This document shows positions 1 to 64,000 of a stretch of 64,000 nt of DNA, in pieces (the stretch's first letter is position 1; each line of letters starts with the position of its first letter). The position numbers were made by a program, and so were the translations under genes. This DNA comes from Candidatus Tumulicola sp. (GTDB lineage Bacteria > Vulcanimicrobiota > Vulcanimicrobiia > Vulcanimicrobiales > Vulcanimicrobiaceae), in NCBI GenBank assembly GCA_036490475.1, contig DASXDT010000002.1:1-64000 (forward strand), written 5' to 3'. The notes below the pieces were generated by a model, which was not told the DNA's origin, searched no databases, and was given only the letters and a program-made list of their open reading frames with translations.

Positions 1-160
1 CGACGTCTGGAACGTCCATGCCGTTGTACTTCGATTTCCAAAGCCGAATCGTGTTCGCGTGGATGCCGTGTTGGCGAGCTAGCTCGCCAACCGAAGCTCC
101 GGCGTCGTACTCACCAACGATGGCGACGATCTGCGCTTCCGTGAAGCGACTCTTGCGCAT
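1..160 (-). CDS. IS3-family transposase OrfA, N-terminal part (runs off the window edge)
   Basis: The first 53 residues read MRKSRFTEAQIVAIVGEYDA and continue through an HTH to KYNGMDVPDV. This is the typical N-terminus of IS3-family OrfA proteins, which bind the IS ends and are joined to OrfB by frameshifting. The ATG is preceded by an AAGGAG ribosome-binding site. Only the 5' part is inside the window, so whether the element is intact cannot be judged. A stretch TGTGGATTTCCGCCC about 40 bases upstream on the minus strand could belong to the terminal inverted repeat; this is a guess. Confidence 0.82.
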   Translation of the reverse strand, partial: MRKSRFTEAQIVAIVGEYDAGASVGELARQHGIHANTIRLWKSKYNGMDVPDV

Positions 161-522
161 GCGTGGATCTCCTTACGTGCCCGTTTGGGCGGAAATCCAC
201 AGTAATCCCTGGCTCCCGATTCAGGGCCTATCCCATTGGCTTCCCTCGAAAAGTGGGAGATATCGAACGATCACTTTAATCGCGCATGCGAGCCGTACGG
301 TTGAGTTTGAACCAAAACGCGCAGGTCCGCACAGCGTCGACATTTTCACCCAATGGACAACTGGCGAAGCAGATTGGCTTCAACGTAGTTTGATCGAAGG
401 TTTCATATGTGGTTTTCGCCGGTGGGACAGGCTTGTGCCGCGCCACGAAGTGAAGCTTACAATTAGTCGGTATTCTTGATCCCTGGAAAAGCCTTTTTCG
501 CGGTTAAGCAGAGAAATTTTGA
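161..522. other. Intergenic stretch next to the IS fragment, no gene recognised
   Basis: No open frame here has recognisable family features or a convincing ribosome-binding site. It probably holds the end of the IS element and remnants of mobile DNA. Confidence 0.4.
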
Positions 523-1547
523 CGTACTTACGGCGAAGGGTCGATCTTCGAGCGCATACGCCGTGGAAAGGTCTACTTCGTCGCCACGATATCGTTGACG
601 GAAAATGGACGCCGGCGACGCGAAATCTGGTGCGCCGACGAGACGGCCGCTCGTGAAGCGCTAAAAAGTCCCAAGGACGCGCGCGTGAAGGGCCGCAGGC
701 CTTCGGCGAACGTCAGACCGTCGGGGAACGGCTGGAGCCTGGCTCGATCAACGCAAACCGAATCCAGCTCCATCGATCGGTATCCATTACGAGCGCGTTT
801 TTCGACTGCATATCAAACCGTACGTCGGGCGCCTCAAGCTCGACGCCGTACGCCCGATCGATCTCTCCAACTTCTACGCGGAGCTTCGGCAGCGTTTCAC
901 CCTGCCAGCCACGGTGAAGCGCGTGCATATCATCCTGCACAAGGCGTTCTCAGATGCCGTGCGCGCCGAACTCGTCGATCGCAATCCGTAAACCGTGGAC
1001 GAGCCCAAGCCGTTCATCGATGCCGATGCAATCGACCAGCTCGAGGCGCTCTGGATCGTTGCACTATTGTCGCAGGCCCGGGAAGCCGAGCTGCTCGCAT
1101 TGCTCTAGACCGACGTCTACTTCGAGACGAATACGATCTACGTTCGTCGGGGGCTGCAAGACGTGACGTACAGCGAGCGCCGTGTGGCGCAGCCGGAGAC
1201 GCCGAGTTACGCCGACGGATCTAACTGCCGGCGATGGCGATAGCGGCGCAGCGGCGCCAACGTAAGCGCGCAATGGAGACGCTGGTATTCCCAGGCACTC
1301 GCGGCGGCCATCTCAGGCGCCACAACCTCTCACGCCGACATATCTATCCGCTGATGGTCGGCGCCGGCCTTCGGCGCATTGCGTTGCATGCGCTCCGGCA
1401 CCGCGGCGCCACGCTTCTCGCCGATCACGACGACGCGAACTTATACGTTCATCGATCAAGGTCGATGGGCACGGACGGTCGTCTTCGAGCAGCTGGAACA
1501 GCTTTTTTCGGCGTCCGAAAAGGCAGAAGTCTGGAAGACGGGTGGGA
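523..1547 (+). pseudogene. Decayed tyrosine recombinase (phage/ICE-type integrase)
   Basis: Pieces of an integrase can be followed across frames. The N-terminal region has GSIFERIRRGKVYFVA followed by CADETAAREAL, like AP2-type arm-binding domains. A frame-shifted SAM-like core domain reads HIKPYVGRLKLDAVRPIDL, then FTLPATVKRVHIILHKAFSD. A C-terminal catalytic part has LVFPGTRGGHLRRHNL and the HALRH box with its conserved His and Arg. In-frame stops near 989 and 1107 and at least two frameshifts break it, and the nucleophilic Tyr region is unreadable. It ends about 90 bp from the 3' end of tRNA-Phe, the usual geometry of a tRNA-integrating element. It is almost certainly not functional. Confidence 0.78.
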
Positions 1548-1632
1548 CGGCTGAAAAACCGGGCTCCAACACAGAAACGAAAAAGCGCCTAAAACGCCTT
1601 ATCCGATATAAGGGTTCTAGACGCTTAGCATT

Positions 1633-1708
1633 TGGTGCCAAGGGCCGGAATCGAACCGGCGACACCGCACTTTTCAGGCGCGTGCTCTACCGACTGAGCT
1701 ACCTTGGC
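1633..1708 (-). tRNA. tRNA-Phe (GAA)
   Basis: The minus strand folds as a cloverleaf. Acceptor GCCAAGG pairs with CCTTGGC, the anticodon loop is CTGAAAA (GAA), the T arm is GCCGG-TTCGATT-CCGGC, and the 3' CCA is encoded. It is the last member of a three-tRNA cluster, and its 3' end faces the integrase remnant. Confidence 0.96.
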
Positions 1709-1712
1709 GGAA

Positions 1713-1789
1713 TGGCGACGCTGATGGGGCTCGAACCCACGACCTCCGCCGTGACAGGGCGGCGCTCTAACCAACTGAGCTACAGCGCC
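1713..1789 (-). tRNA. tRNA-Asp (GTC)
   Basis: Acceptor GGCGCTG pairs with CAGCGTC (one G-T). The anticodon stem/loop CCGCC-CTGTCAC-GGCGG gives GTC, the T loop is TTCGAGC, and the CCA is encoded. It lies four bases from tRNA-Phe and is probably co-transcribed. Confidence 0.96.
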
Positions 1790-1850
1790 AAGCGCCGGTG
1801 GGCGTGTTTGGCACTCGTCCGAGTCGTCACCTGCGGACGTCAATGCCGGA

Positions 1851-1925
1851 TGGTGGGCACGGTTGGGATTGAACCAACGACCCCCCGCGTGTGAAGCGGA
1901 TGCTCTCCCACTGAGCTACGCGCCC
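1851..1925 (-). tRNA. tRNA-Val (CAC)
   Basis: Acceptor GGGCGCG pairs with CGTGCCC (one G-T pair). The anticodon loop TTCACAC gives CAC, the T arm is GTTGG-TTCAATC-CCAAC, and the CCA is encoded. It is the first gene of the tRNA cluster. Confidence 0.95.
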
Positions 1926-2023
1926 TCTCCGGCGAGGCCGAGTTTTAGACCACCGCGACGCGTTACCCTACCGAGCCTTCGCTTCGGCGCGGACTTCAAG
2001 GGTGCGCGGCGAAGCTGCGCTCG

Positions 2024-2455
2024 ATGCTCGACGGATTTCCGCTCGTTTCGCGCTTCAGCATACCGTTTGCCGACATCGATATGATGCAGCACGCGAATAA
2101 CGTCGCCTATATTCGCTGGGCGGAGATGATGCGCTCCGAATACTTCGCGCAGGTGATGAACGTACCGATCAACGGCCGTCACGGGATCATCCAAGCCACC
2201 ATCGACTTTACGTACGAACGCCAACTGCACTATCGCGAAAAGATTGCGGTCGGTTGCCGCATCGGTCGCATCGGAACGAAATCGTGGGATTTCGAGTACG
2301 AGATTTGGAGCGAAAGCCACCAGCATCGTGCCGCTCGCGGAATCACGACCGTCGTCGCCTATGACTTCGGCGAACAGCAATCGATCGCGATCCCGCAGCA
2401 TTGGCGCGATGCGATCGCGACCTATCAGGCCGGACCGCAACGCGAGTTCGTCTAG
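2024..2455 (+). CDS. Hotdog-fold acyl-CoA thioesterase (4-HBA-CoA thioesterase/YbgC-like)
   Basis: A 143-residue single hotdog domain. The N-terminal signature FADIDMMQHANNVAYIRWAE contains the Asp and the HxNN-type motif of the YbgC/4-hydroxybenzoyl-CoA thioesterase family. These hydrolyse acyl-CoA thioesters in the cytoplasm. Length and motif position are normal for the family. The substrate cannot be read from sequence. It stands alone, between the tRNA cluster and a convergent small gene whose stop nearly touches its own. Confidence 0.85.
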   Translation: MLDGFPLVSRFSIPFADIDMMQHANNVAYIRWAEMMRSEYFAQVMNVPINGRHGIIQATIDFTYERQLHYREKIAVGCRIGRIGTKSWDFEYEIWSESHQHRAARGITTVVAYDFGEQQSIAIPQHWRDAIATYQAGPQREFV

Positions 2456-2456
2456 G

Positions 2457-2657
2457 TTATGCCGGGTCGCCGTCGCGCAGTGTGCGCGCCAGCGAAGCCA
2501 ATGCTTCGCTCATCGCTTGAGCGCCGTTGGCGATTCGTCCACGGACGCCGGGACTTCGGCCACCCTCCGCAAGGCGCAACGAGCGACTGCGGTGAGCGGT
2601 TTCGATGGCGTCTTCGCGGCGAATCCGGGCTTCGGTTTGATACCAGAAATCCATCAT
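2457..2657 (-). CDS. Small protein of unknown function (66 aa)
   Basis: Start chosen at the tandem ATGATG after GAAAGG. The product begins MMDFWYQTEARIRRED and is Arg/Ala-rich, with no signal peptide or membrane segment. The frame stays open upstream to 2723, but that extension runs through a terminator hairpin and is unlikely to be coding. It lies just downstream of that terminator and of a 29-codon ORF, so it may be expressed by read-through. I do not recognise a family. Confidence 0.5.
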   Translation of the reverse strand: MMDFWYQTEARIRREDAIETAHRSRSLRLAEGGRSPGVRGRIANGAQAMSEALASLARTLRDGDPA

Positions 2658-2680
2658 CTGCCTTTCGTTGACGGTTTGAG

Positions 2681-2718
2681 AAATGAAAAGGCCTCCGGTC
2701 GTATCGCGGAGGCCTTCG
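2681..2718 (-). terminator. Rho-independent terminator after the 29-codon ORF
   Basis: On the minus strand AAGGCCTCC pairs with GGAGGCCTT (9 bp, 11-base loop), followed by the T-rich TTCATTT. It lies between the 29-codon ORF and the 66-aa gene. Confidence 0.75.
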
Positions 2719-2743
2719 AACATCAGAGGAACCGGCGATTGCG

Positions 2744-2833
2744 CTATGCCGGCCCGCAGTCCGAAGGTCTAAAGCGATTCGACCCGCCGCTCAAAAGCGG
2801 CGCGATCGTACCGAGACTGATTACAAGCTTCAT
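2744..2833 (-). CDS. Short ORF (29 aa) with its own promoter, SD and terminator
   Basis: A strong AAGGAGG sits 4 bases before the ATG. The product starts MKLVISLGTIAPLLSGGSNR and ends CGPA. Upstream is a TTGACA promoter and downstream a clear terminator, giving a transcript of roughly 190 nt. The coding region contains a GC-rich hairpin (GCCGCTTTTGAGCGGC). It could be a true small protein, a leader ORF for the 66-aa gene, or a dual-function small RNA. There is no marked enrichment of one amino acid that would suggest amino-acid attenuation. Confidence 0.5.
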   Translation of the reverse strand: MKLVISLGTIAPLLSGGSNRFRPSDCGPA

Positions 2834-2883
2834 CGTGCCTCCTTTTCTTGACGAGTTGATGGCGCGTACGAGCGCGCTCAGCG

Positions 2884-2913
2884 ACTTTAGCACACCCGAT
2901 AAAGGTCTGTCAA
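2884..2913 (-). promoter_or_regulatory. Sigma70-type promoter for the 29-codon ORF
   Basis: On the minus strand TTGACA (2913-2908), an 18-bp spacer and TAAAGT (2889-2884). The predicted start near 2877 leaves about 44 nt before the ATG. It is back-to-back with the tRNA-Val promoter. Confidence 0.6.
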
Positions 2914-2923
2914 ACCGCGTGCG

Positions 2924-2953
2924 TTGACGTTGCGAGGACGCACGCGCTATACT
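2924..2953 (+). promoter_or_regulatory. Promoter of tRNA-Val(GAC)
   Basis: TTGACG, an 18-bp spacer and TATACT end 27 bases before the mature tRNA 5' end, a normal position for a tRNA promoter. Confidence 0.7.
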
Positions 2954-2980
2954 TCCGAAGTTCTCGAGTCCCAGAACCGC

Positions 2981-3055
2981 GGGCGGTTAGCTCAGTGGGA
3001 GAGCACTTCCCTGACACGGAAGGGGTCATTGGTTCAATCCCAATACCGCCCACCA
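2981..3055 (+). tRNA. tRNA-Val (GAC)
   Basis: Acceptor GGGCGGT pairs with ACCGCCC. The anticodon stem/loop CTTCC-CTGACAC-GGAAG gives GAC, the T arm is ATTGG-TTCAATC-CCAAT, and the CCA is encoded. It has its own promoter and terminator. Confidence 0.96.
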
Positions 3056-3060
3056 TTTGA

Positions 3061-3092
3061 AAAGCCTCGACGTTACCGTCAAGGCTTTTTTA
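3061..3092 (+). terminator. Rho-independent terminator of tRNA-Val(GAC)
   Basis: An AAAAGCCT/AGGCTTTT stem, extended by GACG/CGTC, is followed by a run of T. The T run is in the + orientation directly after the tRNA. Confidence 0.85.
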
Positions 3093-3115
3093 AATTCGGA
3101 TAACGGAGCGCGGCG

Positions 3116-4108
3116 CTAGAACGTCCACACGCCGTGCGGCTTTGAAATCAAGGTCTTGGAACCGGCGAGCGCAGTCTTCGGAGCGGCATTACCGGATGCG
3201 CTCGCGGCGTAACTGGTGATGGTGCTCGACAACGCATTCCCCGTGAATATCGTTCCGCCCGTTCCGAGCGCTACGCCGGACGGGCCGTCCAACTTCGTTT
3301 TGGTTCCGCCGATCGTACGCAGCGGTTTGGCATCGTTATTGGCCGTAGACTTGAATTCGAGGAGGCTGTCGCTGCCGTAGCTTGCGACGTAGATGTTTCC
3401 GCTCGTGTCGAATGTCACGCCGCCCGGCTGATCCAGCGTGGTCGCGGGACCGCTGATCATGGCAATCGGTGCAGCGTTGTTCTTCGCGCCGGCGGCGTAA
3501 ACGGTGAGGGCATTGGATTCGACGTTTCCGACGACGAGTTGATCGGAAGTGTTTAGCGCTAATCCCGACGGCTCCAACAACTCGGTCAACCCTCCGCTCA
3601 ACGTTCGCGATGGTTTCACGTTTCCGGTTGCGCCGGCAGCAAAAACTCCGATCGAATTCGTGTTGGAATTTGCGACGTAGATATCCCCTTTCGAGTCGAC
3701 CCCGACGCCGACTGGGTTGCTCAGCATCGTTTTGTGTCCGAAAATGTTTTGTATGGGCTTTTGATTTCCGCTTGCGCCCGCAGCATACACTTCAATCGAG
3801 TTGTTTCCGAAAGAGGTCACATAGATTTTTCCAGCAGAATCGGTGTAGACGGCGGTAGGCTCGTTCAACTGTGTTGCGGATCCGACGATCGTTGCGGAAG
3901 GTGCTACGTTGCCGTTTGCCGTTTGAGCGAACGACAGGACCGAGTTGTTATCCGTATCCGCGATGAGTAGCGTACCGGTTTTGGCCGCGGGTGCCGGCGC
4001 CGAGCGGTCAGGCACGCTCAGAACGGCCGAGGCCGCCCCGTTCGAACTGCAGCCGGAAGCGAACGCCACGAGAAGAACGGCGGTGGAGGCGACGGGCGCT
4101 AAGCGCAT
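3116..4108 (-). CDS. Beta-propeller (NHL-like) lipoprotein
   Basis: The start at MRLAPVAST is preceded by AAGGAAAGG. A signal peptide leads to the lipobox FASGC (Cys about 20), so the protein is probably lipid-anchored. After a Pro/Ala linker come about six repeats of roughly 45 residues with the pattern 'GxIYVaxxxxNsI.VfaaGAsGN..P', e.g. GDIYVANSNTNSIGVFAAGA. This is the NHL/SMP-30-like propeller blade pattern. Function is unknown; such proteins often act in binding or as surface-exposed scaffolds. A longer start 10 codons upstream is possible but would misplace the signal peptide. Confidence 0.8.
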   Translation of the reverse strand: MRLAPVASTAVLLVAFASGCSSNGAASAVLSVPDRSAPAPAAKTGTLLIADTDNNSVLSFAQTANGNVAPSATIVGSATQLNEPTAVYTDSAGKIYVTSFGNNSIEVYAAGASGNQKPIQNIFGHKTMLSNPVGVGVDSKGDIYVANSNTNSIGVFAAGATGNVKPSRTLSGGLTELLEPSGLALNTSDQLVVGNVESNALTVYAAGAKNNAAPIAMISGPATTLDQPGGVTFDTSGNIYVASYGSDSLLEFKSTANNDAKPLRTIGGTKTKLDGPSGVALGTGGTIFTGNALSSTITSYAASASGNAAPKTALAGSKTLISKPHGVWTF

Positions 4109-4201
4109 GGCAAAGCCTTTCCTTGCGAAGAGGAACACCCAATGCGGACGCTTCGTCCCACCAGGGGCGGCCCCTTCCGGGAAACGCTCCGGCGAGGGCC
4201 G

Positions 4202-6259
4202 TTATGTTTTCAGATAACGAGCGAACCAGTCCGAGAGCAGATGCATGCGCTCGACGCGATGGATCGGCGATCCGGTTCGAGAGAGATCGTGTGTCTCGTT
4301 CGGAACGTCGACGTACGTTATCGTACGACCGAGAATCTTCATCGCCGTGAAGAACTGCAGGGTTTGATCGATCGGCGTGCGCGTGTCGTTATCGGAGTGC
4401 AGGATCAACAACGGCGTCTGAGCGTTCGCGACGTACGTTAACGGCGAGAATTTGGCATAGCTCGTGCTGGCCGGATCCCATGCGGGCCCCATCGAGTACT
4501 GGCCACCGGCCAGGCCGCCTTTGCCGGCGAAATCGGCGCCGAGGTTTTCGCTTTGCAAGAAGCTTACAACGCGCTCGGCGGCTGCGGCTTTATAACGATT
4601 CGTATGCGTGATCACCCATAGCGTCGCGTAGCCGCCGTACGAACCTCCGGTGACACCGAGCCGGTTCGGATCGACCTCAGGCCGTTTCACGGCCGCATCC
4701 ATGACCGACTGCGTGTCTTGGAACATTGCGTCGCCATAGTCGCTTTCTAGCGCCTCGGTAAAGGCGTAGCCGTGACCGGTGCTGCCCGCCGGATCGCAAA
4801 ACACGATGTTGTACCCGAGCCCCGCATAGTACTGAAACTCGAGGAAAAACGTGTCACCGAATTGCGTCTCGGGACCGCCGTGGATGTTCAGTAATGTCGG
4901 GTGCGGACCGCTCCCGCCGATCGCCGGCATAAACCACGCCTGCACCGTGCGGCCGGACGTGCTCTGCACGGAAAACTCTTGCGGGGTCGCGAGCGTGGCG
5001 TGTGCCAGCCACGCAGCGTTGACGTTCGTCACCTGCCGCGGCGTGCCGCCGCTCATACTCGAAATCCACACGTCGGCGGGATGCGTGAAATCGCTGTATA
5101 GGTACGCGACGGTCTTGCCGTCGAGCGTGGTGCTGCACGACCACGCTTCGCCGCGCGGCGGCGTTACGTTGCTGAACGTTCCGGTCTTGGTGTCGAGCGT
5201 GCGGATATTGGAGTAGCCGGGTCCGTCCACGTTCAGTACAAAGTTGCCGTCGGGAAGCGGCGCGCCGCACAAGCCTCCGCCTTCTTTCATATCAGCCAGA
5301 AGGCTATCGCCCCAACCGGTCGTGTTCTTTGCAACCGCCACGCGTTGGTTGCCGCTGGAATCGGAGATCACGAGCTCGGCCTGCTCGGCGTTGTCCTGAA
5401 CGCCGCCGCGCAGCCATGCTAGTTGGCCGGTACTCAGATAGCTTAGCCCGTTGTTGGACTCTTGCGACGAAGCGATCTTTTGCGGCGTGCCGCCGGCGGA
5501 TGAAACAATGTAGACATCTCCGGCGCCGCCGTCGACCGACTCGCGCTGCAGCGAGTTGAACGCGATCGTGCGATCGTCGGGCGACCACCCGACGATGCCT
5601 TCGCCCCAGCGTCCGGTTGTCAACTGCTTCGGATTGGAACCGTCGGCGTTGACGATCCAAATGTGCGGATGATCGCGATAGACGAATCCTGCTCCATTGC
5701 CTTCGAAGAACAGCTGATCGATCTGCTGGATATCGCTCTTCTTCTCGTCCGCGGTCGGCGTGAAGCCCGCTTTAGCAAAGTCGACATGCGCGTTGGGCGC
5801 CTCGTCCTGATCGTTAACCGACAGCGCGATCCGCCGGCCATCGTGCGACACCGTAGGACCCGATACGCCCTTGGCGATGTTGGTCAAACGGACAATTTTC
5901 TTGGTCGCCAGCGTATACCGGTAGAGCTGCGGCTTTTGCTTGGGCATGGTACGCACGAAGACGAACGTCGCGCCATCCGGCATCCACGCAAAATCGCCGT
6001 CGCCGGTACGCCCAGTAACGCTGGCCATCGTGCGGCCGGTCGCAACGTTCACCAAATCGATGGTGCGGTCGTAACGATTCTTCGGACCGTTGGAACGCGA
6101 CGTTTGCGTCAATACGTAGGCGCCGTCGGGCGACAGCGCCGCCGAATCGATAAGCGTCAGGTGAAACAGATCTTCCGGAATGACCGGAGCGGCCGACGCG
6201 GGACCCGCGAGGGCCACCGAAAAGAGCAAGCCGGCTACAGCAACGAGCGGATACTTCAT
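4202..6259 (-). CDS. Secreted prolyl oligopeptidase-family (S9) peptidase
   Basis: The start MKYPLVAVAGLLFSVALAG gives a clean signal peptide cut after PASA. An N-terminal propeller of WD40-like beta repeats (SPDGAYVL, MPDGATFVF, SHDGRRIALS, SPDDRTIAF) is followed by the alpha/beta-hydrolase domain. The triad reads Ser540 in GGSYGG, Asp625 in HSDNDTRTPID and His657 in NETHDL. It should cleave short peptides, C-terminal to Pro or acyl-amino-acid bonds, in the periplasm. A TTG start five codons upstream would add NAGR-type residues ahead of the signal and is less likely. Usual length for S9C proteins. Confidence 0.9.
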   Translation of the reverse strand: MKYPLVAVAGLLFSVALAGPASAAPVIPEDLFHLTLIDSAALSPDGAYVLTQTSRSNGPKNRYDRTIDLVNVATGRTMASVTGRTGDGDFAWMPDGATFVFVRTMPKQKPQLYRYTLATKKIVRLTNIAKGVSGPTVSHDGRRIALSVNDQDEAPNAHVDFAKAGFTPTADEKKSDIQQIDQLFFEGNGAGFVYRDHPHIWIVNADGSNPKQLTTGRWGEGIVGWSPDDRTIAFNSLQRESVDGGAGDVYIVSSAGGTPQKIASSQESNNGLSYLSTGQLAWLRGGVQDNAEQAELVISDSSGNQRVAVAKNTTGWGDSLLADMKEGGGLCGAPLPDGNFVLNVDGPGYSNIRTLDTKTGTFSNVTPPRGEAWSCSTTLDGKTVAYLYSDFTHPADVWISSMSGGTPRQVTNVNAAWLAHATLATPQEFSVQSTSGRTVQAWFMPAIGGSGPHPTLLNIHGGPETQFGDTFFLEFQYYAGLGYNIVFCDPAGSTGHGYAFTEALESDYGDAMFQDTQSVMDAAVKRPEVDPNRLGVTGGSYGGYATLWVITHTNRYKAAAAERVVSFLQSENLGADFAGKGGLAGGQYSMGPAWDPASTSYAKFSPLTYVANAQTPLLILHSDNDTRTPIDQTLQFFTAMKILGRTITYVDVPNETHDLSRTGSPIHRVERMHLLSDWFARYLKT

Positions 6260-6334
6260 ACGGCCAGCGTTCAATCGACGCTTCGTTGCGCCCCTTCCAC
6301 GGTTTGCCGGGCGCGCCTCAAAAACTCATCAAAG

Positions 6335-6370
6335 AAAAAAGCCGCGCGATCTTTCGATCGCACGGCCTTT
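6335..6370 (-). terminator. Rho-independent terminator after the phasin gene
   Basis: On the minus strand AAAGGCCGTGCGATC-GAAA-GATCGCGCGGC is followed by a run of T. It closes the pha cluster. Confidence 0.85.
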
Positions 6371-6390
6371 CCGTTCGAGGTTGGTGAGGA

Positions 6391-6753
6391 CTACTTGCCG
6401 ACGGGCTTGGCGGCCGGGGCCGTCATCGTGTTGCCGTTGGCAACCGTGTTCGTGGCCTGGCTGAAGCTGCTCTCGGCCTGCTTCTGCACATCGACGAACA
6501 TCTGGGCGACCTTCAGCGTGTAGGCCTTGCGGAGCTCGAGCATCTGCGATGCGAAGCCGAACGACATCTCGACGAACTGGAACGGGGTCGGAACGTTCTC
6601 AAAGGTCGGGATCGTGCCGGGCTTAACGGCGAACTCGGTGCTCAGGGCGCGAAACTTGGTCATCGTCTCGATGTTCGCGTCTTGGCTCTGTTTGAGCGCC
6701 TCGAGGCCCTCTTGCTGAAACTTGGTGAAGTAGTCGGTAACGTTGATGGTCAT
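6391..6753 (-). CDS. Phasin-like PHA granule protein
   Basis: A 120-residue, mostly helical protein with the phasin-type pattern 'YFTKFQQEGLEALKQSQDAN', followed by a helix with FASQMLELRKAYTLKVAQMF and a low-complexity Ala/Thr tail. Phasins coat polyhydroxyalkanoate granules. The position directly downstream of phaC and its regulator supports this. No signal peptide. Separated from the XRE gene by about 80 bp and followed by a strong terminator. Confidence 0.8.
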   Translation of the reverse strand: MTINVTDYFTKFQQEGLEALKQSQDANIETMTKFRALSTEFAVKPGTIPTFENVPTPFQFVEMSFGFASQMLELRKAYTLKVAQMFVDVQKQAESSFSQATNTVANGNTMTAPAAKPVGK

Positions 6754-6833
6754 TGTGTATCCCCTTCTCTTATCCCACTAATGCTTGGTTTGCGTCTCTC
6801 TGTGCTAAGTCTACCAAGCGATGAGCGAGGTTG

Positions 6834-7238
6834 TCAAGGACCTATGCCGAGAAAACTTCGGTAAATTCTGATGATCGTATCCTTCTGATCGACAGTCAGA
6901 CGGGGATCGAGGCGGATCGCGGCTTCGACGTCGCGGGCGTCGCCCTCAGCGGGCGGGGTATCGTCGAGCAGCCCAGCCTGAACGTACATCGTCTCGGCCG
7001 AGAGGTGGAGAGCCCCGGCGATCTGCTTGAGGACGTCGGCCGACGGCTTGTACAATCCACGTTCGACCTGGCTGAGATAGGGGTTCGAAATCTTCGCGAT
7101 TTCAGCCAACTGCCGCATGGACAGGTTGGCCAGCTCGCGCTGGGCACGAATGAACGTTCCCAGCCCGTTCCACCCTGGTGCCTGCTCGTTCGCCGGGCCG
7201 CCGGTCTCCGATTTGGGGCGTTCCGACTCGTCGCTCAC
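6834..7238 (-). CDS. XRE-family transcriptional regulator of the PHA cluster
   Basis: A 134-residue protein with an HTH_3 domain at about residues 25-85: FIRAQRELANLSMRQLAEIA, then SNPYLSQVERGLYKPS. The GTG start overlaps the phaC stop by four bases (GTGA), so it is translationally coupled to the synthase gene. A short C-terminal helix (TVDQKDTIIRIYRSF) may serve dimerisation. By analogy with PhaR-type regulators it may control the phasin or the pha genes. The family assignment is solid; the target is inferred. Confidence 0.85.
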   Translation of the reverse strand: MSDESERPKSETGGPANEQAPGWNGLGTFIRAQRELANLSMRQLAEIAKISNPYLSQVERGLYKPSADVLKQIAGALHLSAETMYVQAGLLDDTPPAEGDARDVEAAIRLDPRLTVDQKDTIIRIYRSFLGIGP

Positions 7239-8965
7239 GATGTTGCCGCCTTCGCGACGCCAAACGGTTCTCCGATTTCGTTACGGACGTATTTGCCAGG
7301 CGCAGCTTCGCCGGTAGGCAGCGCATAGGGAGCGACCTCCGGTCCGGCCCTCTCGCCCGACCAAACCGCCCAATCTTCCCACCAGCTGCCGGCGTGACGA
7401 TCGGCGGTCGCCAGCCACTCATCGGCCGACTCGCCGCGGACGGCTTGCGGCTTCACGTAGTACATGCTCTTCTTGCCGCCGGGCGGGTTGACGATGCCGG
7501 CGATGTGACCGGCATTGGTCAACACATACTTCGACGGTCCGCCGACGTGCTGCGTCGTCAGATAGGTCGCGTGCCACGGAGCGATATGGTCGTTCTCCGC
7601 ACCCAGCACGTACAACGGCGTTTCGATCTTCCCGAGGTCGATCGGCGTGCCGTCGATTGTGAACGCGCCGGGACGAACGATCGCGTTATGCAGATAGCAC
7701 GAACGCAAATACTGCGAATGCATCTCGACCGGCATGCGCGTCGAATCGCCGTTCCACGCCAAAATGTCGAACGCTGGAGGCCGCTTGCCCTTGTACCAGC
7801 TGTTGATGACGTAGCTCCAGATAAGATCTTGCGATCGCATCCAATCGAACGTCTTGGCCATCTCGGCCGAATCGAGATATCCGCGCTTGCGCATGCGCTG
7901 CTCGAGTCGATCGATGGTCGCCTCATCAGTAAATATCCCCAGATCTCCCGGGATGCTGAAATCGATGAGCGTGTTGGTGACGGTCGCACTCTTGACGCGG
8001 TCGCCCTGGCCTTTCGCGGCCAAATACGCTAAACCGATGAGCGCTAGCGTGCCCCCCAAGCAGAGCGCACTCACATTGACCTGCTTGCTGCCGGTGATTT
8101 CTTGCACCGCATCGATCGCAGCGAGAAATCCCAAGCGCAAATAGTCGTCCATCTTGTAATGAGACATCGACGCATCGGGATTGCGATAGCTGATCGCAAA
8201 CACCTGATGGCCGTGGCGCACGGCCCACTCGACGAACGACCGCCCCGGCGAAAGGTCCATGATGTAGTACTTATTGATCCACGGCGGGCTGAACAGCATG
8301 GGAACCGCGTGAACGTTCGGCGTCTGCGGCTCGTACGCGATCAATTCGATGAGATCGTTGCGCATCACGACGCGACCCGGAGTAGCGGCGATATTCTTAC
8401 CGACTTCAAAGCCGGCGGCGTCGACTTGGCGTGGATAACCGCCGTTATCTCGCAAGTCGTCCATAAAGTTTTGCATGCCTTGCAACAGGCTCGCGCCGTT
8501 CGTATCCACGGCTTCTTTGATAACGCCCGGATTCAACCACGGAACGTTGCTCGGCGACGCAGCGTCCAGCATGAGCTGCATCGCGAATCGCGCCTTGCGA
8601 CGCGTCGCTTCGGAAACTCGAGCGCCATCGATCAGCGCCATCGCCGCTTGCGAACGGATACGAAACTCTTCGACCACGCCGGCTAACATCGGATTGGAAC
8701 GCCATTCCGCGTCGGAAAAGCGCTTGTCGGCGGGGTCGAGAACGACCGGCATGATCGGTTCCTGACCGCTGAAGCGACGCAGCATGTTCAAGCCGACGTT
8801 TTGCTCGGCTAAGGCAAATCCCGAAAGCCATGCGCTCAGGCGCATCGGATCGGAAAGCGCGTCGTTCATGACGTCGCGCAGCGCATCGCCCATCGACGCC
8901 GGGTCCACCCCGGTCATTTCGATTCCGTAACCTAGATCGTCGGCCGCAATCATCACATGTACCAT
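7235..8965 (-). CDS. phaC: Class I-type poly(3-hydroxyalkanoate) synthase
   Basis: A 576-residue protein that polymerises (R)-3-hydroxyacyl-CoA into PHA on granules. An N-terminal PhaC_N region (residues 60-240) is followed by an alpha/beta-hydrolase core. The lipase-like box is SALCLGGT with nucleophile Cys302, Asp459 in GAENDH and His487 in NAGHIAG. Length fits class I enzymes without a separate PhaE/PhaR subunit. The first four codons overlap the upstream reductase gene; an ATG five codons in (MIAADD) is an equally good start. It is flanked by two acetoacetyl-CoA reductase-like genes and a phasin, which completes the pathway from 3-ketoacyl-CoA to polymer. Confidence 0.93.
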   Translation of the reverse strand: MVHVMIAADDLGYGIEMTGVDPASMGDALRDVMNDALSDPMRLSAWLSGFALAEQNVGLNMLRRFSGQEPIMPVVLDPADKRFSDAEWRSNPMLAGVVEEFRIRSQAAMALIDGARVSEATRRKARFAMQLMLDAASPSNVPWLNPGVIKEAVDTNGASLLQGMQNFMDDLRDNGGYPRQVDAAGFEVGKNIAATPGRVVMRNDLIELIAYEPQTPNVHAVPMLFSPPWINKYYIMDLSPGRSFVEWAVRHGHQVFAISYRNPDASMSHYKMDDYLRLGFLAAIDAVQEITGSKQVNVSALCLGGTLALIGLAYLAAKGQGDRVKSATVTNTLIDFSIPGDLGIFTDEATIDRLEQRMRKRGYLDSAEMAKTFDWMRSQDLIWSYVINSWYKGKRPPAFDILAWNGDSTRMPVEMHSQYLRSCYLHNAIVRPGAFTIDGTPIDLGKIETPLYVLGAENDHIAPWHATYLTTQHVGGPSKYVLTNAGHIAGIVNPPGGKKSMYYVKPQAVRGESADEWLATADRHAGSWWEDWAVWSGERAGPEVAPYALPTGEAAPGKYVRNEIGEPFGVAKAATS

Positions 8966-9708
8966 CCGCCATTGACGTTATACACCGCGCCGGTAATGTA
9001 CGCGGCTTTGTCATCGACCAGGAACCGTACGACGTGGGCAACCTCGTCGGGTTGTCCTAAGCGACGCTTGGGCGTTTGCGAGATCGCCATCTCGATCGCT
9101 TCCGACGGCATCGCCTTGGTCATCTCGGTTTCGATGAAGCCGGGCGCTACGGCATTCACCGTGATTTGACTCTTCGCAACTTCGAGCGCGACGGTTTTCG
9201 TGAGGCCGATCAAGCCGGCTTTCGCAGCAGCGTAGTTGGCCTGTCCAAAGTTTCCACTCTCGCCGACGACCGAACTGATGTTAACGATCCGGCCGAACTT
9301 TTGTGCGATCATCGGTTCGAGAACGGCTTTCGTCATGAAAAACGGCCCGGACAGATTGACCTGCAGAACCGTTTGCCATTCGTCTTCGGTCATCTTGCGC
9401 ACGGTGTGATCGCGCGTGATGCCGGCGTTGTTGATCAGGTAGTCGATCCGGCCGTGCTGTGCGAGAATCCGCTCGATGGACTCGCGACAGGATGCGGGAA
9501 CGCCGACATCTCCTTCGTAAAAATGAACTCGCGATGCGCTCCCGTTCAGGTGACTGCGCAAGGTGTCGGTCCGCTCGCGGTCGATCGGTAGACCAAGGAC
9601 GGCGACCGTTGCGCCGTCAGACGCTAGGAGGCGGCTAATCGCTCCGCCGATGCCGCGAGAACCGCCCGTTACGACGGCGACGCGATGTTCGAGTGGTAAA
9701 CTGCTCAC
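8953..9708 (-). CDS. SDR-family acetoacetyl-CoA / 3-oxoacyl reductase (PhaB/FabG type)
   Basis: A 251-residue short-chain dehydrogenase. The NADP-binding motif is VVTGGSRGIGGAI, followed by NNAGI, the catalytic Ser in NISSVVGESGN and YAAAK with Tyr and Lys. The C-terminus FLVDDKAAYITGAVYNVNGG is of FabG/PhaB type. Just upstream of and overlapping phaC, it probably supplies (R)-3-hydroxyacyl-CoA. FabG and PhaB functions cannot be separated by eye. It is a tandem paralogue of the next upstream gene, from which it is about 60% identical by inspection of shared blocks. Confidence 0.88.
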   Translation of the reverse strand: MSSLPLEHRVAVVTGGSRGIGGAISRLLASDGATVAVLGLPIDRERTDTLRSHLNGSASRVHFYEGDVGVPASCRESIERILAQHGRIDYLINNAGITRDHTVRKMTEDEWQTVLQVNLSGPFFMTKAVLEPMIAQKFGRIVNISSVVGESGNFGQANYAAAKAGLIGLTKTVALEVAKSQITVNAVAPGFIETEMTKAMPSEAIEMAISQTPKRRLGQPDEVAHVVRFLVDDKAAYITGAVYNVNGGWYM

Positions 9709-9751
9709 GCGCTAGATTTACAAAGCGCGACTTCAATTTACCTTTAGTCGC

Positions 9752-10495
9752 CTACATATCCAGGCCGCCGTTGACGGCGAAGACGGCTCCAGTGATGTAG
9801 CTCGCGTCGTCCTCAAGCAAGAACTGAACGACCCGCGCGACTTCTTCGGGCTTGCCGAGACGGCGTTGCGGAATTTTCTCGATCACTTTTTCGAGCGCGG
9901 CTTCCGGAATCGCCTGAACCATCTCGGTAGCAATGAAACCGGGCGCGACGCAGTTGACGGTGATCCCTTTCGGAGCCATCTCGAGCGCAAGGCTTTTCGT
10001 GAATCCAAAAAGACCGGCTTTCGAGGCCGCATAATTGGCTTGGCCGATGTTTCCGGTTTCACCGATGACCGAGCTAATCATGACGATGCGCCCGGAACCG
10101 CGCGCAATCATGTGCTCGAGCACCGCCTTGGTCATATTGAATCCGCCCGACAGGTTAACGTCGAGCACTTGGTGCCAATCCTCGACGGTCATCTTCCGAA
10201 CCGTTTTATCGATCGTGATGCCGGCATTATTGACGAGATAGTCGACGCGGCCGAACGTCTGCATGACTTCTTCGAACACGCGGTTACAGTCGGCTGCGTC
10301 GTCGACGCGCCCCTGATGAATCGAAATCTTTGCGCCATCGGCGGTCATCTCGTCTTTGAAACGACGAGCGCTCTCTTCGCCCCGGCTATATCCCGCTGCA
10401 ACCGCCGCGCCATTGCGAGCGAGGTATTTGGTGATGGCGCCTCCGATACCGCGCGTTCCGCCCGTAACGAGTGCGACCCGGCCATCTAAAACCAT
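9752..10495 (-). CDS. SDR-family acetoacetyl-CoA reductase (PhaB/FabG type), second copy
   Basis: A 247-residue SDR with VTGGTRGIGGAI, NNAGITIDKTVRKMT, the Ser in MISSVIGETGNIGQ and YAASK. The start is placed at MVLDGRV because GGAGGT lies 6 bases before this ATG; an ATG two codons earlier abuts the SD. The phrase 'GFTKSLALEMAPKGITVN' and the length are typical of PhaB. With the following reductase it makes a tandem pair feeding phaC. The 57-bp gap to pstB contains a GC-rich hairpin (CGCGTCG/CGACGCG) without a T run, so read-through from pst is possible. Confidence 0.88.
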   Translation of the reverse strand: MVLDGRVALVTGGTRGIGGAITKYLARNGAAVAAGYSRGEESARRFKDEMTADGAKISIHQGRVDDAADCNRVFEEVMQTFGRVDYLVNNAGITIDKTVRKMTVEDWHQVLDVNLSGGFNMTKAVLEHMIARGSGRIVMISSVIGETGNIGQANYAASKAGLFGFTKSLALEMAPKGITVNCVAPGFIATEMVQAIPEAALEKVIEKIPQRRLGKPEEVARVVQFLLEDDASYITGAVFAVNGGLDM

Positions 10496-10552
10496 GTGCA
10501 TACCTCCGAGGCGCGTCGTTCGCCGCGGAACGGCGGTTCCCGTTCGACGCGA

Positions 10553-11332
10553 TTAGCCGAATCGACCGGTGATGTAGTCTTCGGTGCGGCGGTCTACCGG
10601 CTTGGTAAAGATCCGGGATGTCTCGCCCATTTCGATCAGCCGTCCGATGCCGGTTTCGTCCGCCAGCATGAAGGCCGAATATTTCGAGACGCGAGCGGCT
10701 TGTTGCATGTTGTGCGTGACGACCACAATCGCGTACCGATCGGTCAGCGACGTCATCAGTTCTTCGATGCTCAGCGTTGAAATTGGATCGAGCGAGGATG
10801 TCGGCTCGTCCATCAGCAGCACCTCGGGTTCGACTGCCAGCGCTCGCGCGATGCACAATCGCTGCTGCTGGCCGCCCGAAAGCGTCGTCGCGGGCTTGTG
10901 CAGCTTGTCGCGCACCTCGTCCCACAACGCGGCGCCACGCAAGGCGTGCTCGGCGGCGTTCATGCGCTCGGCAGCCGACAGGGAACGGCTCAATCCGGCC
11001 GTGACGTTTCCTAAAATGGAGAGCGTCGGGAATGGATTGGCGCGTTGAAACACCATGCCGACGCGACGCCGCAGTTCGACGACGCTGATGTCCGAATCGT
11101 AGACGTCCCGGTCGCCCAACATCACTTTACCGTGCGCGTACGCTCCGGGGGCGATCTCGTGAATTCGGTTGAGACAGCGCAGTAGCGTGGTTTTTCCGCA
11201 GCCCGACGGCCCCATCAACGCGGTGACGGCGTTAGCCGCGAACGCCATGGTGACTCCGGCGACCGCTTCGCGCGAGCCGTAGAACGCGTTAAGGTCCTCG
11301 ACGCGCATCGGCGGTGGCGCGGTGGCGTTCAT
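10553..11332 (-). CDS. pstB: Phosphate ABC transporter ATP-binding protein PstB
   Basis: 259 residues. Walker A is GPSGCGKTTLLRCLNR, the Q-loop MVFQRANPFP, the signature LSGGQQQRLCIARALA, Walker B LLMDEPTSSLDP and the H-loop VVTHN. Spacing and the 'NRIHEIAPGAYAHG' region are specific to PstB. It powers high-affinity phosphate import through PstCA. Its ATG overlaps the pstA stop (ATGA). Confidence 0.96.
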   Translation of the reverse strand: MNATAPPPMRVEDLNAFYGSREAVAGVTMAFAANAVTALMGPSGCGKTTLLRCLNRIHEIAPGAYAHGKVMLGDRDVYDSDISVVELRRRVGMVFQRANPFPTLSILGNVTAGLSRSLSAAERMNAAEHALRGAALWDEVRDKLHKPATTLSGGQQQRLCIARALAVEPEVLLMDEPTSSLDPISTLSIEELMTSLTDRYAIVVVTHNMQQAARVSKYSAFMLADETGIGRLIEMGETSRIFTKPVDRRTEDYITGRFG

Positions 11333-12171
11333 CGCTCCGTCCTCGGAGTGAGCACGAGCCGGGCCAAGACGTTGAGGATAAACACTGCCGCGATCAAAAG
11401 CAGCGCTCCGGCCCACGCCTGGGCATGCCAGCTTTCGTACGGCGAAATAGCATAGGTAAAGACCTGTAACGGCAACTGCGCCATCGGCTGCGCCGGATTC
11501 AGCTCCCAGAACTGGCTGCCGAAGGCGGTAAACAGCAGCGGCGCCGTTTCGCCGGTAACGCGCGCGATCGCTAATAGTAATCCGGTCGTGATCGCTGGGC
11601 GAGCGGCCGGAACGACGATTCGCATCGTCGTCGCGAACTCGGAAAGTCCGAGTGCGAGCGCGCCTTCTCGAATCGACCGTGGCACGCTTCGAATGGCTTC
11701 TTCCGACGTTCGCAGGATAATCGGCAGCATCAGTATTGCGAACGCAACCGATGCGGACAATGCCGAAAAATGCCGGAACGGTGCGACCAATAGCGTGTAC
11801 GCAAACAACCCGATGGCGATGCTCGGAATACCGGATAACACGTCCGAAAGAAAACGCACCGCTTCGGGAAGCCATCCACGGCCGAACAACGCTAAAAAGA
11901 GCGCGCAGAGCAAACCGATCGGCAACGCCAACAGCGTCGCGATGGCGACCGTGATCAGCGTGCCCACGATACCGTTGGCAACGCCGCCGCCGGGTTCGCC
12001 CACAGGCACCGGCAGTTGCGTGAGAAACGCCGGATTGATCGCTCGCGCTCCCGCAATCGCGACGTATCCGAGGATGAGAATTAAAATCGCAGCGCCGATC
12101 AACGCACAGAGCGCGGTGACGGTGCCGCCGATCCAACTGGCGGTATGGCGGGATGCGAGCGACCGGTTCAC
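11329..12171 (-). CDS. pstA: Phosphate ABC transporter permease PstA
   Basis: A 280-residue membrane protein with six predicted helices. A BPD_transp_1 signature lies around EEAIRSVPRSIREGALALG, typical of the EAA loop that contacts PstB. It overlaps pstC at its start and pstB at its end, giving a translationally coupled operon. Confidence 0.94.
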   Translation of the reverse strand: MNRSLASRHTASWIGGTVTALCALIGAAILILILGYVAIAGARAINPAFLTQLPVPVGEPGGGVANGIVGTLITVAIATLLALPIGLLCALFLALFGRGWLPEAVRFLSDVLSGIPSIAIGLFAYTLLVAPFRHFSALSASVAFAILMLPIILRTSEEAIRSVPRSIREGALALGLSEFATTMRIVVPAARPAITTGLLLAIARVTGETAPLLFTAFGSQFWELNPAQPMAQLPLQVFTYAISPYESWHAQAWAGALLLIAAVFILNVLARLVLTPRTER

Positions 12172-13121
12172 GAGCGCGTCCTCAAAACCACCCAGAGCAA
12201 GAGCCGGGCGATCGCGTTGACGACAAAGCTTACGATAAACAATATAAGACCGAGTTCGATCAAGGCGCTGATGTACACATTGCCGTTGGCTTCGGTGAAT
12301 TCGTTGGCGATGACGCTCGCAAGCGTGTACGACGGCGCGAACAGCGACGCGGCGATTTGCGGACGATTACCGATAACCATCGTCGTCGCAATCGTTTCAC
12401 CTAACGCGCGTCCGAGCGCGAGCACGATAGCGCCGAAAATCCCGGCGCGTGAAGCGGGCAACACGACGCGCGCAACGGTTTCCCATTTGGTCGCACCGAG
12501 CGACATCGACGCCTCGCGCAAATCGCCGCCGACCGCCACGATCACTTCGCGGCTTATCGCCGTGACCGTCGGTAAAATCATGAACGACAAGACCAATCCG
12601 GCAGTCAGCATACCGACGCCGCTGATCGGACCTTGGAAGATCGGCAAGAAGCCGAGATATTTTTGCAGCGCCGGACCGATAACCGTACGGACCAACGGCG
12701 CGAGTACGAACAGGCCCCACAAACCGAAGACCACGCTGGGAACCGCCGCCAGCAATTCGATAACGAAACCCAGTGGACGAGCCAACCATCGCGGCGCGAA
12801 CTCGGCAAGAAACGTCGCAGCCAGAATACCGACCACGCCCGCGAGCACGATTGCAACCAGCGAGCTGACGAGGGTTCCGTAAATCAGCGGCAGCGCGCCG
12901 AACTGCTGCGTCACCGGATTCCATTGGGACGTCCAGAGAAACTTGAAGCCGAACTTGTGCAGGGACGGCCACGAACCCGCAACGAGTTCGATAAACAGCA
13001 ACGCGACCACTAGGACGAACAGTCCCACGGCCGCGTTGACGACGAAAAGAAAGACTCGGTCTCCCGCAGCCGCGGTACGGTTGCGGCGGGGCGCGTCGCC
13101 CCGCGGCCGCGAAACGGACAT
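12168..13121 (-). CDS. pstC: Phosphate ABC transporter permease PstC
   Basis: 317 residues, six predicted helices. The N-terminal cytoplasmic segment is followed by FLFVVNAAVGLFVLVVALLF. The EAA-type loop is REVIVAVGGDLREASMSLGA and PstC-type periplasmic loops are present. It forms the channel with PstA. It follows pstS by 16 bp and overlaps pstA by 4 bp. Confidence 0.94.
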   Translation of the reverse strand: MSVSRPRGDAPRRNRTAAAGDRVFLFVVNAAVGLFVLVVALLFIELVAGSWPSLHKFGFKFLWTSQWNPVTQQFGALPLIYGTLVSSLVAIVLAGVVGILAATFLAEFAPRWLARPLGFVIELLAAVPSVVFGLWGLFVLAPLVRTVIGPALQKYLGFLPIFQGPISGVGMLTAGLVLSFMILPTVTAISREVIVAVGGDLREASMSLGATKWETVARVVLPASRAGIFGAIVLALGRALGETIATTMVIGNRPQIAASLFAPSYTLASVIANEFTEANGNVYISALIELGLILFIVSFVVNAIARLLLWVVLRTRS

Positions 13122-13137
13122 CTCTAATTACGCGATG

Positions 13138-14163
13138 TTAGACATGCATCGAGGAAAGGGTCTTGCGCGCAGCGCTACCGACCGCGGGCGGTAGCGGGAC
13201 GTAGTCCAAACCGCCTGCGATGCGTTGGGCGCCGGCCCCAACGAGCCATTCAAGAATTTGCTGCAACACTTTTCCTTTGGCTTTGTCTTGCGGGTTCTGG
13301 TACACGACCGCCCAACTGAAACCGGCGATCGGGTAACACGCCGCGCACTTGGCGTTGACAATCGAGAAATTTTCCGGGCTTACGTCGGGGCGGGTCTCCG
13401 CCGCGGCGTGCACCGCCGAAGGACTGTAAGTGACGAACTTGCCGGCCGCATTCTGCAGGACCGCTTGCGACATTTTGTTTTGCAACGCGTACGCGGCCTC
13501 GACATAACCGATGGCACCCGGATTGTTGGTGACTTGACCGGCCAAACCTTCGCTGCCCTTGCCGCCGATCGCGCTCTGTGCCGGCCACGTAACGCTCTTA
13601 CCGGTTCCGACCTTCGACTTCCAATCGGACGAAACCACGCTCAGATAATCGGTGAAAATATACGTCGTTCCCGAACCATCGGAACGATGCACCACGACGA
13701 CGGGCGTGCTCGGAAGCTTCTTGCCCGGATTGAGCTTGGCGATTCGCGGATCGTTCCAGTTCGCAATCGTACCGAGGAAGAGAGCCGACAGTACCGAGGG
13801 CGACAAGCGCACCCCATCAACGCCGGGAAGATTGTAGACCACCGAAACGCCGCCAAGCGCGACCGGCACTTGCAGGACGGCTCCGCCGCCGGCTGAGGCC
13901 GCTTTGACTTCGCCGGCATTCATCGGCACGTCGGTCGCTCCGAAGTCGACCGTGCGCTGCGTGAACTGCTGAATGCCGCCGCCGCTGCCGATCGATTGAT
14001 AGTTGACTTGGACGTCCGAGTGGGTCTTGCCGTACTCAAAGAACGCCTTGGAAAAGAACGGATAGTCAAAGGTCGACCCGGCCCCGGTCAGCTGCGTCGC
14101 CGCCATCGCGGGAGCTACCGTCATAAAAAGCGCCGCTCCAAGCAGCGCCAAACTTTTTCGCAT
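13138..14163 (-). CDS. pstS: Phosphate-binding protein PstS
   Basis: A 341-residue secreted protein. The signal peptide ends at PAMA, with no lipobox Cys. The phosphate-binding signatures are GAGSTFDYPFFSK, SIGSGGGIQQF and VVVHRSDGSGTTYIFTDYLS, where Ser, Arg, Asp and Thr ligate the anion. It delivers phosphate to PstCA in the periplasm. First gene of pstSCAB, preceded by a PHO-box-like repeat and GGAGGAG ribosome-binding site. Confidence 0.95.
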   Translation of the reverse strand: MRKSLALLGAALFMTVAPAMAATQLTGAGSTFDYPFFSKAFFEYGKTHSDVQVNYQSIGSGGGIQQFTQRTVDFGATDVPMNAGEVKAASAGGGAVLQVPVALGGVSVVYNLPGVDGVRLSPSVLSALFLGTIANWNDPRIAKLNPGKKLPSTPVVVVHRSDGSGTTYIFTDYLSVVSSDWKSKVGTGKSVTWPAQSAIGGKGSEGLAGQVTNNPGAIGYVEAAYALQNKMSQAVLQNAAGKFVTYSPSAVHAAAETRPDVSPENFSIVNAKCAACYPIAGFSWAVVYQNPQDKAKGKVLQQILEWLVGAGAQRIAGGLDYVPLPPAVGSAARKTLSSMHV

Positions 14164-14218
14164 CTATGCTCCTCCGCACGAAGTGCAATCCAAAACTCCC
14201 CCCATTCTGTCGGCCCAA

Positions 14219-14236
14219 GAATAAGATTAGATTAAG
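14219..14236 (-). promoter_or_regulatory. PHO-box-like direct repeat upstream of pstS
   Basis: On the minus strand CTTAATC-TAAT-CTTATTC: two related heptamers separated by 4 bp (11-bp period). This is the architecture of PhoB/PhoP boxes, and it lies about 55 bp before the pstS ATG. A weak -10 (CAGAAT) lies 9 bp downstream. Inference from architecture and gene context; the heptamer itself differs from the E. coli one. Confidence 0.5.
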
Positions 14237-14260
14237 ACTACGTAGCGGAGGCGTTAAGGT

Positions 14261-16069
14261 ATGGTTGGTGCGGACGGGGCCGCCGGGCGGCTCGCGGTAG
14301 GCCTGACGGGCGGCCACTGCCGAAAGCGGCGTGCGATGCCTTCCGATCTCAGACCTTCGCTCCCCGAACTGCGCCACACGGCCGCGCACGTGCTGGCGTA
14401 CGCCGTCATGGACCTATTTCCGGACGCAAAGCCGACGATCGGCCCTTCGATCGAAAGCGGCTTCTACTACGATTTCGACAAGCCCGGCGGGTTCACGCCC
14501 GACGACTTGATTCGGCTCGAAGCCCGTATGCACGAGATCGTGGCTGCCGACTACCCGATGACCGGCCGGGCAGTGACCCGGGATGAAGCGCTCAGCTACT
14601 TCAAGGACAACCCATATAAAGTAGAGCTCGCTAGCGACATCCCGGAGGGCGAGCCGATCACGCTGTATACCATCGGTGAATTTACCGACCTCTGCCGGGG
14701 TGGACACGCCGATTCGACGGGGGCAATTGGAGCGCTCAAACTCACCGGCATCGCCGGAGCCTACTGGCGCGGCAACGAGGCCAATCCGATGCTCCAGCGG
14801 ATCTACGGGACCGCCTGGTATGACCGCGACGAGCTGGCCGCGTATCTGCAGCAAGTCGAAGAAGCGCTCAAGCGCGACCATCGCAAACTCGGTGCCGAAC
14901 TCGATCTGTATTCGATCGAGGACGACGCCGGCACGGGTTTGGTATTCTGGCATCCAAAGGGCGCGATCGTCCGCGGCTTGATCGAAGAGTTCATCCGCAA
15001 AGGTTTGCGCGAGCGCGGATACCAGCCGGTGGTCACGCCACATGTCGTTAGCGAGAAGCTCTACGAAATATCCGGTCATCTCGAAAACTACGCGACCAAC
15101 ATGTTCGGTCCGCTCGAGGTCGAGGAACAACGTTTCCGTCTCAAACCAATGAACTGCCCGGGTCACATTTTGATCTATCGGAGCCGTCCCCACAGTTACC
15201 GAGAACTTCCGATTCGCTACAGCGAATTCGGCACCGTCTACCGGTACGAACGTTCGGGCGTCGTGCACGGTTTAACGCGCGTGCGCGGTTTTACCCAAGA
15301 CGACGCACATTTGTTCTGCACGCCGGAACAGTTGCAGGGCGAGTTCGAACGCACGCTCGACGAGGCAATGCGCTTGATGAAAGCGTTCGAGTTTCGCGAC
15401 GTCGAGTACGTATTGTCGCGCCGAGAAACAGCCGAACGCGGCGACACGGATGCGATTGCCGAAGCGGCCATCCGCAACGCGCTCGAACGGTACGATCTAC
15501 CGTACGAGGTCGACGAAACCGGCGGAGCGTTTTACGGACCAAAACTCGATATCAACGTGCGCGATGCGATCGGCCGAAAATGGCAACTCGGAACCGTGCA
15601 AGTCGATTTCGTGCTGCCGCACCGCTTCGACCTAAAATATCGTGCGTCGGACGGCCACGATCGTACGCCGGTTATGATCCATCGCGCGCTTGCGGGCTCG
15701 CTCGAACGGTTCTTCGGAATTCTAGTCGAGCACTACGGCGGAGCGTTTCCCGCCTGGCTCGCACCGGTGCAAGTCGCGATTTTGCCGATCGCCGAGCGCC
15801 ACCTTGCATACGCGCGGGAGTGCGGCGCCGTCCTCGACGCGGCCGGGTTCCGCGTGGAAGTCGATGAGAGCAACGAAAAGCTCGGCTATAAAATACGACA
15901 TTGGAAAACGTTAAAAATACCGTATGTTTTGGTCGTCGGCGATCAAGAGTCGCAGGACGCCACGGTCAACGTCAACGAACGCGGTATAGAAGCGAAACGT
16001 ACGCTTTCGCTCGCTGCATTTTCTGACGAACTGCGCGCCGCGGTCGACAGTAAGAAGGGTCTTCGATGA
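14261..16069 (+). CDS. thrS: Threonine--tRNA ligase lacking the N-terminal TGS domain
   Basis: Charges tRNA-Thr. The protein begins only about 35 residues before the editing (HxxxH, TAAHVLAYAV) domain, so the TGS domain present in most ThrRS is missing. The editing domain includes DLCRGGHADSTG. The class II core has motif 2 (YRYERSGVVHGLTRVRGFTQ), Zn ligands in MNCPGH and DDAHLF, motif 3 near HRALAGSLERFFG and the C-terminal anticodon-binding domain. Start taken at ATG 14261 because of GGAGG 9 bp upstream; ATG 14336 (MPSDLRPS) is an alternative that fits the homologous region better but has a poor ribosome-binding site. Divergent from pstS. Confidence 0.94.
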   Translation: MVGADGAAGRLAVGLTGGHCRKRRAMPSDLRPSLPELRHTAAHVLAYAVMDLFPDAKPTIGPSIESGFYYDFDKPGGFTPDDLIRLEARMHEIVAADYPMTGRAVTRDEALSYFKDNPYKVELASDIPEGEPITLYTIGEFTDLCRGGHADSTGAIGALKLTGIAGAYWRGNEANPMLQRIYGTAWYDRDELAAYLQQVEEALKRDHRKLGAELDLYSIEDDAGTGLVFWHPKGAIVRGLIEEFIRKGLRERGYQPVVTPHVVSEKLYEISGHLENYATNMFGPLEVEEQRFRLKPMNCPGHILIYRSRPHSYRELPIRYSEFGTVYRYERSGVVHGLTRVRGFTQDDAHLFCTPEQLQGEFERTLDEAMRLMKAFEFRDVEYVLSRRETAERGDTDAIAEAAIRNALERYDLPYEVDETGGAFYGPKLDINVRDAIGRKWQLGTVQVDFVLPHRFDLKYRASDGHDRTPVMIHRALAGSLERFFGILVEHYGGAFPAWLAPVQVAILPIAERHLAYARECGAVLDAAGFRVEVDESNEKLGYKIRHWKTLKIPYVLVVGDQESQDATVNVNERGIEAKRTLSLAAFSDELRAAVDSKKGLR

Positions 16070-17010
16070 GACTAGACGTTCGCGTGGCGTTCGCCGCCAT
16101 CGCTCTAGGTTTGGCGGCGTGCCAAGGCGGTGGTTTGGATAGCGGCGGGATGGGGGGCGGCGGCATGATGGGACCGCCCGTTCAGCAGCCCGGTCCGATC
16201 GGCACCGGCGGCATCGCTGGCCCCCAGATGAACAGCAACGGTCAAGTCGAGTTGACGCAGCCGGGCGCGACGCTCTCGCCCAACGAGGTCCAATTTGCCG
16301 TTGGAACGGCGCCCAACGGTATCAAATGTCCGAGCATGCTCCACCAGCCGCAGCAGTTTCAGCAGTTCTCGTGCACGGTCGCCTTCAATATTCCGCCGCC
16401 GACGCCTGGCCCGTCGCCGGGCGCCAGCAGCAAGCCGACCCCGACTCCGACGCCGACGCCCACTCCGACCGCCACGCCCTCATCGGATGCCGACGATTCC
16501 GACGATTCCGACTCGACAAGCGCGTCCCCGACACCGCCTGGGACGATCACGATGTTGATGGAGCCGCTCCCGAAAGACATGCCGGCGATGAACAATCCCG
16601 ACCCGCGCGCCATGCGCATCACGCCGATGGTTGCGCTACGTCTGCAGAGCGATACGAACTTCGCGCTCAATGGTTACGCATCGATTAGCTACACCATGCC
16701 GCAGCAACAAGTCATCGGACGCTCGTTTGCCATTCAGCTCTACAGCGAGTCGTCGCTTAACGGCCAGCGGACCGATCAAATCCTCGCCACCTATACGAAG
16801 TCGACGGTTTCGAACAACAACACTGTGCAGTTCCAGTTCCCGATGCCCAAGGTCACCGTTCCGCGCGGACAGGTATGGCTACTGGCGCTGTACGGGATGC
16901 AGTTCCCGCCGGGTATGACGCCGAGTCCGTCACCCAGCCCGTCGTCTTCGGCGTCGCCGTCCGCCTCCGGCTCGTCGTCTCCGACACCGTCGCCGGGCGC
17001 ATCTCCGTAA
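16066..17010 (+). CDS. Proline/glycine-rich lipoprotein of unknown function
   Basis: 314 residues. The signal peptide is followed by the lipobox LAAC (Cys about 19). A Gly/Met-rich segment, a Pro-Thr repeat (PTPTPTPTPTPTATP) with an acidic Asp/Ser run, a folded middle region (ITMLMEPLPKDMP to LLALYGMQFPPG) and a Ser/Pro tail come in order. The low-complexity linkers suggest a surface-anchored protein spanning the envelope. It overlaps the thrS stop (ATGA), so is probably co-transcribed. No family recognised. Confidence 0.75.
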   Translation: MRLDVRVAFAAIALGLAACQGGGLDSGGMGGGGMMGPPVQQPGPIGTGGIAGPQMNSNGQVELTQPGATLSPNEVQFAVGTAPNGIKCPSMLHQPQQFQQFSCTVAFNIPPPTPGPSPGASSKPTPTPTPTPTPTATPSSDADDSDDSDSTSASPTPPGTITMLMEPLPKDMPAMNNPDPRAMRITPMVALRLQSDTNFALNGYASISYTMPQQQVIGRSFAIQLYSESSLNGQRTDQILATYTKSTVSNNNTVQFQFPMPKVTVPRGQVWLLALYGMQFPPGMTPSPSPSPSSSASPSASGSSSPTPSPGASP

Positions 17011-17014
17011 CAGC

Positions 17015-18277
17015 GTGCTGACGGCCTGGCGCGAGCTCGGCCGTAACGGCCGGCGGACGTTCACGGCCAGCTTCCTCGGTTGGTCGCTGGATGCGTTCGA
17101 TTTCTTTCTCTTGACCTTCGTCATTTCGCGCGTAGCGACCGATTTCAATCACGCGGTCAAAGAGGTCGCATTTTCGGTCACATTGACGCTGTTCTGCCGC
17201 CCCGTCGGAGCATTGCTGTTCGGCTGGCTCGCCGACCGTTTCGGGCGCCGCACGCCACTGATGATCGACGTCGGCTGCTACTCCGTGCTGCAACTGCTGA
17301 CGGCATTCTCGCCCAACTTCACGGTCTTCTTAGTGCTTCGCGCGTTGTACGGCATCGCGATGGGCGGCGAATGGGGCGTTGGCGCAGCGATTGCGATGGA
17401 AGCCGTCCCGGCCAAGCGGCGCGGTCTCTTCAGCGGCATTTTGCAAGAAGGCTACGCGGCCGGCTATCTTTTCGCCGCACTAGCCTATTTTGTCGTGTTC
17501 CATTTCGCGGCGACTGCCGGGTTACAGGCCATCGACTGGCGGATTCTTTTTGCGGTCGGATCGCTGCCGGCGTTTCTCGTTCTGTACATTCGAGCCTACG
17601 TACCGAACTCGCCGCCTGCGGCGGCGGGCGAAAAAAGCGCCTCAGTCGATGCGTTGCGCGAAATCGTGCGCCACTGGCCGCTCGCGATCTATGCAATCGC
17701 GTTCATGACCGCGATGAATTTCATGTCGCACGGTACGCAAGATTCGTACGCGACGTTCTTGCAAAAGCAACACGGCTTCGCGCCGGGGCAGGTATCCGCG
17801 CTGTCGATTATCGGCGCGATCGGCGCGATTACGGGCGGCGTCATTTTCGGAGCGCTGTCGCAACGAATCGGGCGGCGCGCGTCGGTCATCGCATGCGCCG
17901 CGATCGGGATCGGCGTCGTTCCGTTATGGGTTTTCAGCCATACCGTGGCGTTGCTGGCGTGCGGGGCGTTCGCGATGCAGTTTGCGGTGCAGGGAGCCTG
18001 GGGTGTCATTCCCGCGCACCTGAACGAACTTTCGCCGCCCAACGCGCGCGCGACGTTTCCCGGTTTCACCTATCAATTGGGCAATGCATTGAGCGCGGGC
18101 ACGTTGCAGATCGAAGCTTGGCTCGCCGCCGGATTCCCTCTAGCCGACGGCGGGCCAAATTATGCAAAGGCGATGGCGTTGGTGGCAACGGTGACCTTTG
18201 CTGCGGTTATCGTACTGGCGCTCATCGGCTTTATCGTGCGGCCGGAGCGCCGAGATCGTGAGCTCGCCGTCGTCTAA
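17015..18277 (+). CDS. MFS transporter (SHS/carboxylate-sugar acid type)
   Basis: 420 residues, 12 predicted helices. The first helix SFLGWSLDAFDFFLLTFVIS and the loop GWLADRFGRRTPL are typical of the sialate/lactate:H+ symporter (SHS) group. RALYGIAMGGEWGVGAA matches the same group. It probably imports a small carboxylate by proton symport; the substrate is not readable. GTG start four bases after the preceding stop, so likely the same transcript. Confidence 0.85.
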   Translation: MLTAWRELGRNGRRTFTASFLGWSLDAFDFFLLTFVISRVATDFNHAVKEVAFSVTLTLFCRPVGALLFGWLADRFGRRTPLMIDVGCYSVLQLLTAFSPNFTVFLVLRALYGIAMGGEWGVGAAIAMEAVPAKRRGLFSGILQEGYAAGYLFAALAYFVVFHFAATAGLQAIDWRILFAVGSLPAFLVLYIRAYVPNSPPAAAGEKSASVDALREIVRHWPLAIYAIAFMTAMNFMSHGTQDSYATFLQKQHGFAPGQVSALSIIGAIGAITGGVIFGALSQRIGRRASVIACAAIGIGVVPLWVFSHTVALLACGAFAMQFAVQGAWGVIPAHLNELSPPNARATFPGFTYQLGNALSAGTLQIEAWLAAGFPLADGGPNYAKAMALVATVTFAAVIVLALIGFIVRPERRDRELAVV

Positions 18278-18298
18278 GGACGCCGGTTCGAACGTTCG

Positions 18299-18937
18299 CT
18301 AGATCGTGAAGGCGACGATCTCGTTCCGTTCTCGGTGGTTGGTCCAAAAGCGAACGCCGTCGCAGGCAAGTCCGCGCGCTGCAAACGGCACGCGAGCGAG
18401 ATCTTCGAAAGCACCGGTCTCCGCATCGATTTTTCCAAGAAAATACTGGTCGGAGTCTTCGACGTCGGTAGTGATCGCGTAGAACGCGCCCCCGCTGAAG
18501 CACTGTCCGCATACGCCCCGTGGCACGTCGATCGTGCGCACGACGTTCCCGCGTTCGTCGATCCCTACGATTCGCTTGTTGTACCACTGACTAACGTACA
18601 GACGTACGCCGTCGTAGCTCAGATGCGAGCCGGTGTCGTCGGGACACTGCAGCGAGTCTTGATCTTTGAACCCGTGCCCGGGGATAAAGCGCCGAATATA
18701 TCGCGAATCGTCCGGACCTTCTCCGCAAATGACGCGTAACTCATCGCCCACGACCGTCATGCCCCACGGTTTACCGGGCGCTTTGTCTTCTTCTACGATC
18801 GTCCATTGATGTGAGTCGAGCGCGTAGATGCGATTGGTATCGATCGAGCCGATCCAAAGCTTTTCGCCATCGAGAGCAATCGCTTGCGGGTGCGGTGCCG
18901 GCGACGGCAACCGCATCGTTTCCGAAATATCGTGCAT
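18299..18937 (-). CDS. Small beta-propeller-like protein of unknown function
   Basis: 212 residues, no signal peptide. It shows four blade-like repeats: DGEKLWIGSIDTNRIYALDS, GDELRVICGEG, DGVRLYVSQWYNKRIVGID and GAFYAITTDVED. The C-terminal blade reads ARGLACDGVRFWTNHRERN. The pattern resembles SMP-30/NHL or glutaminyl-cyclase-like propellers, but the protein is about two-thirds of a full propeller, so it may dimerise. Convergent with the MFS gene and divergent from tsaD. Confidence 0.65.
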   Translation of the reverse strand: MHDISETMRLPSPAPHPQAIALDGEKLWIGSIDTNRIYALDSHQWTIVEEDKAPGKPWGMTVVGDELRVICGEGPDDSRYIRRFIPGHGFKDQDSLQCPDDTGSHLSYDGVRLYVSQWYNKRIVGIDERGNVVRTIDVPRGVCGQCFSGGAFYAITTDVEDSDQYFLGKIDAETGAFEDLARVPFAARGLACDGVRFWTNHRERNEIVAFTI

Positions 18938-18999
18938 GTGCGGTCGCTTTTCACGCGCGGGACCCGGTTCCTGGCTCGCCTGCGTCGAATGACGCAGCC

Positions 19000-20010
19000 G
19001 TGGTAATTTTGGGAATCGAGACCTCGTGCGACGACACCGCTACGGCAGTCGTGCGCGACGGACACGACGTCCTCGCGAGCGTTTCGACCAACCAAGATGC
19101 ATTTCACGAACGATACGGCGGCATCGTCCCGGAGATCGCCGGTCGTCGCCACGTCGCACTGTTATCGGCCGCGGTCGAGGACGCGCTAACTCGTTCGAAC
19201 CTCGACTTCGCGCGCATCGACGGCATCGCGGTTACGCGGGGACCCGGCTTGGCCGGCAGCTTGGTCGTCGGCGTTGCAGCTGCCAAGGCGTTGGCGTACG
19301 CACGCAACAAGCCGCTGTACGGCATCAATCATCTGCACGGGCACATTTTCGCGCCGTTTCTCGACCGGCCCGAAGCGCTGCCCTATCCGTTCTTGACGTT
19401 GCTCGTTTCGGGAGGCCACTCGCAACTCGTCGCCGTCGGCTCGCCCACCCGTATGACGATTCTCGGACGCACTCGCGATGACGCCGCCGGCGAAGCGTTC
19501 GATAAAACGGCCCGCTTGTTGGGGTTGCCGTATCCGGGCGGGCCGGCTCTCGACCGTCTGGCACAGTCCGGCAATCCGACGGCGTATGCGTTCCCGCGCC
19601 ACCGCCCGGCGGGCGATGCGCTTGACCTCTCCTTCTCCGGCCTCAAAACGTCGGTTCGGTATTTTCTCGAGAGCGCGGCCGGGCGCGACGCCTCGCCAAG
19701 CGATGTGGCGGCTTCGTTTCAGGCTGCGGTGATCGACGTCTTGATGGCACGTTTGCGATCGGCATTCGGTCGTGGCCATTATCGTGCGGTCGCACTTTCG
19801 GGTGGTGTGGCCGCCAACTCCGGATTGCAGTCCGCCCTGCGATCGTGGAGTGCGAGCAACGGCGTTACCGCCTTCGTCCCGCCTCCGGCCTATTGCACCG
19901 ATAATGCGGCTATGATCGCGGCGGCGGCGTTTCATCAGCGAGAAGCGGTCGCCTTCGATCCTCTCGAGCTGTCGGCCGATCCCAACTTGCCGTTCCTAAT
20001 TGCCTCTTGA
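19000..20010 (+). CDS. tsaD: tRNA N6-adenosine threonylcarbamoyltransferase TsaD
   Basis: Transfers threonylcarbamoyl to A37 of ANN-reading tRNAs, with TsaB and TsaE. Kae1/ASKHA features: LGIETSCDDTATAVV at the N-terminus, HLHGHIFAPF with the metal-binding His pair, SGGHSQL, DDAAGEAFDK and the C-terminal YCTDNAAMIA. 336 residues from the GTG start, the usual length. The frame remains open upstream, but that region lacks homology and crosses the divergent promoter region. Confidence 0.95.
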   Translation: MVILGIETSCDDTATAVVRDGHDVLASVSTNQDAFHERYGGIVPEIAGRRHVALLSAAVEDALTRSNLDFARIDGIAVTRGPGLAGSLVVGVAAAKALAYARNKPLYGINHLHGHIFAPFLDRPEALPYPFLTLLVSGGHSQLVAVGSPTRMTILGRTRDDAAGEAFDKTARLLGLPYPGGPALDRLAQSGNPTAYAFPRHRPAGDALDLSFSGLKTSVRYFLESAAGRDASPSDVAASFQAAVIDVLMARLRSAFGRGHYRAVALSGGVAANSGLQSALRSWSASNGVTAFVPPPAYCTDNAAMIAAAAFHQREAVAFDPLELSADPNLPFLIAS

Positions 20011-20035
20011 CCCACCAGGCCATGCGTGTTAGAGT
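20007..20035 (+). promoter_or_regulatory. Promoter of the hom-metX leader transcript
   Basis: TTGACC (20007-20012), a 17-bp spacer and TAGAGT (20030-20035). The expected start is about 20042-20043, exactly at the ATG of the leader peptide, so the leader would be translated as a leaderless mRNA. The -35 overlaps the tsaD stop. Confidence 0.55.
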
Positions 20036-20042
20036 TCGCTTC

Positions 20043-20126
20043 ATGTTTGCGCCCGGACGTACATCCATGATGTGGCTCATGAGCCGGATGTGTTGTCATC
20101 CGGCGAGGGTCGTCGCGCAGCGTTAG
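20043..20126 (+). CDS. Met/Cys-rich leader peptide of the hom-metX operon
   Basis: A 27-codon ORF containing SMMWLMSRMCCHP: Met at 9, 10, 13 and 16, and Cys at 17 and 18. Including the initiator, five of 27 residues are Met. It ends before an attenuator terminator and precedes methionine-branch genes. The cluster of regulatory codons followed by mutually exclusive hairpins is the hallmark of ribosome-mediated attenuation. An in-frame ATG seven codons upstream (20022) exists, but it would lie upstream of the predicted transcription start. Confidence 0.7.
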   Translation: MFAPGRTSMMWLMSRMCCHPARVVAQR

Positions 20127-20164
20127 GAACTTTCCCGCCATATCGCTTCGCACGCCCCTCGCCG
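20101..20164 (+). promoter_or_regulatory. Antiterminator pairing in the hom-metX leader
   Basis: CGGCGAGGG (20101-20109, inside the leader ORF) is exactly complementary to CCCTCGCCG (20156-20164), the 5' arm of the terminator. The same upstream region also forms a local hairpin, CCGGATG-TGTTGT-CATCCGG (20084-20103). A ribosome stalled on the Met codons would leave 20101-20109 free to sequester the terminator arm. A ribosome reaching the stop codon would cover it. Confidence 0.65.
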
Positions 20165-20187
20165 AAACGGCGGGGGGCGTTTTGTTT
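20152..20187 (+). terminator. Attenuator terminator upstream of hom
   Basis: ACGCCCCTCGCCG-AAA-CGGCGGGGGGCGT forms a 13-bp stem with one T-G wobble, followed by TTTGTTT. It lies 34 bp before the hom ATG, so it must be bypassed for expression. Confidence 0.85.
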
Positions 20188-20220
20188 CCCAGCTTTCCCA
20201 TCGCACCAGGAGGCCGGAAA

Positions 20221-21378
20221 ATGCACGTCACCATTGGAATTGGATTGCTCGGTTGCGGCACCGTCGGTTCGGCGGTTGCCGAACGTCTGGTCGGGCCGAA
20301 TGCCAGCCGGCGCTATGCCGGCGCCTTTTGCGAATTGCGCGCGATCGCAGTGGCCGACCCGTTCAAGGTCCGCCCCACCTTCTTGCACCGCGATCTTTTT
20401 ACTACCGACGCTCGGGCGGTGGTGGACGATCCGCAAGTGGACGTCGTCGTCGAATGCATCGGCGGAACCACCGATGCCGCCGAGTTGGTCGAACGCGCAC
20501 TTGCTCGGGGCCGGCACGTCGTTACCGCCAACAAGGATCTCATCGCGACACAGGGGCCGCGACTGCGTGCGCTGGCCGCCGCCTTCTCCGCGCAGTTGCG
20601 ATATGAGGCAGCGGTTGGCGGCGCCGTGCCGGTGGTTAGAACGGTCGTCGAGTCGCTCGCCGGCGACCGTATCGACGCGATCGCGGGCGTTCTCAACGGA
20701 ACCTGCACCTCGATTCTGTCGTCGATGGAACGCGGTGTCTCATACGAGGCCGCGCTTGGGGCAGCCCAGGCTGCCGGATTCGCAGAAGCCGACCCGTCGA
20801 GCGATGTCGACGGCGTCGACGCCGCACACAAACTCGCAGTCCTAATGCAAGACGCATTCGGTTTAGCTATCGTCTCGCCGCGTATCCGTCGTCGCGGCAT
20901 CGCAAACGTGACCGCTCGCGATGTCGCAGTAGCGGCGGAGCGCGGCTACCGCATACGGCTGGTCGCGGCCGCCGTTCGCAGCGGCGACCGCATCGCCGCC
21001 GAGGTCGGACCGGTTTGCGTGCCGATGGATCACGAGTTCGCGCGCACGGCCGGCGCTGAGAACGTCGTCATTCTGCGCGCCCGCGACGCCGGGCAGCTGG
21101 TGCTGCGCGGCACGGGCGCCGGCGGGCCGGCGACTGCTTCAGCGGTTCTCGGCGACGTGGCCTCGACGCTGCACGCTCTGGAACGCGCGCGTCCGGCGAT
21201 CGTATCGGGCGTCCGTTCGCCCGCGCCGGCACTCGACGTAGCGCCCCTATTCCCCGCACTCGAACGGATGCGTGATCTCGCCGATTATCCGCTCTGGAAC
21301 GAGGCATGCTTCGCCGACCCTCCGGCCGCTCAACCAGCGTTCGCCATCGCGTGGCCCGGAACGGAATATCGTTCGTGA
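20221..21378 (+). CDS. hom: Homoserine dehydrogenase, without ACT domain
   Basis: Reduces aspartate-semialdehyde to homoserine, the branch point to threonine and methionine. NAD(P)-binding GLLGCGTVGSAVAERL is followed by ANKDLI, GGAVPVVRTV, GVLNGTCTSILSSM and the catalytic Lys/Asp region EADPSSDVDGVDAAHKL. At 385 residues the C-terminus is short and shows no clear ACT domain, so classical threonine feedback is probably absent. Start by AGGAGG 8 bases upstream. First structural gene behind the Met leader. Confidence 0.93.
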   Translation: MHVTIGIGLLGCGTVGSAVAERLVGPNASRRYAGAFCELRAIAVADPFKVRPTFLHRDLFTTDARAVVDDPQVDVVVECIGGTTDAAELVERALARGRHVVTANKDLIATQGPRLRALAAAFSAQLRYEAAVGGAVPVVRTVVESLAGDRIDAIAGVLNGTCTSILSSMERGVSYEAALGAAQAAGFAEADPSSDVDGVDAAHKLAVLMQDAFGLAIVSPRIRRRGIANVTARDVAVAAERGYRIRLVAAAVRSGDRIAAEVGPVCVPMDHEFARTAGAENVVILRARDAGQLVLRGTGAGGPATASAVLGDVASTLHALERARPAIVSGVRSPAPALDVAPLFPALERMRDLADYPLWNEACFADPPAAQPAFAIAWPGTEYRS

Positions 21379-21415
21379 ACGCCTCGCGAGCCGTGCCGAT
21401 CTAGCCGCCGTCCTC

Positions 21416-22366
21416 ATGCGCGAAGAAACCGTCGACGTCGGAGCGTTGCGGCTCGAAAGCGGCGCGACGCTTCCGCGCGTCGAGCAACGCGTTACGATCT
21501 ACGGCGACCCGATCGCGCACGCGGATCGTATCGTGCTCGTCAATCATGCATTGACGGGCTCGAGCCGGGTGGCCGAATGGTGGCCGGGAATCGCCGGAAC
21601 GAATGGACTGTTCGATCCGGACGAGTGCTGTACGATCGGCGTCAACATGTTGGGCAGCGTCTACGGCAGCACCGGGCCGGTCGACGATCCGTTTCCGCGC
21701 GTCACGGTGCGCGATATCGTCGCGGCGCAACGTCTAGCGCTGGATGCGATCGGCATCGAGCGCATCTGGATCGCCATCGGCGCCTCGCTGGGCGGTATGC
21801 AGGCGTTGCAATGGGCGCTCGATGCCCCCGAGCGCGTCGGTCGTGCCGTCGTCATCGGAGCGCACGATCATCACACTGCGATGGGCATCGCGCTGAACGC
21901 CGTGCAGCGCGATGCGCTGGCGCTCGACCCCCAGCGCGGTTTGGGATTGGCACGCAAGATCGCGATGCTAACCTATAAGAGTGAGGCGCTCTTCACTTCG
22001 CGGCACGAACGGCGTCCGGACCGTCACGGACGCGCGTTCTACGATATCGAGGGCTATCTCGACCGTCAAGCCGACGCGTTTACCGCACGCATGAACGCTT
22101 ATGCCTACGCCACGTTAACGCACGCAATGGATTCGTTCGACGTGCGTCCAGCCGCGCAAACCGCCCGCATCAAGCCGAAGCTGACGTTCGTCGGAATCAG
22201 TTCCGACTGGCTGTTTCGCCCGCAAGACGTACGAGCGGCAGTCAGCCGGTTTCGGAATGCCGGCTTCGACGCCGGCTATCTGGAACTCGCGAGCGACCAC
22301 GGACACGACGCCTTTTTGGCCGAACCGGAAGCGCTGGCGCGCCTGCTTCGGCCGGTGCTCGCGTAA
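21416..22366 (+). CDS. metX: Homoserine O-acyltransferase MetX
   Basis: Activates homoserine for methionine synthesis. An alpha/beta-hydrolase of 316 residues: NHALTGSSRV (oxyanion region), nucleophile Ser in GASLGGMQALQWA, Asp in GISSDWLF and His in SDHGHDAFL. All are MetX-type. The canonical N-terminus (LRLESGATLP) fits ATG 21416. It follows hom by 37 bp and shares its leader control. Acetyl versus succinyl donor cannot be decided by eye. Confidence 0.93.
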   Translation: MREETVDVGALRLESGATLPRVEQRVTIYGDPIAHADRIVLVNHALTGSSRVAEWWPGIAGTNGLFDPDECCTIGVNMLGSVYGSTGPVDDPFPRVTVRDIVAAQRLALDAIGIERIWIAIGASLGGMQALQWALDAPERVGRAVVIGAHDHHTAMGIALNAVQRDALALDPQRGLGLARKIAMLTYKSEALFTSRHERRPDRHGRAFYDIEGYLDRQADAFTARMNAYAYATLTHAMDSFDVRPAAQTARIKPKLTFVGISSDWLFRPQDVRAAVSRFRNAGFDAGYLELASDHGHDAFLAEPEALARLLRPVLA

Positions 22367-22372
22367 CTTTCG

Positions 22373-24892
22373 TTACGAATCCCGTAACGCGCGAAATAGC
22401 AAGATGCGGTATCCTTTACTTTCGATCACGATCGACGTGACGCAAATTTCTTCCCGCGCCAGCACCGAATCGGCCTCCCAGTCGTCGCGTTCGCTATTAT
22501 ACATGCGCGTGTGATAGCGTACGCCCGGCTCGAGCAATGCCGAAAGGTCGATCGGAACGGCGGTCGTCGCGTCGCTAACGTTGCCCACCAGCACTGCGAT
22601 CTCGCGTCCGCGTTGGAGCGCCACCACGCGTGCGATGCGCGAAAATAGCGGCACCTTGTCGGACACGTCGCTCTCGTAGAGCGAATGCGCGAACTTCGTA
22701 TTTACTTCGCAGGTGGTAAACAGCGTCATCGATCCTTGCGTACGTACCGCAAAGTAGGAGATTTCGCTGCCGTGGAACGGCAACCGCCGCAACGCTACCC
22801 ACTTCCAATTCGGCGGAATGAGCGGGTTGATTTCGGGACGATCGCCACTGAGCGTCAAGCCGCAGACGCCTTCAATCGCCGCCCAGAGAAAGCGGGGCGG
22901 CTCCCACGGACTTAAGCGCATACCTCGATTTACCAGCGAATCGCCATCGAACCATTCGCTGAACTGCCCGGGAACGGTGTTGTTGCCCCGTGGGTCGCGC
23001 GCGTAATGCTCGAACGATGCGCGCAACGCGTTGACCATGAACTCCGGATGATAGCGAGCCGCGGCGAACGCATACCACCACGTCAAACCCGGCCAAACCC
23101 CGCCAATCAGTCCGGCGAAGGCCGACGGATCGTAGCGCGGGTCGAGTTCGGATGCCGTGCGCAAGCCGGCTTCGGTCCAAAAGTCGGGTGAGTTGAGTCG
23201 CGAGATGATTCGAAATCCCGTCTCGTCATCGCAGACGTGAAACATGACCGGAAAGATCTCGTCTCCGGTAACGTCGGTTCGCGGGTTTCCATTCACGTCG
23301 ATATTCAGATAGAACAAACCGTTGCGCGGATTGATCAGATGCGTTTGCATGGCCGTCGCAATCCGTGCCGAGACATCGCTGAAGCTCTGTATTTCGGAAT
23401 CGTCGGAGTCGACGCGCTCGGCCAAATGCGCGAGTTCCCGTAACGCCGCGGAACATTCGGCATTGATCTCGGTTACGGCGCCGTTGATTGCGTAGTTCGC
23501 GATGATGTTGCGCCAGCTAGCGATCGCCCAGACGTTACCGCGCGGATCGTCGGCCGAGCAATACACCAAGTCGCGATCGTCCATTTGCGAGATGATGTAG
23601 CGTCCGGCTTTTGCGAGCGACGGGAAAATCTGCCGCAGCCACTCCTCATCTCCGGTGCAGCGGAAATGATGGGCAGCCGCCATGATAAACAGCGGAGTGT
23701 CGTCGTTGATGTTGAGGCCGTCGTCCTCGACGCGGCCGACCAGCGCGTCGACGTACTCGGGAAGCTTGCCATCGGGGTATTGTAGTGCGGCGGCCTTGTC
23801 GAGAAGCGATCGCGAGAATTGCGGCATGAAATAATCGCAGCCGTACACGAACCAGGCGCAGTCGCGAATCACGACGTTCGACATGACGCCCGGGTCGTTG
23901 GTGAAGAGCCAGCCGATTGGGTAGCGCGACATCACCCGCCGCATGTTGACTTTGCTCCACAACGCGCCGTCGTTGATCACTTCGTCGGGGGTAATCACCT
24001 CGCCGCGATGCAGCACGTCAGCCAACAACGAAAGCGTGGTTCCAAGCGCTTCGTACGGTGTTTTGTTTACGAAGTCGTGCAACGTCGCGGCGTCATCGTT
24101 TGGAAAGAGTCCGGTTTTAAATGCAAAACGGTAGGTCTCACCCGGCTTGACCGCTATGTCGAGCTGCAGGCTGCCTAAGATGTCCCCGGTCGCTTCGGTC
24201 GAGTTGCCCAGCGGCTCCGTCTTGGAGCGGCTGTACACGTTGCCGAAGTCGAAGCTCGTTTCGTAGGCGCTCGGCTCGCACGTCATTGCGAACACGCGAA
24301 CCCCGCCTTCGCCCGAGCGATTGCGCGCGATCAGTCCGCCAACGCTCGCGTCATAGCGGGCCTCGACGTCGTCATCGGTGTCGCCGCGCAAGCGGGCGTA
24401 ACCGTTCATGCGCAACTCTTGCTCGTGTTCTCCGCGGTTTTCGATCTCGATACCCTGATACAGGATCGGCGGATCTTCGTTTCCGTCTTCGTCGCCGAAC
24501 GGCAAAAAAATCGTCTCGGTAATCCAAATCGAACCGCCCACATCGAAACGGCGGCGCTGGAACGCCGGGTGGATTTCGACGGCGACCTCACCAAGATCCA
24601 GCGACAGCGGCGTATACACTTTGAGCGATTTATCCGATGGCGTGCGCGCCGCATCGCGCAGCGGACGCCCGGCGATCGAACACCGGACGGCGATCGAACC
24701 GATCATCGTCTTGCCGGCCGCGATCGAAAAAACGCGCTCGATGTCGCCCGTATTTTTTGTATTCACCCAAATCCGGCTGTTACCGAAACTTGGGCCCATA
24801 CCGAGATTTGCGGCCGTCGTGCGATAGTTCGGCAACCGTTCGACCGGATCGATCTGATAGGTCGACGAATGCGGCGTTGGCGAAAGGTTCAT
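22373..24892 (-). CDS. Six-hairpin glycosidase-family protein (GH94/GH36-type phosphorylase or glycosidase)
   Basis: An 839-residue cytoplasmic protein without a signal peptide. An N-terminal beta-sandwich (residues 20-270) includes GNSRIWVNTKNTGD. The (alpha/alpha)6 barrel has FTNDPGVMSNVVIRDCAWFV, DGKLPEYVDAL, NINDDTPLFIMAAAHHF and GVWPGLTWWYAFAAARYHPE. The C-terminal beta domain ends with a low-complexity-free tail. The fold is that of cellobiose-phosphorylase-like and amylo-glucosidase-like enzymes. Candidate acid/base residues are the Asp pair in NINDDTP and Glu in FSEWFDGD. Substrate unknown. It follows purN by 54 bp in the same direction. Confidence 0.75.
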   Translation of the reverse strand: MNLSPTPHSSTYQIDPVERLPNYRTTAANLGMGPSFGNSRIWVNTKNTGDIERVFSIAAGKTMIGSIAVRCSIAGRPLRDAARTPSDKSLKVYTPLSLDLGEVAVEIHPAFQRRRFDVGGSIWITETIFLPFGDEDGNEDPPILYQGIEIENRGEHEQELRMNGYARLRGDTDDDVEARYDASVGGLIARNRSGEGGVRVFAMTCEPSAYETSFDFGNVYSRSKTEPLGNSTEATGDILGSLQLDIAVKPGETYRFAFKTGLFPNDDAATLHDFVNKTPYEALGTTLSLLADVLHRGEVITPDEVINDGALWSKVNMRRVMSRYPIGWLFTNDPGVMSNVVIRDCAWFVYGCDYFMPQFSRSLLDKAAALQYPDGKLPEYVDALVGRVEDDGLNINDDTPLFIMAAAHHFRCTGDEEWLRQIFPSLAKAGRYIISQMDDRDLVYCSADDPRGNVWAIASWRNIIANYAINGAVTEINAECSAALRELAHLAERVDSDDSEIQSFSDVSARIATAMQTHLINPRNGLFYLNIDVNGNPRTDVTGDEIFPVMFHVCDDETGFRIISRLNSPDFWTEAGLRTASELDPRYDPSAFAGLIGGVWPGLTWWYAFAAARYHPEFMVNALRASFEHYARDPRGNNTVPGQFSEWFDGDSLVNRGMRLSPWEPPRFLWAAIEGVCGLTLSGDRPEINPLIPPNWKWVALRRLPFHGSEISYFAVRTQGSMTLFTTCEVNTKFAHSLYESDVSDKVPLFSRIARVVALQRGREIAVLVGNVSDATTAVPIDLSALLEPGVRYHTRMYNSERDDWEADSVLAREEICVTSIVIESKGYRILLFRALRDS

Positions 24893-24946
24893 GCCCGCAA
24901 CGTTATCCTCGCGAAGGCCAGGGCCTGGCGCTACAACGCCGGCGCG

Positions 24947-26074
24947 TCAACTTTCGTAAAGGCAGCGCAGAAGCGCGGTGACGACCAGCTCGTGCTCGAG
25001 CGGACGAATGCGCTCCAGCGCGCCGGCTTCATCGATCCCGCGTGCGAGGCGCACCGGCCTGCGTGCGAGCACGGGTCCTCGATCGGTATCGGGCGTAACA
25101 TCGTGCATCGTAGCGCCGCCCCACGGTGAGCCGGATGCCACCGCGTCGCGAATCGCATGCGCGCCGCGAAACGCCGGAATCGATGTACCGTCCGGCATTT
25201 CCACGCGATCTAAACGAAAATCGAGCGGCAGATATGCCGGGTGCAGGTTGACGATTCGCGGAAACGCCCGGACGAAATTGTGGTCGAGCAAATGCATCCA
25301 ACCGAGTAACGCCAGTACGTCGGGAGCCATCGCCGCCACGCTCTCGAGCAGGCGCAGATCGTACCGCTCGCGCGTCTCGTGCGACCGGTCCCAAACGACG
25401 AACGTTGCCGGCGTGCCCGCGCGCAGCATGCGTTCGGCAGCGAACGCCGACGTACGGTTCACGATCGCTCCGGCAAGGTCGACCGGCAGCCGGCCTTCAT
25501 CGCGCGCGTCGAGCACCGCTTGTACGTTCGTTCCGCTACCGGATGCCAGCACGACCACCCGCTTTTGCGGCAGCAGCTGCGCCCGATCGTATCTTTCTAC
25601 TACGGCCGCGCCGGAAACGGTAGCATAATATCGAATTAGCGATTCCGGCCCGACCGCTGCAATCAGCGCGCGACGATATCCGCGTTCCGAAAGATCCAGC
25701 AGCGCGCGCAGCAAGAGAAAACGCCCGAGCGACGTACCGCGATCGGCAACGGACACTCCAAACGGCCCGAACAGTCCGGTCCCGGGTTCGGATGCCGCAC
25801 CGCGCAGCCAACGAAAACGTAGATCGCGTGCGGCCACGGTCGCGAACCCGACCGGATGCCCGTTGCGTCGGGCCAGCAAATTGTCTCCGGCGGCGGCTTC
25901 GGAACTCCAACTCCCGCCGAAGGTTTCGTCGATCCACGCTAAGGCATCGCCCGGTAATCCCACGCTGCGTTCGATGGTCGTTGCAGCATCGAGATGCAGG
26001 GTGCCGGCGATTGCAGCGGCGCGCGCTGAAAACGCATCGTCGAGGTCGACGGCGAGATTGCACAGGCCCGACAC
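24947..26074 (-). CDS. purN: GNAT acetyltransferase domain fused to glycinamide ribonucleotide formyltransferase (PurN)
   Basis: The C-terminal half (residues 180-375) is PurN: VVVLASGSGTNVQAVLD, the catalytic NLHPAYLPL (Asn and His) and Asp in DVTPDTDRGPVL. It formylates GAR using 10-formyl-THF. The N-terminal half looks like a GNAT domain, with an acetyl-CoA pyrophosphate loop in GPFGVSVADRGTSLGRFLLL and the following helix DLSERGYRRALI. The GTG start lies 8 bp after the GAF gene. A downstream start giving PurN alone is not obvious, so I read this as a genuine fusion. Third gene of purM-GAF-purN. Confidence 0.85.
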   Translation of the reverse strand: MSGLCNLAVDLDDAFSARAAAIAGTLHLDAATTIERSVGLPGDALAWIDETFGGSWSSEAAAGDNLLARRNGHPVGFATVAARDLRFRWLRGAASEPGTGLFGPFGVSVADRGTSLGRFLLLRALLDLSERGYRRALIAAVGPESLIRYYATVSGAAVVERYDRAQLLPQKRVVVLASGSGTNVQAVLDARDEGRLPVDLAGAIVNRTSAFAAERMLRAGTPATFVVWDRSHETRERYDLRLLESVAAMAPDVLALLGWMHLLDHNFVRAFPRIVNLHPAYLPLDFRLDRVEMPDGTSIPAFRGAHAIRDAVASGSPWGGATMHDVTPDTDRGPVLARRPVRLARGIDEAGALERIRPLEHELVVTALLRCLYES

Positions 26075-26082
26075 GTTTGGCT

Positions 26083-26463
26083 TTATTCGAAGAGGGCGAT
26101 GACGATCGCCGCGCAACGTTCGAGCACGCCGCGCTCGCGATCGTCGATCGGGCCGGAACGATCGCGTTCGGTTGCCAACGCACCGATCGGTATCCCGCTC
26201 TCTGCGCCGAGAATCGGGACGATGGATCCGCGTTCGGTTAAAAGAAACGCATTCGACGCCAACGATTCGGGCGCGATCGAAGGCGGCTTCGAAGCAGTTC
26301 CGAATTCGCCCAGCAACGTGACACGGTCGTCGTCTACTTCGTAGATCGCGCTCCAAGAATAGCCGGCGCGGGCGATCGCCTCGGCCGCGGCACGAGCGCG
26401 ATCGTCGCGCGAACCATCCGCTTCGCACGCCGCGGTGAGGTTTTGAAAGAGCGCCTCGTTCAT
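26083..26463 (-). CDS. GAF-domain protein between purM and purN
   Basis: 126 residues. It reads like a compact GAF domain: AGYSWSAIYEVDDDRVTLLG, IVPILGAESGIPIGALATE and a C-terminal helix DRERGVLERCAAIVIALFE. GAF domains bind small ligands such as cyclic nucleotides. The ATG overlaps the purM stop (ATGA) and the gene is coupled to purN, so a regulatory link to purine synthesis is plausible but unproven. Confidence 0.7.
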   Translation of the reverse strand: MNEALFQNLTAACEADGSRDDRARAAAEAIARAGYSWSAIYEVDDDRVTLLGEFGTASKPPSIAPESLASNAFLLTERGSIVPILGAESGIPIGALATERDRSGPIDDRERGVLERCAAIVIALFE

Positions 26464-27509
26464 ACGTCCTCGCGGGCAGGATGCACCACGACGGAAGGTT
26501 CGTCGCCGGCGCGCGTCTCGGTCCACCCGGCGACGAACGCGCCGGGAGCCGCGGCAATGGCCGCGGCTGCGTCTTCCAACGGAACGATCATGGTGTACCC
26601 GATGCCCATGTTGAGGGTTCGATAGCGTTCGTCGAGATCGAGCCGCGCACGGCGGACGATTTCACGCTCGATCGGCGGTACGGTCCATCGCTGCTGTTCG
26701 AAGATTGCTTTGACGTTGGGCGGTAGCGTGCGCGGAACGTTTTCACGCAAGCCGCCCCCGGTGATGTGCGACATCGTTTTCACACGCGCCACCGCCTGCA
26801 CGTCGCGCACCGCGCGATAGTACGACGGATGCGGCGCGAGCAGCGCGTCGCCGAACGTCGTTTGACTATCCGGCAGGGGCGATTCGTATTCACTGGGATC
26901 GATGACATCGCGGGCGAGCGAATATCCGTTCGTGTGCAATCCGATCGCCGGAAGCGCGACGATCGCGTCGCCGGCACCGACCGACAACGGGTCCGGAAGC
27001 GCGCCTCGATCGACGCGGCCGACGATCGTGCCGGCCAAATCGAAGTGATCTGGGGCGTATACGCCGGGCATTTCGGCGGTTTCACCGCCGAGCAGCGCAC
27101 AATCGTGTTCGCGACAGGCGCGCGCGCAACCGCCGACGATCGCTCCGGCAATCTCTGGATCGAGCTTACCAACGGCGAGGTAGTCGAGAAAGAACATCGG
27201 CGTTGCATTCACGACCAAGATGTCGTTGACGCAATGGTTCACGAGATCGGCGCCGACTGTGTCGTACCGTCGCAACGCGATGGCGATCAGAATTTTGGTC
27301 CCGACGCCGTCGTTCGAAGCGACCAGCGCTTGCGTCGCATCACCGGGCATCTCGAAAACGCCGCCGAAGCCGCCGATCGCGTCGAGCTGGCCTGGGTGGC
27401 GCCAACCGGCGAGCAAATCGCGATATCGGTCGACCGCAGCATTTCCGGCTGCTATATCGACGCCGGCGCGCGCGTACGCGCTCGGGATCAGACTTCTGTC
27501 GCTCACCAT
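26460..27509 (-). CDS. purM: Phosphoribosylformylglycinamidine cyclo-ligase (AIR synthetase)
   Basis: Makes AIR from FGAM with ATP. 349 residues with YARAGVDIAAGNAAVDRY, SNDGVGTKILIA, DLVNHCVNDILVVNATPMFF, LLGGETAEMPGVY and SHITGGGLRENVPR, all PurM signatures. AAGGAGG directly abuts the ATG; GTG three bases on may be the real start. First gene of a minus-strand operon, divergent from pepA across a 94-bp gap. Confidence 0.95.
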   Translation of the reverse strand: MVSDRSLIPSAYARAGVDIAAGNAAVDRYRDLLAGWRHPGQLDAIGGFGGVFEMPGDATQALVASNDGVGTKILIAIALRRYDTVGADLVNHCVNDILVVNATPMFFLDYLAVGKLDPEIAGAIVGGCARACREHDCALLGGETAEMPGVYAPDHFDLAGTIVGRVDRGALPDPLSVGAGDAIVALPAIGLHTNGYSLARDVIDPSEYESPLPDSQTTFGDALLAPHPSYYRAVRDVQAVARVKTMSHITGGGLRENVPRTLPPNVKAIFEQQRWTVPPIEREIVRRARLDLDERYRTLNMGIGYTMIVPLEDAAAAIAAAPGAFVAGWTETRAGDEPSVVVHPAREDV

Positions 27510-27603
27510 CCTCCTTCGCAGGGCTGGAGCCGTCGCGCGCAGGAAAGAAACTGCTAGCCCTGCTCCGTTCTCGAGCAGTAGTTCACCGCGCGAAAGGTTC
27601 ACC

Positions 27604-29145
27604 ATGCAAATCCGTGTCGCATCCGGAGCGCCGATCGACGCGCGCACCGCCGCCCTGGTCGTGCCCGTCTTTTCAAACGAAGCGCTTGCGGGCGCCGCAC
27701 AATTAGCCGACGGCGCCGTCGGCGGAGCACTCTCTGAAGCAATAGCGAGCGGAGAGTTCAAAGGCGCGTTCGGCGACACGGTCCTCGTGCATGCAATCGA
27801 CCGGCCTTTCAAGCGAATGCTGGCCGTGGGATTAGGTGAACGCAAACGGTTCGAAGATTCGATGTTGGCGCGCTATGCGGGAGTGGCAGTGCGAGCGCTC
27901 GGCCGCCGAAACATTGCCGAGATTGCCGTGGCGCTTCCGCCCGAAGCGGCCGGCCGCGAAGCCGACGCCGCATCCTCGATTGCGCTAGGAGCGATCGCTT
28001 CGTCATTCGAGATTACGACCTATCAGCGCGAACCGGAGAAGCCGATCGCGGTTACGAGCGTAACGCTTTTATCCGATGGATTCGACAGCGACGCGCTCGA
28101 ACGTGGCGTCGCGCGCGGAACGATCGTCGGCGACGCGGTGAACCTCGCTCGAAGACTGGCCGTCACACCGTCCAACGACATGACGCCGACGATTCTCGCG
28201 AACGAAGCCGAAGCGGCGGGACGCGCGGCCGGTGTTGAGGTCGAGATCCACGACGAAGCCTGGGCGCGCGACAAAGGCATGGGGTCGTTCCTGTCGGTCG
28301 CTCGCGGAAGTGCCGAACCGCCGAAATTTATCGTGATGCGGTATAACGGCGATCCTTCGAGTAAAGAGTTGCTCGCGCTCGTCGGAAAAGGAATCACGTT
28401 CGATACCGGCGGCATCTCGATTAAGCCGGCCGACCGCATGGAAGATATGAAATACGATATGTCGGGCGGCGCCGCGGTCATCGCATCGATGGTCGCGATC
28501 GGCAAGCTCCGTCCGAAGGTGAACGTCGTCGGCATCGTTCCCGCAACTGAAAACATGCCGGGTGGAAAGGCGACCAAACCCGGCGACATCGTGACGGCCA
28601 TGAACGGCAAGACGATCGAAGTGATCAACACCGACGCCGAGGGGCGATTGATTTTGGCCGACGGGCTCTGCTACGCCAACGAACTCGGTGCGACGCGCAT
28701 CGCCGAAACGGCCACCCTAACGGGCGCGGTCGTGATCGCGCTCGGTCACGCCGCCGCCGCGGTCGTTTCTAACGATGACGACTGGGCAGATCGCTTCGTT
28801 GCCGTCTCTAAGGCGACCGGCGAACGTTTCTGGCGCATGCCGTATTACGAAGAATACGCAAAACAGATGAAAAGCGACATCGCCGATCTCAAAAATACCG
28901 GCGGTCGCGCGGCCGGCACGTTGACGGCCGCGGCGTTCCTCAAGTCCTTCGTCGGCGAAACGCCGTGGGTACACGTCGATATCGCCGGCACCGCATATCT
29001 CGACGGCGAGTCGGGTTGGCAAGCGAAAGGACCCACCGGAATGCCGGTGCGCACGTTCGTTGCATTAGCCGAATCGCTGGCGTCCGGCAACGGCGCGTCT
29101 GCGTCGAACGGCGAGACGAACGCGGCGGCGGTATCGACGAGGTAG
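27604..29145 (+). CDS. pepA: Leucyl aminopeptidase (M17)
   Basis: A 513-residue cytosolic metallo-aminopeptidase. The N-terminal macro-like domain is followed by the catalytic domain with GKGITFDTGGISIKP, MKYDMSGGAAVIA, NTDAEGRLILAD and LTGAVVIALGHAAAAV. The metal ligands (Lys, Asp, Asp, Asp, Glu) are all visible. Start at MQIRVASG. The Ala/Ser-rich C-terminal tail (NGASASNGETNAAAV) is an extension. Confidence 0.94.
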   Translation: MQIRVASGAPIDARTAALVVPVFSNEALAGAAQLADGAVGGALSEAIASGEFKGAFGDTVLVHAIDRPFKRMLAVGLGERKRFEDSMLARYAGVAVRALGRRNIAEIAVALPPEAAGREADAASSIALGAIASSFEITTYQREPEKPIAVTSVTLLSDGFDSDALERGVARGTIVGDAVNLARRLAVTPSNDMTPTILANEAEAAGRAAGVEVEIHDEAWARDKGMGSFLSVARGSAEPPKFIVMRYNGDPSSKELLALVGKGITFDTGGISIKPADRMEDMKYDMSGGAAVIASMVAIGKLRPKVNVVGIVPATENMPGGKATKPGDIVTAMNGKTIEVINTDAEGRLILADGLCYANELGATRIAETATLTGAVVIALGHAAAAVVSNDDDWADRFVAVSKATGERFWRMPYYEEYAKQMKSDIADLKNTGGRAAGTLTAAAFLKSFVGETPWVHVDIAGTAYLDGESGWQAKGPTGMPVRTFVALAESLASGNGASASNGETNAAAVSTR

Positions 29146-29152
29146 TTCCGGG

Positions 29153-30007
29153 ATGTATTCGTCTGTTAAGAAACGCGCGAACGCTTCGTCGGAAGCGCGC
29201 CCGTACGAGCCGGAAAAAAATCCCGCCATTCGGCGGGTCACGGCCGGCGCGATTAAACGCCGAAAAGGCAAAACGATCTTTCCGGTAGCGACCGCATACG
29301 ACGCGCCGTTCGGAAACTTCGTCGAAGAGGCTGGGATCGACGTCATCCTGGTCGGGGATAGCGTGGGAAATGTCGTGCTCGGGTACGACGAAACCACCCC
29401 GGTCACGCTAGACCAAATTATCCACCACACACAGGCGGTGGTGCGCGGCACGGCGCGCGCCCACATTATCGCCGATATGCCGTTCGGCTCGTACCAGGTC
29501 AGCAACGAGGACGCGCTGCGTTCGGCCATTCGATGCGTCAAAGAAGGCGGCGCTAGTTCGGTCAAACTGGAGGGCGGCGTTTACGAAGCCGACCGAGTAC
29601 GCGCGATCGCGCGGTCGGGGATTCCAGTCGTGGGACACATCGGAGTAACGCCGCAAACGGCCGGCCTCGGACCGGGATTCAAGCGTCGTACGCATCGCGA
29701 TCGATTGATCGACGACGCGCGCGCGGTCGAAGCCGCCGGCGCCTATGCGATCGTGCTGGAAGTTGTCGACTTCGAAATTTCGCGCGAAATCACCGAGTTG
29801 CTGACGATTCCTACGATCGGCATCGGAGCCGGACCGCACTGCGATTCGCAAGTGCTGGTGCTGCACGACATATTGGGGATGTATTCGCATTCGCCGCCCT
29901 TCGCAAAGCGGTACGCCGAGGTCGGACGTCTCGCGACCGAAGCGTTGCGGGAGTTTGCCGACGACGTTCGCGCCGGCACGTTTCCCGCGCCCGAACCTGA
30001 AACCTAA
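29153..30007 (+). CDS. panB: 3-methyl-2-oxobutanoate hydroxymethyltransferase
   Basis: First committed step of pantothenate synthesis, using methylene-THF. A TIM barrel with VATAYDAPFGNFVEEAGIDV, VGDSVGNVVLGYD, DMPFGSY, VKLEGG, GHIGVTPQ and the C-terminal IGIGAGPHCDSQVLVLHD. The metal Asp residues and catalytic Glu are present. About 35 extra residues precede the usual start; the first ATG (7 bp after pepA) was kept. Convergent with purF. Confidence 0.94.
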   Translation: MYSSVKKRANASSEARPYEPEKNPAIRRVTAGAIKRRKGKTIFPVATAYDAPFGNFVEEAGIDVILVGDSVGNVVLGYDETTPVTLDQIIHHTQAVVRGTARAHIIADMPFGSYQVSNEDALRSAIRCVKEGGASSVKLEGGVYEADRVRAIARSGIPVVGHIGVTPQTAGLGPGFKRRTHRDRLIDDARAVEAAGAYAIVLEVVDFEISREITELLTIPTIGIGAGPHCDSQVLVLHDILGMYSHSPPFAKRYAEVGRLATEALREFADDVRAGTFPAPEPET

Positions 30008-30016
30008 GCCGCCCGA

Positions 30017-31402
30017 CTACGACGCCTTATCGGTCGTGACGAGCGCGCGACTTTCATGCCCGGCCGGAACGCTTGGATACGAGCCCGTCAGACAGCCGAG
30101 ACACATTTCGCTACGATCGCGCCCGGTGGCGGCCAGCAAACCGTCGAGGCTCAGGTATCCAAGTGAGTCGGCGCCGGTCTTTTGCCGGATTTCTTCGACG
30201 GTGAAGTTGGCTGCCACCAATTCGTCATAGGTCGCCATGTCGACGCCTAAATAGCACGGATGTTTGATCGGGGGCGATGTGATGCGCAGATGCACTTCTG
30301 TCGCGCCGGCTTCTCGCAATAACGCCACGATGCGCGGGGTCGTCGTTCCGCGCACGATCGAATCGTCGACCACCACCACACGGTGACCTTTGAGATTCTC
30401 GACGACCGGATTGAATTTGAGATGCACGCCGCGCGCGCGCATCTTCTGATCTGGACTGATAAACGTACGTCCGATGTAGCGGTTCTTGATCAAGCCTTCG
30501 ACGTACGGAAGCCCGCTCTCGGCCGCGTAGCCGATACCGCCCGGTATAGCCGAATCGGGAACGGCCATTACGACGTCGGCCTCGACGGCATGCTCGCGAG
30601 CCAAGCGCCGTCCCATTTCGTACCGCGCGACATAGATCGCGCGATCGCTGAGTTTGGAATCCGGACGCGCGAAATAGATGTACTCGAACATGCAAAAGGC
30701 CGACTGCATCGCTTCCACGTCGGTTTGAGTCGATTCCAATCCAGCTGCATTGATGCGCACGATCTCGCCGCGCCCGAGTTCGCGAACGTATTGAGCGCCC
30801 ACCGTGCCGAATGCGCACGACTCCGAAGCCACCATGAAGCCGCCATCGGCCAGCGTACCCAAGCACAAAGGCTTGACGCCCCACGGGTCGCGGAACGCAT
30901 AGAGTTCGTCGTCGGTAATCAGCACGATCGAATAGGCGCCGCGTGCGCGGCCCATCAGGCTTCGAATGCGATCGATCATCGACCCTTTCGCCTCGACCAA
31001 GAGTTTGGCCAAAACTTCGGAGTCGGAACTCGCCTGTAACACCGTTGTCGGCGATAGCGTGTCGCGCAGTTCGTCGGTGTTCGTCATGTTGCCGTTATGC
31101 GCGAACGCGAAATCGCCGATGTCGCTTCGCTCCAGCAACGGCTGCGCGTTGACGACCATCGACGAACCGCTCGTCGAATAGCGCGTGTGCCCGACCGCGA
31201 TATGACCGCCGAGCGACGACAAAATCTCTTCGTCGAAGATCGCGCCCAACAATCCCATCTCTTTGTGCGATCGTATGGTACCGCCATCGGCGGCGGAGAT
31301 GCCGGCCGATTCTTGCCCGCGATGCTGTAACGCGTATAGCCCGAAGTACGCGAGCCGGGCGGCGTCGCGTTGCGGAGCGAACACCCCCGTAATGCCGCAC
31401 AT
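30017..31402 (-). CDS. purF: Amidophosphoribosyltransferase
   Basis: Commits PRPP to purine synthesis. The catalytic Cys is residue 2 (MCGITGVF), without a propeptide. The Ntn glutaminase part has ALQHRGQESAGI, GHTRYSTSG and AHNGNMTNT. The PRTase part has the PRPP loop VVVVDDSIVRGTT. FARPDS, KNRYIGRTFI and the C-terminal Cys residues (SPPIKHPCYLGVD, CLGCLTG) suggest the Fe-S-type PurF. 461 residues. Confidence 0.96.
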   Translation of the reverse strand: MCGITGVFAPQRDAARLAYFGLYALQHRGQESAGISAADGGTIRSHKEMGLLGAIFDEEILSSLGGHIAVGHTRYSTSGSSMVVNAQPLLERSDIGDFAFAHNGNMTNTDELRDTLSPTTVLQASSDSEVLAKLLVEAKGSMIDRIRSLMGRARGAYSIVLITDDELYAFRDPWGVKPLCLGTLADGGFMVASESCAFGTVGAQYVRELGRGEIVRINAAGLESTQTDVEAMQSAFCMFEYIYFARPDSKLSDRAIYVARYEMGRRLAREHAVEADVVMAVPDSAIPGGIGYAAESGLPYVEGLIKNRYIGRTFISPDQKMRARGVHLKFNPVVENLKGHRVVVVDDSIVRGTTTPRIVALLREAGATEVHLRITSPPIKHPCYLGVDMATYDELVAANFTVEEIRQKTGADSLGYLSLDGLLAATGRDRSEMCLGCLTGSYPSVPAGHESRALVTTDKAS

Positions 31403-31417
31403 TAACCGAGACCTCCG

Positions 31418-32095
31418 TCAGTCGCTGGAACGGCGGCCACCAAAGATTTGCAGCAAGGCGAGAAAGATGTTGATTGCGTCGAGATAGATGCTGACGGCCA
31501 TCTGCACCGGCGTCAAGCCATCGCCGCCGGCGCGAAGCCGTGCGAAGTCGATCAACACGAGGCCGGCGAAAATTACCAGCGTGATCCACGCGTACGTCTC
31601 GGGATGGATGAAGCGAACGAACATCGAGACCACGCCGACCACGATCAATCCGAGCAACGCAATCGTCAGGATACCTTGAAAGCGGCGTAAGTCGAGGCCG
31701 GTCGCATAGACCACCGCAGCCAACGCGAACATTCCGAGCCCGGTCGTCAGCGCGGCGTTGAACACCACATCCGATCCGACCGTGCGAATGTATTGCCCGA
31801 TAACCGGTGCGATTCCGACGCCTTCTAACGCCGTAAAAGCGTAAAACAACGTGAGCGAAAGCGCCGCATTACTTCGGACGGCGTTGATTGCGAAGAGCAG
31901 GATAAACCCGACGATCATCGCCGCCAAACCGACGCCGGCCGGAAACCCTTGGGTCGCAGACGCCGCGAGCGCCGTTACGCACAGGCCGAGCGCCGTGATG
32001 CCCAGCACCTGCGCGAGCAGCGAATGCGTAGCAACGGCCGGGACGGCCGGGCCGCCAAACTGATTTTGCGGTCTGCCCTGGTTTTGAAAGGCCAT
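31418..32095 (-). CDS. Bax inhibitor-1/YccA family membrane protein
   Basis: 225 residues, seven predicted helices. The motif SLTLFYAFTALEGVGIAPVI and the C-terminal YAWITLVIFAGLVLIDFARL...SIYLDAINIFLALLQIFG are typical of BI-1/YbhL proteins, proposed as pH-sensitive Ca2+ leak channels. The N-terminus is Gln/Pro-rich. 15 bp upstream of purF, so perhaps co-transcribed with it. Confidence 0.9.
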   Translation of the reverse strand: MAFQNQGRPQNQFGGPAVPAVATHSLLAQVLGITALGLCVTALAASATQGFPAGVGLAAMIVGFILLFAINAVRSNAALSLTLFYAFTALEGVGIAPVIGQYIRTVGSDVVFNAALTTGLGMFALAAVVYATGLDLRRFQGILTIALLGLIVVGVVSMFVRFIHPETYAWITLVIFAGLVLIDFARLRAGGDGLTPVQMAVSIYLDAINIFLALLQIFGGRRSSD

Positions 32096-32196
32096 ACGTT
32101 ATTAATAACCTCCTCGCGCCGTCCGAGTTACACCTCCCGACGGCCGACCCCGCTCTCGAGCAAGCGGCACGTCCGCCCGAAGCGAATCTTCGGTGG

Positions 32197-33153
32197 ATGA
32201 ATCGCTCGACGTTTTTGGGTGCGGTGGCATCCGCTTCAGCCGCGACGGCCGTGCCCAGCCAGGCCCAGGCGGCATCTGACGTCCCGATCTCGTTGCAGAC
32301 GGCGACCGGAACGCTGTACGGAACGCTAACGTTTCCGCCTCGAACTCCGGCACCGGTCGTTTTGATCGTGGCCGGCTCGGGTCCGACCGACCGCGACGGC
32401 AATTCTAGCCTGGGCGTTCGCAGCGATACTTATAAGCTGCTCGCGCAAGCGCTGGAAGCGCTCGGAATCGCGACGGTGCGTTACGACAAACGCGGGGTCG
32501 GCGCCAGTGCCACCGCCATGAAGTCCGAAAGCGACCTGCGGTTCGATACATACGTTCAAGACGCAGCCGCATGGATCGCTCTTCTGCACGGCGATGCGCG
32601 ATTTTCGTCGGTCACGGTAGCCGGCCACAGCGAGGGTTCTCTGCTCGGAGTGCTGGCGTTGCAAAATGCAAGCGCCAATGGATTTGCCAGCCTCGAGGGC
32701 GCCGGGAGGCCCGCTCCGGCAGTGCTACGCGAACAATTCGCAGCTCAGCTGCCGGCAAAACTCTACGCGCAAGCCGACGCCGCTATCACGCAATTGCAGC
32801 AAGGCCATCTGGTAACGGACGCGCCGCCTGAATTAGCGGCACTGCTGCGACCATCGGTGCAACCGTACTTGATTTCGTGGTTCAAATACGATCCGGCGGC
32901 GGAGATCGCAAAGCTTCGCGTTCCCATCGCCATCGTTCAAGGAACGGCCGACGTCCAAGTCGGCATGGTGGATGCGCGAGCTCTTGCGCGCGGAGCTCCT
33001 CACGCGAAATTCGTCGTCGTCGACGGAATGAATCACGTGCTCAAGTACGCACCCGATACTTCGACGCAAGCGGCCATTCTGCACGGGTACGACGATCCGT
33101 CGTTGCCGATCGAACCGGAAGTAGTAGAGGCCATCCAAGCACTGAGTTTGTAG
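32197..33153 (+). CDS. Secreted alpha/beta-hydrolase
   Basis: 318 residues. A Tat- or Sec-like N-terminus (MNRSTFLGAVASASAATAVP) cleaves near AQA. The hydrolase core has VAGSGPTDRDGN, VRYDKRGVGAS, nucleophile Ser in AGHSEGSLLG, Asp in IVQGTADVQV and His in GMNHVLKYA. It belongs to the YqkD/BEM46-like serine hydrolases. Substrate unknown. Divergent from the BI-1 gene. Confidence 0.85.
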   Translation: MNRSTFLGAVASASAATAVPSQAQAASDVPISLQTATGTLYGTLTFPPRTPAPVVLIVAGSGPTDRDGNSSLGVRSDTYKLLAQALEALGIATVRYDKRGVGASATAMKSESDLRFDTYVQDAAAWIALLHGDARFSSVTVAGHSEGSLLGVLALQNASANGFASLEGAGRPAPAVLREQFAAQLPAKLYAQADAAITQLQQGHLVTDAPPELAALLRPSVQPYLISWFKYDPAAEIAKLRVPIAIVQGTADVQVGMVDARALARGAPHAKFVVVDGMNHVLKYAPDTSTQAAILHGYDDPSLPIEPEVVEAIQALSL

Positions 33154-33328
33154 ATGCTACGGCCCTACGCACGATGATATGCTATGTGGTGATGGCTACG
33201 GGCGGATTCTGAAAGTTGAAACAGCCGAAACGCACTTGAAGCTTTTGTAGTAAGCTTAGCTGGTTTGTCCATGGCGAAACTGGCTCACTCCTAGATTCTT
33301 GATCGGCCCAATTACGCTGGGAAACCCG
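33154..33328. other. Left junction of the low-GC defence-like segment
   Basis: No gene is visible. Base composition falls from GC-rich coding to AT-richer sequence here. No tRNA or clear repeat marks the boundary. Confidence 0.35.
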
Positions 33329-34966
33329 TTACGCAGGCAGAAGGCCTCGTAGTACCGGCAACGCTTCCATCTCGCGAGGCTCGAACTTCTCCAGTCCGCC
33401 GAAATACGTTCGACCGCGCCCCACAAAAGATGCACGGGCCCTATTCAGATGTTCCGTCAGCCGCTGCAGTTCATCTTTATGCAATGGCAGCTTCGGCCAA
33501 AGGCCGTGGACAACGTTGACCGTTACCAGCCCATCGGGATTGAGGGCGAAAACAGGGGCCTGACGGGCCATGTAACTTGCTACGATAGGGGGCGCCGAGG
33601 GCCTAACGGCCCACCATGCTGGTCGGCCACGTGTGACGTACCGCTCCGACACGGGGGCTTTGCCCGCTAAAGAATGCTCGCCCTGACATAGGTATTCGTC
33701 GAGCGCTTTATCAGCTTTCCGATTAATGTCTGTCGGCGGGTCGAATAGCACAAGGCGCTGCCCGTTGTCTCGGATTACGCCTGCGCACTGAATGATTTCT
33801 TTCGCCGACGTAATCGCCGGCTTGCACCATTTTTCAATGCCTAGGGCTCGGGCTCTTTCTAATGTCATGATGAAGAAGCTATTCGCTCCGGTTACCTGCC
33901 CACGGGAAACGCGGACGATCGAACCGAGCGGCACGGCATCCTCGCTCAAATGAATTCGCTGGTTTAACAACGGAGACCAGCGCTCCGCGTCAAGTTCACT
34001 CCTACTGACGCGATTCCCACTGCGGCCCAGTCCCTTGGAGACCTTAACATTTTTGGAAACGGAAAAGGTAAGCCGTTTGTGCTCGACTCCCACTTCGAAA
34101 TATGCGATTGCGGCCGTGGTCATCGCATCCTTAAACGCGATCGCTTGGGGGGCGATGAGATGTACTCCGGCGCAACCCAGTTGATTCAGCATTAGCTTAC
34201 GCACGACACTCCCGTAGTTGACATCCAGCCACTCCGCGCTCGTCACAAAGCACCCAACGTCCCCATCGGTCACGAGTGACGCCGTCTGCAAAAAGAAGTG
34301 GGTATACAGTCCCGCCAAGCCAGACATATGGAGCCCTAATCGCGTGGCGAGCCTTATCGCTCGTTCCTTCGCATGGGTAGACAAGCCATGATGCCTAACA
34401 TAAGGTGGGTTACCGATAAATCCGGTGCGGCCGTCGATGCGATCAAGGCGTAGCCTCATATAGTCGGAGTGCTGCACAATTGCGCTCTTAGCCTTAATCA
34501 CGTGAAGCATTGCACGAGTCATCAGAGTAGCTACAGCATCAAGGTCGACGGCAACTGTCTTGAGCGAGCGATTAGACAAAAGGATTGCTTGAGTAAAACG
34601 TCCGCTCCCCGCCCCTGGATCGACAATTCGAGTCGGCTTGCGGTCAAGCAGCCACTTTATCATCGGCTGTATTAACGTCGACGGAGTGTAGAAGCTGCCC
34701 ACTTGCCGTCGTCGGACCGGCGACCGCAACGCGCAGAATGCTTCTCCTAGAGGGTCGGCGCCGCCGAGTATCTGCTCGCGGAGCCCGCGGAGCAGCCGGG
34801 AAGATGTTCGAGGGACATCCTGGACTCGTTTCAGTAATTTCGCTTCCGTCATGGATAACGGGCCGCCCGCTAATGCGGCCCCAAGATCCAGAGTTGCTCG
34901 GATTAGCTGCTGTTCGCTTACGATCGATTCGGCGTGCGCAGTATCGCGAGCTGCCGATGATTTCAA
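33329..34966 (-). CDS. N6-adenine DNA methyltransferase (Eco57I/Type I-like)
   Basis: 545 residues. SAM-binding motif I is VDPGAGSGRFT (about 115-125) and the catalytic motif IV is GNPPYVRHH (NPPY at 186-189), as in gamma-class adenine methyltransferases. 'GSFYTP' just before motif I is typical of Type I/IIG M subunits. The C-terminal 200 residues could serve target recognition (e.g. RGQVTGANSFFIMT, NVVHGLWPKLPLH). TTG start after GGGAG. Last gene of the four-gene low-GC operon, 130 bp after the nuclease-like gene. It would modify host DNA to protect it from the neighbouring nuclease/ATPase. Confidence 0.85.
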   Translation of the reverse strand: MKSSAARDTAHAESIVSEQQLIRATLDLGAALAGGPLSMTEAKLLKRVQDVPRTSSRLLRGLREQILGGADPLGEAFCALRSPVRRRQVGSFYTPSTLIQPMIKWLLDRKPTRIVDPGAGSGRFTQAILLSNRSLKTVAVDLDAVATLMTRAMLHVIKAKSAIVQHSDYMRLRLDRIDGRTGFIGNPPYVRHHGLSTHAKERAIRLATRLGLHMSGLAGLYTHFFLQTASLVTDGDVGCFVTSAEWLDVNYGSVVRKLMLNQLGCAGVHLIAPQAIAFKDAMTTAAIAYFEVGVEHKRLTFSVSKNVKVSKGLGRSGNRVSRSELDAERWSPLLNQRIHLSEDAVPLGSIVRVSRGQVTGANSFFIMTLERARALGIEKWCKPAITSAKEIIQCAGVIRDNGQRLVLFDPPTDINRKADKALDEYLCQGEHSLAGKAPVSERYVTRGRPAWWAVRPSAPPIVASYMARQAPVFALNPDGLVTVNVVHGLWPKLPLHKDELQRLTEHLNRARASFVGRGRTYFGGLEKFEPREMEALPVLRGLLPA

Positions 34967-35096
34967 CGGCTCGCTCCCGCATGATCCGCAGAAAACATGC
35001 TCTCGGAATACTGGGGTATCAGAATATCCATGTCATCTGCCATATACGAGATCCGAAGCCTGACACAAATGTTGTGCGACAAATTCCTACGAAAAG

Positions 35097-35978
35097 TCAA
35101 GGACTCGGAAGTCCCGGTATGAGCGCTAGGCGGGGAAGATTTACAGAGGCTTGCTCCCAGCGGCCCGACACGGAGTCCTTCGGCAGCCGATCCCCAAGCT
35201 CCAACATCGTGCACCACCCGAGTATAGTTCCAGCTGCACTCTGAGAATCTTCGACCTCGCATACGACCAAAAACCAGTCCCGAACTGTAGCCCCAAACTC
35301 GGCCTCACCACGCGAAAGAAAAAACGTGATTTCATTCGTCATCGTCTTCGCCAACGTTGACTTCACCTCTATCAGCCGGCTGGGACCGTTTACTCGCGGC
35401 GCAGAGATGTCGTAACCTAGCTGATCAGAAAGAGCGCTGACTCGCCGGACCTCACGAGCTAGCTCTATGTAGCCTAGCGATTCAAGCTCGACACGAGCTT
35501 GATAAAGCACAACCCTTTCGCCAATGTCACCAATGAGACGCCGCTGACGATCATCGAAGCGACGACCCAAAGCGACTAGTAACTCCTCCCGCCTAGACGC
35601 ATCTAGCCCCAATGACTCGGCAAACTCCTCATTAGGTGGCCGTAGCTCCTCTGCGTTCTTTTCTACTTGAGAAGCGAGGGTAAATATAGCTACCCTAGCA
35701 TCCTCCAAGGTACCGTCAAGCAAGTCTGAAAGAAACCGACTAGGGAAGAGTACTTGCTCTGTTTCAGTCACTAAGCCGCAGTCAATTAACAGGCGTTCTC
35801 CCACACGCAAATCTGACGGAGAGAACGAACCTCCAAGCGCGTGGTTCCAATACGACGCCATTGCATCAATCCGCCTTAACCCGTCCTTATCTAAGACAGA
35901 CGCAGCGTGTAGTGCTGCGTCGATGACGTACGACGTGACCCGGCCTCTCGCACCTATCGGCGGCTTCTCTTCGCTCAA
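35097..35978 (-). CDS. DUF3883/PD-(D/E)XK nuclease-like protein
   Basis: About 293 residues from a TTG start that overlaps the SNF2 stop (TTGA); the frame is open to 36032 with a GTG alternative. The C-terminal half shows a restriction-nuclease pattern: GDIGERVVLYQARVELESLG, then DQLGYDISAP, then SRLIEVKST. These are the Glu, Asp and E-x-K of the PD-(D/E)XK/Mrr-like fold as found in DUF3883 proteins. The N-terminal half looks like a winged-helix region (ASYWNHALGGSFSPSDLRV). Proposed role: the DNA-cleaving or DNA-sensing arm of the operon. Codon use (TTA, CTA, AGA) is unlike the flanking genes. Confidence 0.7.
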   Translation of the reverse strand: MSEEKPPIGARGRVTSYVIDAALHAASVLDKDGLRRIDAMASYWNHALGGSFSPSDLRVGERLLIDCGLVTETEQVLFPSRFLSDLLDGTLEDARVAIFTLASQVEKNAEELRPPNEEFAESLGLDASRREELLVALGRRFDDRQRRLIGDIGERVVLYQARVELESLGYIELAREVRRVSALSDQLGYDISAPRVNGPSRLIEVKSTLAKTMTNEITFFLSRGEAEFGATVRDWFLVVCEVEDSQSAAGTILGWCTMLELGDRLPKDSVSGRWEQASVNLPRLALIPGLPSP

Positions 35979-37849
35979 GACTCTATCCCGAGATGAACAA
36001 ACATCTCGTCCAGATCGCTGGTCTCGACCCACTGACCGTAATCATCGGGCTCGGGCAACGCCATAACGGTGAGGTTGGGGTCTGATAGCATTCGAGACAG
36101 ACGTTCTGCCTTAAGACGTACTCTCTGATCAATTATTTCGTCGACGGTCCCTACGCTCACCAGAGATATGATTCTCGTTTCTGCTTCGATTGGCAGACCG
36201 AGTCTATGTATGCGATCGATCGATTGAAGGTATTGACCAGCATTGAATGTGCGGTCTAGGTACACTGCGTCATGACACTCATGATGCAAGCTGACGCCTT
36301 CCGACATAGCGGCGGGATTGGCCAGCAACACCCAACAATTCGGATCATACCGGAAACGCCTTAATTCGCTCTGCCGGGTTACGAAGTTAGTTTCTCGGGG
36401 GGAAGAGGGGATGGCGCCATAGATCAGCGCCGGCTCGTGGGGAGCTAGCACTCGATGAGCAAGCTCCTCAAGATTTGCCACAAAGTTAGACCATACTAAG
36501 GTCTTGCGCCCTGCGGCTGCGTTGGTGTCCACTATAGATGCTAGCTTCTGAAATTTGCTAGGCATCTCGTACTCATGGTAGCGCATGATCAAATCGACCA
36601 AAGACGAATCGTCCGGGACCGGCGCAGGTGGCCAAACCGTTGATGGAACAGCACCGTTCAGCGATTTAGCAAGCAACGCGGGATCCGTCGCGGCTTCCAT
36701 AAGGTACATTACGACGTCGGCCATTCGTGACAACTGAGCACGAACTTGCAAGGTAAGATTTAACTGTCCTACCATGCGAGAACGGACGGCATTGTAGATC
36801 ATTGACTGTAGCGGGCCCATATCGACGTATTCAACCCGAATCAGGGGAGGCACCAGACCTAACTCATCCTTCTTCGTACGGGCAAACAACGGCGCTATTC
36901 GGTCCGAAACTTCCTCCATGACATCATCCGGTGGATTCGCCTGTAACGCCGCAGACGGTAGGATACGCGTCGCTTGCTGCGGCCATAGGAAATCAAACAA
37001 AGCGACGAAGTCACTCGGGTGCTGCGGAGCGGGAGTCCCGGTTAAGATATCCCTGCGAGCCGCGAGATAGGCAAGATCAAGGCACGCGCTCCCCCATTCG
37101 CCGCTCCGCCCCCGCTTAATTCTGTGAGCCTCGTCCAATAAAACATGACAGGGCTTCGCCATAACCCAGGCTGAAACGTCTCTGAGGCGTGCCGCCAGCC
37201 GTTGGTAGTTAGTCAGCAAGATCTCGCAGGCTTCAGGAATTCGCTCGTCCAGCCAGGTCACGCAAGGAACGGGCTCCATCCACCGCTCCGCTTCTGTGAG
37301 CCACGAATCAAACGCTGAAAGCGGCGCTACAACTAATAGCCGCGCGACCCGTCCCCGCAGACGTTCGGCTTCGTAACAACCTAGTGCCACCGCCGTCTTC
37401 CCGGCACCGGGTACAGAAAAGTTGGCATAATGCGACATAGCCAAGACTCTGGCCAAATCGCGACGCTGGAAACGCCGCAGACCACCGAGTTGGAAGCGAT
37501 TATCAGGCCTCCCAAATGTCATTTCGTCGATATCGTATTCTTGGCTCGACGATTGGCTCAGAGCGCACGTAATCTCTCGTTCTTCGTCCTCTTCTTTTTG
37601 CAGCATTGCAAGGATCGAGGAATCGAAGGACGCATCGCAGGAGTAAGCGATTAGAGTCTGCGCAATCCAATTTCGACGCGCAAGGAAGCTCTCAATGGGA
37701 ATCACTAGCTGACCGTTGAGCACTCGTAGGTTACCCGGTGCCAGGTTGCGCTCAAGGGTCCGCCAAGCACTCTCCGCGACGTCCCCATCGCGCGCGATAA
37801 AAACGCGGGGCGGCGAGCCTGCGACAGTTAACGACAATGACCCGGGCAC
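35975..37849 (-). CDS. SNF2-family helicase/translocase
   Basis: 624 residues. Motif I (Walker A) is FSVPGAGKTAVAL with Lys151, motif II DEAH at 239-242 (LLDEAHRIKRG), motif III LTGTPAP and motif VI QYLQSIDRIHRLG. Between the two RecA lobes are VWSNFVANLEEL and ANPAAMSEGVSLH, typical of SNF2 proteins. About 120 residues precede the ATPase and may bind partners or DNA. GTG start 4 bp after the ParB-like gene. SNF2 motors in bacterial defence loci translocate on DNA (e.g. DISARM, Dpd). Confidence 0.9.
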   Translation of the reverse strand: MPGSLSLTVAGSPPRVFIARDGDVAESAWRTLERNLAPGNLRVLNGQLVIPIESFLARRNWIAQTLIAYSCDASFDSSILAMLQKEEDEEREITCALSQSSSQEYDIDEMTFGRPDNRFQLGGLRRFQRRDLARVLAMSHYANFSVPGAGKTAVALGCYEAERLRGRVARLLVVAPLSAFDSWLTEAERWMEPVPCVTWLDERIPEACEILLTNYQRLAARLRDVSAWVMAKPCHVLLDEAHRIKRGRSGEWGSACLDLAYLAARRDILTGTPAPQHPSDFVALFDFLWPQQATRILPSAALQANPPDDVMEEVSDRIAPLFARTKKDELGLVPPLIRVEYVDMGPLQSMIYNAVRSRMVGQLNLTLQVRAQLSRMADVVMYLMEAATDPALLAKSLNGAVPSTVWPPAPVPDDSSLVDLIMRYHEYEMPSKFQKLASIVDTNAAAGRKTLVWSNFVANLEELAHRVLAPHEPALIYGAIPSSPRETNFVTRQSELRRFRYDPNCWVLLANPAAMSEGVSLHHECHDAVYLDRTFNAGQYLQSIDRIHRLGLPIEAETRIISLVSVGTVDEIIDQRVRLKAERLSRMLSDPNLTVMALPEPDDYGQWVETSDLDEMFVHLGIES

Positions 37850-37853
37850 AGCT

Positions 37854-39269
37854 TTAATTATCTAGCAGTACGCCAGCTCTCACGAGAGCGACTTCCACTT
37901 CGCGGAAGCGTTTCTTTAGCTTTTTAAATGCCATTTCCATAAGTTTCTGCCTCCTGGTGTCAAAAGCCGGATCCTTCATCGCCACGGGCAGAGCATTAGA
38001 ACATTTCACTAATTCATTCGCGGCCTTTTTGAGAAGATCTACCGGCGCGCTGAGTTTATCCTCGACGCGGTCAGCTCGTTTCTTCTCGTCGATTCCCACA
38101 ATCATAGAAGTCTTCAGGGCATCCCGGACATTGTCGGCGCTGAGCGAGACTTTTTTGTCGCCAGCGACAATCGCCACATCCTTAGTCTTCTGATTAACAA
38201 CGTCAATTAAGCGGCGTATATCCGGCCGCGCCGGTTCCGCTGGCTTTGAGCGCTTCATCAGCCTAGCCGCACCCGGGTTGGAATTGGGAAGTTGGTCCGG
38301 ACTCGTTGCGGTCAGGAAGTCGGCAAAACGGCCGACGACCTCATCCTCTTCAAGATGAGGAACGAGATAGTCGCCAACGAATGCGTCATCAACTCTTCGA
38401 AGCTGGTGCACCGAAGTTATACCGAGCATTCCCGACAACAGTATAGTTTCTAGATATCGCTCCGCGGAGGCTGGGTCATCCTTCATCTTGGCATCGTATT
38501 CGCGCAATGTTTGTTTCAGCTGCTCGTACGCCAGATCGTCAAAGAAGCGCAAGGGTAATCGTTGAGCCGGTATGTTCTGCATCCTACGGATCAGGTCGAG
38601 CATGCGCAACCGCAATTCTACTTCCGATGCACCCTTTTTCGCATTATCGAGATGAATTCTCATCTCCGCCGCGATCTGTTCAGGAGAAAGCTTAAACTCT
38701 TCCTTCAGCTCCTCCACGAATAGCAGCTCATTAGTGAACGAATATTCACCCTTTAGCTGCTTTTGCATTTGGAGCCGAAGCTCGAGTAAATTTAGTTCTT
38801 GCGGTTTCACGGTTTGTGGCAATACAGCTACGCGAATGTACTCTTTGCTAGGGTCAGCGAATTCTCGGATAGCTACCGCACGCGTGTTACCATTGATAAG
38901 CACGCCGTCGTGCGTAATTATTCCCGGATCAGTTTGACCGTCTTGGGTTAGCGATTGCTGCAGCATTGCGAACGAGGCTTCGCCTCGGTCCTGGCGGATA
39001 TGAAAAGCAATAATTGCTTGAGCGCCTTCACTATCGGGTTCATGGCTAAGTTCGCCCCACTGCGCATCGTCCTGAAGCTGAGCGCGAACGCGATGAGACT
39101 TGTGGTTTAGGAGAAGTTCATTAGCGCCGATCGAGATAACTGGACAGCTCATAGGATCCCCAAACCCGGCGATGCGCAAAACTTCACCCTTTTTAGCCGA
39201 AGACGTGTTCTGCGCGTCCACCAGGATCCGGATACGACTCATTCGCTCATTACGGCTTATTTGGGCCAC
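37854..39269 (-). CDS. ParB-like domain protein, first gene of the defence-like operon
   Basis: 471 residues from a GTG preceded by GGAGGGAG; other starts are possible at 39290 (TTG) and 39242 (ATG). The N-terminal third contains the ParB/sulfiredoxin-type core DGVLINGNTRAVAIREF (about 121-137) after SLTQDGQTDPGIITHD. The rest is helical and charged, with EELKEEFKLSPEQIAAEMRI resembling an HTH. The C-terminus is rich in Lys/Arg (KLMEMAFKKLKKRFREVE). Related ParB/DndB-like domains occur in DNA-modification systems (Dnd, Dpd). It may sense DNA or use CTP/ATP. Function inferred only from context. Confidence 0.7.
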   Translation of the reverse strand: MAQISRNERMSRIRILVDAQNTSSAKKGEVLRIAGFGDPMSCPVISIGANELLLNHKSHRVRAQLQDDAQWGELSHEPDSEGAQAIIAFHIRQDRGEASFAMLQQSLTQDGQTDPGIITHDGVLINGNTRAVAIREFADPSKEYIRVAVLPQTVKPQELNLLELRLQMQKQLKGEYSFTNELLFVEELKEEFKLSPEQIAAEMRIHLDNAKKGASEVELRLRMLDLIRRMQNIPAQRLPLRFFDDLAYEQLKQTLREYDAKMKDDPASAERYLETILLSGMLGITSVHQLRRVDDAFVGDYLVPHLEEDEVVGRFADFLTATSPDQLPNSNPGAARLMKRSKPAEPARPDIRRLIDVVNQKTKDVAIVAGDKKVSLSADNVRDALKTSMIVGIDEKKRADRVEDKLSAPVDLLKKAANELVKCSNALPVAMKDPAFDTRRQKLMEMAFKKLKKRFREVEVALVRAGVLLDN

Positions 39270-39770
39270 GCGAGCTCCCTCCAAAGTCAATTGGCGGCAT
39301 CACTTAAAAAGAGAAATATCGAGGATTTCTACGAAAACCATCGTGTTCAAACCTGCTTCAGGTCCGACTTTCAATGCGAATCGAGCAAAATAAAAACTTG
39401 CGTGGGTCGGCCTGCTGCTTGCTTCATCGGACCGTGATTGAGAATGCAGCGGTCGGAAGCCTAAATACGCAGTCCCGGGGTTAGGCTCGCCTGGGTGTCG
39501 CCGTCATTATGCGACTCTGAGCACCCTCATATTTCGTAAGAACCTTCGAATCTTAGATCTTCAAATGATCGTTCTTTACTTCCGGAGTCGGGGCCACTTA
39601 CGGCTCGAGAAGGACGGGCAGACTTGATCAAGGTCGCCGCACTTATCCATAAATCGCAGTCGATTTGCGATTCGCCGTTTGGCTAGACGTGAGTCTTCAA
39701 TAAGCTCAAACTCATTATGTTCCTTTCCTGCTTTCCCAAAGCGCCAATTCGCGCGACACCGCCAAATGCG
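39270..39770. other. 500-bp gap between the defence-like operon and purD
   Basis: AT-richer than the flanks, with no convincing gene. A 64-codon open stretch follows the purD stop in the same frame (ends 39576) but lacks an upstream start codon. The promoter of the ParB-like gene should lie near its 39.3-kb end, but no strong -35/-10 pair is evident. Confidence 0.4.
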
Positions 39771-41042
39771 CTATCCGGTCGAGGCCCCGATATCGCTACG
39801 GTACGTGAGGTTTGCATTGCCAAACCGCGACGACAACGTTCTCACTGCGGCGTACGCGCGAACGCGGGCGTCTTCGCGATCGCCACCGACGGCAGTGACG
39901 GTCAGCACTCGCCCACCGGAGGATCGGACGTGCCCGTTTTCGAGCGTACTGCTGCCCCAAAACGCTTGGCACCCTTCGGCCAACGAAACGTCTGGAAGGA
40001 GATCGTTCACCGGCGTGCTCGCAAACGGATACGACTCGGTCGCTAATACCACGCCTACGCAGTGCCGTGCCGACACCGTTGCAGCCGACGCCTCGGTTGC
40101 GCCGTCGGCGACGGATTTTAGTAACGCGGCAAAATCCCCATCGATGCGCGGCATCAACACTTGCGTCTCCGGGTCGCCAAACCGCACGTTGAATTCGATC
40201 ACCGCCGGTCCCGCTTGGGTCCACATGAGACCACAGTACAAGACGCCGACATAACGTTCGTCGTCGGCCTGCAAACCACGCAGCACCGGATCGAGAATGC
40301 GTTCGCGCACAACGTCGAGCGCGTTTGCCGGGAGTTCATCGGCCGGGGAATATGCGCCCATGCCGCCCGTGTTCGGACCCGTATCGCCGTCGCCGGCACG
40401 TTTGTAATCGCGCGCATCGAGGAACGGCGTCAGCGAGGTGCCGTCAGCCAGCGCAAACACGCTGCATTCGCGACCTTCGAGCCGCTGTTCCAGCAAGACG
40501 CCGTTGCCGCCGCCGGGTATGCCTCCGGCTCCATACCAGTCGCGCAACACCGCGCGCGCCTCGTCTGCGTCTTTGGTGACAACGACGCCTTTGCCGGCGG
40601 CTAGACCATCGGCCTTGACGACCACGCCGCCGTCCCATTCGTTCAGCGCGCGAGCTGCCGCATCGAGCGAATGCACGACGGCGGCACGCGCGGTCGGGAT
40701 GCGATGACGTTGCATAAACCGCTTCGAAAAAATCTTACTGGACTCCAGGCGGCCCGCCGATCGCGACGGCCCAAATACGGAAATGCCCGCCGCCGTCATC
40801 CGGTCGGCTACTCCGGCCGCGATGGTCGTTTCCGATCCGAGGACTGCGAAATCGATATTACGATGACGGCAGAGTTCGACCAGCGACGGTCCGTCGGTGG
40901 CCGAAATGCGGACGTTCTCGCCACGCGAGGCCGTGCCGGCGTTGCCTGGAGCGGCGACGATCGATTCGCACGATGGAGAACTCGCTAGGCGCCACGAGAG
41001 TGCATCCTCGCGCGCGCCGCTCCCGACAACGACTATGCGCAC
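39771..41042 (-). CDS. purD: Phosphoribosylamine--glycine ligase
   Basis: GAR synthetase of 423 residues with an ATP-grasp fold. Visible are VVGSGAREDALSWRLA, GPSRSAGRLESSKIFSKRFM, VVKADGLAAGKGVVV, the catalytic EFNVRFGDPETQVLMPR and VTAVGGDREDARVRAY. Last gene of the 15-kb purine/cyd operon, one base after the guaA stop. A lower-GC segment begins directly after it. Confidence 0.95.
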   Translation of the reverse strand: MRIVVVGSGAREDALSWRLASSPSCESIVAAPGNAGTASRGENVRISATDGPSLVELCRHRNIDFAVLGSETTIAAGVADRMTAAGISVFGPSRSAGRLESSKIFSKRFMQRHRIPTARAAVVHSLDAAARALNEWDGGVVVKADGLAAGKGVVVTKDADEARAVLRDWYGAGGIPGGGNGVLLEQRLEGRECSVFALADGTSLTPFLDARDYKRAGDGDTGPNTGGMGAYSPADELPANALDVVRERILDPVLRGLQADDERYVGVLYCGLMWTQAGPAVIEFNVRFGDPETQVLMPRIDGDFAALLKSVADGATEASAATVSARHCVGVVLATESYPFASTPVNDLLPDVSLAEGCQAFWGSSTLENGHVRSSGGRVLTVTAVGGDREDARVRAYAAVRTLSSRFGNANLTYRSDIGASTG

Positions 41043-41043
41043 G

Positions 41044-42585
41044 CTATTCCCATTCCACGGTAGCCGGCGGCTTGGTCGTTATGTCGTATGCGATGCGATT
41101 GACGCCCGGGACTTCGTTGACGATACGCGACGAGATACGCGCCAGCAAATCGTGGGGCAGACGCGCCCAATCGGCGGTCATGCCGTCTTCGCTCGTGATC
41201 GCGCGAACCGCGACCAAGTTGGCATAGGTGCGTCCGTCGCCCATCACGCCGACGCTCTTTACCGGCGTCAGTACCGCGAAATATTGCCACGGCATCGCAT
41301 CGAGATCGGCCTTTTCGATCTCTTCGCGCACGATGGCATCGGCTTCGCGAACCACGTTCAAGCGTTTTTTCGTGACGTCGCCAATAATACGCACCGCCAA
41401 ACCCGGACCCGGAAATGGCTGGCGCTGAACGATGTGGTCCGGAAGTCCGAGCACCCGCCCGAGCGCGCGCACTTCGTCCTTGAAGAGCGCCCGCAACGGC
41501 TCGATCAACGCAAACCGCATCTTCTTGGGCAGGCCGCCGACGTTATGGTGCGATTTAATTTTGTGTCCGGCCCGGCTATCCGGCGTCTTTGACTCGATGA
41601 CGTCGGGATACAGCGTGCCTTGCACGAGAAATTCCGCGCCTTCTATGCGTTTGGCCTCACGTTCGAACGTTCGAATAAACTCGTGCCCGATGATCCGCCG
41701 TTTCTTTTCGGGGTCGGAAACGCCGGAAAGCTTGTCGAGAAAACGAGCGCGGGCATCGACCACGCGTAGGTTGAGGTGCAGCACGTCGCGGAACGCGGCA
41801 ACGACTTCTTTCGCCTCGCCCTTGCGCAACAATCCGTGATCGACGAAGACGCAGGTTAGCCGGTCTCCGATCGCGCGAGCGACGAGCGTCGCGGCAACCG
41901 CCGAATCGACGCCTCCGGACAGCGCGCAAATCACATTGGCCGAGCCGACCTGGGCGCGCACCCGTTCGATCTCCGGCTCCACGAACGACTCCATCTTCCA
42001 CTCGTCGGCGATCCCGGCGACGTTGCGCAAAAAGTTGCGCAGCACCGACCGCCCGTGTTCGGTGTGCACGACCTCGGGATGGAACTGTACGCCGTATACC
42101 CGGCGCCCGGCATCCCCCATCGCCGCGACGTTGCAGCGGGGAGTCGATGCGATCGCTGCCAAGCCGGCAGGGAGGGCCACGACCGAATCGCCGTGCGACA
42201 TCCAAACGCGCGAATGCTCGGGCACGTTCTCGAACAGCGGCGATTCGGGTGCGCTCACCGTTAGTTCGGCCGGACCGTACTCGGCGTGATCGAGCTTGAC
42301 GAGTTGTGCGCCGAGTTCGCGAGCCAGCAGTTGCATGCCGTAGCAGATGCCGAGTATTGGAACGCCGCTGGCGGCGATCGCCGTATCCATCTGCGGCGCG
42401 CCGTCGACCATGGTGCTCTCCGGTCCGCCGGAAAGGATGAACGCGGCGGGCGACCGCGATTCCAAATCCTTCCATCGCACGTCGTAGGGCACGATCTCGC
42501 AGTACGCGCCAAGTTCGCGGGTGCGGCGCGCGATGAGCTGGCTGTACTGCGCGCCGAAGTCGAGGATGAATACCGTTTGCGGCAA
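41044..42585 (-). CDS. guaA: GMP synthase (glutamine-hydrolysing)
   Basis: Converts XMP to GMP. 513 residues. The class I glutaminase has ILDFGAQYSQLIARRTREL, the Cys nucleophile in GICYGMQL and His/Glu in FHPEVVHT. The ATP-pyrophosphatase P-loop is ALSGGVDSAVAATL. The C-terminal dimerisation region ends RIAYDITTKPPATVEWE, the exact family ending. TTG start 8 bp after tpx. Confidence 0.95.
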   Translation of the reverse strand: MPQTVFILDFGAQYSQLIARRTRELGAYCEIVPYDVRWKDLESRSPAAFILSGGPESTMVDGAPQMDTAIAASGVPILGICYGMQLLARELGAQLVKLDHAEYGPAELTVSAPESPLFENVPEHSRVWMSHGDSVVALPAGLAAIASTPRCNVAAMGDAGRRVYGVQFHPEVVHTEHGRSVLRNFLRNVAGIADEWKMESFVEPEIERVRAQVGSANVICALSGGVDSAVAATLVARAIGDRLTCVFVDHGLLRKGEAKEVVAAFRDVLHLNLRVVDARARFLDKLSGVSDPEKKRRIIGHEFIRTFEREAKRIEGAEFLVQGTLYPDVIESKTPDSRAGHKIKSHHNVGGLPKKMRFALIEPLRALFKDEVRALGRVLGLPDHIVQRQPFPGPGLAVRIIGDVTKKRLNVVREADAIVREEIEKADLDAMPWQYFAVLTPVKSVGVMGDGRTYANLVAVRAITSEDGMTADWARLPHDLLARISSRIVNEVPGVNRIAYDITTKPPATVEWE

Positions 42586-42593
42586 GGTGTGTA

Positions 42594-43136
42594 CTATGCC
42601 GCTTCCGTTGCGGCTTTCAGCGCATCGTCGTAGTTGGGCTGATCGGCAACTTCTTTGACGAGGCTGTAGTAGCGAACGGTTTTGTCTTTGCCGATGACGA
42701 CGATAGCTCGGGCCAGCAATCCTAGTTCGGCGATGAGTAGCCCGTACGCCGGACCGAACGAATGGTCGCGGTAGTCGGAAAGCATGCCGAGTTGCACGGT
42801 GTCGTCTTGATTGTTCGACCAGCGCGCCATTGCGAACGGCAGGTCCATGCTCACGACGAACGGCGCTACTCCGGCCGGCAACTCGCCGAGACGCTTGTTG
42901 AACGTTTGCGACTCGAGCGAACAAACGGGCGTATCGAGCGATGGGACGACGATGAGCAATGCCGCGCGGCTTCCGCCATCGACTAACGTTTCAAGGGTCA
43001 CGGGAGCCAGTTCGGCCCCGGTCAGCATAAAATCGGGAGCCGGAGCACCGACCGTCAACTCGGGTCCGACCAACGTCATCGGCGTACCCCGGAATGTTAC
43101 GGCGCCGGCGCGGCGCGGCGCGTCTTGCGTAGCCAT
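42594..43136 (-). CDS. tpx: Thiol peroxidase Tpx, single-Cys variant
   Basis: 180 residues. The peroxidatic motif is PSLDTPVCSLESQTFN (Cys72) with Thr69, and the C-terminal region is SDYRDHSFGPAYGLLIAELG. The resolving Cys of typical Tpx, in the segment after VSMDLPFA, is replaced: MARWSNNQ has Ser107 where RFC is usual. The protein has no other Cys, so it must be reduced as a 1-Cys enzyme. It reduces organic peroxides. Lies between purP and guaA in the operon. Confidence 0.92.
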   Translation of the reverse strand: MATQDAPRRAGAVTFRGTPMTLVGPELTVGAPAPDFMLTGAELAPVTLETLVDGGSRAALLIVVPSLDTPVCSLESQTFNKRLGELPAGVAPFVVSMDLPFAMARWSNNQDDTVQLGMLSDYRDHSFGPAYGLLIAELGLLARAIVVIGKDKTVRYYSLVKEVADQPNYDDALKAATEAA

Positions 43137-43162
43137 GAATCCTCCATCTGCGAGCGTGATTG

Positions 43163-44302
43163 TCAGGTTAAAACGCTTTCGAGCGAATTGGTCTCGTTTG
43201 CCATCACGATCTCCATCGCGATGCGTTCGCCGACCGAAACGTCACGCCCCCAGCGATACGACGAATAGGGGGTAAAGCGAGTTCCAGGCGATCCCGGAAT
43301 GCGTAACGATACGTCGTAGCAGACGAACTCTTTGGGTGGGCCGGCAACGACGATGCATTGCAACGCGAAGGGGCCGATGACGCCCGGCGGATTCGCTTCG
43401 CGCGCTGCCGCAACGAAGCGCTCGCCCATGTCGAAGGCTTTTTCCAACATCGACTCGGTTAGCGTCGCCGCGATGTGCCCGGCTTCTTCCATCCGCATCG
43501 GGACGTCGCGTAATGCGTCCAGCGCCGACGGTGGCACGTTGCGAAACCCCTCAAGGTTCGTTTGACGCCGCGTGTCGGTTCCGCTCAACTCCAGCTCCCC
43601 GAGCACGGGCGAATAAAAGAAATTCAAATTAACGGACGGGCCGAGGGCATATTCCTCGATCACGGCGTTTTGTAAACCGGCTTCGTCGAGGATCCCTTCG
43701 CGCATGAGGCGCTGCGCGGTGTCGTAGTAGTTTTCGCGTGACGTCGCCAAAAAGAACGCCCGTTCGAACGAAACGCGGGCGTGCGGGGCTTTCACCATGA
43801 CGATGCGATCGATTTCGTCCGGCCCGTTGCAGCGGCGAGGGTAACGGATGCCGGCACGCTCGAGCAGTGCGTACTGATTGTTTTCCTCGTCACGTTCCTC
43901 GGCACGCAGCAGGCGTCGATTTCCAAAAAACGGGACCAACATGCGCCGCTCGATCTCGTCGTACGAATACTGCTGGTGCAGATAGACCTCGAACGAGCGA
44001 TTCGCGACGAACACGACATTTCGTTCGAGCAAACGTCGTTGTACGTCGTCGTTGAGAATGTCGGGAAAGCGCGCCAGCTCGAGAACGTCATCGACGCACC
44101 CGCGCGCCGGGCCGGGCGGACCGGTTTTCCGAAAATACTGCGTATACGTGCGCTCTCGGCTGGCCGCCGTGACGACGAGATTGCGCAGTCCGGCCGAGCG
44201 CGCGCCCGCGGCGACTTCGAGCGCCGAATGGCTGCCGATCGAACAGAGCGTCAAGGCGTTGCGGTCGTACCGCGCGAGGGCGGAGCGCACTAGCTCGCTC
44301 AT
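43163..44302 (-). CDS. PurP-family ATP-grasp protein (FAICAR synthetase-like), divergent copy
   Basis: 379 residues. The N-terminus is typical of PurP: LTLCSIGSHSALEVAAGARS and YLHQQYSYDEIERRMLVPFFGN. ATP-grasp core: IVMVKAPHA, FFYSPVLGELELSGTDTRRQ, and TRFTPYSSYRWGRDVSVGERIA at the C-terminus. PurP ligates formate to AICAR with ATP to give FAICAR. Compared with the second copy, the Gly-rich loop is changed, so it may have a related but different role, as for PurP paralogues in archaea. Start overlaps the cydB stop (ATGA). Confidence 0.85.
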   Translation of the reverse strand: MSELVRSALARYDRNALTLCSIGSHSALEVAAGARSAGLRNLVVTAASRERTYTQYFRKTGPPGPARGCVDDVLELARFPDILNDDVQRRLLERNVVFVANRSFEVYLHQQYSYDEIERRMLVPFFGNRRLLRAEERDEENNQYALLERAGIRYPRRCNGPDEIDRIVMVKAPHARVSFERAFFLATSRENYYDTAQRLMREGILDEAGLQNAVIEEYALGPSVNLNFFYSPVLGELELSGTDTRRQTNLEGFRNVPPSALDALRDVPMRMEEAGHIAATLTESMLEKAFDMGERFVAAAREANPPGVIGPFALQCIVVAGPPKEFVCYDVSLRIPGSPGTRFTPYSSYRWGRDVSVGERIAMEIVMANETNSLESVLT

Positions 44303-45294
44303 CGTACGACGTCCTCAACGCGCAACTTTCCGGCCATACGACGAAATACCAGCGAACCGTACGCGACAACAGCGATGCCACCACCGATCGTAACGGTCAA
44401 CGCCGTCGTCATCGCCGCCACCGACGGCGCAGCGGCGTCGATCGACAGACCTCCGGATCCAGGCGGGTAACCGGGAAGGATGTACGGATACATGGTCGCC
44501 GCCGCGGCACCCATCAAAGCGATGAGGAACAGGCTGGACGCTGCAAACGCTCCCACATCGGACTTACCGAGCGCGAGACGCATCGCAATCAACGCAGCCA
44601 GCGCAATCGCGCCGCACGCGTACGTGGCCCAATGCCCGCCGAATCCGCGCAGATACAGCGTCGCGGCGCTAACGATTACGTACAGCGCGGCAACGCACCA
44701 CCACAACGCCGTTAATGCCGACGCTGCCCGCACGGCTGGAGGTCCGTCGATCCGCAAGCGCGCAAACGCGGCGCCGTGAAAGCCGAGCACGCAAACCGCC
44801 AGCAAAGCGACCGCGATGGCATACGGATTGAGTAAGAACGAGAAGCTGCCTTGGAAATAGCCGGATGCGTCGAGCGGTACCCCGCGTATCAGATTGCCGA
44901 GCGCGACTCCGAATAAAACGACTAACAGCGTGCTCGAGGCCCAAAACGCCACGTCCCAAAATTGGTGCCACAATTCCGATGACAAGTGTTCGCGCAGTTC
45001 CAACGAGATGCCGCGGAACATCAGTAGCCATAGCACGACCATGAACGGCAGATAGAACCCGGAGAACGAAGCGGCATAGGCGGTTGGGAACAGCGCGAAC
45101 AGCGCGGCGCCGGCGGCAATCAAACACACCTCGTTGCCGTTCCAGAACGGTCCGATGCTTTCCATCGCGATGCGACGTTCGGCGTCGTTGCGCGCGATGA
45201 ACGGTGCGATCGTCGCGATCCCCAAGTCGAAGCCGTCGGACAACACATAGGCGGTGAGCATCAGCGCGATCACGCAGTACCCGACCGTCGGCAT
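44299..45294 (-). CDS. cydB: Cytochrome bd-type ubiquinol oxidase subunit II
   Basis: 331 residues, about eight predicted helices. The N-terminal signature TAYVLSDGFDLGIATIAPFI contains the conserved LDGFDLG-type motif, followed by GPFWNGNEVCLIAAGAALFA. CydB pairs with CydA in the membrane. The ATG overlaps the cydA stop (TGATG) and its stop overlaps the purP start. Confidence 0.93.
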   Translation of the reverse strand: MPTVGYCVIALMLTAYVLSDGFDLGIATIAPFIARNDAERRIAMESIGPFWNGNEVCLIAAGAALFALFPTAYAASFSGFYLPFMVVLWLLMFRGISLELREHLSSELWHQFWDVAFWASSTLLVVLFGVALGNLIRGVPLDASGYFQGSFSFLLNPYAIAVALLAVCVLGFHGAAFARLRIDGPPAVRAASALTALWWCVAALYVIVSAATLYLRGFGGHWATYACGAIALAALIAMRLALGKSDVGAFAASSLFLIALMGAAAATMYPYILPGYPPGSGGLSIDAAAPSVAAMTTALTVTIGGGIAVVAYGSLVFRRMAGKLRVEDVVR

Positions 45295-46625
45295 CAGACC
45301 GCGACCTCTGGCGCGTGCGACGGGCCAAGCCCGATTTCCCGAAGCACGAGCGATAAGAACAGCACGCCGAGCAAGAAATACAATCCGGTAAAGCCGATGA
45401 TCGTAAACAGCGTTTCGCCGCCACTCACCGTCGGCGAACTTCCGGCGGCCGTACGCATCAATCCGTATACGATCCAAGGTTGACGCCCGACTTCGCTCAC
45501 CACCCAGCCGGCTTCGTTTGCGATGTATGGAAACGGCACGAGCAGCATAAGTACCCATAACATCAACGGTGTCGAGTAGAGCCGGCGCATCACCAGCAGC
45601 AGCATTGCCAGTGCGGTGATGCCGCCGAAGATCGTGCCCAACCCGACCATCACGTGGTACGCATAGTACGTCAGCTCGACCGGCGGCCAGAACTCGCGCG
45701 GATAGGCTTCGAGCCCGTTCACGTTGGCGCCAAAGTTCCCGTACGCCAGATAACTCAGAATGCCGGGAACGAAGACCGGATCGAGCAGCGTCCGGCTTTT
45801 CGAGTCCGGCATGCCGATAATCGCCAGCGGCGCGCCGTGCGTCGATTGAAACAGGCCCTCCATCGCCGCCAGCTTCACCGGCTGGTATTTCGTAACGTCG
45901 TCGGCGTTGATGTCTCCCGTCGGGAACGCCGCCAGGATCGAAAGCACGAAGGCGGCGATGATACCGGATCGCACGAAACGTTTTGCCAGCGCCGTCTCGC
46001 GCTTGGCCAACAGATAGTATGCACCGACGCCGGCAACGATCAAGCTGCCCGTCAATAACGCCCCGATAAAGACGTGGGCGAACTGCCAGCGTGCCCACGA
46101 CGAGAGCACGACGGCCCAAATGTCGGTGAGTTGATACGTGCCGTTCGGCCCCGCGACATAGCCGACGGGATGCTGCATCCACGCATCGGTGACGACGATA
46201 AAATAACCGGAGAGCCAGGATCCGAGGCAAACCATTACCGCCGCCCACGCCATAAACCGCGTCGGCTTTCCGCGCCGGCCGTACAGTAGCGCGCCGAGGA
46301 AAATCGACTCGAGGAAGAACGCGAACATGCCCTCCATCGCAAGCGGCTGTCCTACGACCGAACCGCTGGAACGCGAAAAGGCCGCCCAGTTCGTTCCGAA
46401 TTGAAACTCCATCGGGATCCCCGTGACGACGCCGGCCGCGAAGTTAACGGCGAAGATCGTCGTCCAGAAACGCGCTGCCGCCGCGTCTTCTGGGTCGCCG
46501 CCGTGCGCGGCTTTCCAGGTGTAGGCCACGACGAAGGGTGCCAGGCCGATCGTTCCGATCGGAAACAGATAGTGAAACATGACCGTGAACGCAAACTGTA
46601 GGCGATCGGCCAGCACTGTTTCCAT
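45294..46625 (-). CDS. cydA: Cytochrome bd-type ubiquinol oxidase subunit I (short Q-loop)
   Basis: 443 residues. It reduces O2 to water with quinol and contributes to membrane potential. The axial His is in FTVMFHYLFP, and GIPMEFQFGTNW and GRQPWIVYGLMRT are characteristic of the heme b558/b595 region. The Q-loop between helices 6 and 7 is short, as in CioA/non-E. coli enzymes. Starts seven bases after the preceding gene, so it lies inside the purine operon. Confidence 0.94.
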   Translation of the reverse strand: METVLADRLQFAFTVMFHYLFPIGTIGLAPFVVAYTWKAAHGGDPEDAAAARFWTTIFAVNFAAGVVTGIPMEFQFGTNWAAFSRSSGSVVGQPLAMEGMFAFFLESIFLGALLYGRRGKPTRFMAWAAVMVCLGSWLSGYFIVVTDAWMQHPVGYVAGPNGTYQLTDIWAVVLSSWARWQFAHVFIGALLTGSLIVAGVGAYYLLAKRETALAKRFVRSGIIAAFVLSILAAFPTGDINADDVTKYQPVKLAAMEGLFQSTHGAPLAIIGMPDSKSRTLLDPVFVPGILSYLAYGNFGANVNGLEAYPREFWPPVELTYYAYHVMVGLGTIFGGITALAMLLLVMRRLYSTPLMLWVLMLLVPFPYIANEAGWVVSEVGRQPWIVYGLMRTAAGSSPTVSGGETLFTIIGFTGLYFLLGVLFLSLVLREIGLGPSHAPEVAV

Positions 46626-46632
46626 ATCGCTC

Positions 46633-47760
46633 CTAGCTACTCGAGCCCGATAGCAACTTGCGTGCTTGCGGGCTATCCTGATATTCGACGGTCAAAATCG
46701 CGCGCAGGTGCGAAGCGGCAGCTCGCGCTCGCCAATCATCTATTCGCTGCAGCGTGGTATAGCACCACAGCAACAGCATCGGGAGGTCGCGGTCGCGCGG
46801 ATAGACCTTGTGCATGTCGTCGATCGACTCTGCCACAAACGCCGTTTCAGAGAATTCGCGGTCGCCGTAATTGTAATCGAGCATATAGTTGATGTGTTTG
46901 AGTTGATTCTCGATGCCGAGAATCGAAAATCCCATGCGACCGAAGTACTCGTCGGCCGGCGCCAGCGTACCCATGTACGCATCGTGCGGCATCGACGTCA
47001 CCGTCGTGATCACGCGAATCGGCGCGACCGCCTGCAATCTCGTGAGGAACGCTTTAGCATTTCGGACATCGCTCGCGGTCACGTTATCGACGCCGGGCGT
47101 TAAAACGTTCATCGCCGCGACGAACGCCGGACCCCAGGTCGTCGGCAAGTGCGCGATCGGAAAATCCGGTTGGGCCGCCCGTGCGATCGCTAAAGATCGC
47201 CATTGGGGATCGCCGGTCAAGAGCCAGGCGCGCCAATTCGCTTCGACGCGCGCTAGCAGCGCGTCGGTATCGCCCGGATACGCCCGTACGTTCGCGCCGG
47301 CATCGTCATCGGCCATGCGCGCCAACGCTTTCACGTCGTCTTCGGAGTCCACGCGGAGCAAGACTCGATTGGCTTGCTCGACCAAGCTCCGGTCTTTCGA
47401 ATTTTTCTGCACCCATACGGCCGCTTCGCGAACCCACCACGCGGCGGCATCGTGATTGATCAGCGGGTTGTAGTTGAGCCCGGCACCGATCTGGACGGTC
47501 AACGTGGCGAGTTCGCCGTAGGCCGGGTCGTTCGGATACTGCAGCGAGTACGCGCGACCCGCGTTGAAGATGGTCGATAAGTAATATTGTTGCGAGCGAT
47601 AGCTCCAGCCGGCGTCTCCGTCTTTTGCGTACGCATCCTTCATCTGTTGGTACAGGATCGACGGGTCGGCGACCAGGGCTGCGCGCGCCGAAGCGGGCGG
47701 CAGCGCGATGCACGCCGCCAACATGAGTAGCGCCAGCCGCTTACAGAACGCTCGAATCAT
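46633..47760 (-). CDS. Exported protein of unknown function
   Basis: 375 residues with a signal sequence, MIRAFCKRLALLMLAACIAL. LAAC could be a lipobox, or cleavage may follow PASARAA. The mature part is alpha-helical with Trp/Tyr-rich segments such as YRSQQYYLSTIFNAGRAYSL and TGDPQWRSLAIARAAQPDFP, resembling TPR-like repeats. No catalytic motif recognised. It overlaps purP by 20 bp and abuts cydA. Confidence 0.75.
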   Translation of the reverse strand: MIRAFCKRLALLMLAACIALPPASARAALVADPSILYQQMKDAYAKDGDAGWSYRSQQYYLSTIFNAGRAYSLQYPNDPAYGELATLTVQIGAGLNYNPLINHDAAAWWVREAAVWVQKNSKDRSLVEQANRVLLRVDSEDDVKALARMADDDAGANVRAYPGDTDALLARVEANWRAWLLTGDPQWRSLAIARAAQPDFPIAHLPTTWGPAFVAAMNVLTPGVDNVTASDVRNAKAFLTRLQAVAPIRVITTVTSMPHDAYMGTLAPADEYFGRMGFSILGIENQLKHINYMLDYNYGDREFSETAFVAESIDDMHKVYPRDRDLPMLLLWCYTTLQRIDDWRARAAASHLRAILTVEYQDSPQARKLLSGSSS

Positions 47761-48763
47761 CCAGCACCAGACGAAGGTTATTCGTCAGCAACGCGTTCTT
47801 TAATTCGCGCGCGATTCGTCGCCCCGTCGACATCGGCTCGGAGTAGTTCAGATACGAATACGGCGATCCGTCGATGAACAGATTCGTGCCGGCAACGATT
47901 CTGGCGGAAATTTCCATGATGTAAAACTGCATGTCGGGCGTGATGATGGTTTCGATGCAGAACGCGCCGAACAGGCCTTTAGGGCCGCAGATTTCTTGAC
48001 TGACGCGAACGACGTCGTCGCCCATACGCAAGGCCTCGGCGAGCATCGACTCGCGCAGCGATACCGGCTGGTTGCCGACGACTACGTAGGACGGGCTGAC
48101 GTCCATACTTCCCTGTGCGGCCGCCGGAATACGCCCCAGCGAGTCGACGTTGGTTTCGTAGCGCCGGTCCATCGACATGATCTCCAACGTGCCGTCGAGC
48201 GGCGAATAGAAATAATGTATGTAGAGCGGAACGCCGATGATATATTCCTGAATGATGTGCTCTTGCTGCAGGTGCGCAGCGCGCGATTCGAAGTCGGCCG
48301 CGTCCTGAATGAACATGTAGCCCTTGCCGCCCTGCGCACCGTACAGTTTCACGATAACCGGACGGTCGATTTCGGCGCCGCTGCGAAACTGTCGCGGCAA
48401 TTGCAGGCCGGCGCGCGACAACCATTGCCGCTGCAACTCGCGGCTGGCTTCCCAGTCGAGAACGGCCTTGTTCCCGAAATAGGGAATCGTCATCTTCTTC
48501 TGCTCCTCGAGCGAAAGATAGGCGACGAACGATCCGTGCGGGACGATGATCATTTTCCGACTCGTGAGGTCGTCGATCAGGCTGGAGAATTCCGAGTAGT
48601 CGTTGAGCGTAATCACTTCATCGACAAATTTGAAGGATCGATACAGACGCTCGGTCACGCGATTGGAGATCGCGAGCGTTTTGAATCCTTCGTCGTGCGC
48701 TCCCTTGAGGATCTGCAGCGCGGAATGCGATCCGAGCGTCGCGATAGTATAGGGTTTATTCAT
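47741..48763 (-). CDS. purP: 5-formaminoimidazole-4-carboxamide ribotide synthetase PurP
   Basis: 340 residues, canonical PurP. N-terminus IATLGSHSALQILKGAHDEG, then SFVAYLSLEEQKKMTIPYFGN and the ATP-grasp loop VIVKLYGAQGGKGYMFIQ. SPLDGTLEIMSMDRRYETNV, the Glu-rich catalytic strand FYIMEISARIVAGTN and the ending YSYLNYSEPMSTGRRIA follow. Uses formate and ATP to formylate AICAR, an archaeal-type step. It sits between purS-like and an exported protein, overlapping purS by four bases. Confidence 0.9.
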   Translation of the reverse strand: MNKPYTIATLGSHSALQILKGAHDEGFKTLAISNRVTERLYRSFKFVDEVITLNDYSEFSSLIDDLTSRKMIIVPHGSFVAYLSLEEQKKMTIPYFGNKAVLDWEASRELQRQWLSRAGLQLPRQFRSGAEIDRPVIVKLYGAQGGKGYMFIQDAADFESRAAHLQQEHIIQEYIIGVPLYIHYFYSPLDGTLEIMSMDRRYETNVDSLGRIPAAAQGSMDVSPSYVVVGNQPVSLRESMLAEALRMGDDVVRVSQEICGPKGLFGAFCIETIITPDMQFYIMEISARIVAGTNLFIDGSPYSYLNYSEPMSTGRRIARELKNALLTNNLRLVLDDSSVL

Positions 48764-49200
48764 CGTTCGTAGAGCGCCTCATCAATCGCAGGGTTACAGA
48801 GCAAGAGTCGCACCGCATCGTCGAGTACCGGGCGGTGCACCGGTGCGCCATTTTGGTCGAATAAGCGCCAGCCGACGTAGCGGCGAGCCGATGCGACTTC
48901 GGGAATGGGCTTTCCAAGGCGCTTGGCGTCGCGCGGATCGCGACGCCCGATCCAGACCTCACCATGACGCGGATGGCCTTCTGCCAGCACAGTGAGGCGA
49001 TGCTTGTTGGGGTTAAAGATCGATTCATTTGCCGCCACGCGACGGGCGAACGTTTCGGCTTCGCCGCCGTCCTCGCAGCTCCAAATTTCAGTGCGCTCGA
49101 CGCGACTCAACACGAGACCCAGGCGTTTCAGCGCCTGAGCTGCGGTAAACGCCGCATTATCGGGAATTTTTAGTGCGATCGCGGCGACGCGTTGGGTCAT
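48760..49200 (-). CDS. PurS-like protein with C-terminal extension
   Basis: 146 residues. The first 45 residues (VAAIALKIPDNAAFTAAQAL, RLGLVLSRVERTEIW) resemble PurS, the small bridging subunit of FGAM synthase. The rest (SIFNPNKHRLTVL, VWIGRRDPRDAKRLG, ARRYVGWRLFD) is not part of ordinary PurS (about 80 aa). Position directly after purQ, with ATGA overlaps on both sides, strongly suggests a PurS role. Confidence 0.65.
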   Translation of the reverse strand: MTQRVAAIALKIPDNAAFTAAQALKRLGLVLSRVERTEIWSCEDGGEAETFARRVAANESIFNPNKHRLTVLAEGHPRHGEVWIGRRDPRDAKRLGKPIPEVASARRYVGWRLFDQNGAPVHRPVLDDAVRLLLCNPAIDEALYER

Positions 49201-49964
49201 CGATCGACCGCTTCGACAAAACTACGAAAGAGCACCGCTCCGCCGGACGGCGCCAAGACATCGTCGCCGATACGCCGGTCGAGATGCTGAAAGTTCCAGC
49301 CGTCGCGTTCCGGGTGGGGCATGAGGGCCAAGACATTTCCCTCCACGTTGAGCAAGCCGGCGCATCCGAGTGCCGATCCGTTCGGAACTGCGGCGTCGTC
49401 GACCGTACCGTCCGCCTGCGAGTACAGAAAGGCTACGTGGCCGCCACCGATCAGTTCGCGCAGATGCTCGGGCGGCGCGGCCAAACAGCCTTCGCCGTTT
49501 GACGCGTACGCCGGGAACGTCGCATCCGGCGGCAGTGCGGCGGTGATCGGCGACCGCCCGGGATCCACCGCGAGCTTGACGTAAATTTGTCGGCAGATGA
49601 AATGCCCGGACGGTCGATTATCCGTGAAGGCAGCGGTCGGACGGCGCAGTTCGCCCGTGCCCGGCACGAGGCCGGCCTCGAGAAGAATCTGCGCGCCGTT
49701 GCAGATACCCAGAATCAGCTTTCCACGTCGTGCGCCGTCGATCACGTAATCCATCACTGGATCGAACGCCGCGACAGCCCCGGCGCGGATTCGGTCCTCG
49801 TACGCAAAGCCGCCGGGTAGAACGTATGCATCGTATTGCGCCAGCATATCGGCGCGCGACCAGTGCACCAGATGCGCGTCGCCGCCGCAGTCGCGCAGCA
49901 AACGCACCGTTTCGTCTTCGGAGTTCGTCCCGGGAAACGTTAACACGGCAATCCGGCGCTTCAC
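49197..49964 (-). CDS. purQ: FGAM synthase glutaminase subunit
   Basis: 255 residues, class I amidotransferase. AVLTFPGTNSEDETVR, YDAYVLPGGFAYEDRIRAG, the Cys nucleophile in GICNGAQILLEAGLVPG and His/Glu in MPHPERDG. Supplies ammonia to PurL. The GTG start overlaps the purL stop. Confidence 0.95.
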   Translation of the reverse strand: MKRRIAVLTFPGTNSEDETVRLLRDCGGDAHLVHWSRADMLAQYDAYVLPGGFAYEDRIRAGAVAAFDPVMDYVIDGARRGKLILGICNGAQILLEAGLVPGTGELRRPTAAFTDNRPSGHFICRQIYVKLAVDPGRSPITAALPPDATFPAYASNGEGCLAAPPEHLRELIGGGHVAFLYSQADGTVDDAAVPNGSALGCAGLLNVEGNVLALMPHPERDGWNFQHLDRRIGDDVLAPSGGAVLFRSFVEAVDR

Positions 49965-52210
49965 GGATACAGCTCCTCGAGCGGACGGCTCCAGATTTGG
50001 TGCAAGCCGGAGATCCCGAACGAAGATCCGTTGACGATCAACTGCGGTCGAGCGATCGTCTCGCCGATTTTGAGGATACCGGTAAGGTTGAGTTCGCTGT
50101 CGTCGCTGACTTCGCATAAAAACCCACCCGCTTCGCAAAATGGGTTGCCGAAATCTAATTCCGCCCCCAGCTCCCGTCCGGCGGCACGCGCATCGAACGC
50201 GAGGCGTGCCAGCGCGACCAGCATTCCGCCGTCCGTAATTGCGCGGCACGACAGCAGCACGCCGGTAGCCATCGCGCTACGCACGATGTCGATCGCGGTG
50301 CGTTCGGCGTCGTACGAGATTTCGGGCAGCGATGCGTGTACGCCGAGCACGTCGGCCAGCACCGAACCGCCGGCGGCCAGTTCGCGACTGCCAACCCACA
50401 AAAGCGCCGAGCCGGGGCGCTTGAGCCCGGGCAAGATCGCCGTCCCGACGTCGTCGGTGACGCCGATGCACGACACGATGGCCGACGCCGGAACGCTGCG
50501 GCCACCGGCGGATGCGTTGTAAAGGCTGACGTTTCCGGATACGAATGCCAACCCGAGTTCGCGAGCCGAGCGCGCCAGCCCGTCGACCGCGGAAACCAGC
50601 GCACCATATTGTTCGGGATTACGCGGATTTCCGAAGTTCAAACAATCGGTGAGCGCGACCGGGCGCGCACCGACTGCGATGACGCGGCGCACTGCCTCGA
50701 GGACGGCGGCTTCGGCCGCGTATGCCGGATCGATCGCCCCGTAGCGCGGGTTGCCCGCGACGGCTAACGCGACACCCAGTCGAGATCCCGGCACCGGCGC
50801 AAGGATACCGGCGTCTGCGGCGCCGCGCGGCAGAACCGTGGTTCCGCGTACGACCCAATCGTAGCGGCGATAGAGCGGCTCGCGCGAGCACACGTCACGG
50901 TGCGCGAGAATCTTCGGGAAAAGGCTATCGACATCGACCGCCGGCAACTCGGGGCTTGCAGCTTCGTGACGGATACATTCGACATACGGCAGATCGTCGA
51001 CGATCTTGCCCGTCAATACATCGATGTCGACGTCCATGACGGTTTTGCCGCCTTGGCGTAGCACGTACTTCTTTTCCGTCGTCAGACGCCCGACGATCGA
51101 AGCGCGCGCGTTATGCGAGATCGACGGCAGCGAATACTCTTCGTTGTAGATGCGCAGCACTTCGGCGGCCGCTTCGTGCGGCAACGCCCACAAGAGCCGC
51201 TCCTGCGCTTCACCGATGGCCGCAACGTACGGCGGTAGCCCGTCGATCGCGACGTTGACGCGGTCGAGATCGATTTCCGCTCCGTATCCGCCGGCCGAAG
51301 CCAGCTCGGCCGAGCAACCCATCAATCCGCCGGCGCCGAGATCTTTGCACGCCGCCACGATGCCGCGTTCGCGCAACGCTTCGAAGACGCGATAGGTCGC
51401 GCGCATCAACACGTTTTTGAGAAACGGGTCGGGAACTTGCACGGCGCCTTTATTAGCGTCTTCGTCGGCTTCGTCCAACGTTACCGACGAGAACGATGCA
51501 CCGCCGAAGCCGCTTTCGTCGGTGGCTTTTCCGACGAGCACCAAATCCCACCCGGCCGCTCCCGGGGGCGCAGCCGAATGCACGATCTCAGACTCTTTCA
51601 AGACCCCCAGAGCGACGACGTTCACCAAACAATTGTCGTCGAAGCCTTCTTCGAAGTAGACGTCGCCCGCGATATTCGGAACGCCGATCGCATTGCCGTA
51701 TGCGCCGATTCCATCGACGACGCTGCGAGCCACATACCGTTGGTGCGAGTCGGCTACGTCGATGCGACCAAAACGCAGCGGATCGGCAACGCCGATCACG
51801 CGGGCACCCATGCATAATACGTCGCGAACGATACCGCCGATGCCCGTCGCCGCGCCTTCGAACGGAACGACTTGCGACGGATGGTTATGCGACTCGTGCG
51901 CGACCACGATGGCGTACGTTTCGCCGGCGTGCTCTCCGAGTCGAACGATACCCGCGTCTTCGCCGGGACCTAGAATGACATCGGGACCGCTTGACGGCAA
52001 TCGCGATAGGAACGGCCGGCTCGACTTGTAGCTGCAATGCTCGCTCCATTGCGCGTCGAACGCGTACAACTCGACGTCGGTCGGTTCGCGTCCGAGCCGC
52101 TCCACAATGCGTTCGATTTCGTCGGACCGTAGCGCGACATTGGGACGGGTTCCGTCAGGCAAGATGTACGCCGGGGGACCCGGTCTGCAGTTGTTGTTGG
52201 AGCGACGCAT
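49961..52210 (-). CDS. purL: FGAM synthase subunit PurL (small type)
   Basis: About 749 residues. DAQWSEHCSYKSSRPFLSRL, VAHESHNHPSQVVPFEGAAT, DLGAGGLMGCSAELASAGG and SGNVSLYNAS are PurL signatures; the size fits the PurLQS form. The ATG at 52210 lies 56 bp inside purC; a TTG at 52162 (giving LPDGTRP) overlaps by 8 bp and is closer to the canonical N-terminus. Confidence 0.94.
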   Translation of the reverse strand: MRRSNNNCRPGPPAYILPDGTRPNVALRSDEIERIVERLGREPTDVELYAFDAQWSEHCSYKSSRPFLSRLPSSGPDVILGPGEDAGIVRLGEHAGETYAIVVAHESHNHPSQVVPFEGAATGIGGIVRDVLCMGARVIGVADPLRFGRIDVADSHQRYVARSVVDGIGAYGNAIGVPNIAGDVYFEEGFDDNCLVNVVALGVLKESEIVHSAAPPGAAGWDLVLVGKATDESGFGGASFSSVTLDEADEDANKGAVQVPDPFLKNVLMRATYRVFEALRERGIVAACKDLGAGGLMGCSAELASAGGYGAEIDLDRVNVAIDGLPPYVAAIGEAQERLLWALPHEAAAEVLRIYNEEYSLPSISHNARASIVGRLTTEKKYVLRQGGKTVMDVDIDVLTGKIVDDLPYVECIRHEAASPELPAVDVDSLFPKILAHRDVCSREPLYRRYDWVVRGTTVLPRGAADAGILAPVPGSRLGVALAVAGNPRYGAIDPAYAAEAAVLEAVRRVIAVGARPVALTDCLNFGNPRNPEQYGALVSAVDGLARSARELGLAFVSGNVSLYNASAGGRSVPASAIVSCIGVTDDVGTAILPGLKRPGSALLWVGSRELAAGGSVLADVLGVHASLPEISYDAERTAIDIVRSAMATGVLLSCRAITDGGMLVALARLAFDARAAGRELGAELDFGNPFCEAGGFLCEVSDDSELNLTGILKIGETIARPQLIVNGSSFGISGLHQIWSRPLEELYP

Positions 52211-53357
52211 CGAATGCGATCACGCTCGAGCGTGCGTTGGCCTGCATGAGCAACGTCCGTCCGAACAAGACCGTGTCTTCCAAGCCGAAGATCTTCGCGC
52301 ATTGCAGCGCCAACTGGTCGGGCGGACGGGTTCCGTGGAATACGGGAGCGGACGAGGCCGATTCGAGCATCGAGTGCAGCGCCGAGTGTTCCCCGACGGC
52401 CACGAACGCGAGACGAGCAAAGGCAGCTTCGAGCTGCGATACGAGTTGGAGTACGTAGTTCGGTGTCGTCGCCGGACTGGCGACGTGGCGTACGGCCGGC
52501 AGACCGAATTGTCCGAACGCTCCCGCGATTTCGTTCGAGCGATCGACGCTCTGCGGACCATCGGCGATGATCGCCACCATGCCGGGGCGCATGACCGGAA
52601 ACGAGCCGGCCATTTCGGCGACGCGTTCGTACGCTTGTTTTACGCGCGCGAGCGCCGCATCGTCGACTACCGGCAGATTGCGATACATCTGCTTGTCGAG
52701 CATTAAATCTTCACGCCCCTGCGGCCAAATGCGCCACGAGTCGTTATCGATCACGTCGGCGATGGCGAGCTGCCCTTGATTCTCGCCGCTTGCCAAACGT
52801 CCGAATTCGATCTTGCAGTCTACCAATAGCACGTCGCGACGCCGCCACGCGTGCGCCAAGATGTCGAACGTCAGACGGGCCATCTCGGTCATCGCCGCAA
52901 TTTCATGCGGTCCGGCGATGTTGGAGGCAACGATCTGGTCGGGACTAATGAGCGGATCGTGATTGGCGTCGTCCTTCACGAAAAACTCGACCACCCGCGG
53001 AGCAAGCAGCATCCCGCGCGTGATCGACGGATTGCGTTTGACGAACGAGCCGGCCGCGACGCCGCGAACGACGACTTCGAGCGGCAGCATGTTACAACGA
53101 CGTACGACCATCTCGTTGTCGTCGTCGTCTTCACCGCCGTTGAGATAGTGCGTCGGTAATCCACAGAGGTTGAGCAAGCGGAATACGCGCGCGGTCGTTT
53201 GCGCGGCTAGGCGTCCCTTGCCGGGGATTTCGTTCCGTCGCGCTCCGTCGCCGGCCGAAATGGAATCGGTTTGCTCGACGACGACCTGTGCCGGCTGTCC
53301 CGGCACCTCGTATAGAATTTTGGTCTTGCCACGTGCGATCTCGATGCCTTTGTTCAC
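52155..53357 (-). CDS. purC: SAICAR synthase fused to a degenerate PurE-like domain
   Basis: 400 residues. Residues 1-250 are PurC: EIARGKTKILYEVPG, TDSISAGDGARRNEIPGKG, RCNMLPLEVVVRGVAAGSFV and SKIEFG-type CKIEFGR. Residues 259-385 resemble PurE/AIR carboxylase (GMVAIIADGPQSVDRSNEIA, FVAVGEHSALHSMLESASSA), an order like animal PAICS. The PurE active-site motif SAHRTP is replaced by SPATTP (294-299), and the GGAAHLPGM loop is not conserved. The second domain is therefore probably inactive or repurposed. GTG start overlaps the purB stop. Confidence 0.88.
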   Translation of the reverse strand: MNKGIEIARGKTKILYEVPGQPAQVVVEQTDSISAGDGARRNEIPGKGRLAAQTTARVFRLLNLCGLPTHYLNGGEDDDDNEMVVRRCNMLPLEVVVRGVAAGSFVKRNPSITRGMLLAPRVVEFFVKDDANHDPLISPDQIVASNIAGPHEIAAMTEMARLTFDILAHAWRRRDVLLVDCKIEFGRLASGENQGQLAIADVIDNDSWRIWPQGREDLMLDKQMYRNLPVVDDAALARVKQAYERVAEMAGSFPVMRPGMVAIIADGPQSVDRSNEIAGAFGQFGLPAVRHVASPATTPNYVLQLVSQLEAAFARLAFVAVGEHSALHSMLESASSAPVFHGTRPPDQLALQCAKIFGLEDTVLFGRTLLMQANARSSVIAFDASLQQQLQTGSPGVHLA

Positions 53358-54790
53358 GAACGCTCCTCGTCGTCGACGCGCACTTCCAGTTGCGCCGGAA
53401 ACGGCGGCAGTGTATCGATCCGAGCGGCCAGTTCGCGCGCTCGCTGGGGAGCCGTTCCAACGTGTTTCGACGGATCGAGCAGACGCCGAATCTCTGCCGG
53501 ATCCAAAAGCGTCGTGAGCGCTCCTTCTTGGGACAGGAGCTGCGAAAGCGGATTGTCGCGGCCTTCGCTCAACGCGTCCCACGAGGTCATGCACGCTTCG
53601 CGAATCGATTCGTGCAACTCCTGACGGTTGCCACCGGAACGGACCGCCTCCATCAACACCGACTCGGTGCCCGCGAACGGCCCGTAGGTGCGGAGGTTGG
53701 CGGCGATGCGGCGCTCGTCGACTTTGAGTCCGGCGATGACCCGGTGCGCGAGCGACACGATTTCGTCGGTGCACAGCAACGCTTCGGGAAGAATCGTTCG
53801 GCGGTTAGCGCTGTCGTCGAGCGTTCGTTCCAACATATTGGTAGCGGCGTTTTGCCAGGCGGCGTCCGCGTAACCGGGCAGCAGTCGCGACAGCGAACCG
53901 ATCCGTTCGCACACGATCGGGTTGCGTTTGAACGGCATCGCCGAACTGCCGACTTGCTTGCGCCCGAACGGTTCGGCGACCTCGCCGAACTCGGGCGTGC
54001 TGAGCACGCGAACGTCGGCCGCAAACTTCGACAGCGATGCGCCGACGCCGGCGAGCCCGGACAACAAGAGATAATCGAGCTTGCGGGGATACGTTTGGGT
54101 TGCGATCTCGCGTGCCGTCAACCCGAAACGTTGCAGCACGTGCGCCTCGAAATCGGCGGAGCGTCCCGAGCCACCGGCTAACTGCTCGTACGAAGCCGCC
54201 GTTCCGACCGCTCCCCGCAGCCCTTTGGCCGTTAGATTATCGAAAACGAACTGCAAATTATCGCGGTCGATCGTCAGGTCTTGTGCGTACACGGCCAAGC
54301 GATAGCCGAGCGTCGTCGGTTCGGCCGGTTGCAAGTGGGTTGCGCCCATACACACCAAGTCGGCATAGCGACCGATCTGCGTAGAAAATACGTGCAGAAG
54401 GCCATCGATCGAAGCGCCGATCCACGAGAGCGCCAACCGCAACCGGTACGTCTCGACGGTATCCTCGATATCCATGGAGGTGGCACCCAGATGCAGCTTA
54501 CCGCCGCCGACGTTCGCCTGGGAAGCGAAGACGCGGATCTCGGCCATCAGATCGTGATGAATCTCGCGTTCGATTTCCAAGGCCGCGTCGACATCGACGC
54601 GGCTCGCGTTGGCACGTAGATCGGCGAGCTCGGCGTCGGAGATCAACTCGCCGGCGGCGTGCTGCGCCTCGGCAAGCGCGACCCACACCGCACGCCACAA
54701 CCGGCGTCGCGTATCTTCGGAAAAAAGTGAGCGAAGCTCAGCGCGGCCGTATCTCCAGGAGAACGGCGAGGCGTACGTACGATAGTCCAT
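53354..54790 (-). CDS. purB: Adenylosuccinate lyase
   Basis: 478 residues. Acts twice in purine synthesis (SAICAR and succinyl-AMP). Signatures: EIEREIHHDLMAEIRVFASQ, GATSMDIEDTVETYRL, the catalytic His in GATHLQPAEPTTLGYR and the C3-loop GSSAMPFKRNPIVCERIGSL. First gene of the long purine/cyd operon, divergent from the peptide-binding lipoprotein over 97 bp. Confidence 0.95.
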   Translation of the reverse strand: MDYRTYASPFSWRYGRAELRSLFSEDTRRRLWRAVWVALAEAQHAAGELISDAELADLRANASRVDVDAALEIEREIHHDLMAEIRVFASQANVGGGKLHLGATSMDIEDTVETYRLRLALSWIGASIDGLLHVFSTQIGRYADLVCMGATHLQPAEPTTLGYRLAVYAQDLTIDRDNLQFVFDNLTAKGLRGAVGTAASYEQLAGGSGRSADFEAHVLQRFGLTAREIATQTYPRKLDYLLLSGLAGVGASLSKFAADVRVLSTPEFGEVAEPFGRKQVGSSAMPFKRNPIVCERIGSLSRLLPGYADAAWQNAATNMLERTLDDSANRRTILPEALLCTDEIVSLAHRVIAGLKVDERRIAANLRTYGPFAGTESVLMEAVRSGGNRQELHESIREACMTSWDALSEGRDNPLSQLLSQEGALTTLLDPAEIRRLLDPSKHVGTAPQRARELAARIDTLPPFPAQLEVRVDDEERS

Positions 54791-54887
54791 GGGTGCACGG
54801 ATTCCGTTCGCGCCAATGCGGCGCGCGCCTGTCGCGCTGGAACGCGCGCGGAGGGTACGGCTACATTTGTCCGGTAGTTCGGATGCG

Positions 54888-56519
54888 ATGAAATTCGCCG
54901 CGCTCGCATGCACCGTCGTCATTGTGCTCGCCGCTTGCTCGAAGACCGACGGGACGGCGACAAAAGCGGGACGCCATGCATGGACGCAGCCGGGCGTTCT
55001 GCGCGTCGCAGTCGTCGAAGAACCGAAGAGCCTGAACCCTCTGCTGGCGTCGACCAGCGTCGACGGCTTCATCGACCGTTTCCTCTTTACCGGGCTACTC
55101 TCGGCCGACGTCCGCGGGAACCCGATTCCGATGCTCGCCGACCGGGTTCCGACGCAAGCCAACGGCGGCATCAGTCGCGACGGACTGACCATAACCTACA
55201 AGCTGCGCCGCGACGCCCGCTGGTCGGACGGGGTGCCCGTGGGTGCCGACGACGTGGCCTGGTCGTGGCGTGCCATCATGAACCCCCGCAACAACATCAT
55301 CTCCCGCCACGGCTACGACATCATCCGCAGCGTCTCGACGCCCGACGCTCATACCGTCGTAGTCCGGCTAGGGCAACGATTCGCGCCCTTCGTCAACACG
55401 TTCTTCGCCGAAAGCGATCAGCCGTATTCGATCGCTCCAGCCCACGCATTGCGTGCATTTGGCGACATCAATCGCATTCAGTTCAACGACACACCGTCGG
55501 TCAGTGACGGGCCGTTCCGGTTCGTTTCGTGGACCCACGGGGACCGGATCGTGCTCGTTCGCAACGCGGGTTTCTTCAAAGGTACCCCGCAGTTATCGCG
55601 CGTCGTCGTGCAGTTCGTACCCGACGAGAATACGGCCGTCAATCTGCTACGGACACATTCGATCGACTACGTCTATCAGCCATCGATCGAAACGTATTCG
55701 GCACTGTCGGCGTTGCCGGACGCGCACATTGTGTGGAGCGACATGAACGGATACGAGGCAGTCGAGTTCAATCTCGCGCACCGGCAAACCCGCGACCCAC
55801 ACGTGCGCCGCGCGATCGCGCGAGCGATCGACAAAGCGAGTCTCGTCGAACGGCTGACCCACGGCCAAGAAAAGGTCGCGACGGAAGATATTCCGGATTG
55901 GATGTGGGCATTCGACCCATCGGTTCGTTCGTATCCGTTCGACATCGCGGCGGCACGGCGCGAACTCACCGCGGACGGCTACACCTTCGGTTCCGACGGA
56001 CTTGCTCGTAAGGCCGGCTCGCCGCTACAGCTTCTACTCGTCACCGATACGTCGGACGTCACCCATCGCGAAGAAAGCGTTCTGCTGCAAAGTGCGTTAC
56101 GCTCGATCGGCATCGACATCACCATCAAGACCTATCCGCAGGCGACGCTCTTCGAGGCTGCGGCCAGCGGCGGCATCGTGCAGGGCGGCAAGTTCGACAT
56201 CACGCTCGCGCCCTGGTACGCAGGCATCGATCCCGACGACTCATCGCAGTTCCTGTGCGCGAACATGCCACCCAACGGCTATAATACGTCTCGCTATTGC
56301 AATCCAGAGATGGAAGCCGCGCAAGCCGACGCGTTGACGCACTACGATCAAGCGCTTCGAGCGGTTGCGTACGGACGGGTTCAGCGACTGCTAGCGCGCG
56401 ACGTGCCGTACGTCTTCTTGTGGTGGAAGCGGCAGATGGAGCCCATCAGCGTCGATTTCAAAGGTTTCGCACCCAACGCGTCCACCGAGTCGTGGAACGC
56501 GTGGCAGTGGAGTATATAA
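54888..56519 (+). CDS. Peptide/solute ABC-transporter substrate-binding lipoprotein (SBP_bac_5)
   Basis: 543 residues with the signal MKFAALACTVVIVLAAC and a lipobox Cys. The family-5 fold shows LRVAVVEEPKSLNPLLASTS, GLTITYKLRRDARWSDGVPV and FDITLAPWYAGIDPDDSSQF. It probably binds oligopeptides or other solutes outside the inner membrane. No permease or ATPase gene is adjacent. Convergent with holA, 9 bp apart. Confidence 0.9.
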   Translation: MKFAALACTVVIVLAACSKTDGTATKAGRHAWTQPGVLRVAVVEEPKSLNPLLASTSVDGFIDRFLFTGLLSADVRGNPIPMLADRVPTQANGGISRDGLTITYKLRRDARWSDGVPVGADDVAWSWRAIMNPRNNIISRHGYDIIRSVSTPDAHTVVVRLGQRFAPFVNTFFAESDQPYSIAPAHALRAFGDINRIQFNDTPSVSDGPFRFVSWTHGDRIVLVRNAGFFKGTPQLSRVVVQFVPDENTAVNLLRTHSIDYVYQPSIETYSALSALPDAHIVWSDMNGYEAVEFNLAHRQTRDPHVRRAIARAIDKASLVERLTHGQEKVATEDIPDWMWAFDPSVRSYPFDIAAARRELTADGYTFGSDGLARKAGSPLQLLLVTDTSDVTHREESVLLQSALRSIGIDITIKTYPQATLFEAAASGGIVQGGKFDITLAPWYAGIDPDDSSQFLCANMPPNGYNTSRYCNPEMEAAQADALTHYDQALRAVAYGRVQRLLARDVPYVFLWWKRQMEPISVDFKGFAPNASTESWNAWQWSI

Positions 56520-56528
56520 CGCTCTGTG

Positions 56529-57569
56529 TTATTTGCGCGCGCGGCTCGAAGGCGAGCGACGACTGGCGAGATCGCCAAAGCCGATCGTAATGCGTTCGAC
56601 GAGCGTTCGTTGTTCGTCCGAGTCGCTGCCCGCTTTTCCGGTGACGATGGATTCGAACGCGCCGACCGCGATCTCGTAGGCCATCCGCGCGCGCCGTTGG
56701 CCCATCGCAGATCCGATCGATCGCAGCTTGGCTTCGCGCCATTCTTTGACTCCGTCGGGTAACCGCCCATTGGGACGCGACATTTCCCAAACGGCCAGAC
56801 ACTCGCGCGCGAGCGCCGAAAGCATCGGGATCGCGACCCGTGGATTGTCGTCGAAGCATTCGGCGACCACCTGAAGGGCGCGCGCGGTTTGCCCGCCGAC
56901 CGCTGCCGCTGAGAATTCATACATCTTCGGGTCTTCCGCCGACAACGATTCTCGCTGGAACGCGGCGTACGTGATGCGCTTTTCGCCGACGGCCAATTTC
57001 TCTAAGTCGTTTCGAATCGATGAAAGGTCGTAGTCGGCGCGCACGAGCTCGGATACGACGCGCGCTTCGGCCGTGACACCGAGTTCTTGGAGTAGTTCCT
57101 CGACGAAGCGTTTTCGCACGTCTGACGGCGGTGCCGAACGGCCCTTTGCAGGGGTCGCTGACGTATCGATCCGCAACGCGTTTTTACCGGCACCGGCCCC
57201 GATGGGCTGCGTCTTCTTGCCGCTAGGAGCTACCAGATCGACGATCACCAGCGTATTCCCCTCGGGCACGCCTTGCGCAATCGAGAGCAGTTGCCGGCGA
57301 GGTTCGGCCTTCAGCAAATGCGCGCCGGTAACGATAACGACTCGCCGGCCGCCTAAAAACGGCATCGCTTGGACGGCATCGGCTATCGCATGAAAATCGA
57401 CGATCGAGTCGGCATCGAAGCGCTGTAAGTTAAAGTCGCGCTCTTCCGGCGGTAGCAGGCGGTCGATCAGCGTGACGATCGTTCGATCGGCGAGTTCGCG
57501 TTGCGTTCCCTCGATAAAAACCAGCGTCCCGATTTCGGGTTCGCGATCGACGAACTCGTAGTATTTCAC
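56529..57569 (-). CDS. holA: DNA polymerase III delta subunit
   Basis: 346 residues. AAA+-like HolA with no Walker A: N-terminal LVFIEGTQRELADRTIVTLI, AMPFLGGRRVVIVTGAHLL, a mid part DLSSIRNDLEKLAVGEKRIT and the C-terminal collar helix. It opens the beta clamp for loading. Its start overlaps the mtnA stop (ATGA). Confidence 0.88.
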   Translation of the reverse strand: MKYYEFVDREPEIGTLVFIEGTQRELADRTIVTLIDRLLPPEERDFNLQRFDADSIVDFHAIADAVQAMPFLGGRRVVIVTGAHLLKAEPRRQLLSIAQGVPEGNTLVIVDLVAPSGKKTQPIGAGAGKNALRIDTSATPAKGRSAPPSDVRKRFVEELLQELGVTAEARVVSELVRADYDLSSIRNDLEKLAVGEKRITYAAFQRESLSAEDPKMYEFSAAAVGGQTARALQVVAECFDDNPRVAIPMLSALARECLAVWEMSRPNGRLPDGVKEWREAKLRSIGSAMGQRRARMAYEIAVGAFESIVTGKAGSDSDEQRTLVERITIGFGDLASRRSPSSRARK

Positions 57570-58555
57570 GCGAACAGTTCCGCAATCGCTTCCTCATACG
57601 GCGAACGAAGTACGCCGCACTCGGTGACGATGCCGGCGATCAACGTCGCGGGAGTGACGTCGAATGCCGGGTTGTACGCACGCGCGCCGGGTGCGACCGG
57701 CGTTCCCCGGAACGACGTTACTTCTTCTTCGGACCGGAGTTCGATCGGGATCTCGCCGCCGGTGGAGACCGATCGGTCGAACGTCGAGCGCGGCGCGGCG
57801 ACGTAGAACGGCACCCCGTGATACGCCGCGGCGACGGCCAGTCCGTAAGTGCCGATCTTATTCGCGGTGTCACCGTTGCGCGCGATCCGGTCGGCGCCGA
57901 CGATCGCGAGATCGATCCGTTCGCGCTGCATAACGAACGCGGCCGCACCGTCGACGATCACGCGGACGTCGACGCCGGCCGTTTTCAACTCCAAATAGTT
58001 GAGACGAACGCCTTGCAGCAGCGGACGCGTTTCATCGACGTACACGCGCGGGCGCTTTCCGGCGCGGTGAGCGGCAAGAATTACTTCCAGCGCGGTACCG
58101 CGGCCGCCGGTTGCAAGTGCTCCGGTATTGCAATGCGTGATGATGCCGGCGCCGTCGGGAACGAGCGGCAACCCGCTCAGACCGATGCGTTCGTCGGTAC
58201 GCGCCTGATCTTCGGCGATCGCAGTCGCCTCGGCCAGCGCGTCGGGAGCGGCCATCACGCGGTCGACGGCCCACGCAAGGTTGATCGCCGTCGGTCGAGC
58301 CGCGCGAACGCGCGCCGCAGCCTCGACGAAGCGGTCGTGCGACAGGGACGCTTTGAGCATCGCGATACCGTAACCGGCAAAGACTCCGATGCAGGGAGCC
58401 CCCCGAACCGACAGCGTTGCAATTGCTTCGACCACATCGTCGACCGAACGCGCTTGGCGGTAGACGATCTCGCCGGGTAGGGCGCGCTGGTCGAGGTATT
58501 CGACCGCATCGCCCAACCAGCGGACTGGTACGAGTTCGCTCACGAACGACCTCAT
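57566..58555 (-). CDS. mtnA: S-methyl-5-thioribose-1-phosphate isomerase
   Basis: 329 residues, methionine salvage (MTR-1-P to MTRu-1-P). Family motifs: LSVRGAPCIGVFAGYG, the catalytic Cys in ITHCNTGALATGG, ETRPLLQGVRLNYLEL and the Asp in VGADRIARNGDTANKIGTY. Complements the hom-metX methionine genes. In an operon with holA. Confidence 0.95.
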   Translation of the reverse strand: MRSFVSELVPVRWLGDAVEYLDQRALPGEIVYRQARSVDDVVEAIATLSVRGAPCIGVFAGYGIAMLKASLSHDRFVEAAARVRAARPTAINLAWAVDRVMAAPDALAEATAIAEDQARTDERIGLSGLPLVPDGAGIITHCNTGALATGGRGTALEVILAAHRAGKRPRVYVDETRPLLQGVRLNYLELKTAGVDVRVIVDGAAAFVMQRERIDLAIVGADRIARNGDTANKIGTYGLAVAAAYHGVPFYVAAPRSTFDRSVSTGGEIPIELRSEEEVTSFRGTPVAPGARAYNPAFDVTPATLIAGIVTECGVLRSPYEEAIAELFA

Positions 58556-58617
58556 GCGACCCGGCGCGCGCCGTTCCTTTGGAGGTGGGCGGCGGCAGAA
58601 TTGGGTAGGCCTTGCTC

Positions 58618-58809
58618 ATGGAACGACAGAGCGACCGGTTTGCGCGCGACCGTGACGGCGAAATCTTTCAGAGCGACTTAACCGAAGAGGATCTGCCCGA
58701 TCCGGCCGAGCGCGAAGAAGCCGATCACGACCTCAAGAGCGATCCCGACACCGACTCCCAAGCGGGTGATGAATTTATGCACGAGCGACTGTTTCCGCCG
58801 AAAGCGTAG
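58618..58809 (+). CDS. Small acidic protein of unknown function
   Basis: A 63-residue, Asp/Glu-rich product (DLTEEDLPDPAEREEADHDL). The ATG lies 63 bp from the divergent mtnA start; the ribosome-binding site is weak. The 3' end overlaps ribH by 35 bp on the opposite strand, which lowers confidence. No family recognised. Confidence 0.45.
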   Translation: MERQSDRFARDRDGEIFQSDLTEEDLPDPAEREEADHDLKSDPDTDSQAGDEFMHERLFPPKA

Positions 58810-59269
58810 CCGCCAAAGCGACGAGCGTCGCCGCGGCGATGGCCGCGTGATAGCCCTTATCACCACGTGAAGGGTCGGCGCGCTCCTCGGCTTGCAGATA
58901 CGAGTCGGTCGTAAGGATTCCAAAGCCGATCGGCAAGCCGTGCGCGAGCGAGACGTCCATCACCCCACGCGAACATTCGCCGGCAACGAAGTCGAAGTGC
59001 GGCGTCTCGCCGCGGACCACGGCCCCCAGCGCGACCGCGCCGGCATATTCGCCGGTTGCCAGTATCGTGTCGCACGCGAGCGGAATCTCGAAGCATCCCG
59101 GGACGTCGAACGTGCGAATGTCCTCAGACGAAACACCACAGTCGACAAGTGCACGACGCGCACCGTCGACCATCGACGTTGCGAGCTCGTCGTAAAATCG
59201 CGCGACCACCAGCGCAAAGCGTTTGCCGCGACAGTCGGGAAGCGTTTCGACAGCGGCGTCGCGCTTCAC
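58775..59269 (-). CDS. ribH: 6,7-dimethyl-8-ribityllumazine synthase
   Basis: 164 residues. Penultimate riboflavin step. ALVVARFYDELATSMVDGA, DVPGCFEIPLA, ALGAVVRGETPHFDFVAGEC with the catalytic His and GFGILTTDSYLQAEERA. Its start overlaps the ribBA stop (ATGA), forming a two-gene operon. Confidence 0.95.
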   Translation of the reverse strand: MKRDAAVETLPDCRGKRFALVVARFYDELATSMVDGARRALVDCGVSSEDIRTFDVPGCFEIPLACDTILATGEYAGAVALGAVVRGETPHFDFVAGECSRGVMDVSLAHGLPIGFGILTTDSYLQAEERADPSRGDKGYHAAIAAATLVALAATLSAETVARA

Positions 59270-60675
59270 GAAGCCGCCTGCGGGGCGTCGAACATGTGAC
59301 CGAGCTTGTCGCGCTTGGTATCGATGTAGCGCTCGTTAAACGGCGTCGGTTCCGTTTGCATCGGCGCGCGACCGACAATTTTCAAGCCGTAACCTTCGAG
59401 CCCGAAGATTTTTTTGGGGTTGTTCGTGATCAAGCGCATCTCTTTCACGCCCAAGTCCACTAAGATCTGCGAGCCGATTCCGTAGTCGCGCTTGTCGACC
59501 GGCAATCCCAACGCTTCGTTCGCTTCGACCGTATCGGCGCCTCGGTCTTGTAATTCGTATGCGCGCAGCTTGTTAGCGAGGCCGATGCCACGCCCTTCCT
59601 GTCGCAAGTAGAGAAACACGCCGCGCCCTTCGCGCGCGATTAGCTCCATCGCACCGTCACGCTGCGCGGCGCAATCGCAACGGATCGAGTGCAACGCGTC
59701 ACCGGTCAGACATTCAGAGTGAACGCGAACCAGCAGATCCTTGCCGTCGCCGACGTCGCCCATCACCAGCGCAACGTGCGTACCGCCATCGATGGTCGTT
59801 TCGTACGCGACGCCGTTCCATTGGCCGGCCGCGGTCGGAAGCTTGAACTGCGCGATGCGCTTCACGAGCTTTTCGTTGCGCATTCGATACGCGATCAAAT
59901 CTTTGACGCTTACCAGCTTGAGGCCGTGGCGGTCTGCGAAGGCACGCAAACCGTCGAAGCGTTCCATCGTGCCGTCTTCGGCCATGATTTCGCAGATGAC
60001 GCCGGCCGGATAAAGTCCGGCCAACCGCGCGAGATCGACCGACGCTTCGGTCTGGCCGGCACGCACGAGCACGCCGCCCTCCCGCGAACGCAACGGAAAC
60101 GTATGTCCGGGGCGCAAGAAATCTGAGGCTCGCGCGTCGGGATCCAAGAGCTTCTTGATCGTCGCAGCCCGGTCGTGCGCCGAAATCCCCGTAGTTGTAA
60201 GGCCTCGCGCCTCGACCGACACGGTGAACGCCGTTTCGTGGACCGCCGTGTTATCGCTCACCATCTGCGGAATTTGCAGTTCGTCGAGCCGGCGGCCAGG
60301 CAACGGGACGCAAATCAAACCGCCCGCCTCGCGACGCATGAAGTTGATGGCTTCGGGTGTCACCATCTGGGCGGCCATCACCAGGTCGCCTTCGTTTTCG
60401 CGGTCCTCGTCGTCGAGGACGATGACCATCCGTCCCGCACGGATATCCGCGACGGCTTCGTCGACCCGGTCGAAGGGCGTTTCGCGAGCGTCGCCGCCGG
60501 ACAGACTGGGCAAAACTCCGCTCAACCGCTGCAGCGTGCGATAGGACGGTTCGCGCCGGCCCGACCGAAGCAACGAGATCGCCGCCTCTGTTAATCCCGA
60601 GCGTCCAGCCAGTTCGGCGGCAGAAAAGCCGGCTCGGTCCATGGCGGCATTCAGCCGCTCCGCAAAAAGGTCCAC
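59266..60675 (-). CDS. ribBA: RibBA (DHBP synthase/GTP cyclohydrolase II) with an N-terminal HTH domain
   Basis: 469 residues, bifunctional riboflavin enzyme. An HTH_3/XRE-like domain occupies residues 1-55 (FSAAELAGRSGLTEAAISLL, SGRREPS). DHBP synthase (65-265) has MVIVLDDEDRENEGDLV and AGLICVPLPG-type GGLICVPLPGRRLD. GTP cyclohydrolase II (270-469) has the Zn cysteines in CDCAAQRDG and the catalytic LRQEGRGIGL. The HTH is unusual and suggests autoregulation. GTG start; the predicted transcription start coincides with it, so the mRNA may be leaderless. No FMN riboswitch was seen upstream. Confidence 0.94.
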   Translation of the reverse strand: MDLFAERLNAAMDRAGFSAAELAGRSGLTEAAISLLRSGRREPSYRTLQRLSGVLPSLSGGDARETPFDRVDEAVADIRAGRMVIVLDDEDRENEGDLVMAAQMVTPEAINFMRREAGGLICVPLPGRRLDELQIPQMVSDNTAVHETAFTVSVEARGLTTTGISAHDRAATIKKLLDPDARASDFLRPGHTFPLRSREGGVLVRAGQTEASVDLARLAGLYPAGVICEIMAEDGTMERFDGLRAFADRHGLKLVSVKDLIAYRMRNEKLVKRIAQFKLPTAAGQWNGVAYETTIDGGTHVALVMGDVGDGKDLLVRVHSECLTGDALHSIRCDCAAQRDGAMELIAREGRGVFLYLRQEGRGIGLANKLRAYELQDRGADTVEANEALGLPVDKRDYGIGSQILVDLGVKEMRLITNNPKKIFGLEGYGLKIVGRAPMQTEPTPFNERYIDTKRDKLGHMFDAPQAAS

Positions 60676-60681
60676 ATCCTC

Positions 60682-60710
60682 AGGCTAGGGCACGACTTAA
60701 CAGTTGTCAA
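60682..60710 (-). promoter_or_regulatory. ribBA promoter with overlapping palindrome (candidate operator)
   Basis: Perfect -35 TTGACA (60710-60705), 17-bp spacer and TAGCCT (60687-60682). The dyad TTGACAACTGTTAA (60697-60710; TTnACAnnTGTnAA) covers the -35 element, a typical operator position for an XRE-type repressor such as the HTH of RibBA itself. Confidence 0.55.
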
Positions 60711-60718
60711 CCGCTTCG

Positions 60719-60728
60719 GTGTCGCACG
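60719..60728. repeat. Left copy of a 10-bp direct repeat bracketing the accessory segment
   Basis: GTGTCGCACG here and at 62907-62916. A second 10-bp pair, TTTTATGGGC, lies just inside (60759-60768 and 62853-62862). Possible duplication or att traces of the 2.1-kb insertion; could be chance. Confidence 0.35.
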
Positions 60729-60844
60729 GCCTTGCCCAAGAAATCGGTTTTGGGGCTGTTTTATGGGCGGCTAGCCTTTTGTGGGCAGCACGCTGATGGG
60801 TAGCTGGCGCGGGCTCGGTTTGGCTGGACTCGAAGGACGCTTGC

Positions 60845-61669
60845 ATGGCAGTTCACACTCCACCTAGACCGAGCGGGCCCAGCGTAATTGTCCAGCAGAC
60901 AGCAGCGCACTCAGCACCTCCTCATTCTGCGGCCGTGCCACTATATGGGGGGATCGTGGGGCTGTTTCTCTTGGCTCTCGTGGCGTACTTGCTGCGGCGT
61001 CTCCCGTCGGCGCTTCCCCAAACGGTGACGGCCGTATTATTAGCCGCCTGGGTTTTGGGCGGCTCAATAATCGCATGGCGAATAATTTTTGCTATCGCGC
61101 TTGTCATTCTAATATGTTGGATTCTGGCTGCAGAGTACGAGCGCAAAAAAGCCGACAAAACGGAGACTGCGGAACGCTCCTCAGAGGGTGAACGGCGACT
61201 AAATGCAGAGGCTGATGCCCGAACCATCGCGAGCGAGCGACGGATAAAGGAGCAACTTGTTTTGATTACGGGGGAGGCCGCTAAGGGTAAGCCCGATCTG
61301 GTGGTAGCGGTCATCCGTTTTACGGATGAGTTATGGAATCTGATTTATAAGCGCCACGCCACTGTCGACGGAGCGATAAGGGAAATTGGGAAGATTCCCA
61401 CTCTTGATAATCTGACTCCAGACGAGGACCGCATTGTTAGAAGAATTGAGCGCGATGCCGATTTGGAGACGCTCTACAAGTTCTCCCAATCTTTCGTGCC
61501 TGCGGCGCAGAACTTGGCCGCAAAAATGCGGGACTTTGGTGTCGTTGATGCTCGCTTGGAGCCGCTATTAACAGCAAGTCCGCAAGAGTGGGTTAACATC
61601 GAAGATGTCAGCGTTGTTTTTGAGGACATGGCAAAGCGCTTGATTCAGCCGATGGGAGCGATTGATTGA
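60845..61669 (+). CDS. Membrane protein of unknown function (accessory segment)
   Basis: 274 residues. After a Pro/Ser N-terminus come three hydrophobic stretches (YGGIVGLFLLALVAYLL, VTAVLLAAWVLGGSIIAW, IIFAIALVILICWIL). A charged coiled-coil-like segment (YERKKADKTETAERSSEGER) and a helical cytoplasmic domain follow. GAAGGA ribosome-binding site. Lower GC and different codon use from ribBA. No family recognised. Confidence 0.65.
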   Translation: MAVHTPPRPSGPSVIVQQTAAHSAPPHSAAVPLYGGIVGLFLLALVAYLLRRLPSALPQTVTAVLLAAWVLGGSIIAWRIIFAIALVILICWILAAEYERKKADKTETAERSSEGERRLNAEADARTIASERRIKEQLVLITGEAAKGKPDLVVAVIRFTDELWNLIYKRHATVDGAIREIGKIPTLDNLTPDEDRIVRRIERDADLETLYKFSQSFVPAAQNLAAKMRDFGVVDARLEPLLTASPQEWVNIEDVSVVFEDMAKRLIQPMGAID

Positions 61670-61671
61670 CT

Positions 61672-61899
61672 TTACGCGCTCTTGCTCTGCCAGAACCTCG
61701 CTTCGATACCAAGTTCGTAGAACGATTGGACCAGCACACACAGGTTGTGGCAGAGGACTTTGCAGAGCATCTCGTTCACCACGGCGACCGGAATCTTGGA
61801 GCGGATACGGCTTCCAAACTTGGATTTAATAATGTGGAACGTCGTTTCGACGTCGCTTCGGTGCTGGTAGTGGCGCAAGAAATCCTCGCGGCGGTACAT
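61672..61899 (-). pseudogene. C-terminal fragment of a DDE (IS4-type) transposase
   Basis: 75 residues with HYQHRSDVETTFHIIKSKFG and NEMLCKVLCHNLCVLVQSFY, the highly conserved end of IS4/IS1182-like transposases including the DDE Glu. No catalytic Asp domains precede it. A decayed IS copy inside the accessory segment. Confidence 0.8.
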
Positions 61900-62038
61900 G
61901 TACTAGTAGGGGCATATCAGGATACGCGCCTAGCTTTGGATTATACGCCCAAAAGTCTCTTTACCAGGCAGAGTCTTGATCGCGACGGACTGCCTACTTT
62001 CGCGGTTGAAGGAGCTTTTACCAGGGAGGCTTCTCGAT

Positions 62039-62839
62039 ATGCTTGAGGCTTGGGCGGCGGCCTATTACCGAATCGGGGATTCGTTTGAGTTTGTAGCGGA
62101 TGGCTGCAGGGCCCACATGGCTCAGTTTGGCGAGAGCCATCCGTTGCCGGACGATCTGCGAAGAAAGCTAGTCGACGATCTGGCGTATGCCTGCCACTGG
62201 GTTGGCGGGATGGAGATGATGACTCCGTACGGATTGATGGAAAATCTGAAGTGGAGGGCCGAGCGTGTGGGGGACCTTGCCTTGGATTGTGGCGAGACTT
62301 ATCACACGCTGAATTCTATTGGCAACGTACTACGGATGGAGCTAAATGAGCGGTGGCTTCTTTATGTGCCCACCAACTTGGTGGATTTGCACCTTTCGCC
62401 GTTAGATAACTGGGGCGAAGTACCGGATAAATTTCCTTCAGCTGCCCCTGAGGTAATTGCGGCATCCGAGTGTTGCGCCCTTCATCAGCCGACGGCGGCG
62501 GTCTTTCACTTGATGCGAACACTTGAACGCGGCTTGCGAGCTCTCGCCTCCGATCTCGGGGTTTCAACCGTTAAGCAAGACCTCGGAACCTGGGGCAATC
62601 TCCTCGGTGAAATACAGGCGCAGTCAAATACGCGAATTGCGGCGACTCCCAAGGGGCCCGCGCGGAAACTTGAAGAGGAATACTACGCGGAGATTCTTGC
62701 CGAGTTCAAGCATTTCAAAGATGCTTGGCGCGATCGCGTTTCCCACTCTAACCGCACCTACGATATTGACGAAGCCAAGAGCGTCCTGTCTCATGTTCGG
62801 GCCTTCATGGTTCGACTCGCTTCGAGGCTTACGGAGTGA
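62039..62839 (+). CDS. HEPN-like protein of unknown function
   Basis: 266 residues; start placed at the ATG after GGGAGG (an upstream TTG at 61976 is possible). Helical throughout. The C-terminal part LAEFKHFKDAWRDRVSHSNR followed by DIDEAKSVLSHVRAFM matches the HEPN pattern (Arg...His) found in ribonuclease toxins and phage-defence proteins. Tentative. Neighbours are a membrane protein and a transposase remnant. Confidence 0.6.
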   Translation: MLEAWAAAYYRIGDSFEFVADGCRAHMAQFGESHPLPDDLRRKLVDDLAYACHWVGGMEMMTPYGLMENLKWRAERVGDLALDCGETYHTLNSIGNVLRMELNERWLLYVPTNLVDLHLSPLDNWGEVPDKFPSAAPEVIAASECCALHQPTAAVFHLMRTLERGLRALASDLGVSTVKQDLGTWGNLLGEIQAQSNTRIAATPKGPARKLEEEYYAEILAEFKHFKDAWRDRVSHSNRTYDIDEAKSVLSHVRAFMVRLASRLTE

Positions 62840-62906
62840 CGGACACGCCATATTTTATGGGCAGAACGAAAATTTATTGGGCAAACGGATGATTCTTAGC
62901 AAAGCC

Positions 62907-62916
62907 GTGTCGCACG
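62907..62916. repeat. Right copy of the 10-bp direct repeat bracketing the accessory segment
   Basis: Identical to 60719-60728 (GTGTCGCACG), in the same orientation. Confidence 0.35.
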
Positions 62917-62976
62917 ATTGATTCAACTGGCGTACTGTTGCGGTACCTACAATACCCACCGCATAGGAGACGCACC

Positions 62977-63126
62977 ATGGCTTTCGATCGAGATATCCCA
63001 AATGACGCTCTTGGGTATGTCGAGCCCGACGAAGAGGACGAAATGCCCGGCGACGACGATTCCGATCGACCGCGTAATACTGGCGACGGAGCGGCGGTCG
63101 ACCCGGCCGATGAGGCCGCGATCTAG
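62977..63126 (+). CDS. Small acidic protein of unknown function (49 aa)
   Basis: AGGAGA precedes the ATG by 7 bases. The product, starting MAFDRDIPNDALGYVEPDEE, is strongly acidic (Asp/Glu-rich) and likely disordered. A possible -10 TACAAT lies at 62948-62953. Its stop overlaps the convergent alcohol dehydrogenase by four bases. No family recognised. Confidence 0.6.
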   Translation: MAFDRDIPNDALGYVEPDEEDEMPGDDDSDRPRNTGDGAAVDPADEAAI

Positions 63127-64000
63127 TCGACCGCCGGAAAGATCACGACCGGCTTGACGATTCGGGAAGCAGCGAGCGCCCGGTACGCCTCAGGCACGTC
63201 CTCGAGCCCGATTTCGGTGACCCCGAGTTTCTTTGCCGTTACGATGCCGTCGGCGATCAGTTCGAGCGAACGGCGTGTGTCTCTAGGCCCGCATGAGTAA
63301 CTTCCGGTTAGCGTGAGGTCGCGAAAGTACAACTTTTCGGAGTCGACCGTCACGGGCGTGCCGGGTTCGAACGGCGTGAACATGACCACCGTTCCGCCCG
63401 GAGCCGCCGCAGCGACGGCCGCGTCGAGTGCGGCCGGTACGCCCGGCCCGCAGATGACGACACGCGCGCCGTTGGGAAGTGCGCTCGACGCGTCGTCCGG
63501 ATGAAACGCGGTCGCGCCGAGTTGCGTGGCGCGGTCTCGGCGCCCGGCAATGAAGTCGCTGCCGAATACGCGAGCGCCGAGATCTTGCGCGGCTAACACG
63601 TGCATCAAGCCCATCACGCCGAGACCGATGACGTACACATCATCACCGGCGGTCACGCCGCCACGTCGCAGCGATTTGACGACGCAGGCCAACGGCTCGA
63701 CCAGCGAACCGTCGGCAAAACCGACGTGCGGCGGTAACGCCAGAGTATCGCGCAAGTTTGCGACCGGAACCCGGAAATATTCGGCCATCGCGCCCGGGTC
63801 GATTCGCGACGCGCGCCAGCCCGCGCACTGTACGTAATCGCCACGCTCGCAAGCACCGCATTCGAAGCACGGAGCGTGGTGGTGTACGAACACCCGATCA
63901 CCAACGTGAAATGCGTGCGCGTTACCGCCGTCATCGGCAATGGCGGCGACGATACCCGACGGCTCGTGCCCCAGCACGCACGGAGCCTTGCGCCGGATAT
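63123..64000 (-). CDS. Zinc-type alcohol/polyol dehydrogenase (MDR family), 5' end beyond the window
   Basis: About 290 C-terminal residues. The Zn site starts at VLGHEPSGIV with His/Glu. The structural Zn lobe has Cys spacing in CFECGACERGDYVQCAG. The cofactor motif is VYVIGLGVMGLMHVLAA, followed by SDFIAGRRDRA. It resembles threonine/sorbitol dehydrogenases. The N-terminus continues past position 64000. Convergent with the 49-aa gene. Confidence 0.9.
   Translation of the reverse strand, partial: IRRKAPCVLGHEPSGIVAAIADDGGNAHAFHVGDRVFVHHHAPCFECGACERGDYVQCAGWRASRIDPGAMAEYFRVPVANLRDTLALPPHVGFADGSLVEPLACVVKSLRRGGVTAGDDVYVIGLGVMGLMHVLAAQDLGARVFGSDFIAGRRDRATQLGATAFHPDDASSALPNGARVVICGPGVPAALDAAVAAAAPGGTVVMFTPFEPGTPVTVDSEKLYFRDLTLTGSYSCGPRDTRRSLELIADGIVTAKKLGVTEIGLEDVPEAYRALAASRIVKPVVIFPAVD

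What the first reader, a model, noticed from the sequence alone, without database searches (positions are those of the whole stretch)
33329..39290. Four-gene low-GC operon resembling an undescribed restriction-modification-type defence system
Seen: ParB-like (DGVLINGNTR), SNF2 ATPase (GAGKT/DEAH), DUF3883/PD-(D/E)XK-like (GYDI...IEVKS) and NPPY adenine methyltransferase genes, all minus strand, 4 bp apart or overlapping in three cases. GC and codon use drop sharply against the flanking purine genes. Known: modification + SNF2 motor + nuclease is the logic of DISARM, Dpd and Type I/ISP restriction, but DISARM lacks the ParB-like gene and Dpd lacks the methyltransferase. Inferred: the methyltransferase marks self DNA, the SNF2 motor scans and the PD-(D/E)XK protein cuts, with the ParB-like protein as sensor or loader.
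Basis: partly seen in the sequence, partly recalled or inferred. Interest (0 to 1): 0.78.

Follow-up and report, generated by a model that had tools for sequence, protein, structure and literature searches.

The report
Unnamed ParB-SNF2-nuclease restriction-modification cassette
Four horizontally acquired genes form a bacterial DNA-defence cassette whose core trio (a ParB-type clamp, a DNA motor and a DNA-cutting enzyme) recurs in several bacterial phyla beside many unrelated DNA-methylating enzymes, which suggests a common but apparently unnamed add-on of restriction-modification systems.

Summary
The four genes are real, minus-strand, low-GC and absent at the empty purD-Bax1 site of a same-genus genome. 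They encode a ParB/KorB-fold protein, an intact SNF2 ATPase, a winged-helix plus PD-(D/E)XK (NOV_C) nuclease and a gamma-class N6-adenine methyltransferase of the XamI type. Only two of the three gene junctions are tight; the methyltransferase lies 130 bp away. In 80 homologous loci the trio ParB-SNF2-NOV is the conserved unit (ParB 75, NOV 49; usual overlap 4 bp; the proteins co-diverge). The methyltransferase is exchangeable: C5 type in most loci, a DUF1156-like type in a sister clade, Eco57I types here. A methyltransferase lies within 6.5 kb in 70 of 80 loci, and its class changes only 3 times on the SNF2 tree. The trio, or the ParB-SNF2 pair, is also appended to complete R-M systems (BglII-type II; type III). 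DISARM, Dpd and DUF499/Hma are rejected. I found no description of the set in PADLOC, NCBIfam or the papers searched. Anti-phage activity and mechanism remain inferred.

The parts
37854..39290 (-). ParB/Srx-fold protein (ParB-N plus helical/HTH region plus C-terminal coiled coil); likely start GTG at 39269
   Evidence: ORF; family HMM finds homologues next to SNF2 in 75 of 80 loci; AlphaFold2 pLDDT 90.8 matches KorB, Noc and ParB CTPases, Z about 10, rmsd 1.5 A over 90 residues to M. xanthus ParB; GxxR pocket motif GNTR retained
35975..37849 (-). SNF2-family ATPase/translocase, 624 aa, start GTG; GAGKT, DEAH, TGTP and QSIDRIHRLG motifs intact
   Evidence: Pfam SNF2-rel_dom 1.3e-16 and Helicase_C 1e-6; 38-59% identity to the SNF2 genes of relatives
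35097..36032 (-). NOV_C/DUF3883 protein: N-terminal winged helix plus C-terminal PD-(D/E)XK nuclease; likely start TTG at 35978 (293 aa)
   Evidence: Pfam NOV_C 9e-8; PADLOC candidate PDC-S36 9e-17; invariant E154, D190, E204, K206 in 44 homologues; fold Z about 10 to Hjc, NhoI, SPARDA nuclease and I-Ssp6803I
33329..34966 (-). gamma-class N6-adenine DNA methyltransferase of the XamI type (DPGAGSG, NPPY), start TTG
   Evidence: PADLOC MTase_II PDLC03222 389 bits; 40-48% identity to methyltransferases, several beside XamI endonucleases
39291..39770 (.). AT-richer upstream non-coding stretch (GC 0.50), probable promoter region of the operon
   Evidence: Composition of 39270-39770; lies between purD and ParB; no promoter was mapped
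32096..39770 (.). Insertion between purD and the Bax1-like gene; empty site in a same-genus genome (74-bp gap there)
   Evidence: L110, L115 empty; the insert also holds an alpha/beta hydrolase gene of host-like GC (32197-33153 +)

Best explanation
The locus is a horizontally acquired restriction-modification cassette made of two exchangeable halves. The modification half is a XamI-type N6-adenine methyltransferase (shown by homology); it probably methylates GTCGAC or a similar site on host DNA (inferred). The restriction half is a conserved trio. A ParB/KorB-fold protein probably binds nucleotide and clamps DNA (fold shown, activity inferred). An SNF2 ATPase moves along or remodels DNA (motifs shown, activity inferred). 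A winged-helix plus PD-(D/E)XK protein cuts it (fold and invariant catalytic residues shown, cutting inferred). The trio recurs with methyltransferases of at least four classes and with complete type II systems, and the ParB-SNF2 pair with a type III system. It therefore most likely acts as a sequence-independent effector that attacks DNA the associated R-M enzymes recognise as unmodified or have already engaged or broken. In this genome it stands in for the missing XamI endonuclease.
For: The trio is conserved in order and coupling (ParB in 75 and NOV in 49 of 80 SNF2 loci; median gaps -4 and -4 bp) and co-diverges (Spearman 0.83 and 0.78, permutation p 0.002). DNA methyltransferase genes lie within 6.5 kb in 70 of 80 loci, 55 of 60 with full flanks; their class follows the SNF2 and ParB trees (3 changes), and methyltransferase and SNF2 distances correlate within the DUF1156-like and C5 groups (0.85, 0.80). 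Complete R-M systems in the same operon: N4/N6 MTase + BglII endonuclease + trio (L116, L117, L011), Mod + Res + ParB + SNF2 on an E. faecium plasmid, C5 MTase + Vsr + type II endonuclease + trio. Nuclease catalytic residues invariant and nuclease fold; ParB CTPase fold. Lateral acquisition. Defence neighbours in relatives: GmrSD-N, HEPN, a Shedu-like DUF4263 protein.
Against: No phage or enzyme assay exists. In the window the methyltransferase is not tightly coupled (130 bp) and is closer to XamI-system methyltransferases of its phylum (46-48%) than to those of the other Eco57I-partner loci (26-31%), so its link to the trio could be recent or incidental. Many C5/Streptomyces loci lack NOV (24 of 48 C5 loci have it), so the nuclease is not universal. 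How the trio tells self from non-self is unknown. GTCGAC specificity rests on family homology only.
Confidence: 0.55

Rival explanations
1. The trio is a self-contained defence effector and the XamI-type methyltransferase beside it is an orphan left from a separate R-M system, giving no self-protection to the trio.
For: 130-bp gap; methyltransferase phylogeny discordant with SNF2; no XamI endonuclease found in the window or its genome; no methyltransferase detected in 10 of 80 loci, several of them on short contigs.
Against: All five loci of this SNF2 clade carry a gamma-class methyltransferase of this broad type, in different positions and orientations; in the sister clade the methyltransferase co-diverges with SNF2 (0.85); 70 of 80 loci have one.
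Confidence: 0.22
2. The methyltransferase is the specificity subunit of one complex, as in type I or III and BREX-like systems: it finds unmodified sites and recruits SNF2 and the nuclease.
For: Exchange of methyltransferases on a conserved motor/nuclease trio is what one expects if the methyltransferase sets the specificity; here no other endonuclease is present.
Against: The trio also accompanies C5, N4 and N6 enzymes of unrelated families and full type II systems with their own endonuclease, which makes one common protein-protein interface unlikely.
Confidence: 0.15
3. The trio serves R-M upkeep, for example clearing DNA-bound proteins or processing breaks the endonuclease makes in the host, rather than attacking invaders.
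For: Vsr repair genes in 30 of 48 C5 loci; SNF2 proteins remodel protein-DNA complexes (general knowledge); Ku genes beside the Rhizobium locus.
Against: A PD-(D/E)XK active site kept invariant across phyla; the trio also sits with methyltransferases lacking any recognised endonuclease (the window, L014).
Confidence: 0.06
4. It is a diverged DISARM, Dpd or DUF499/Hma (BREX-related) system.
For: SNF2 hits DrmD, DpdE and HmaA profiles weakly; motor + nuclease + methylase logic.
Against: Scores far below curated cut-offs (26 of 610; 22 of 500 bits); no DUF1998/MZB gene in the locus (the only one in the genome is on another contig); no DUF499 in the genome; the conserved ParB partner is foreign to these systems.
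Confidence: 0.02

Closest known systems
XamI-type type II R-M (methyltransferase + XamI endonuclease)
   Same: Methyltransferase is 40-48% identical over nearly full length to the enzymes of this type
   Different: XamI endonuclease is absent; ParB-SNF2-NOV stands beside the methyltransferase instead
R-M operons with SWI2/SNF2, DNA methylases and Vsr noted by Iyer, Abhiman and Aravind 2008 (PMC2292703); ParBc near R-M genes noted by Bellieny-Rabelo 2021 (PMC8011034)
   Same: SNF2-family motor in operons with cytosine methylase, Vsr and endonucleases; ParB-type domain near type II R-M
   Different: Those reports centre on MORC/paraMORC or two-component-like genes; the passages read do not describe a ParB-SNF2-NOV unit
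SNF2-DUF3883 fusions in R-M operons (Anantharaman 2013, PMC3710099)
   Same: DUF3883 called a novel REase domain, fused to SNF2 in R-M-linked operons
   Different: Separate proteins here, with a conserved ParB gene and no HEPN/DUF499 partner
DUF499-centred BREX-related systems / Hma (PMC12839542)
   Same: SNF2 helicase + N6-methyltransferase with R-M-like logic
   Different: No DUF499 ATPase; the SNF2 protein is short (624 aa)
DISARM and Dpd
   Same: SNF2 motor with modification and nuclease genes
   Different: Curated DrmD and DpdE cut-offs failed by a wide margin; no DrmB/DUF1998 in the locus
PADLOC candidate PDC-S36 and PD-T4-1
   Same: The NOV protein's nuclease domain matches both profiles (9e-17, 7e-10)
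   Different: Match covers about 100 residues only; these are profile names, not a description of the trio

Membership tests
XamI-type II R-M system | XamI-type methyltransferase | tested here: met
   PDLC03222 389 bits; 40-48% identity to methyltransferases of this type, several adjacent to XamI endonucleases
XamI-type II R-M system | Adjacent XamI endonuclease | tested here: not met
   tblastn of four XamI proteins finds none in the window at E <= 1e-4, but finds it in L230 and L232; Pfam RE_XamI absent from the genome, though that search had no positive control
DISARM | DrmD-type SNF2 and DrmB (DUF1998) in the locus | tested here: not met
   DrmD 26 bits against a cut-off of 610; only MZB/DUF1998 match of the genome is on contig C6
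Dpd | DpdE equivalog | tested here: not met
   21.7 bits against a cut-off of 500
DUF499-centred BREX-related / Hma | DUF499 AAA ATPase | tested here: not met
   No DUF499 in the genome; control search positive in Thermotoga
BREX | PglZ and BrxC | not tested
   No dedicated search; the four ORFs are accounted for by other families
Type I R-M | HsdR and HsdS subunits | tested here: not met
   No HsdR or HsdS match listed for any of the four proteins; all operon ORFs assigned otherwise
PD-(D/E)XK nucleases (NOV_C branch) | Fold and E...D...ExK residues | tested here: met
   nuclease activity not testable here
ParB/Srx superfamily | ParB-N fold | tested here: met
ParB/Srx superfamily: CTPase clamps | Full CTP-binding motifs and CTPase activity | tested here: inconclusive
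   GxxR kept; the ENxxR motif is replaced by LELxLQ in a low-scoring profile alignment; activity not testable
Plasmid/chromosome partition ParB | ParA partner in the operon | tested here: not met
   No ParA among the four window genes; the genome has its own separate ParB_N-family protein on contig C6

The most novel reading that the evidence does not exclude
ParB-SNF2-NOV is a widespread, unnamed effector module: a ParB-type (possibly CTP-driven) clamp and an SNF2 motor deliver a PD-(D/E)XK nuclease to invader DNA. It plugs into restriction-modification systems of almost any modification chemistry and type, as a modular second line of attack.
Probability: 0.35. Interest if true: 0.8.

Novelty: new variant of a known kind. 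Interest (0 to 1): 0.6.

Why it matters
If right, many R-M systems annotated as simple two-gene type II or III systems carry a conserved motor/clamp/nuclease trio that current defence annotation does not recognise. It would link ParB-type DNA clamps to restriction, and a set of easily expressed operons would make it directly testable what the trio adds to a known endonuclease such as a BglII-type enzyme.

Tried and rejected
Close-relative scan with the ParB protein found nothing in genome contigs; the SNF2 alignment did. Foldseek alone gave no confident PDB match for the NOV model; the second-look aligner did for the C-terminal domain. PDB profile searches found no relatives of NOV; for ParB only two M-protein coiled-coil chains at weak E-values. 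GTCGAC is not depleted in the window (56 against 41.6 expected), so there is no sign of site avoidance. The purD-Bax1 junction is not a defence hotspot: inserts there in relatives hold membrane-protein, phosphoesterase, transporter and protease genes. Viral contigs add only about six close relatives. A rate of methyltransferase genes around random genes was not measured; the 80 loci are the best-scoring of 331 and lean to Actinomycetota. Absence from the literature means absence from the open-access papers searched.

Full report
Observation. The four minus-strand genes exist: ParB-like 37854-39290 (likely start GTG 39269), SNF2 35975-37849, NOV_C/DUF3883 35097-36032 (likely start TTG 35978) and methyltransferase 33329-34966. 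Two junctions are tight (4 bp; overlap), the third is 130 bp, so the 'three cases' of the finding is wrong. The GC and GC3 drop is real.

Acquisition. In a same-genus genome purD and the Bax1-like gene are 74 bp apart with nothing between them (L110), and they are also adjacent in L115; the window has a 7.7-kb insert there. Only 3 of 149 genomes of the phylum, the window's own included, have a close SNF2 relative. The junction accepts other, non-defence inserts in relatives, so it is a permissive site rather than a defence hotspot.

The proteins. SNF2 is supported by Pfam (1.3e-16) with its motifs intact. NOV matches Pfam NOV_C; G150, E154, G188, D190, E204 and K206 are invariant in 44 homologues; the model (pLDDT 87.7) has a PadR-like winged helix and a C-terminal domain matching Hjc, NhoI, SPARDA nuclease and I-Ssp6803I at Z about 10. 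ParB is weak by sequence, but its model (pLDDT 90.8) matches KorB, Noc and ParB at Z about 10, and M. xanthus ParB over 90 residues at 1.5 A. The GxxR pocket motif is kept; the ENxxR motif appears replaced (a low-scoring alignment), so nucleotide use is an open question. The methyltransferase has motif I and NPPY in gamma order and belongs with the enzymes of XamI-type R-M systems. XamI recognising GTCGAC is my own knowledge of REBASE, not a tool result.

The conserved unit. A scan with the SNF2 alignment gave 331 relatives; the best 80 were studied. ParB lies near SNF2 in 75, NOV in 49 and a DNA methyltransferase within 6.5 kb in 70 (55 of 60 with full flanks). Gaps are typically -4 bp. SNF2 distances correlate with ParB (0.83) and NOV (0.78). 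So ParB-SNF2-NOV is one unit, although about half of the C5 loci, mainly Streptomyces, lack a recognised NOV.

The exchangeable partner. Methyltransferase classes: C5 in 49 loci, DUF1156-like in 18, Eco57I-like in 4 plus the window; one locus has both of the first two. On the SNF2 tree the Eco57I partners form one clade of five (support 98) from Chloroflexota, Acidobacteriota, Actinomycetota and the window; their sister group is the DUF1156-like clade; class changes 3 times, and the same on the ParB tree. Within the DUF1156-like and C5 groups, methyltransferase and SNF2 distances correlate (0.85, 0.80). Within the Eco57I clade the methyltransferases belong to at least three lineages (W; L014 with L016; L015 with L020) only 26-31% alike to the window's, discordant with the SNF2 tree. 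The window's enzyme is nearest to methyltransferases of its own phylum, two of which sit beside XamI endonucleases (L230, L232). No XamI gene is seen in the window.

Association with complete R-M systems. Two genomes of the host's phylum and a Paracoccus replicon have N4/N6 methyltransferase, BglII-family endonuclease, ParB, SNF2 and NOV in one operon. An E. faecium plasmid has Mod, type III Res, ParB and SNF2 close together head to tail (ParB confirmed by HMM). Many C5 loci have Vsr and an endonuclease-like gene just upstream of ParB. A streptococcal prophage carries the trio next to a C5 methyltransferase. Relatives also sit near GmrSD-N, HEPN and Shedu-like genes.

Mechanism. Shown: folds, intact motifs, gene linkage, co-divergence, lateral acquisition. 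Inferred: methylation of host DNA by the XamI-type enzyme; ParB clamps, SNF2 moves, NOV cuts; the trio acts on DNA that the R-M enzymes mark as foreign or have engaged. Because partners differ in chemistry and type, a trio that reads one particular mark, or binds one methyltransferase fold, is less likely than a partner-agnostic effector; this step is the weakest. The rival that the window's methyltransferase is an orphan is kept at 0.22.

Comparison. DISARM, Dpd and DUF499/Hma fail tested defining features. Prior reports noted SNF2 with MORC/R-M genes (PMC2292703), ParBc near R-M genes (PMC8011034), DUF3883 as an REase domain fused to SNF2 (PMC3710099) and DNase/NTPase activity of ParB domains in conflict systems (PMC5512222). 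I found no report of the ParB-SNF2-NOV unit in the papers searched, and neither PADLOC nor NCBIfam gave a model that covers the set.

Noticed in passing
L116, L117, L011: Operons N4/N6 methyltransferase - BglII-family endonuclease - ParB - SNF2 - NOV, two of them in the host's own phylum.
   Followed up: partly
L200 (E. faecium p1818-a) 1-7662: Type III Mod and Res head to tail with ParB and SNF2 genes, the last three overlapping.
   Followed up: partly
L019 5398-6627; L081 5489-6178: Two conserved families directly upstream of ParB (about 409 aa in 13 DUF1156-like loci; about 250 aa in 23 actinobacterial, mostly Streptomyces, loci) without a Pfam or PADLOC match: candidate unknown endonucleases.
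   Followed up: no
G000 contig C6 1494831-1500609: Same genome: Eco57I-type methylase in a 1319-codon open frame and a DUF1998/MZB domain in a 1883-codon frame within 6 kb; possibly a DISARM- or YprA-type defence locus.
   Followed up: no
window 32096-39770; L111, L112, L114: The purD-Bax1 junction holds different inserts in different genomes of the family; those in relatives are not defence genes.
   Followed up: yes
L012 (Streptococcus phage Javan191) 918-6613: Prophage carries ParB-SNF2-NOV with a C5 methyltransferase near one end of its genome record.
   Followed up: no
window 61001-63000: Second low-GC stretch (0.52-0.54) with reversed GC skew; content not examined.
   Followed up: no
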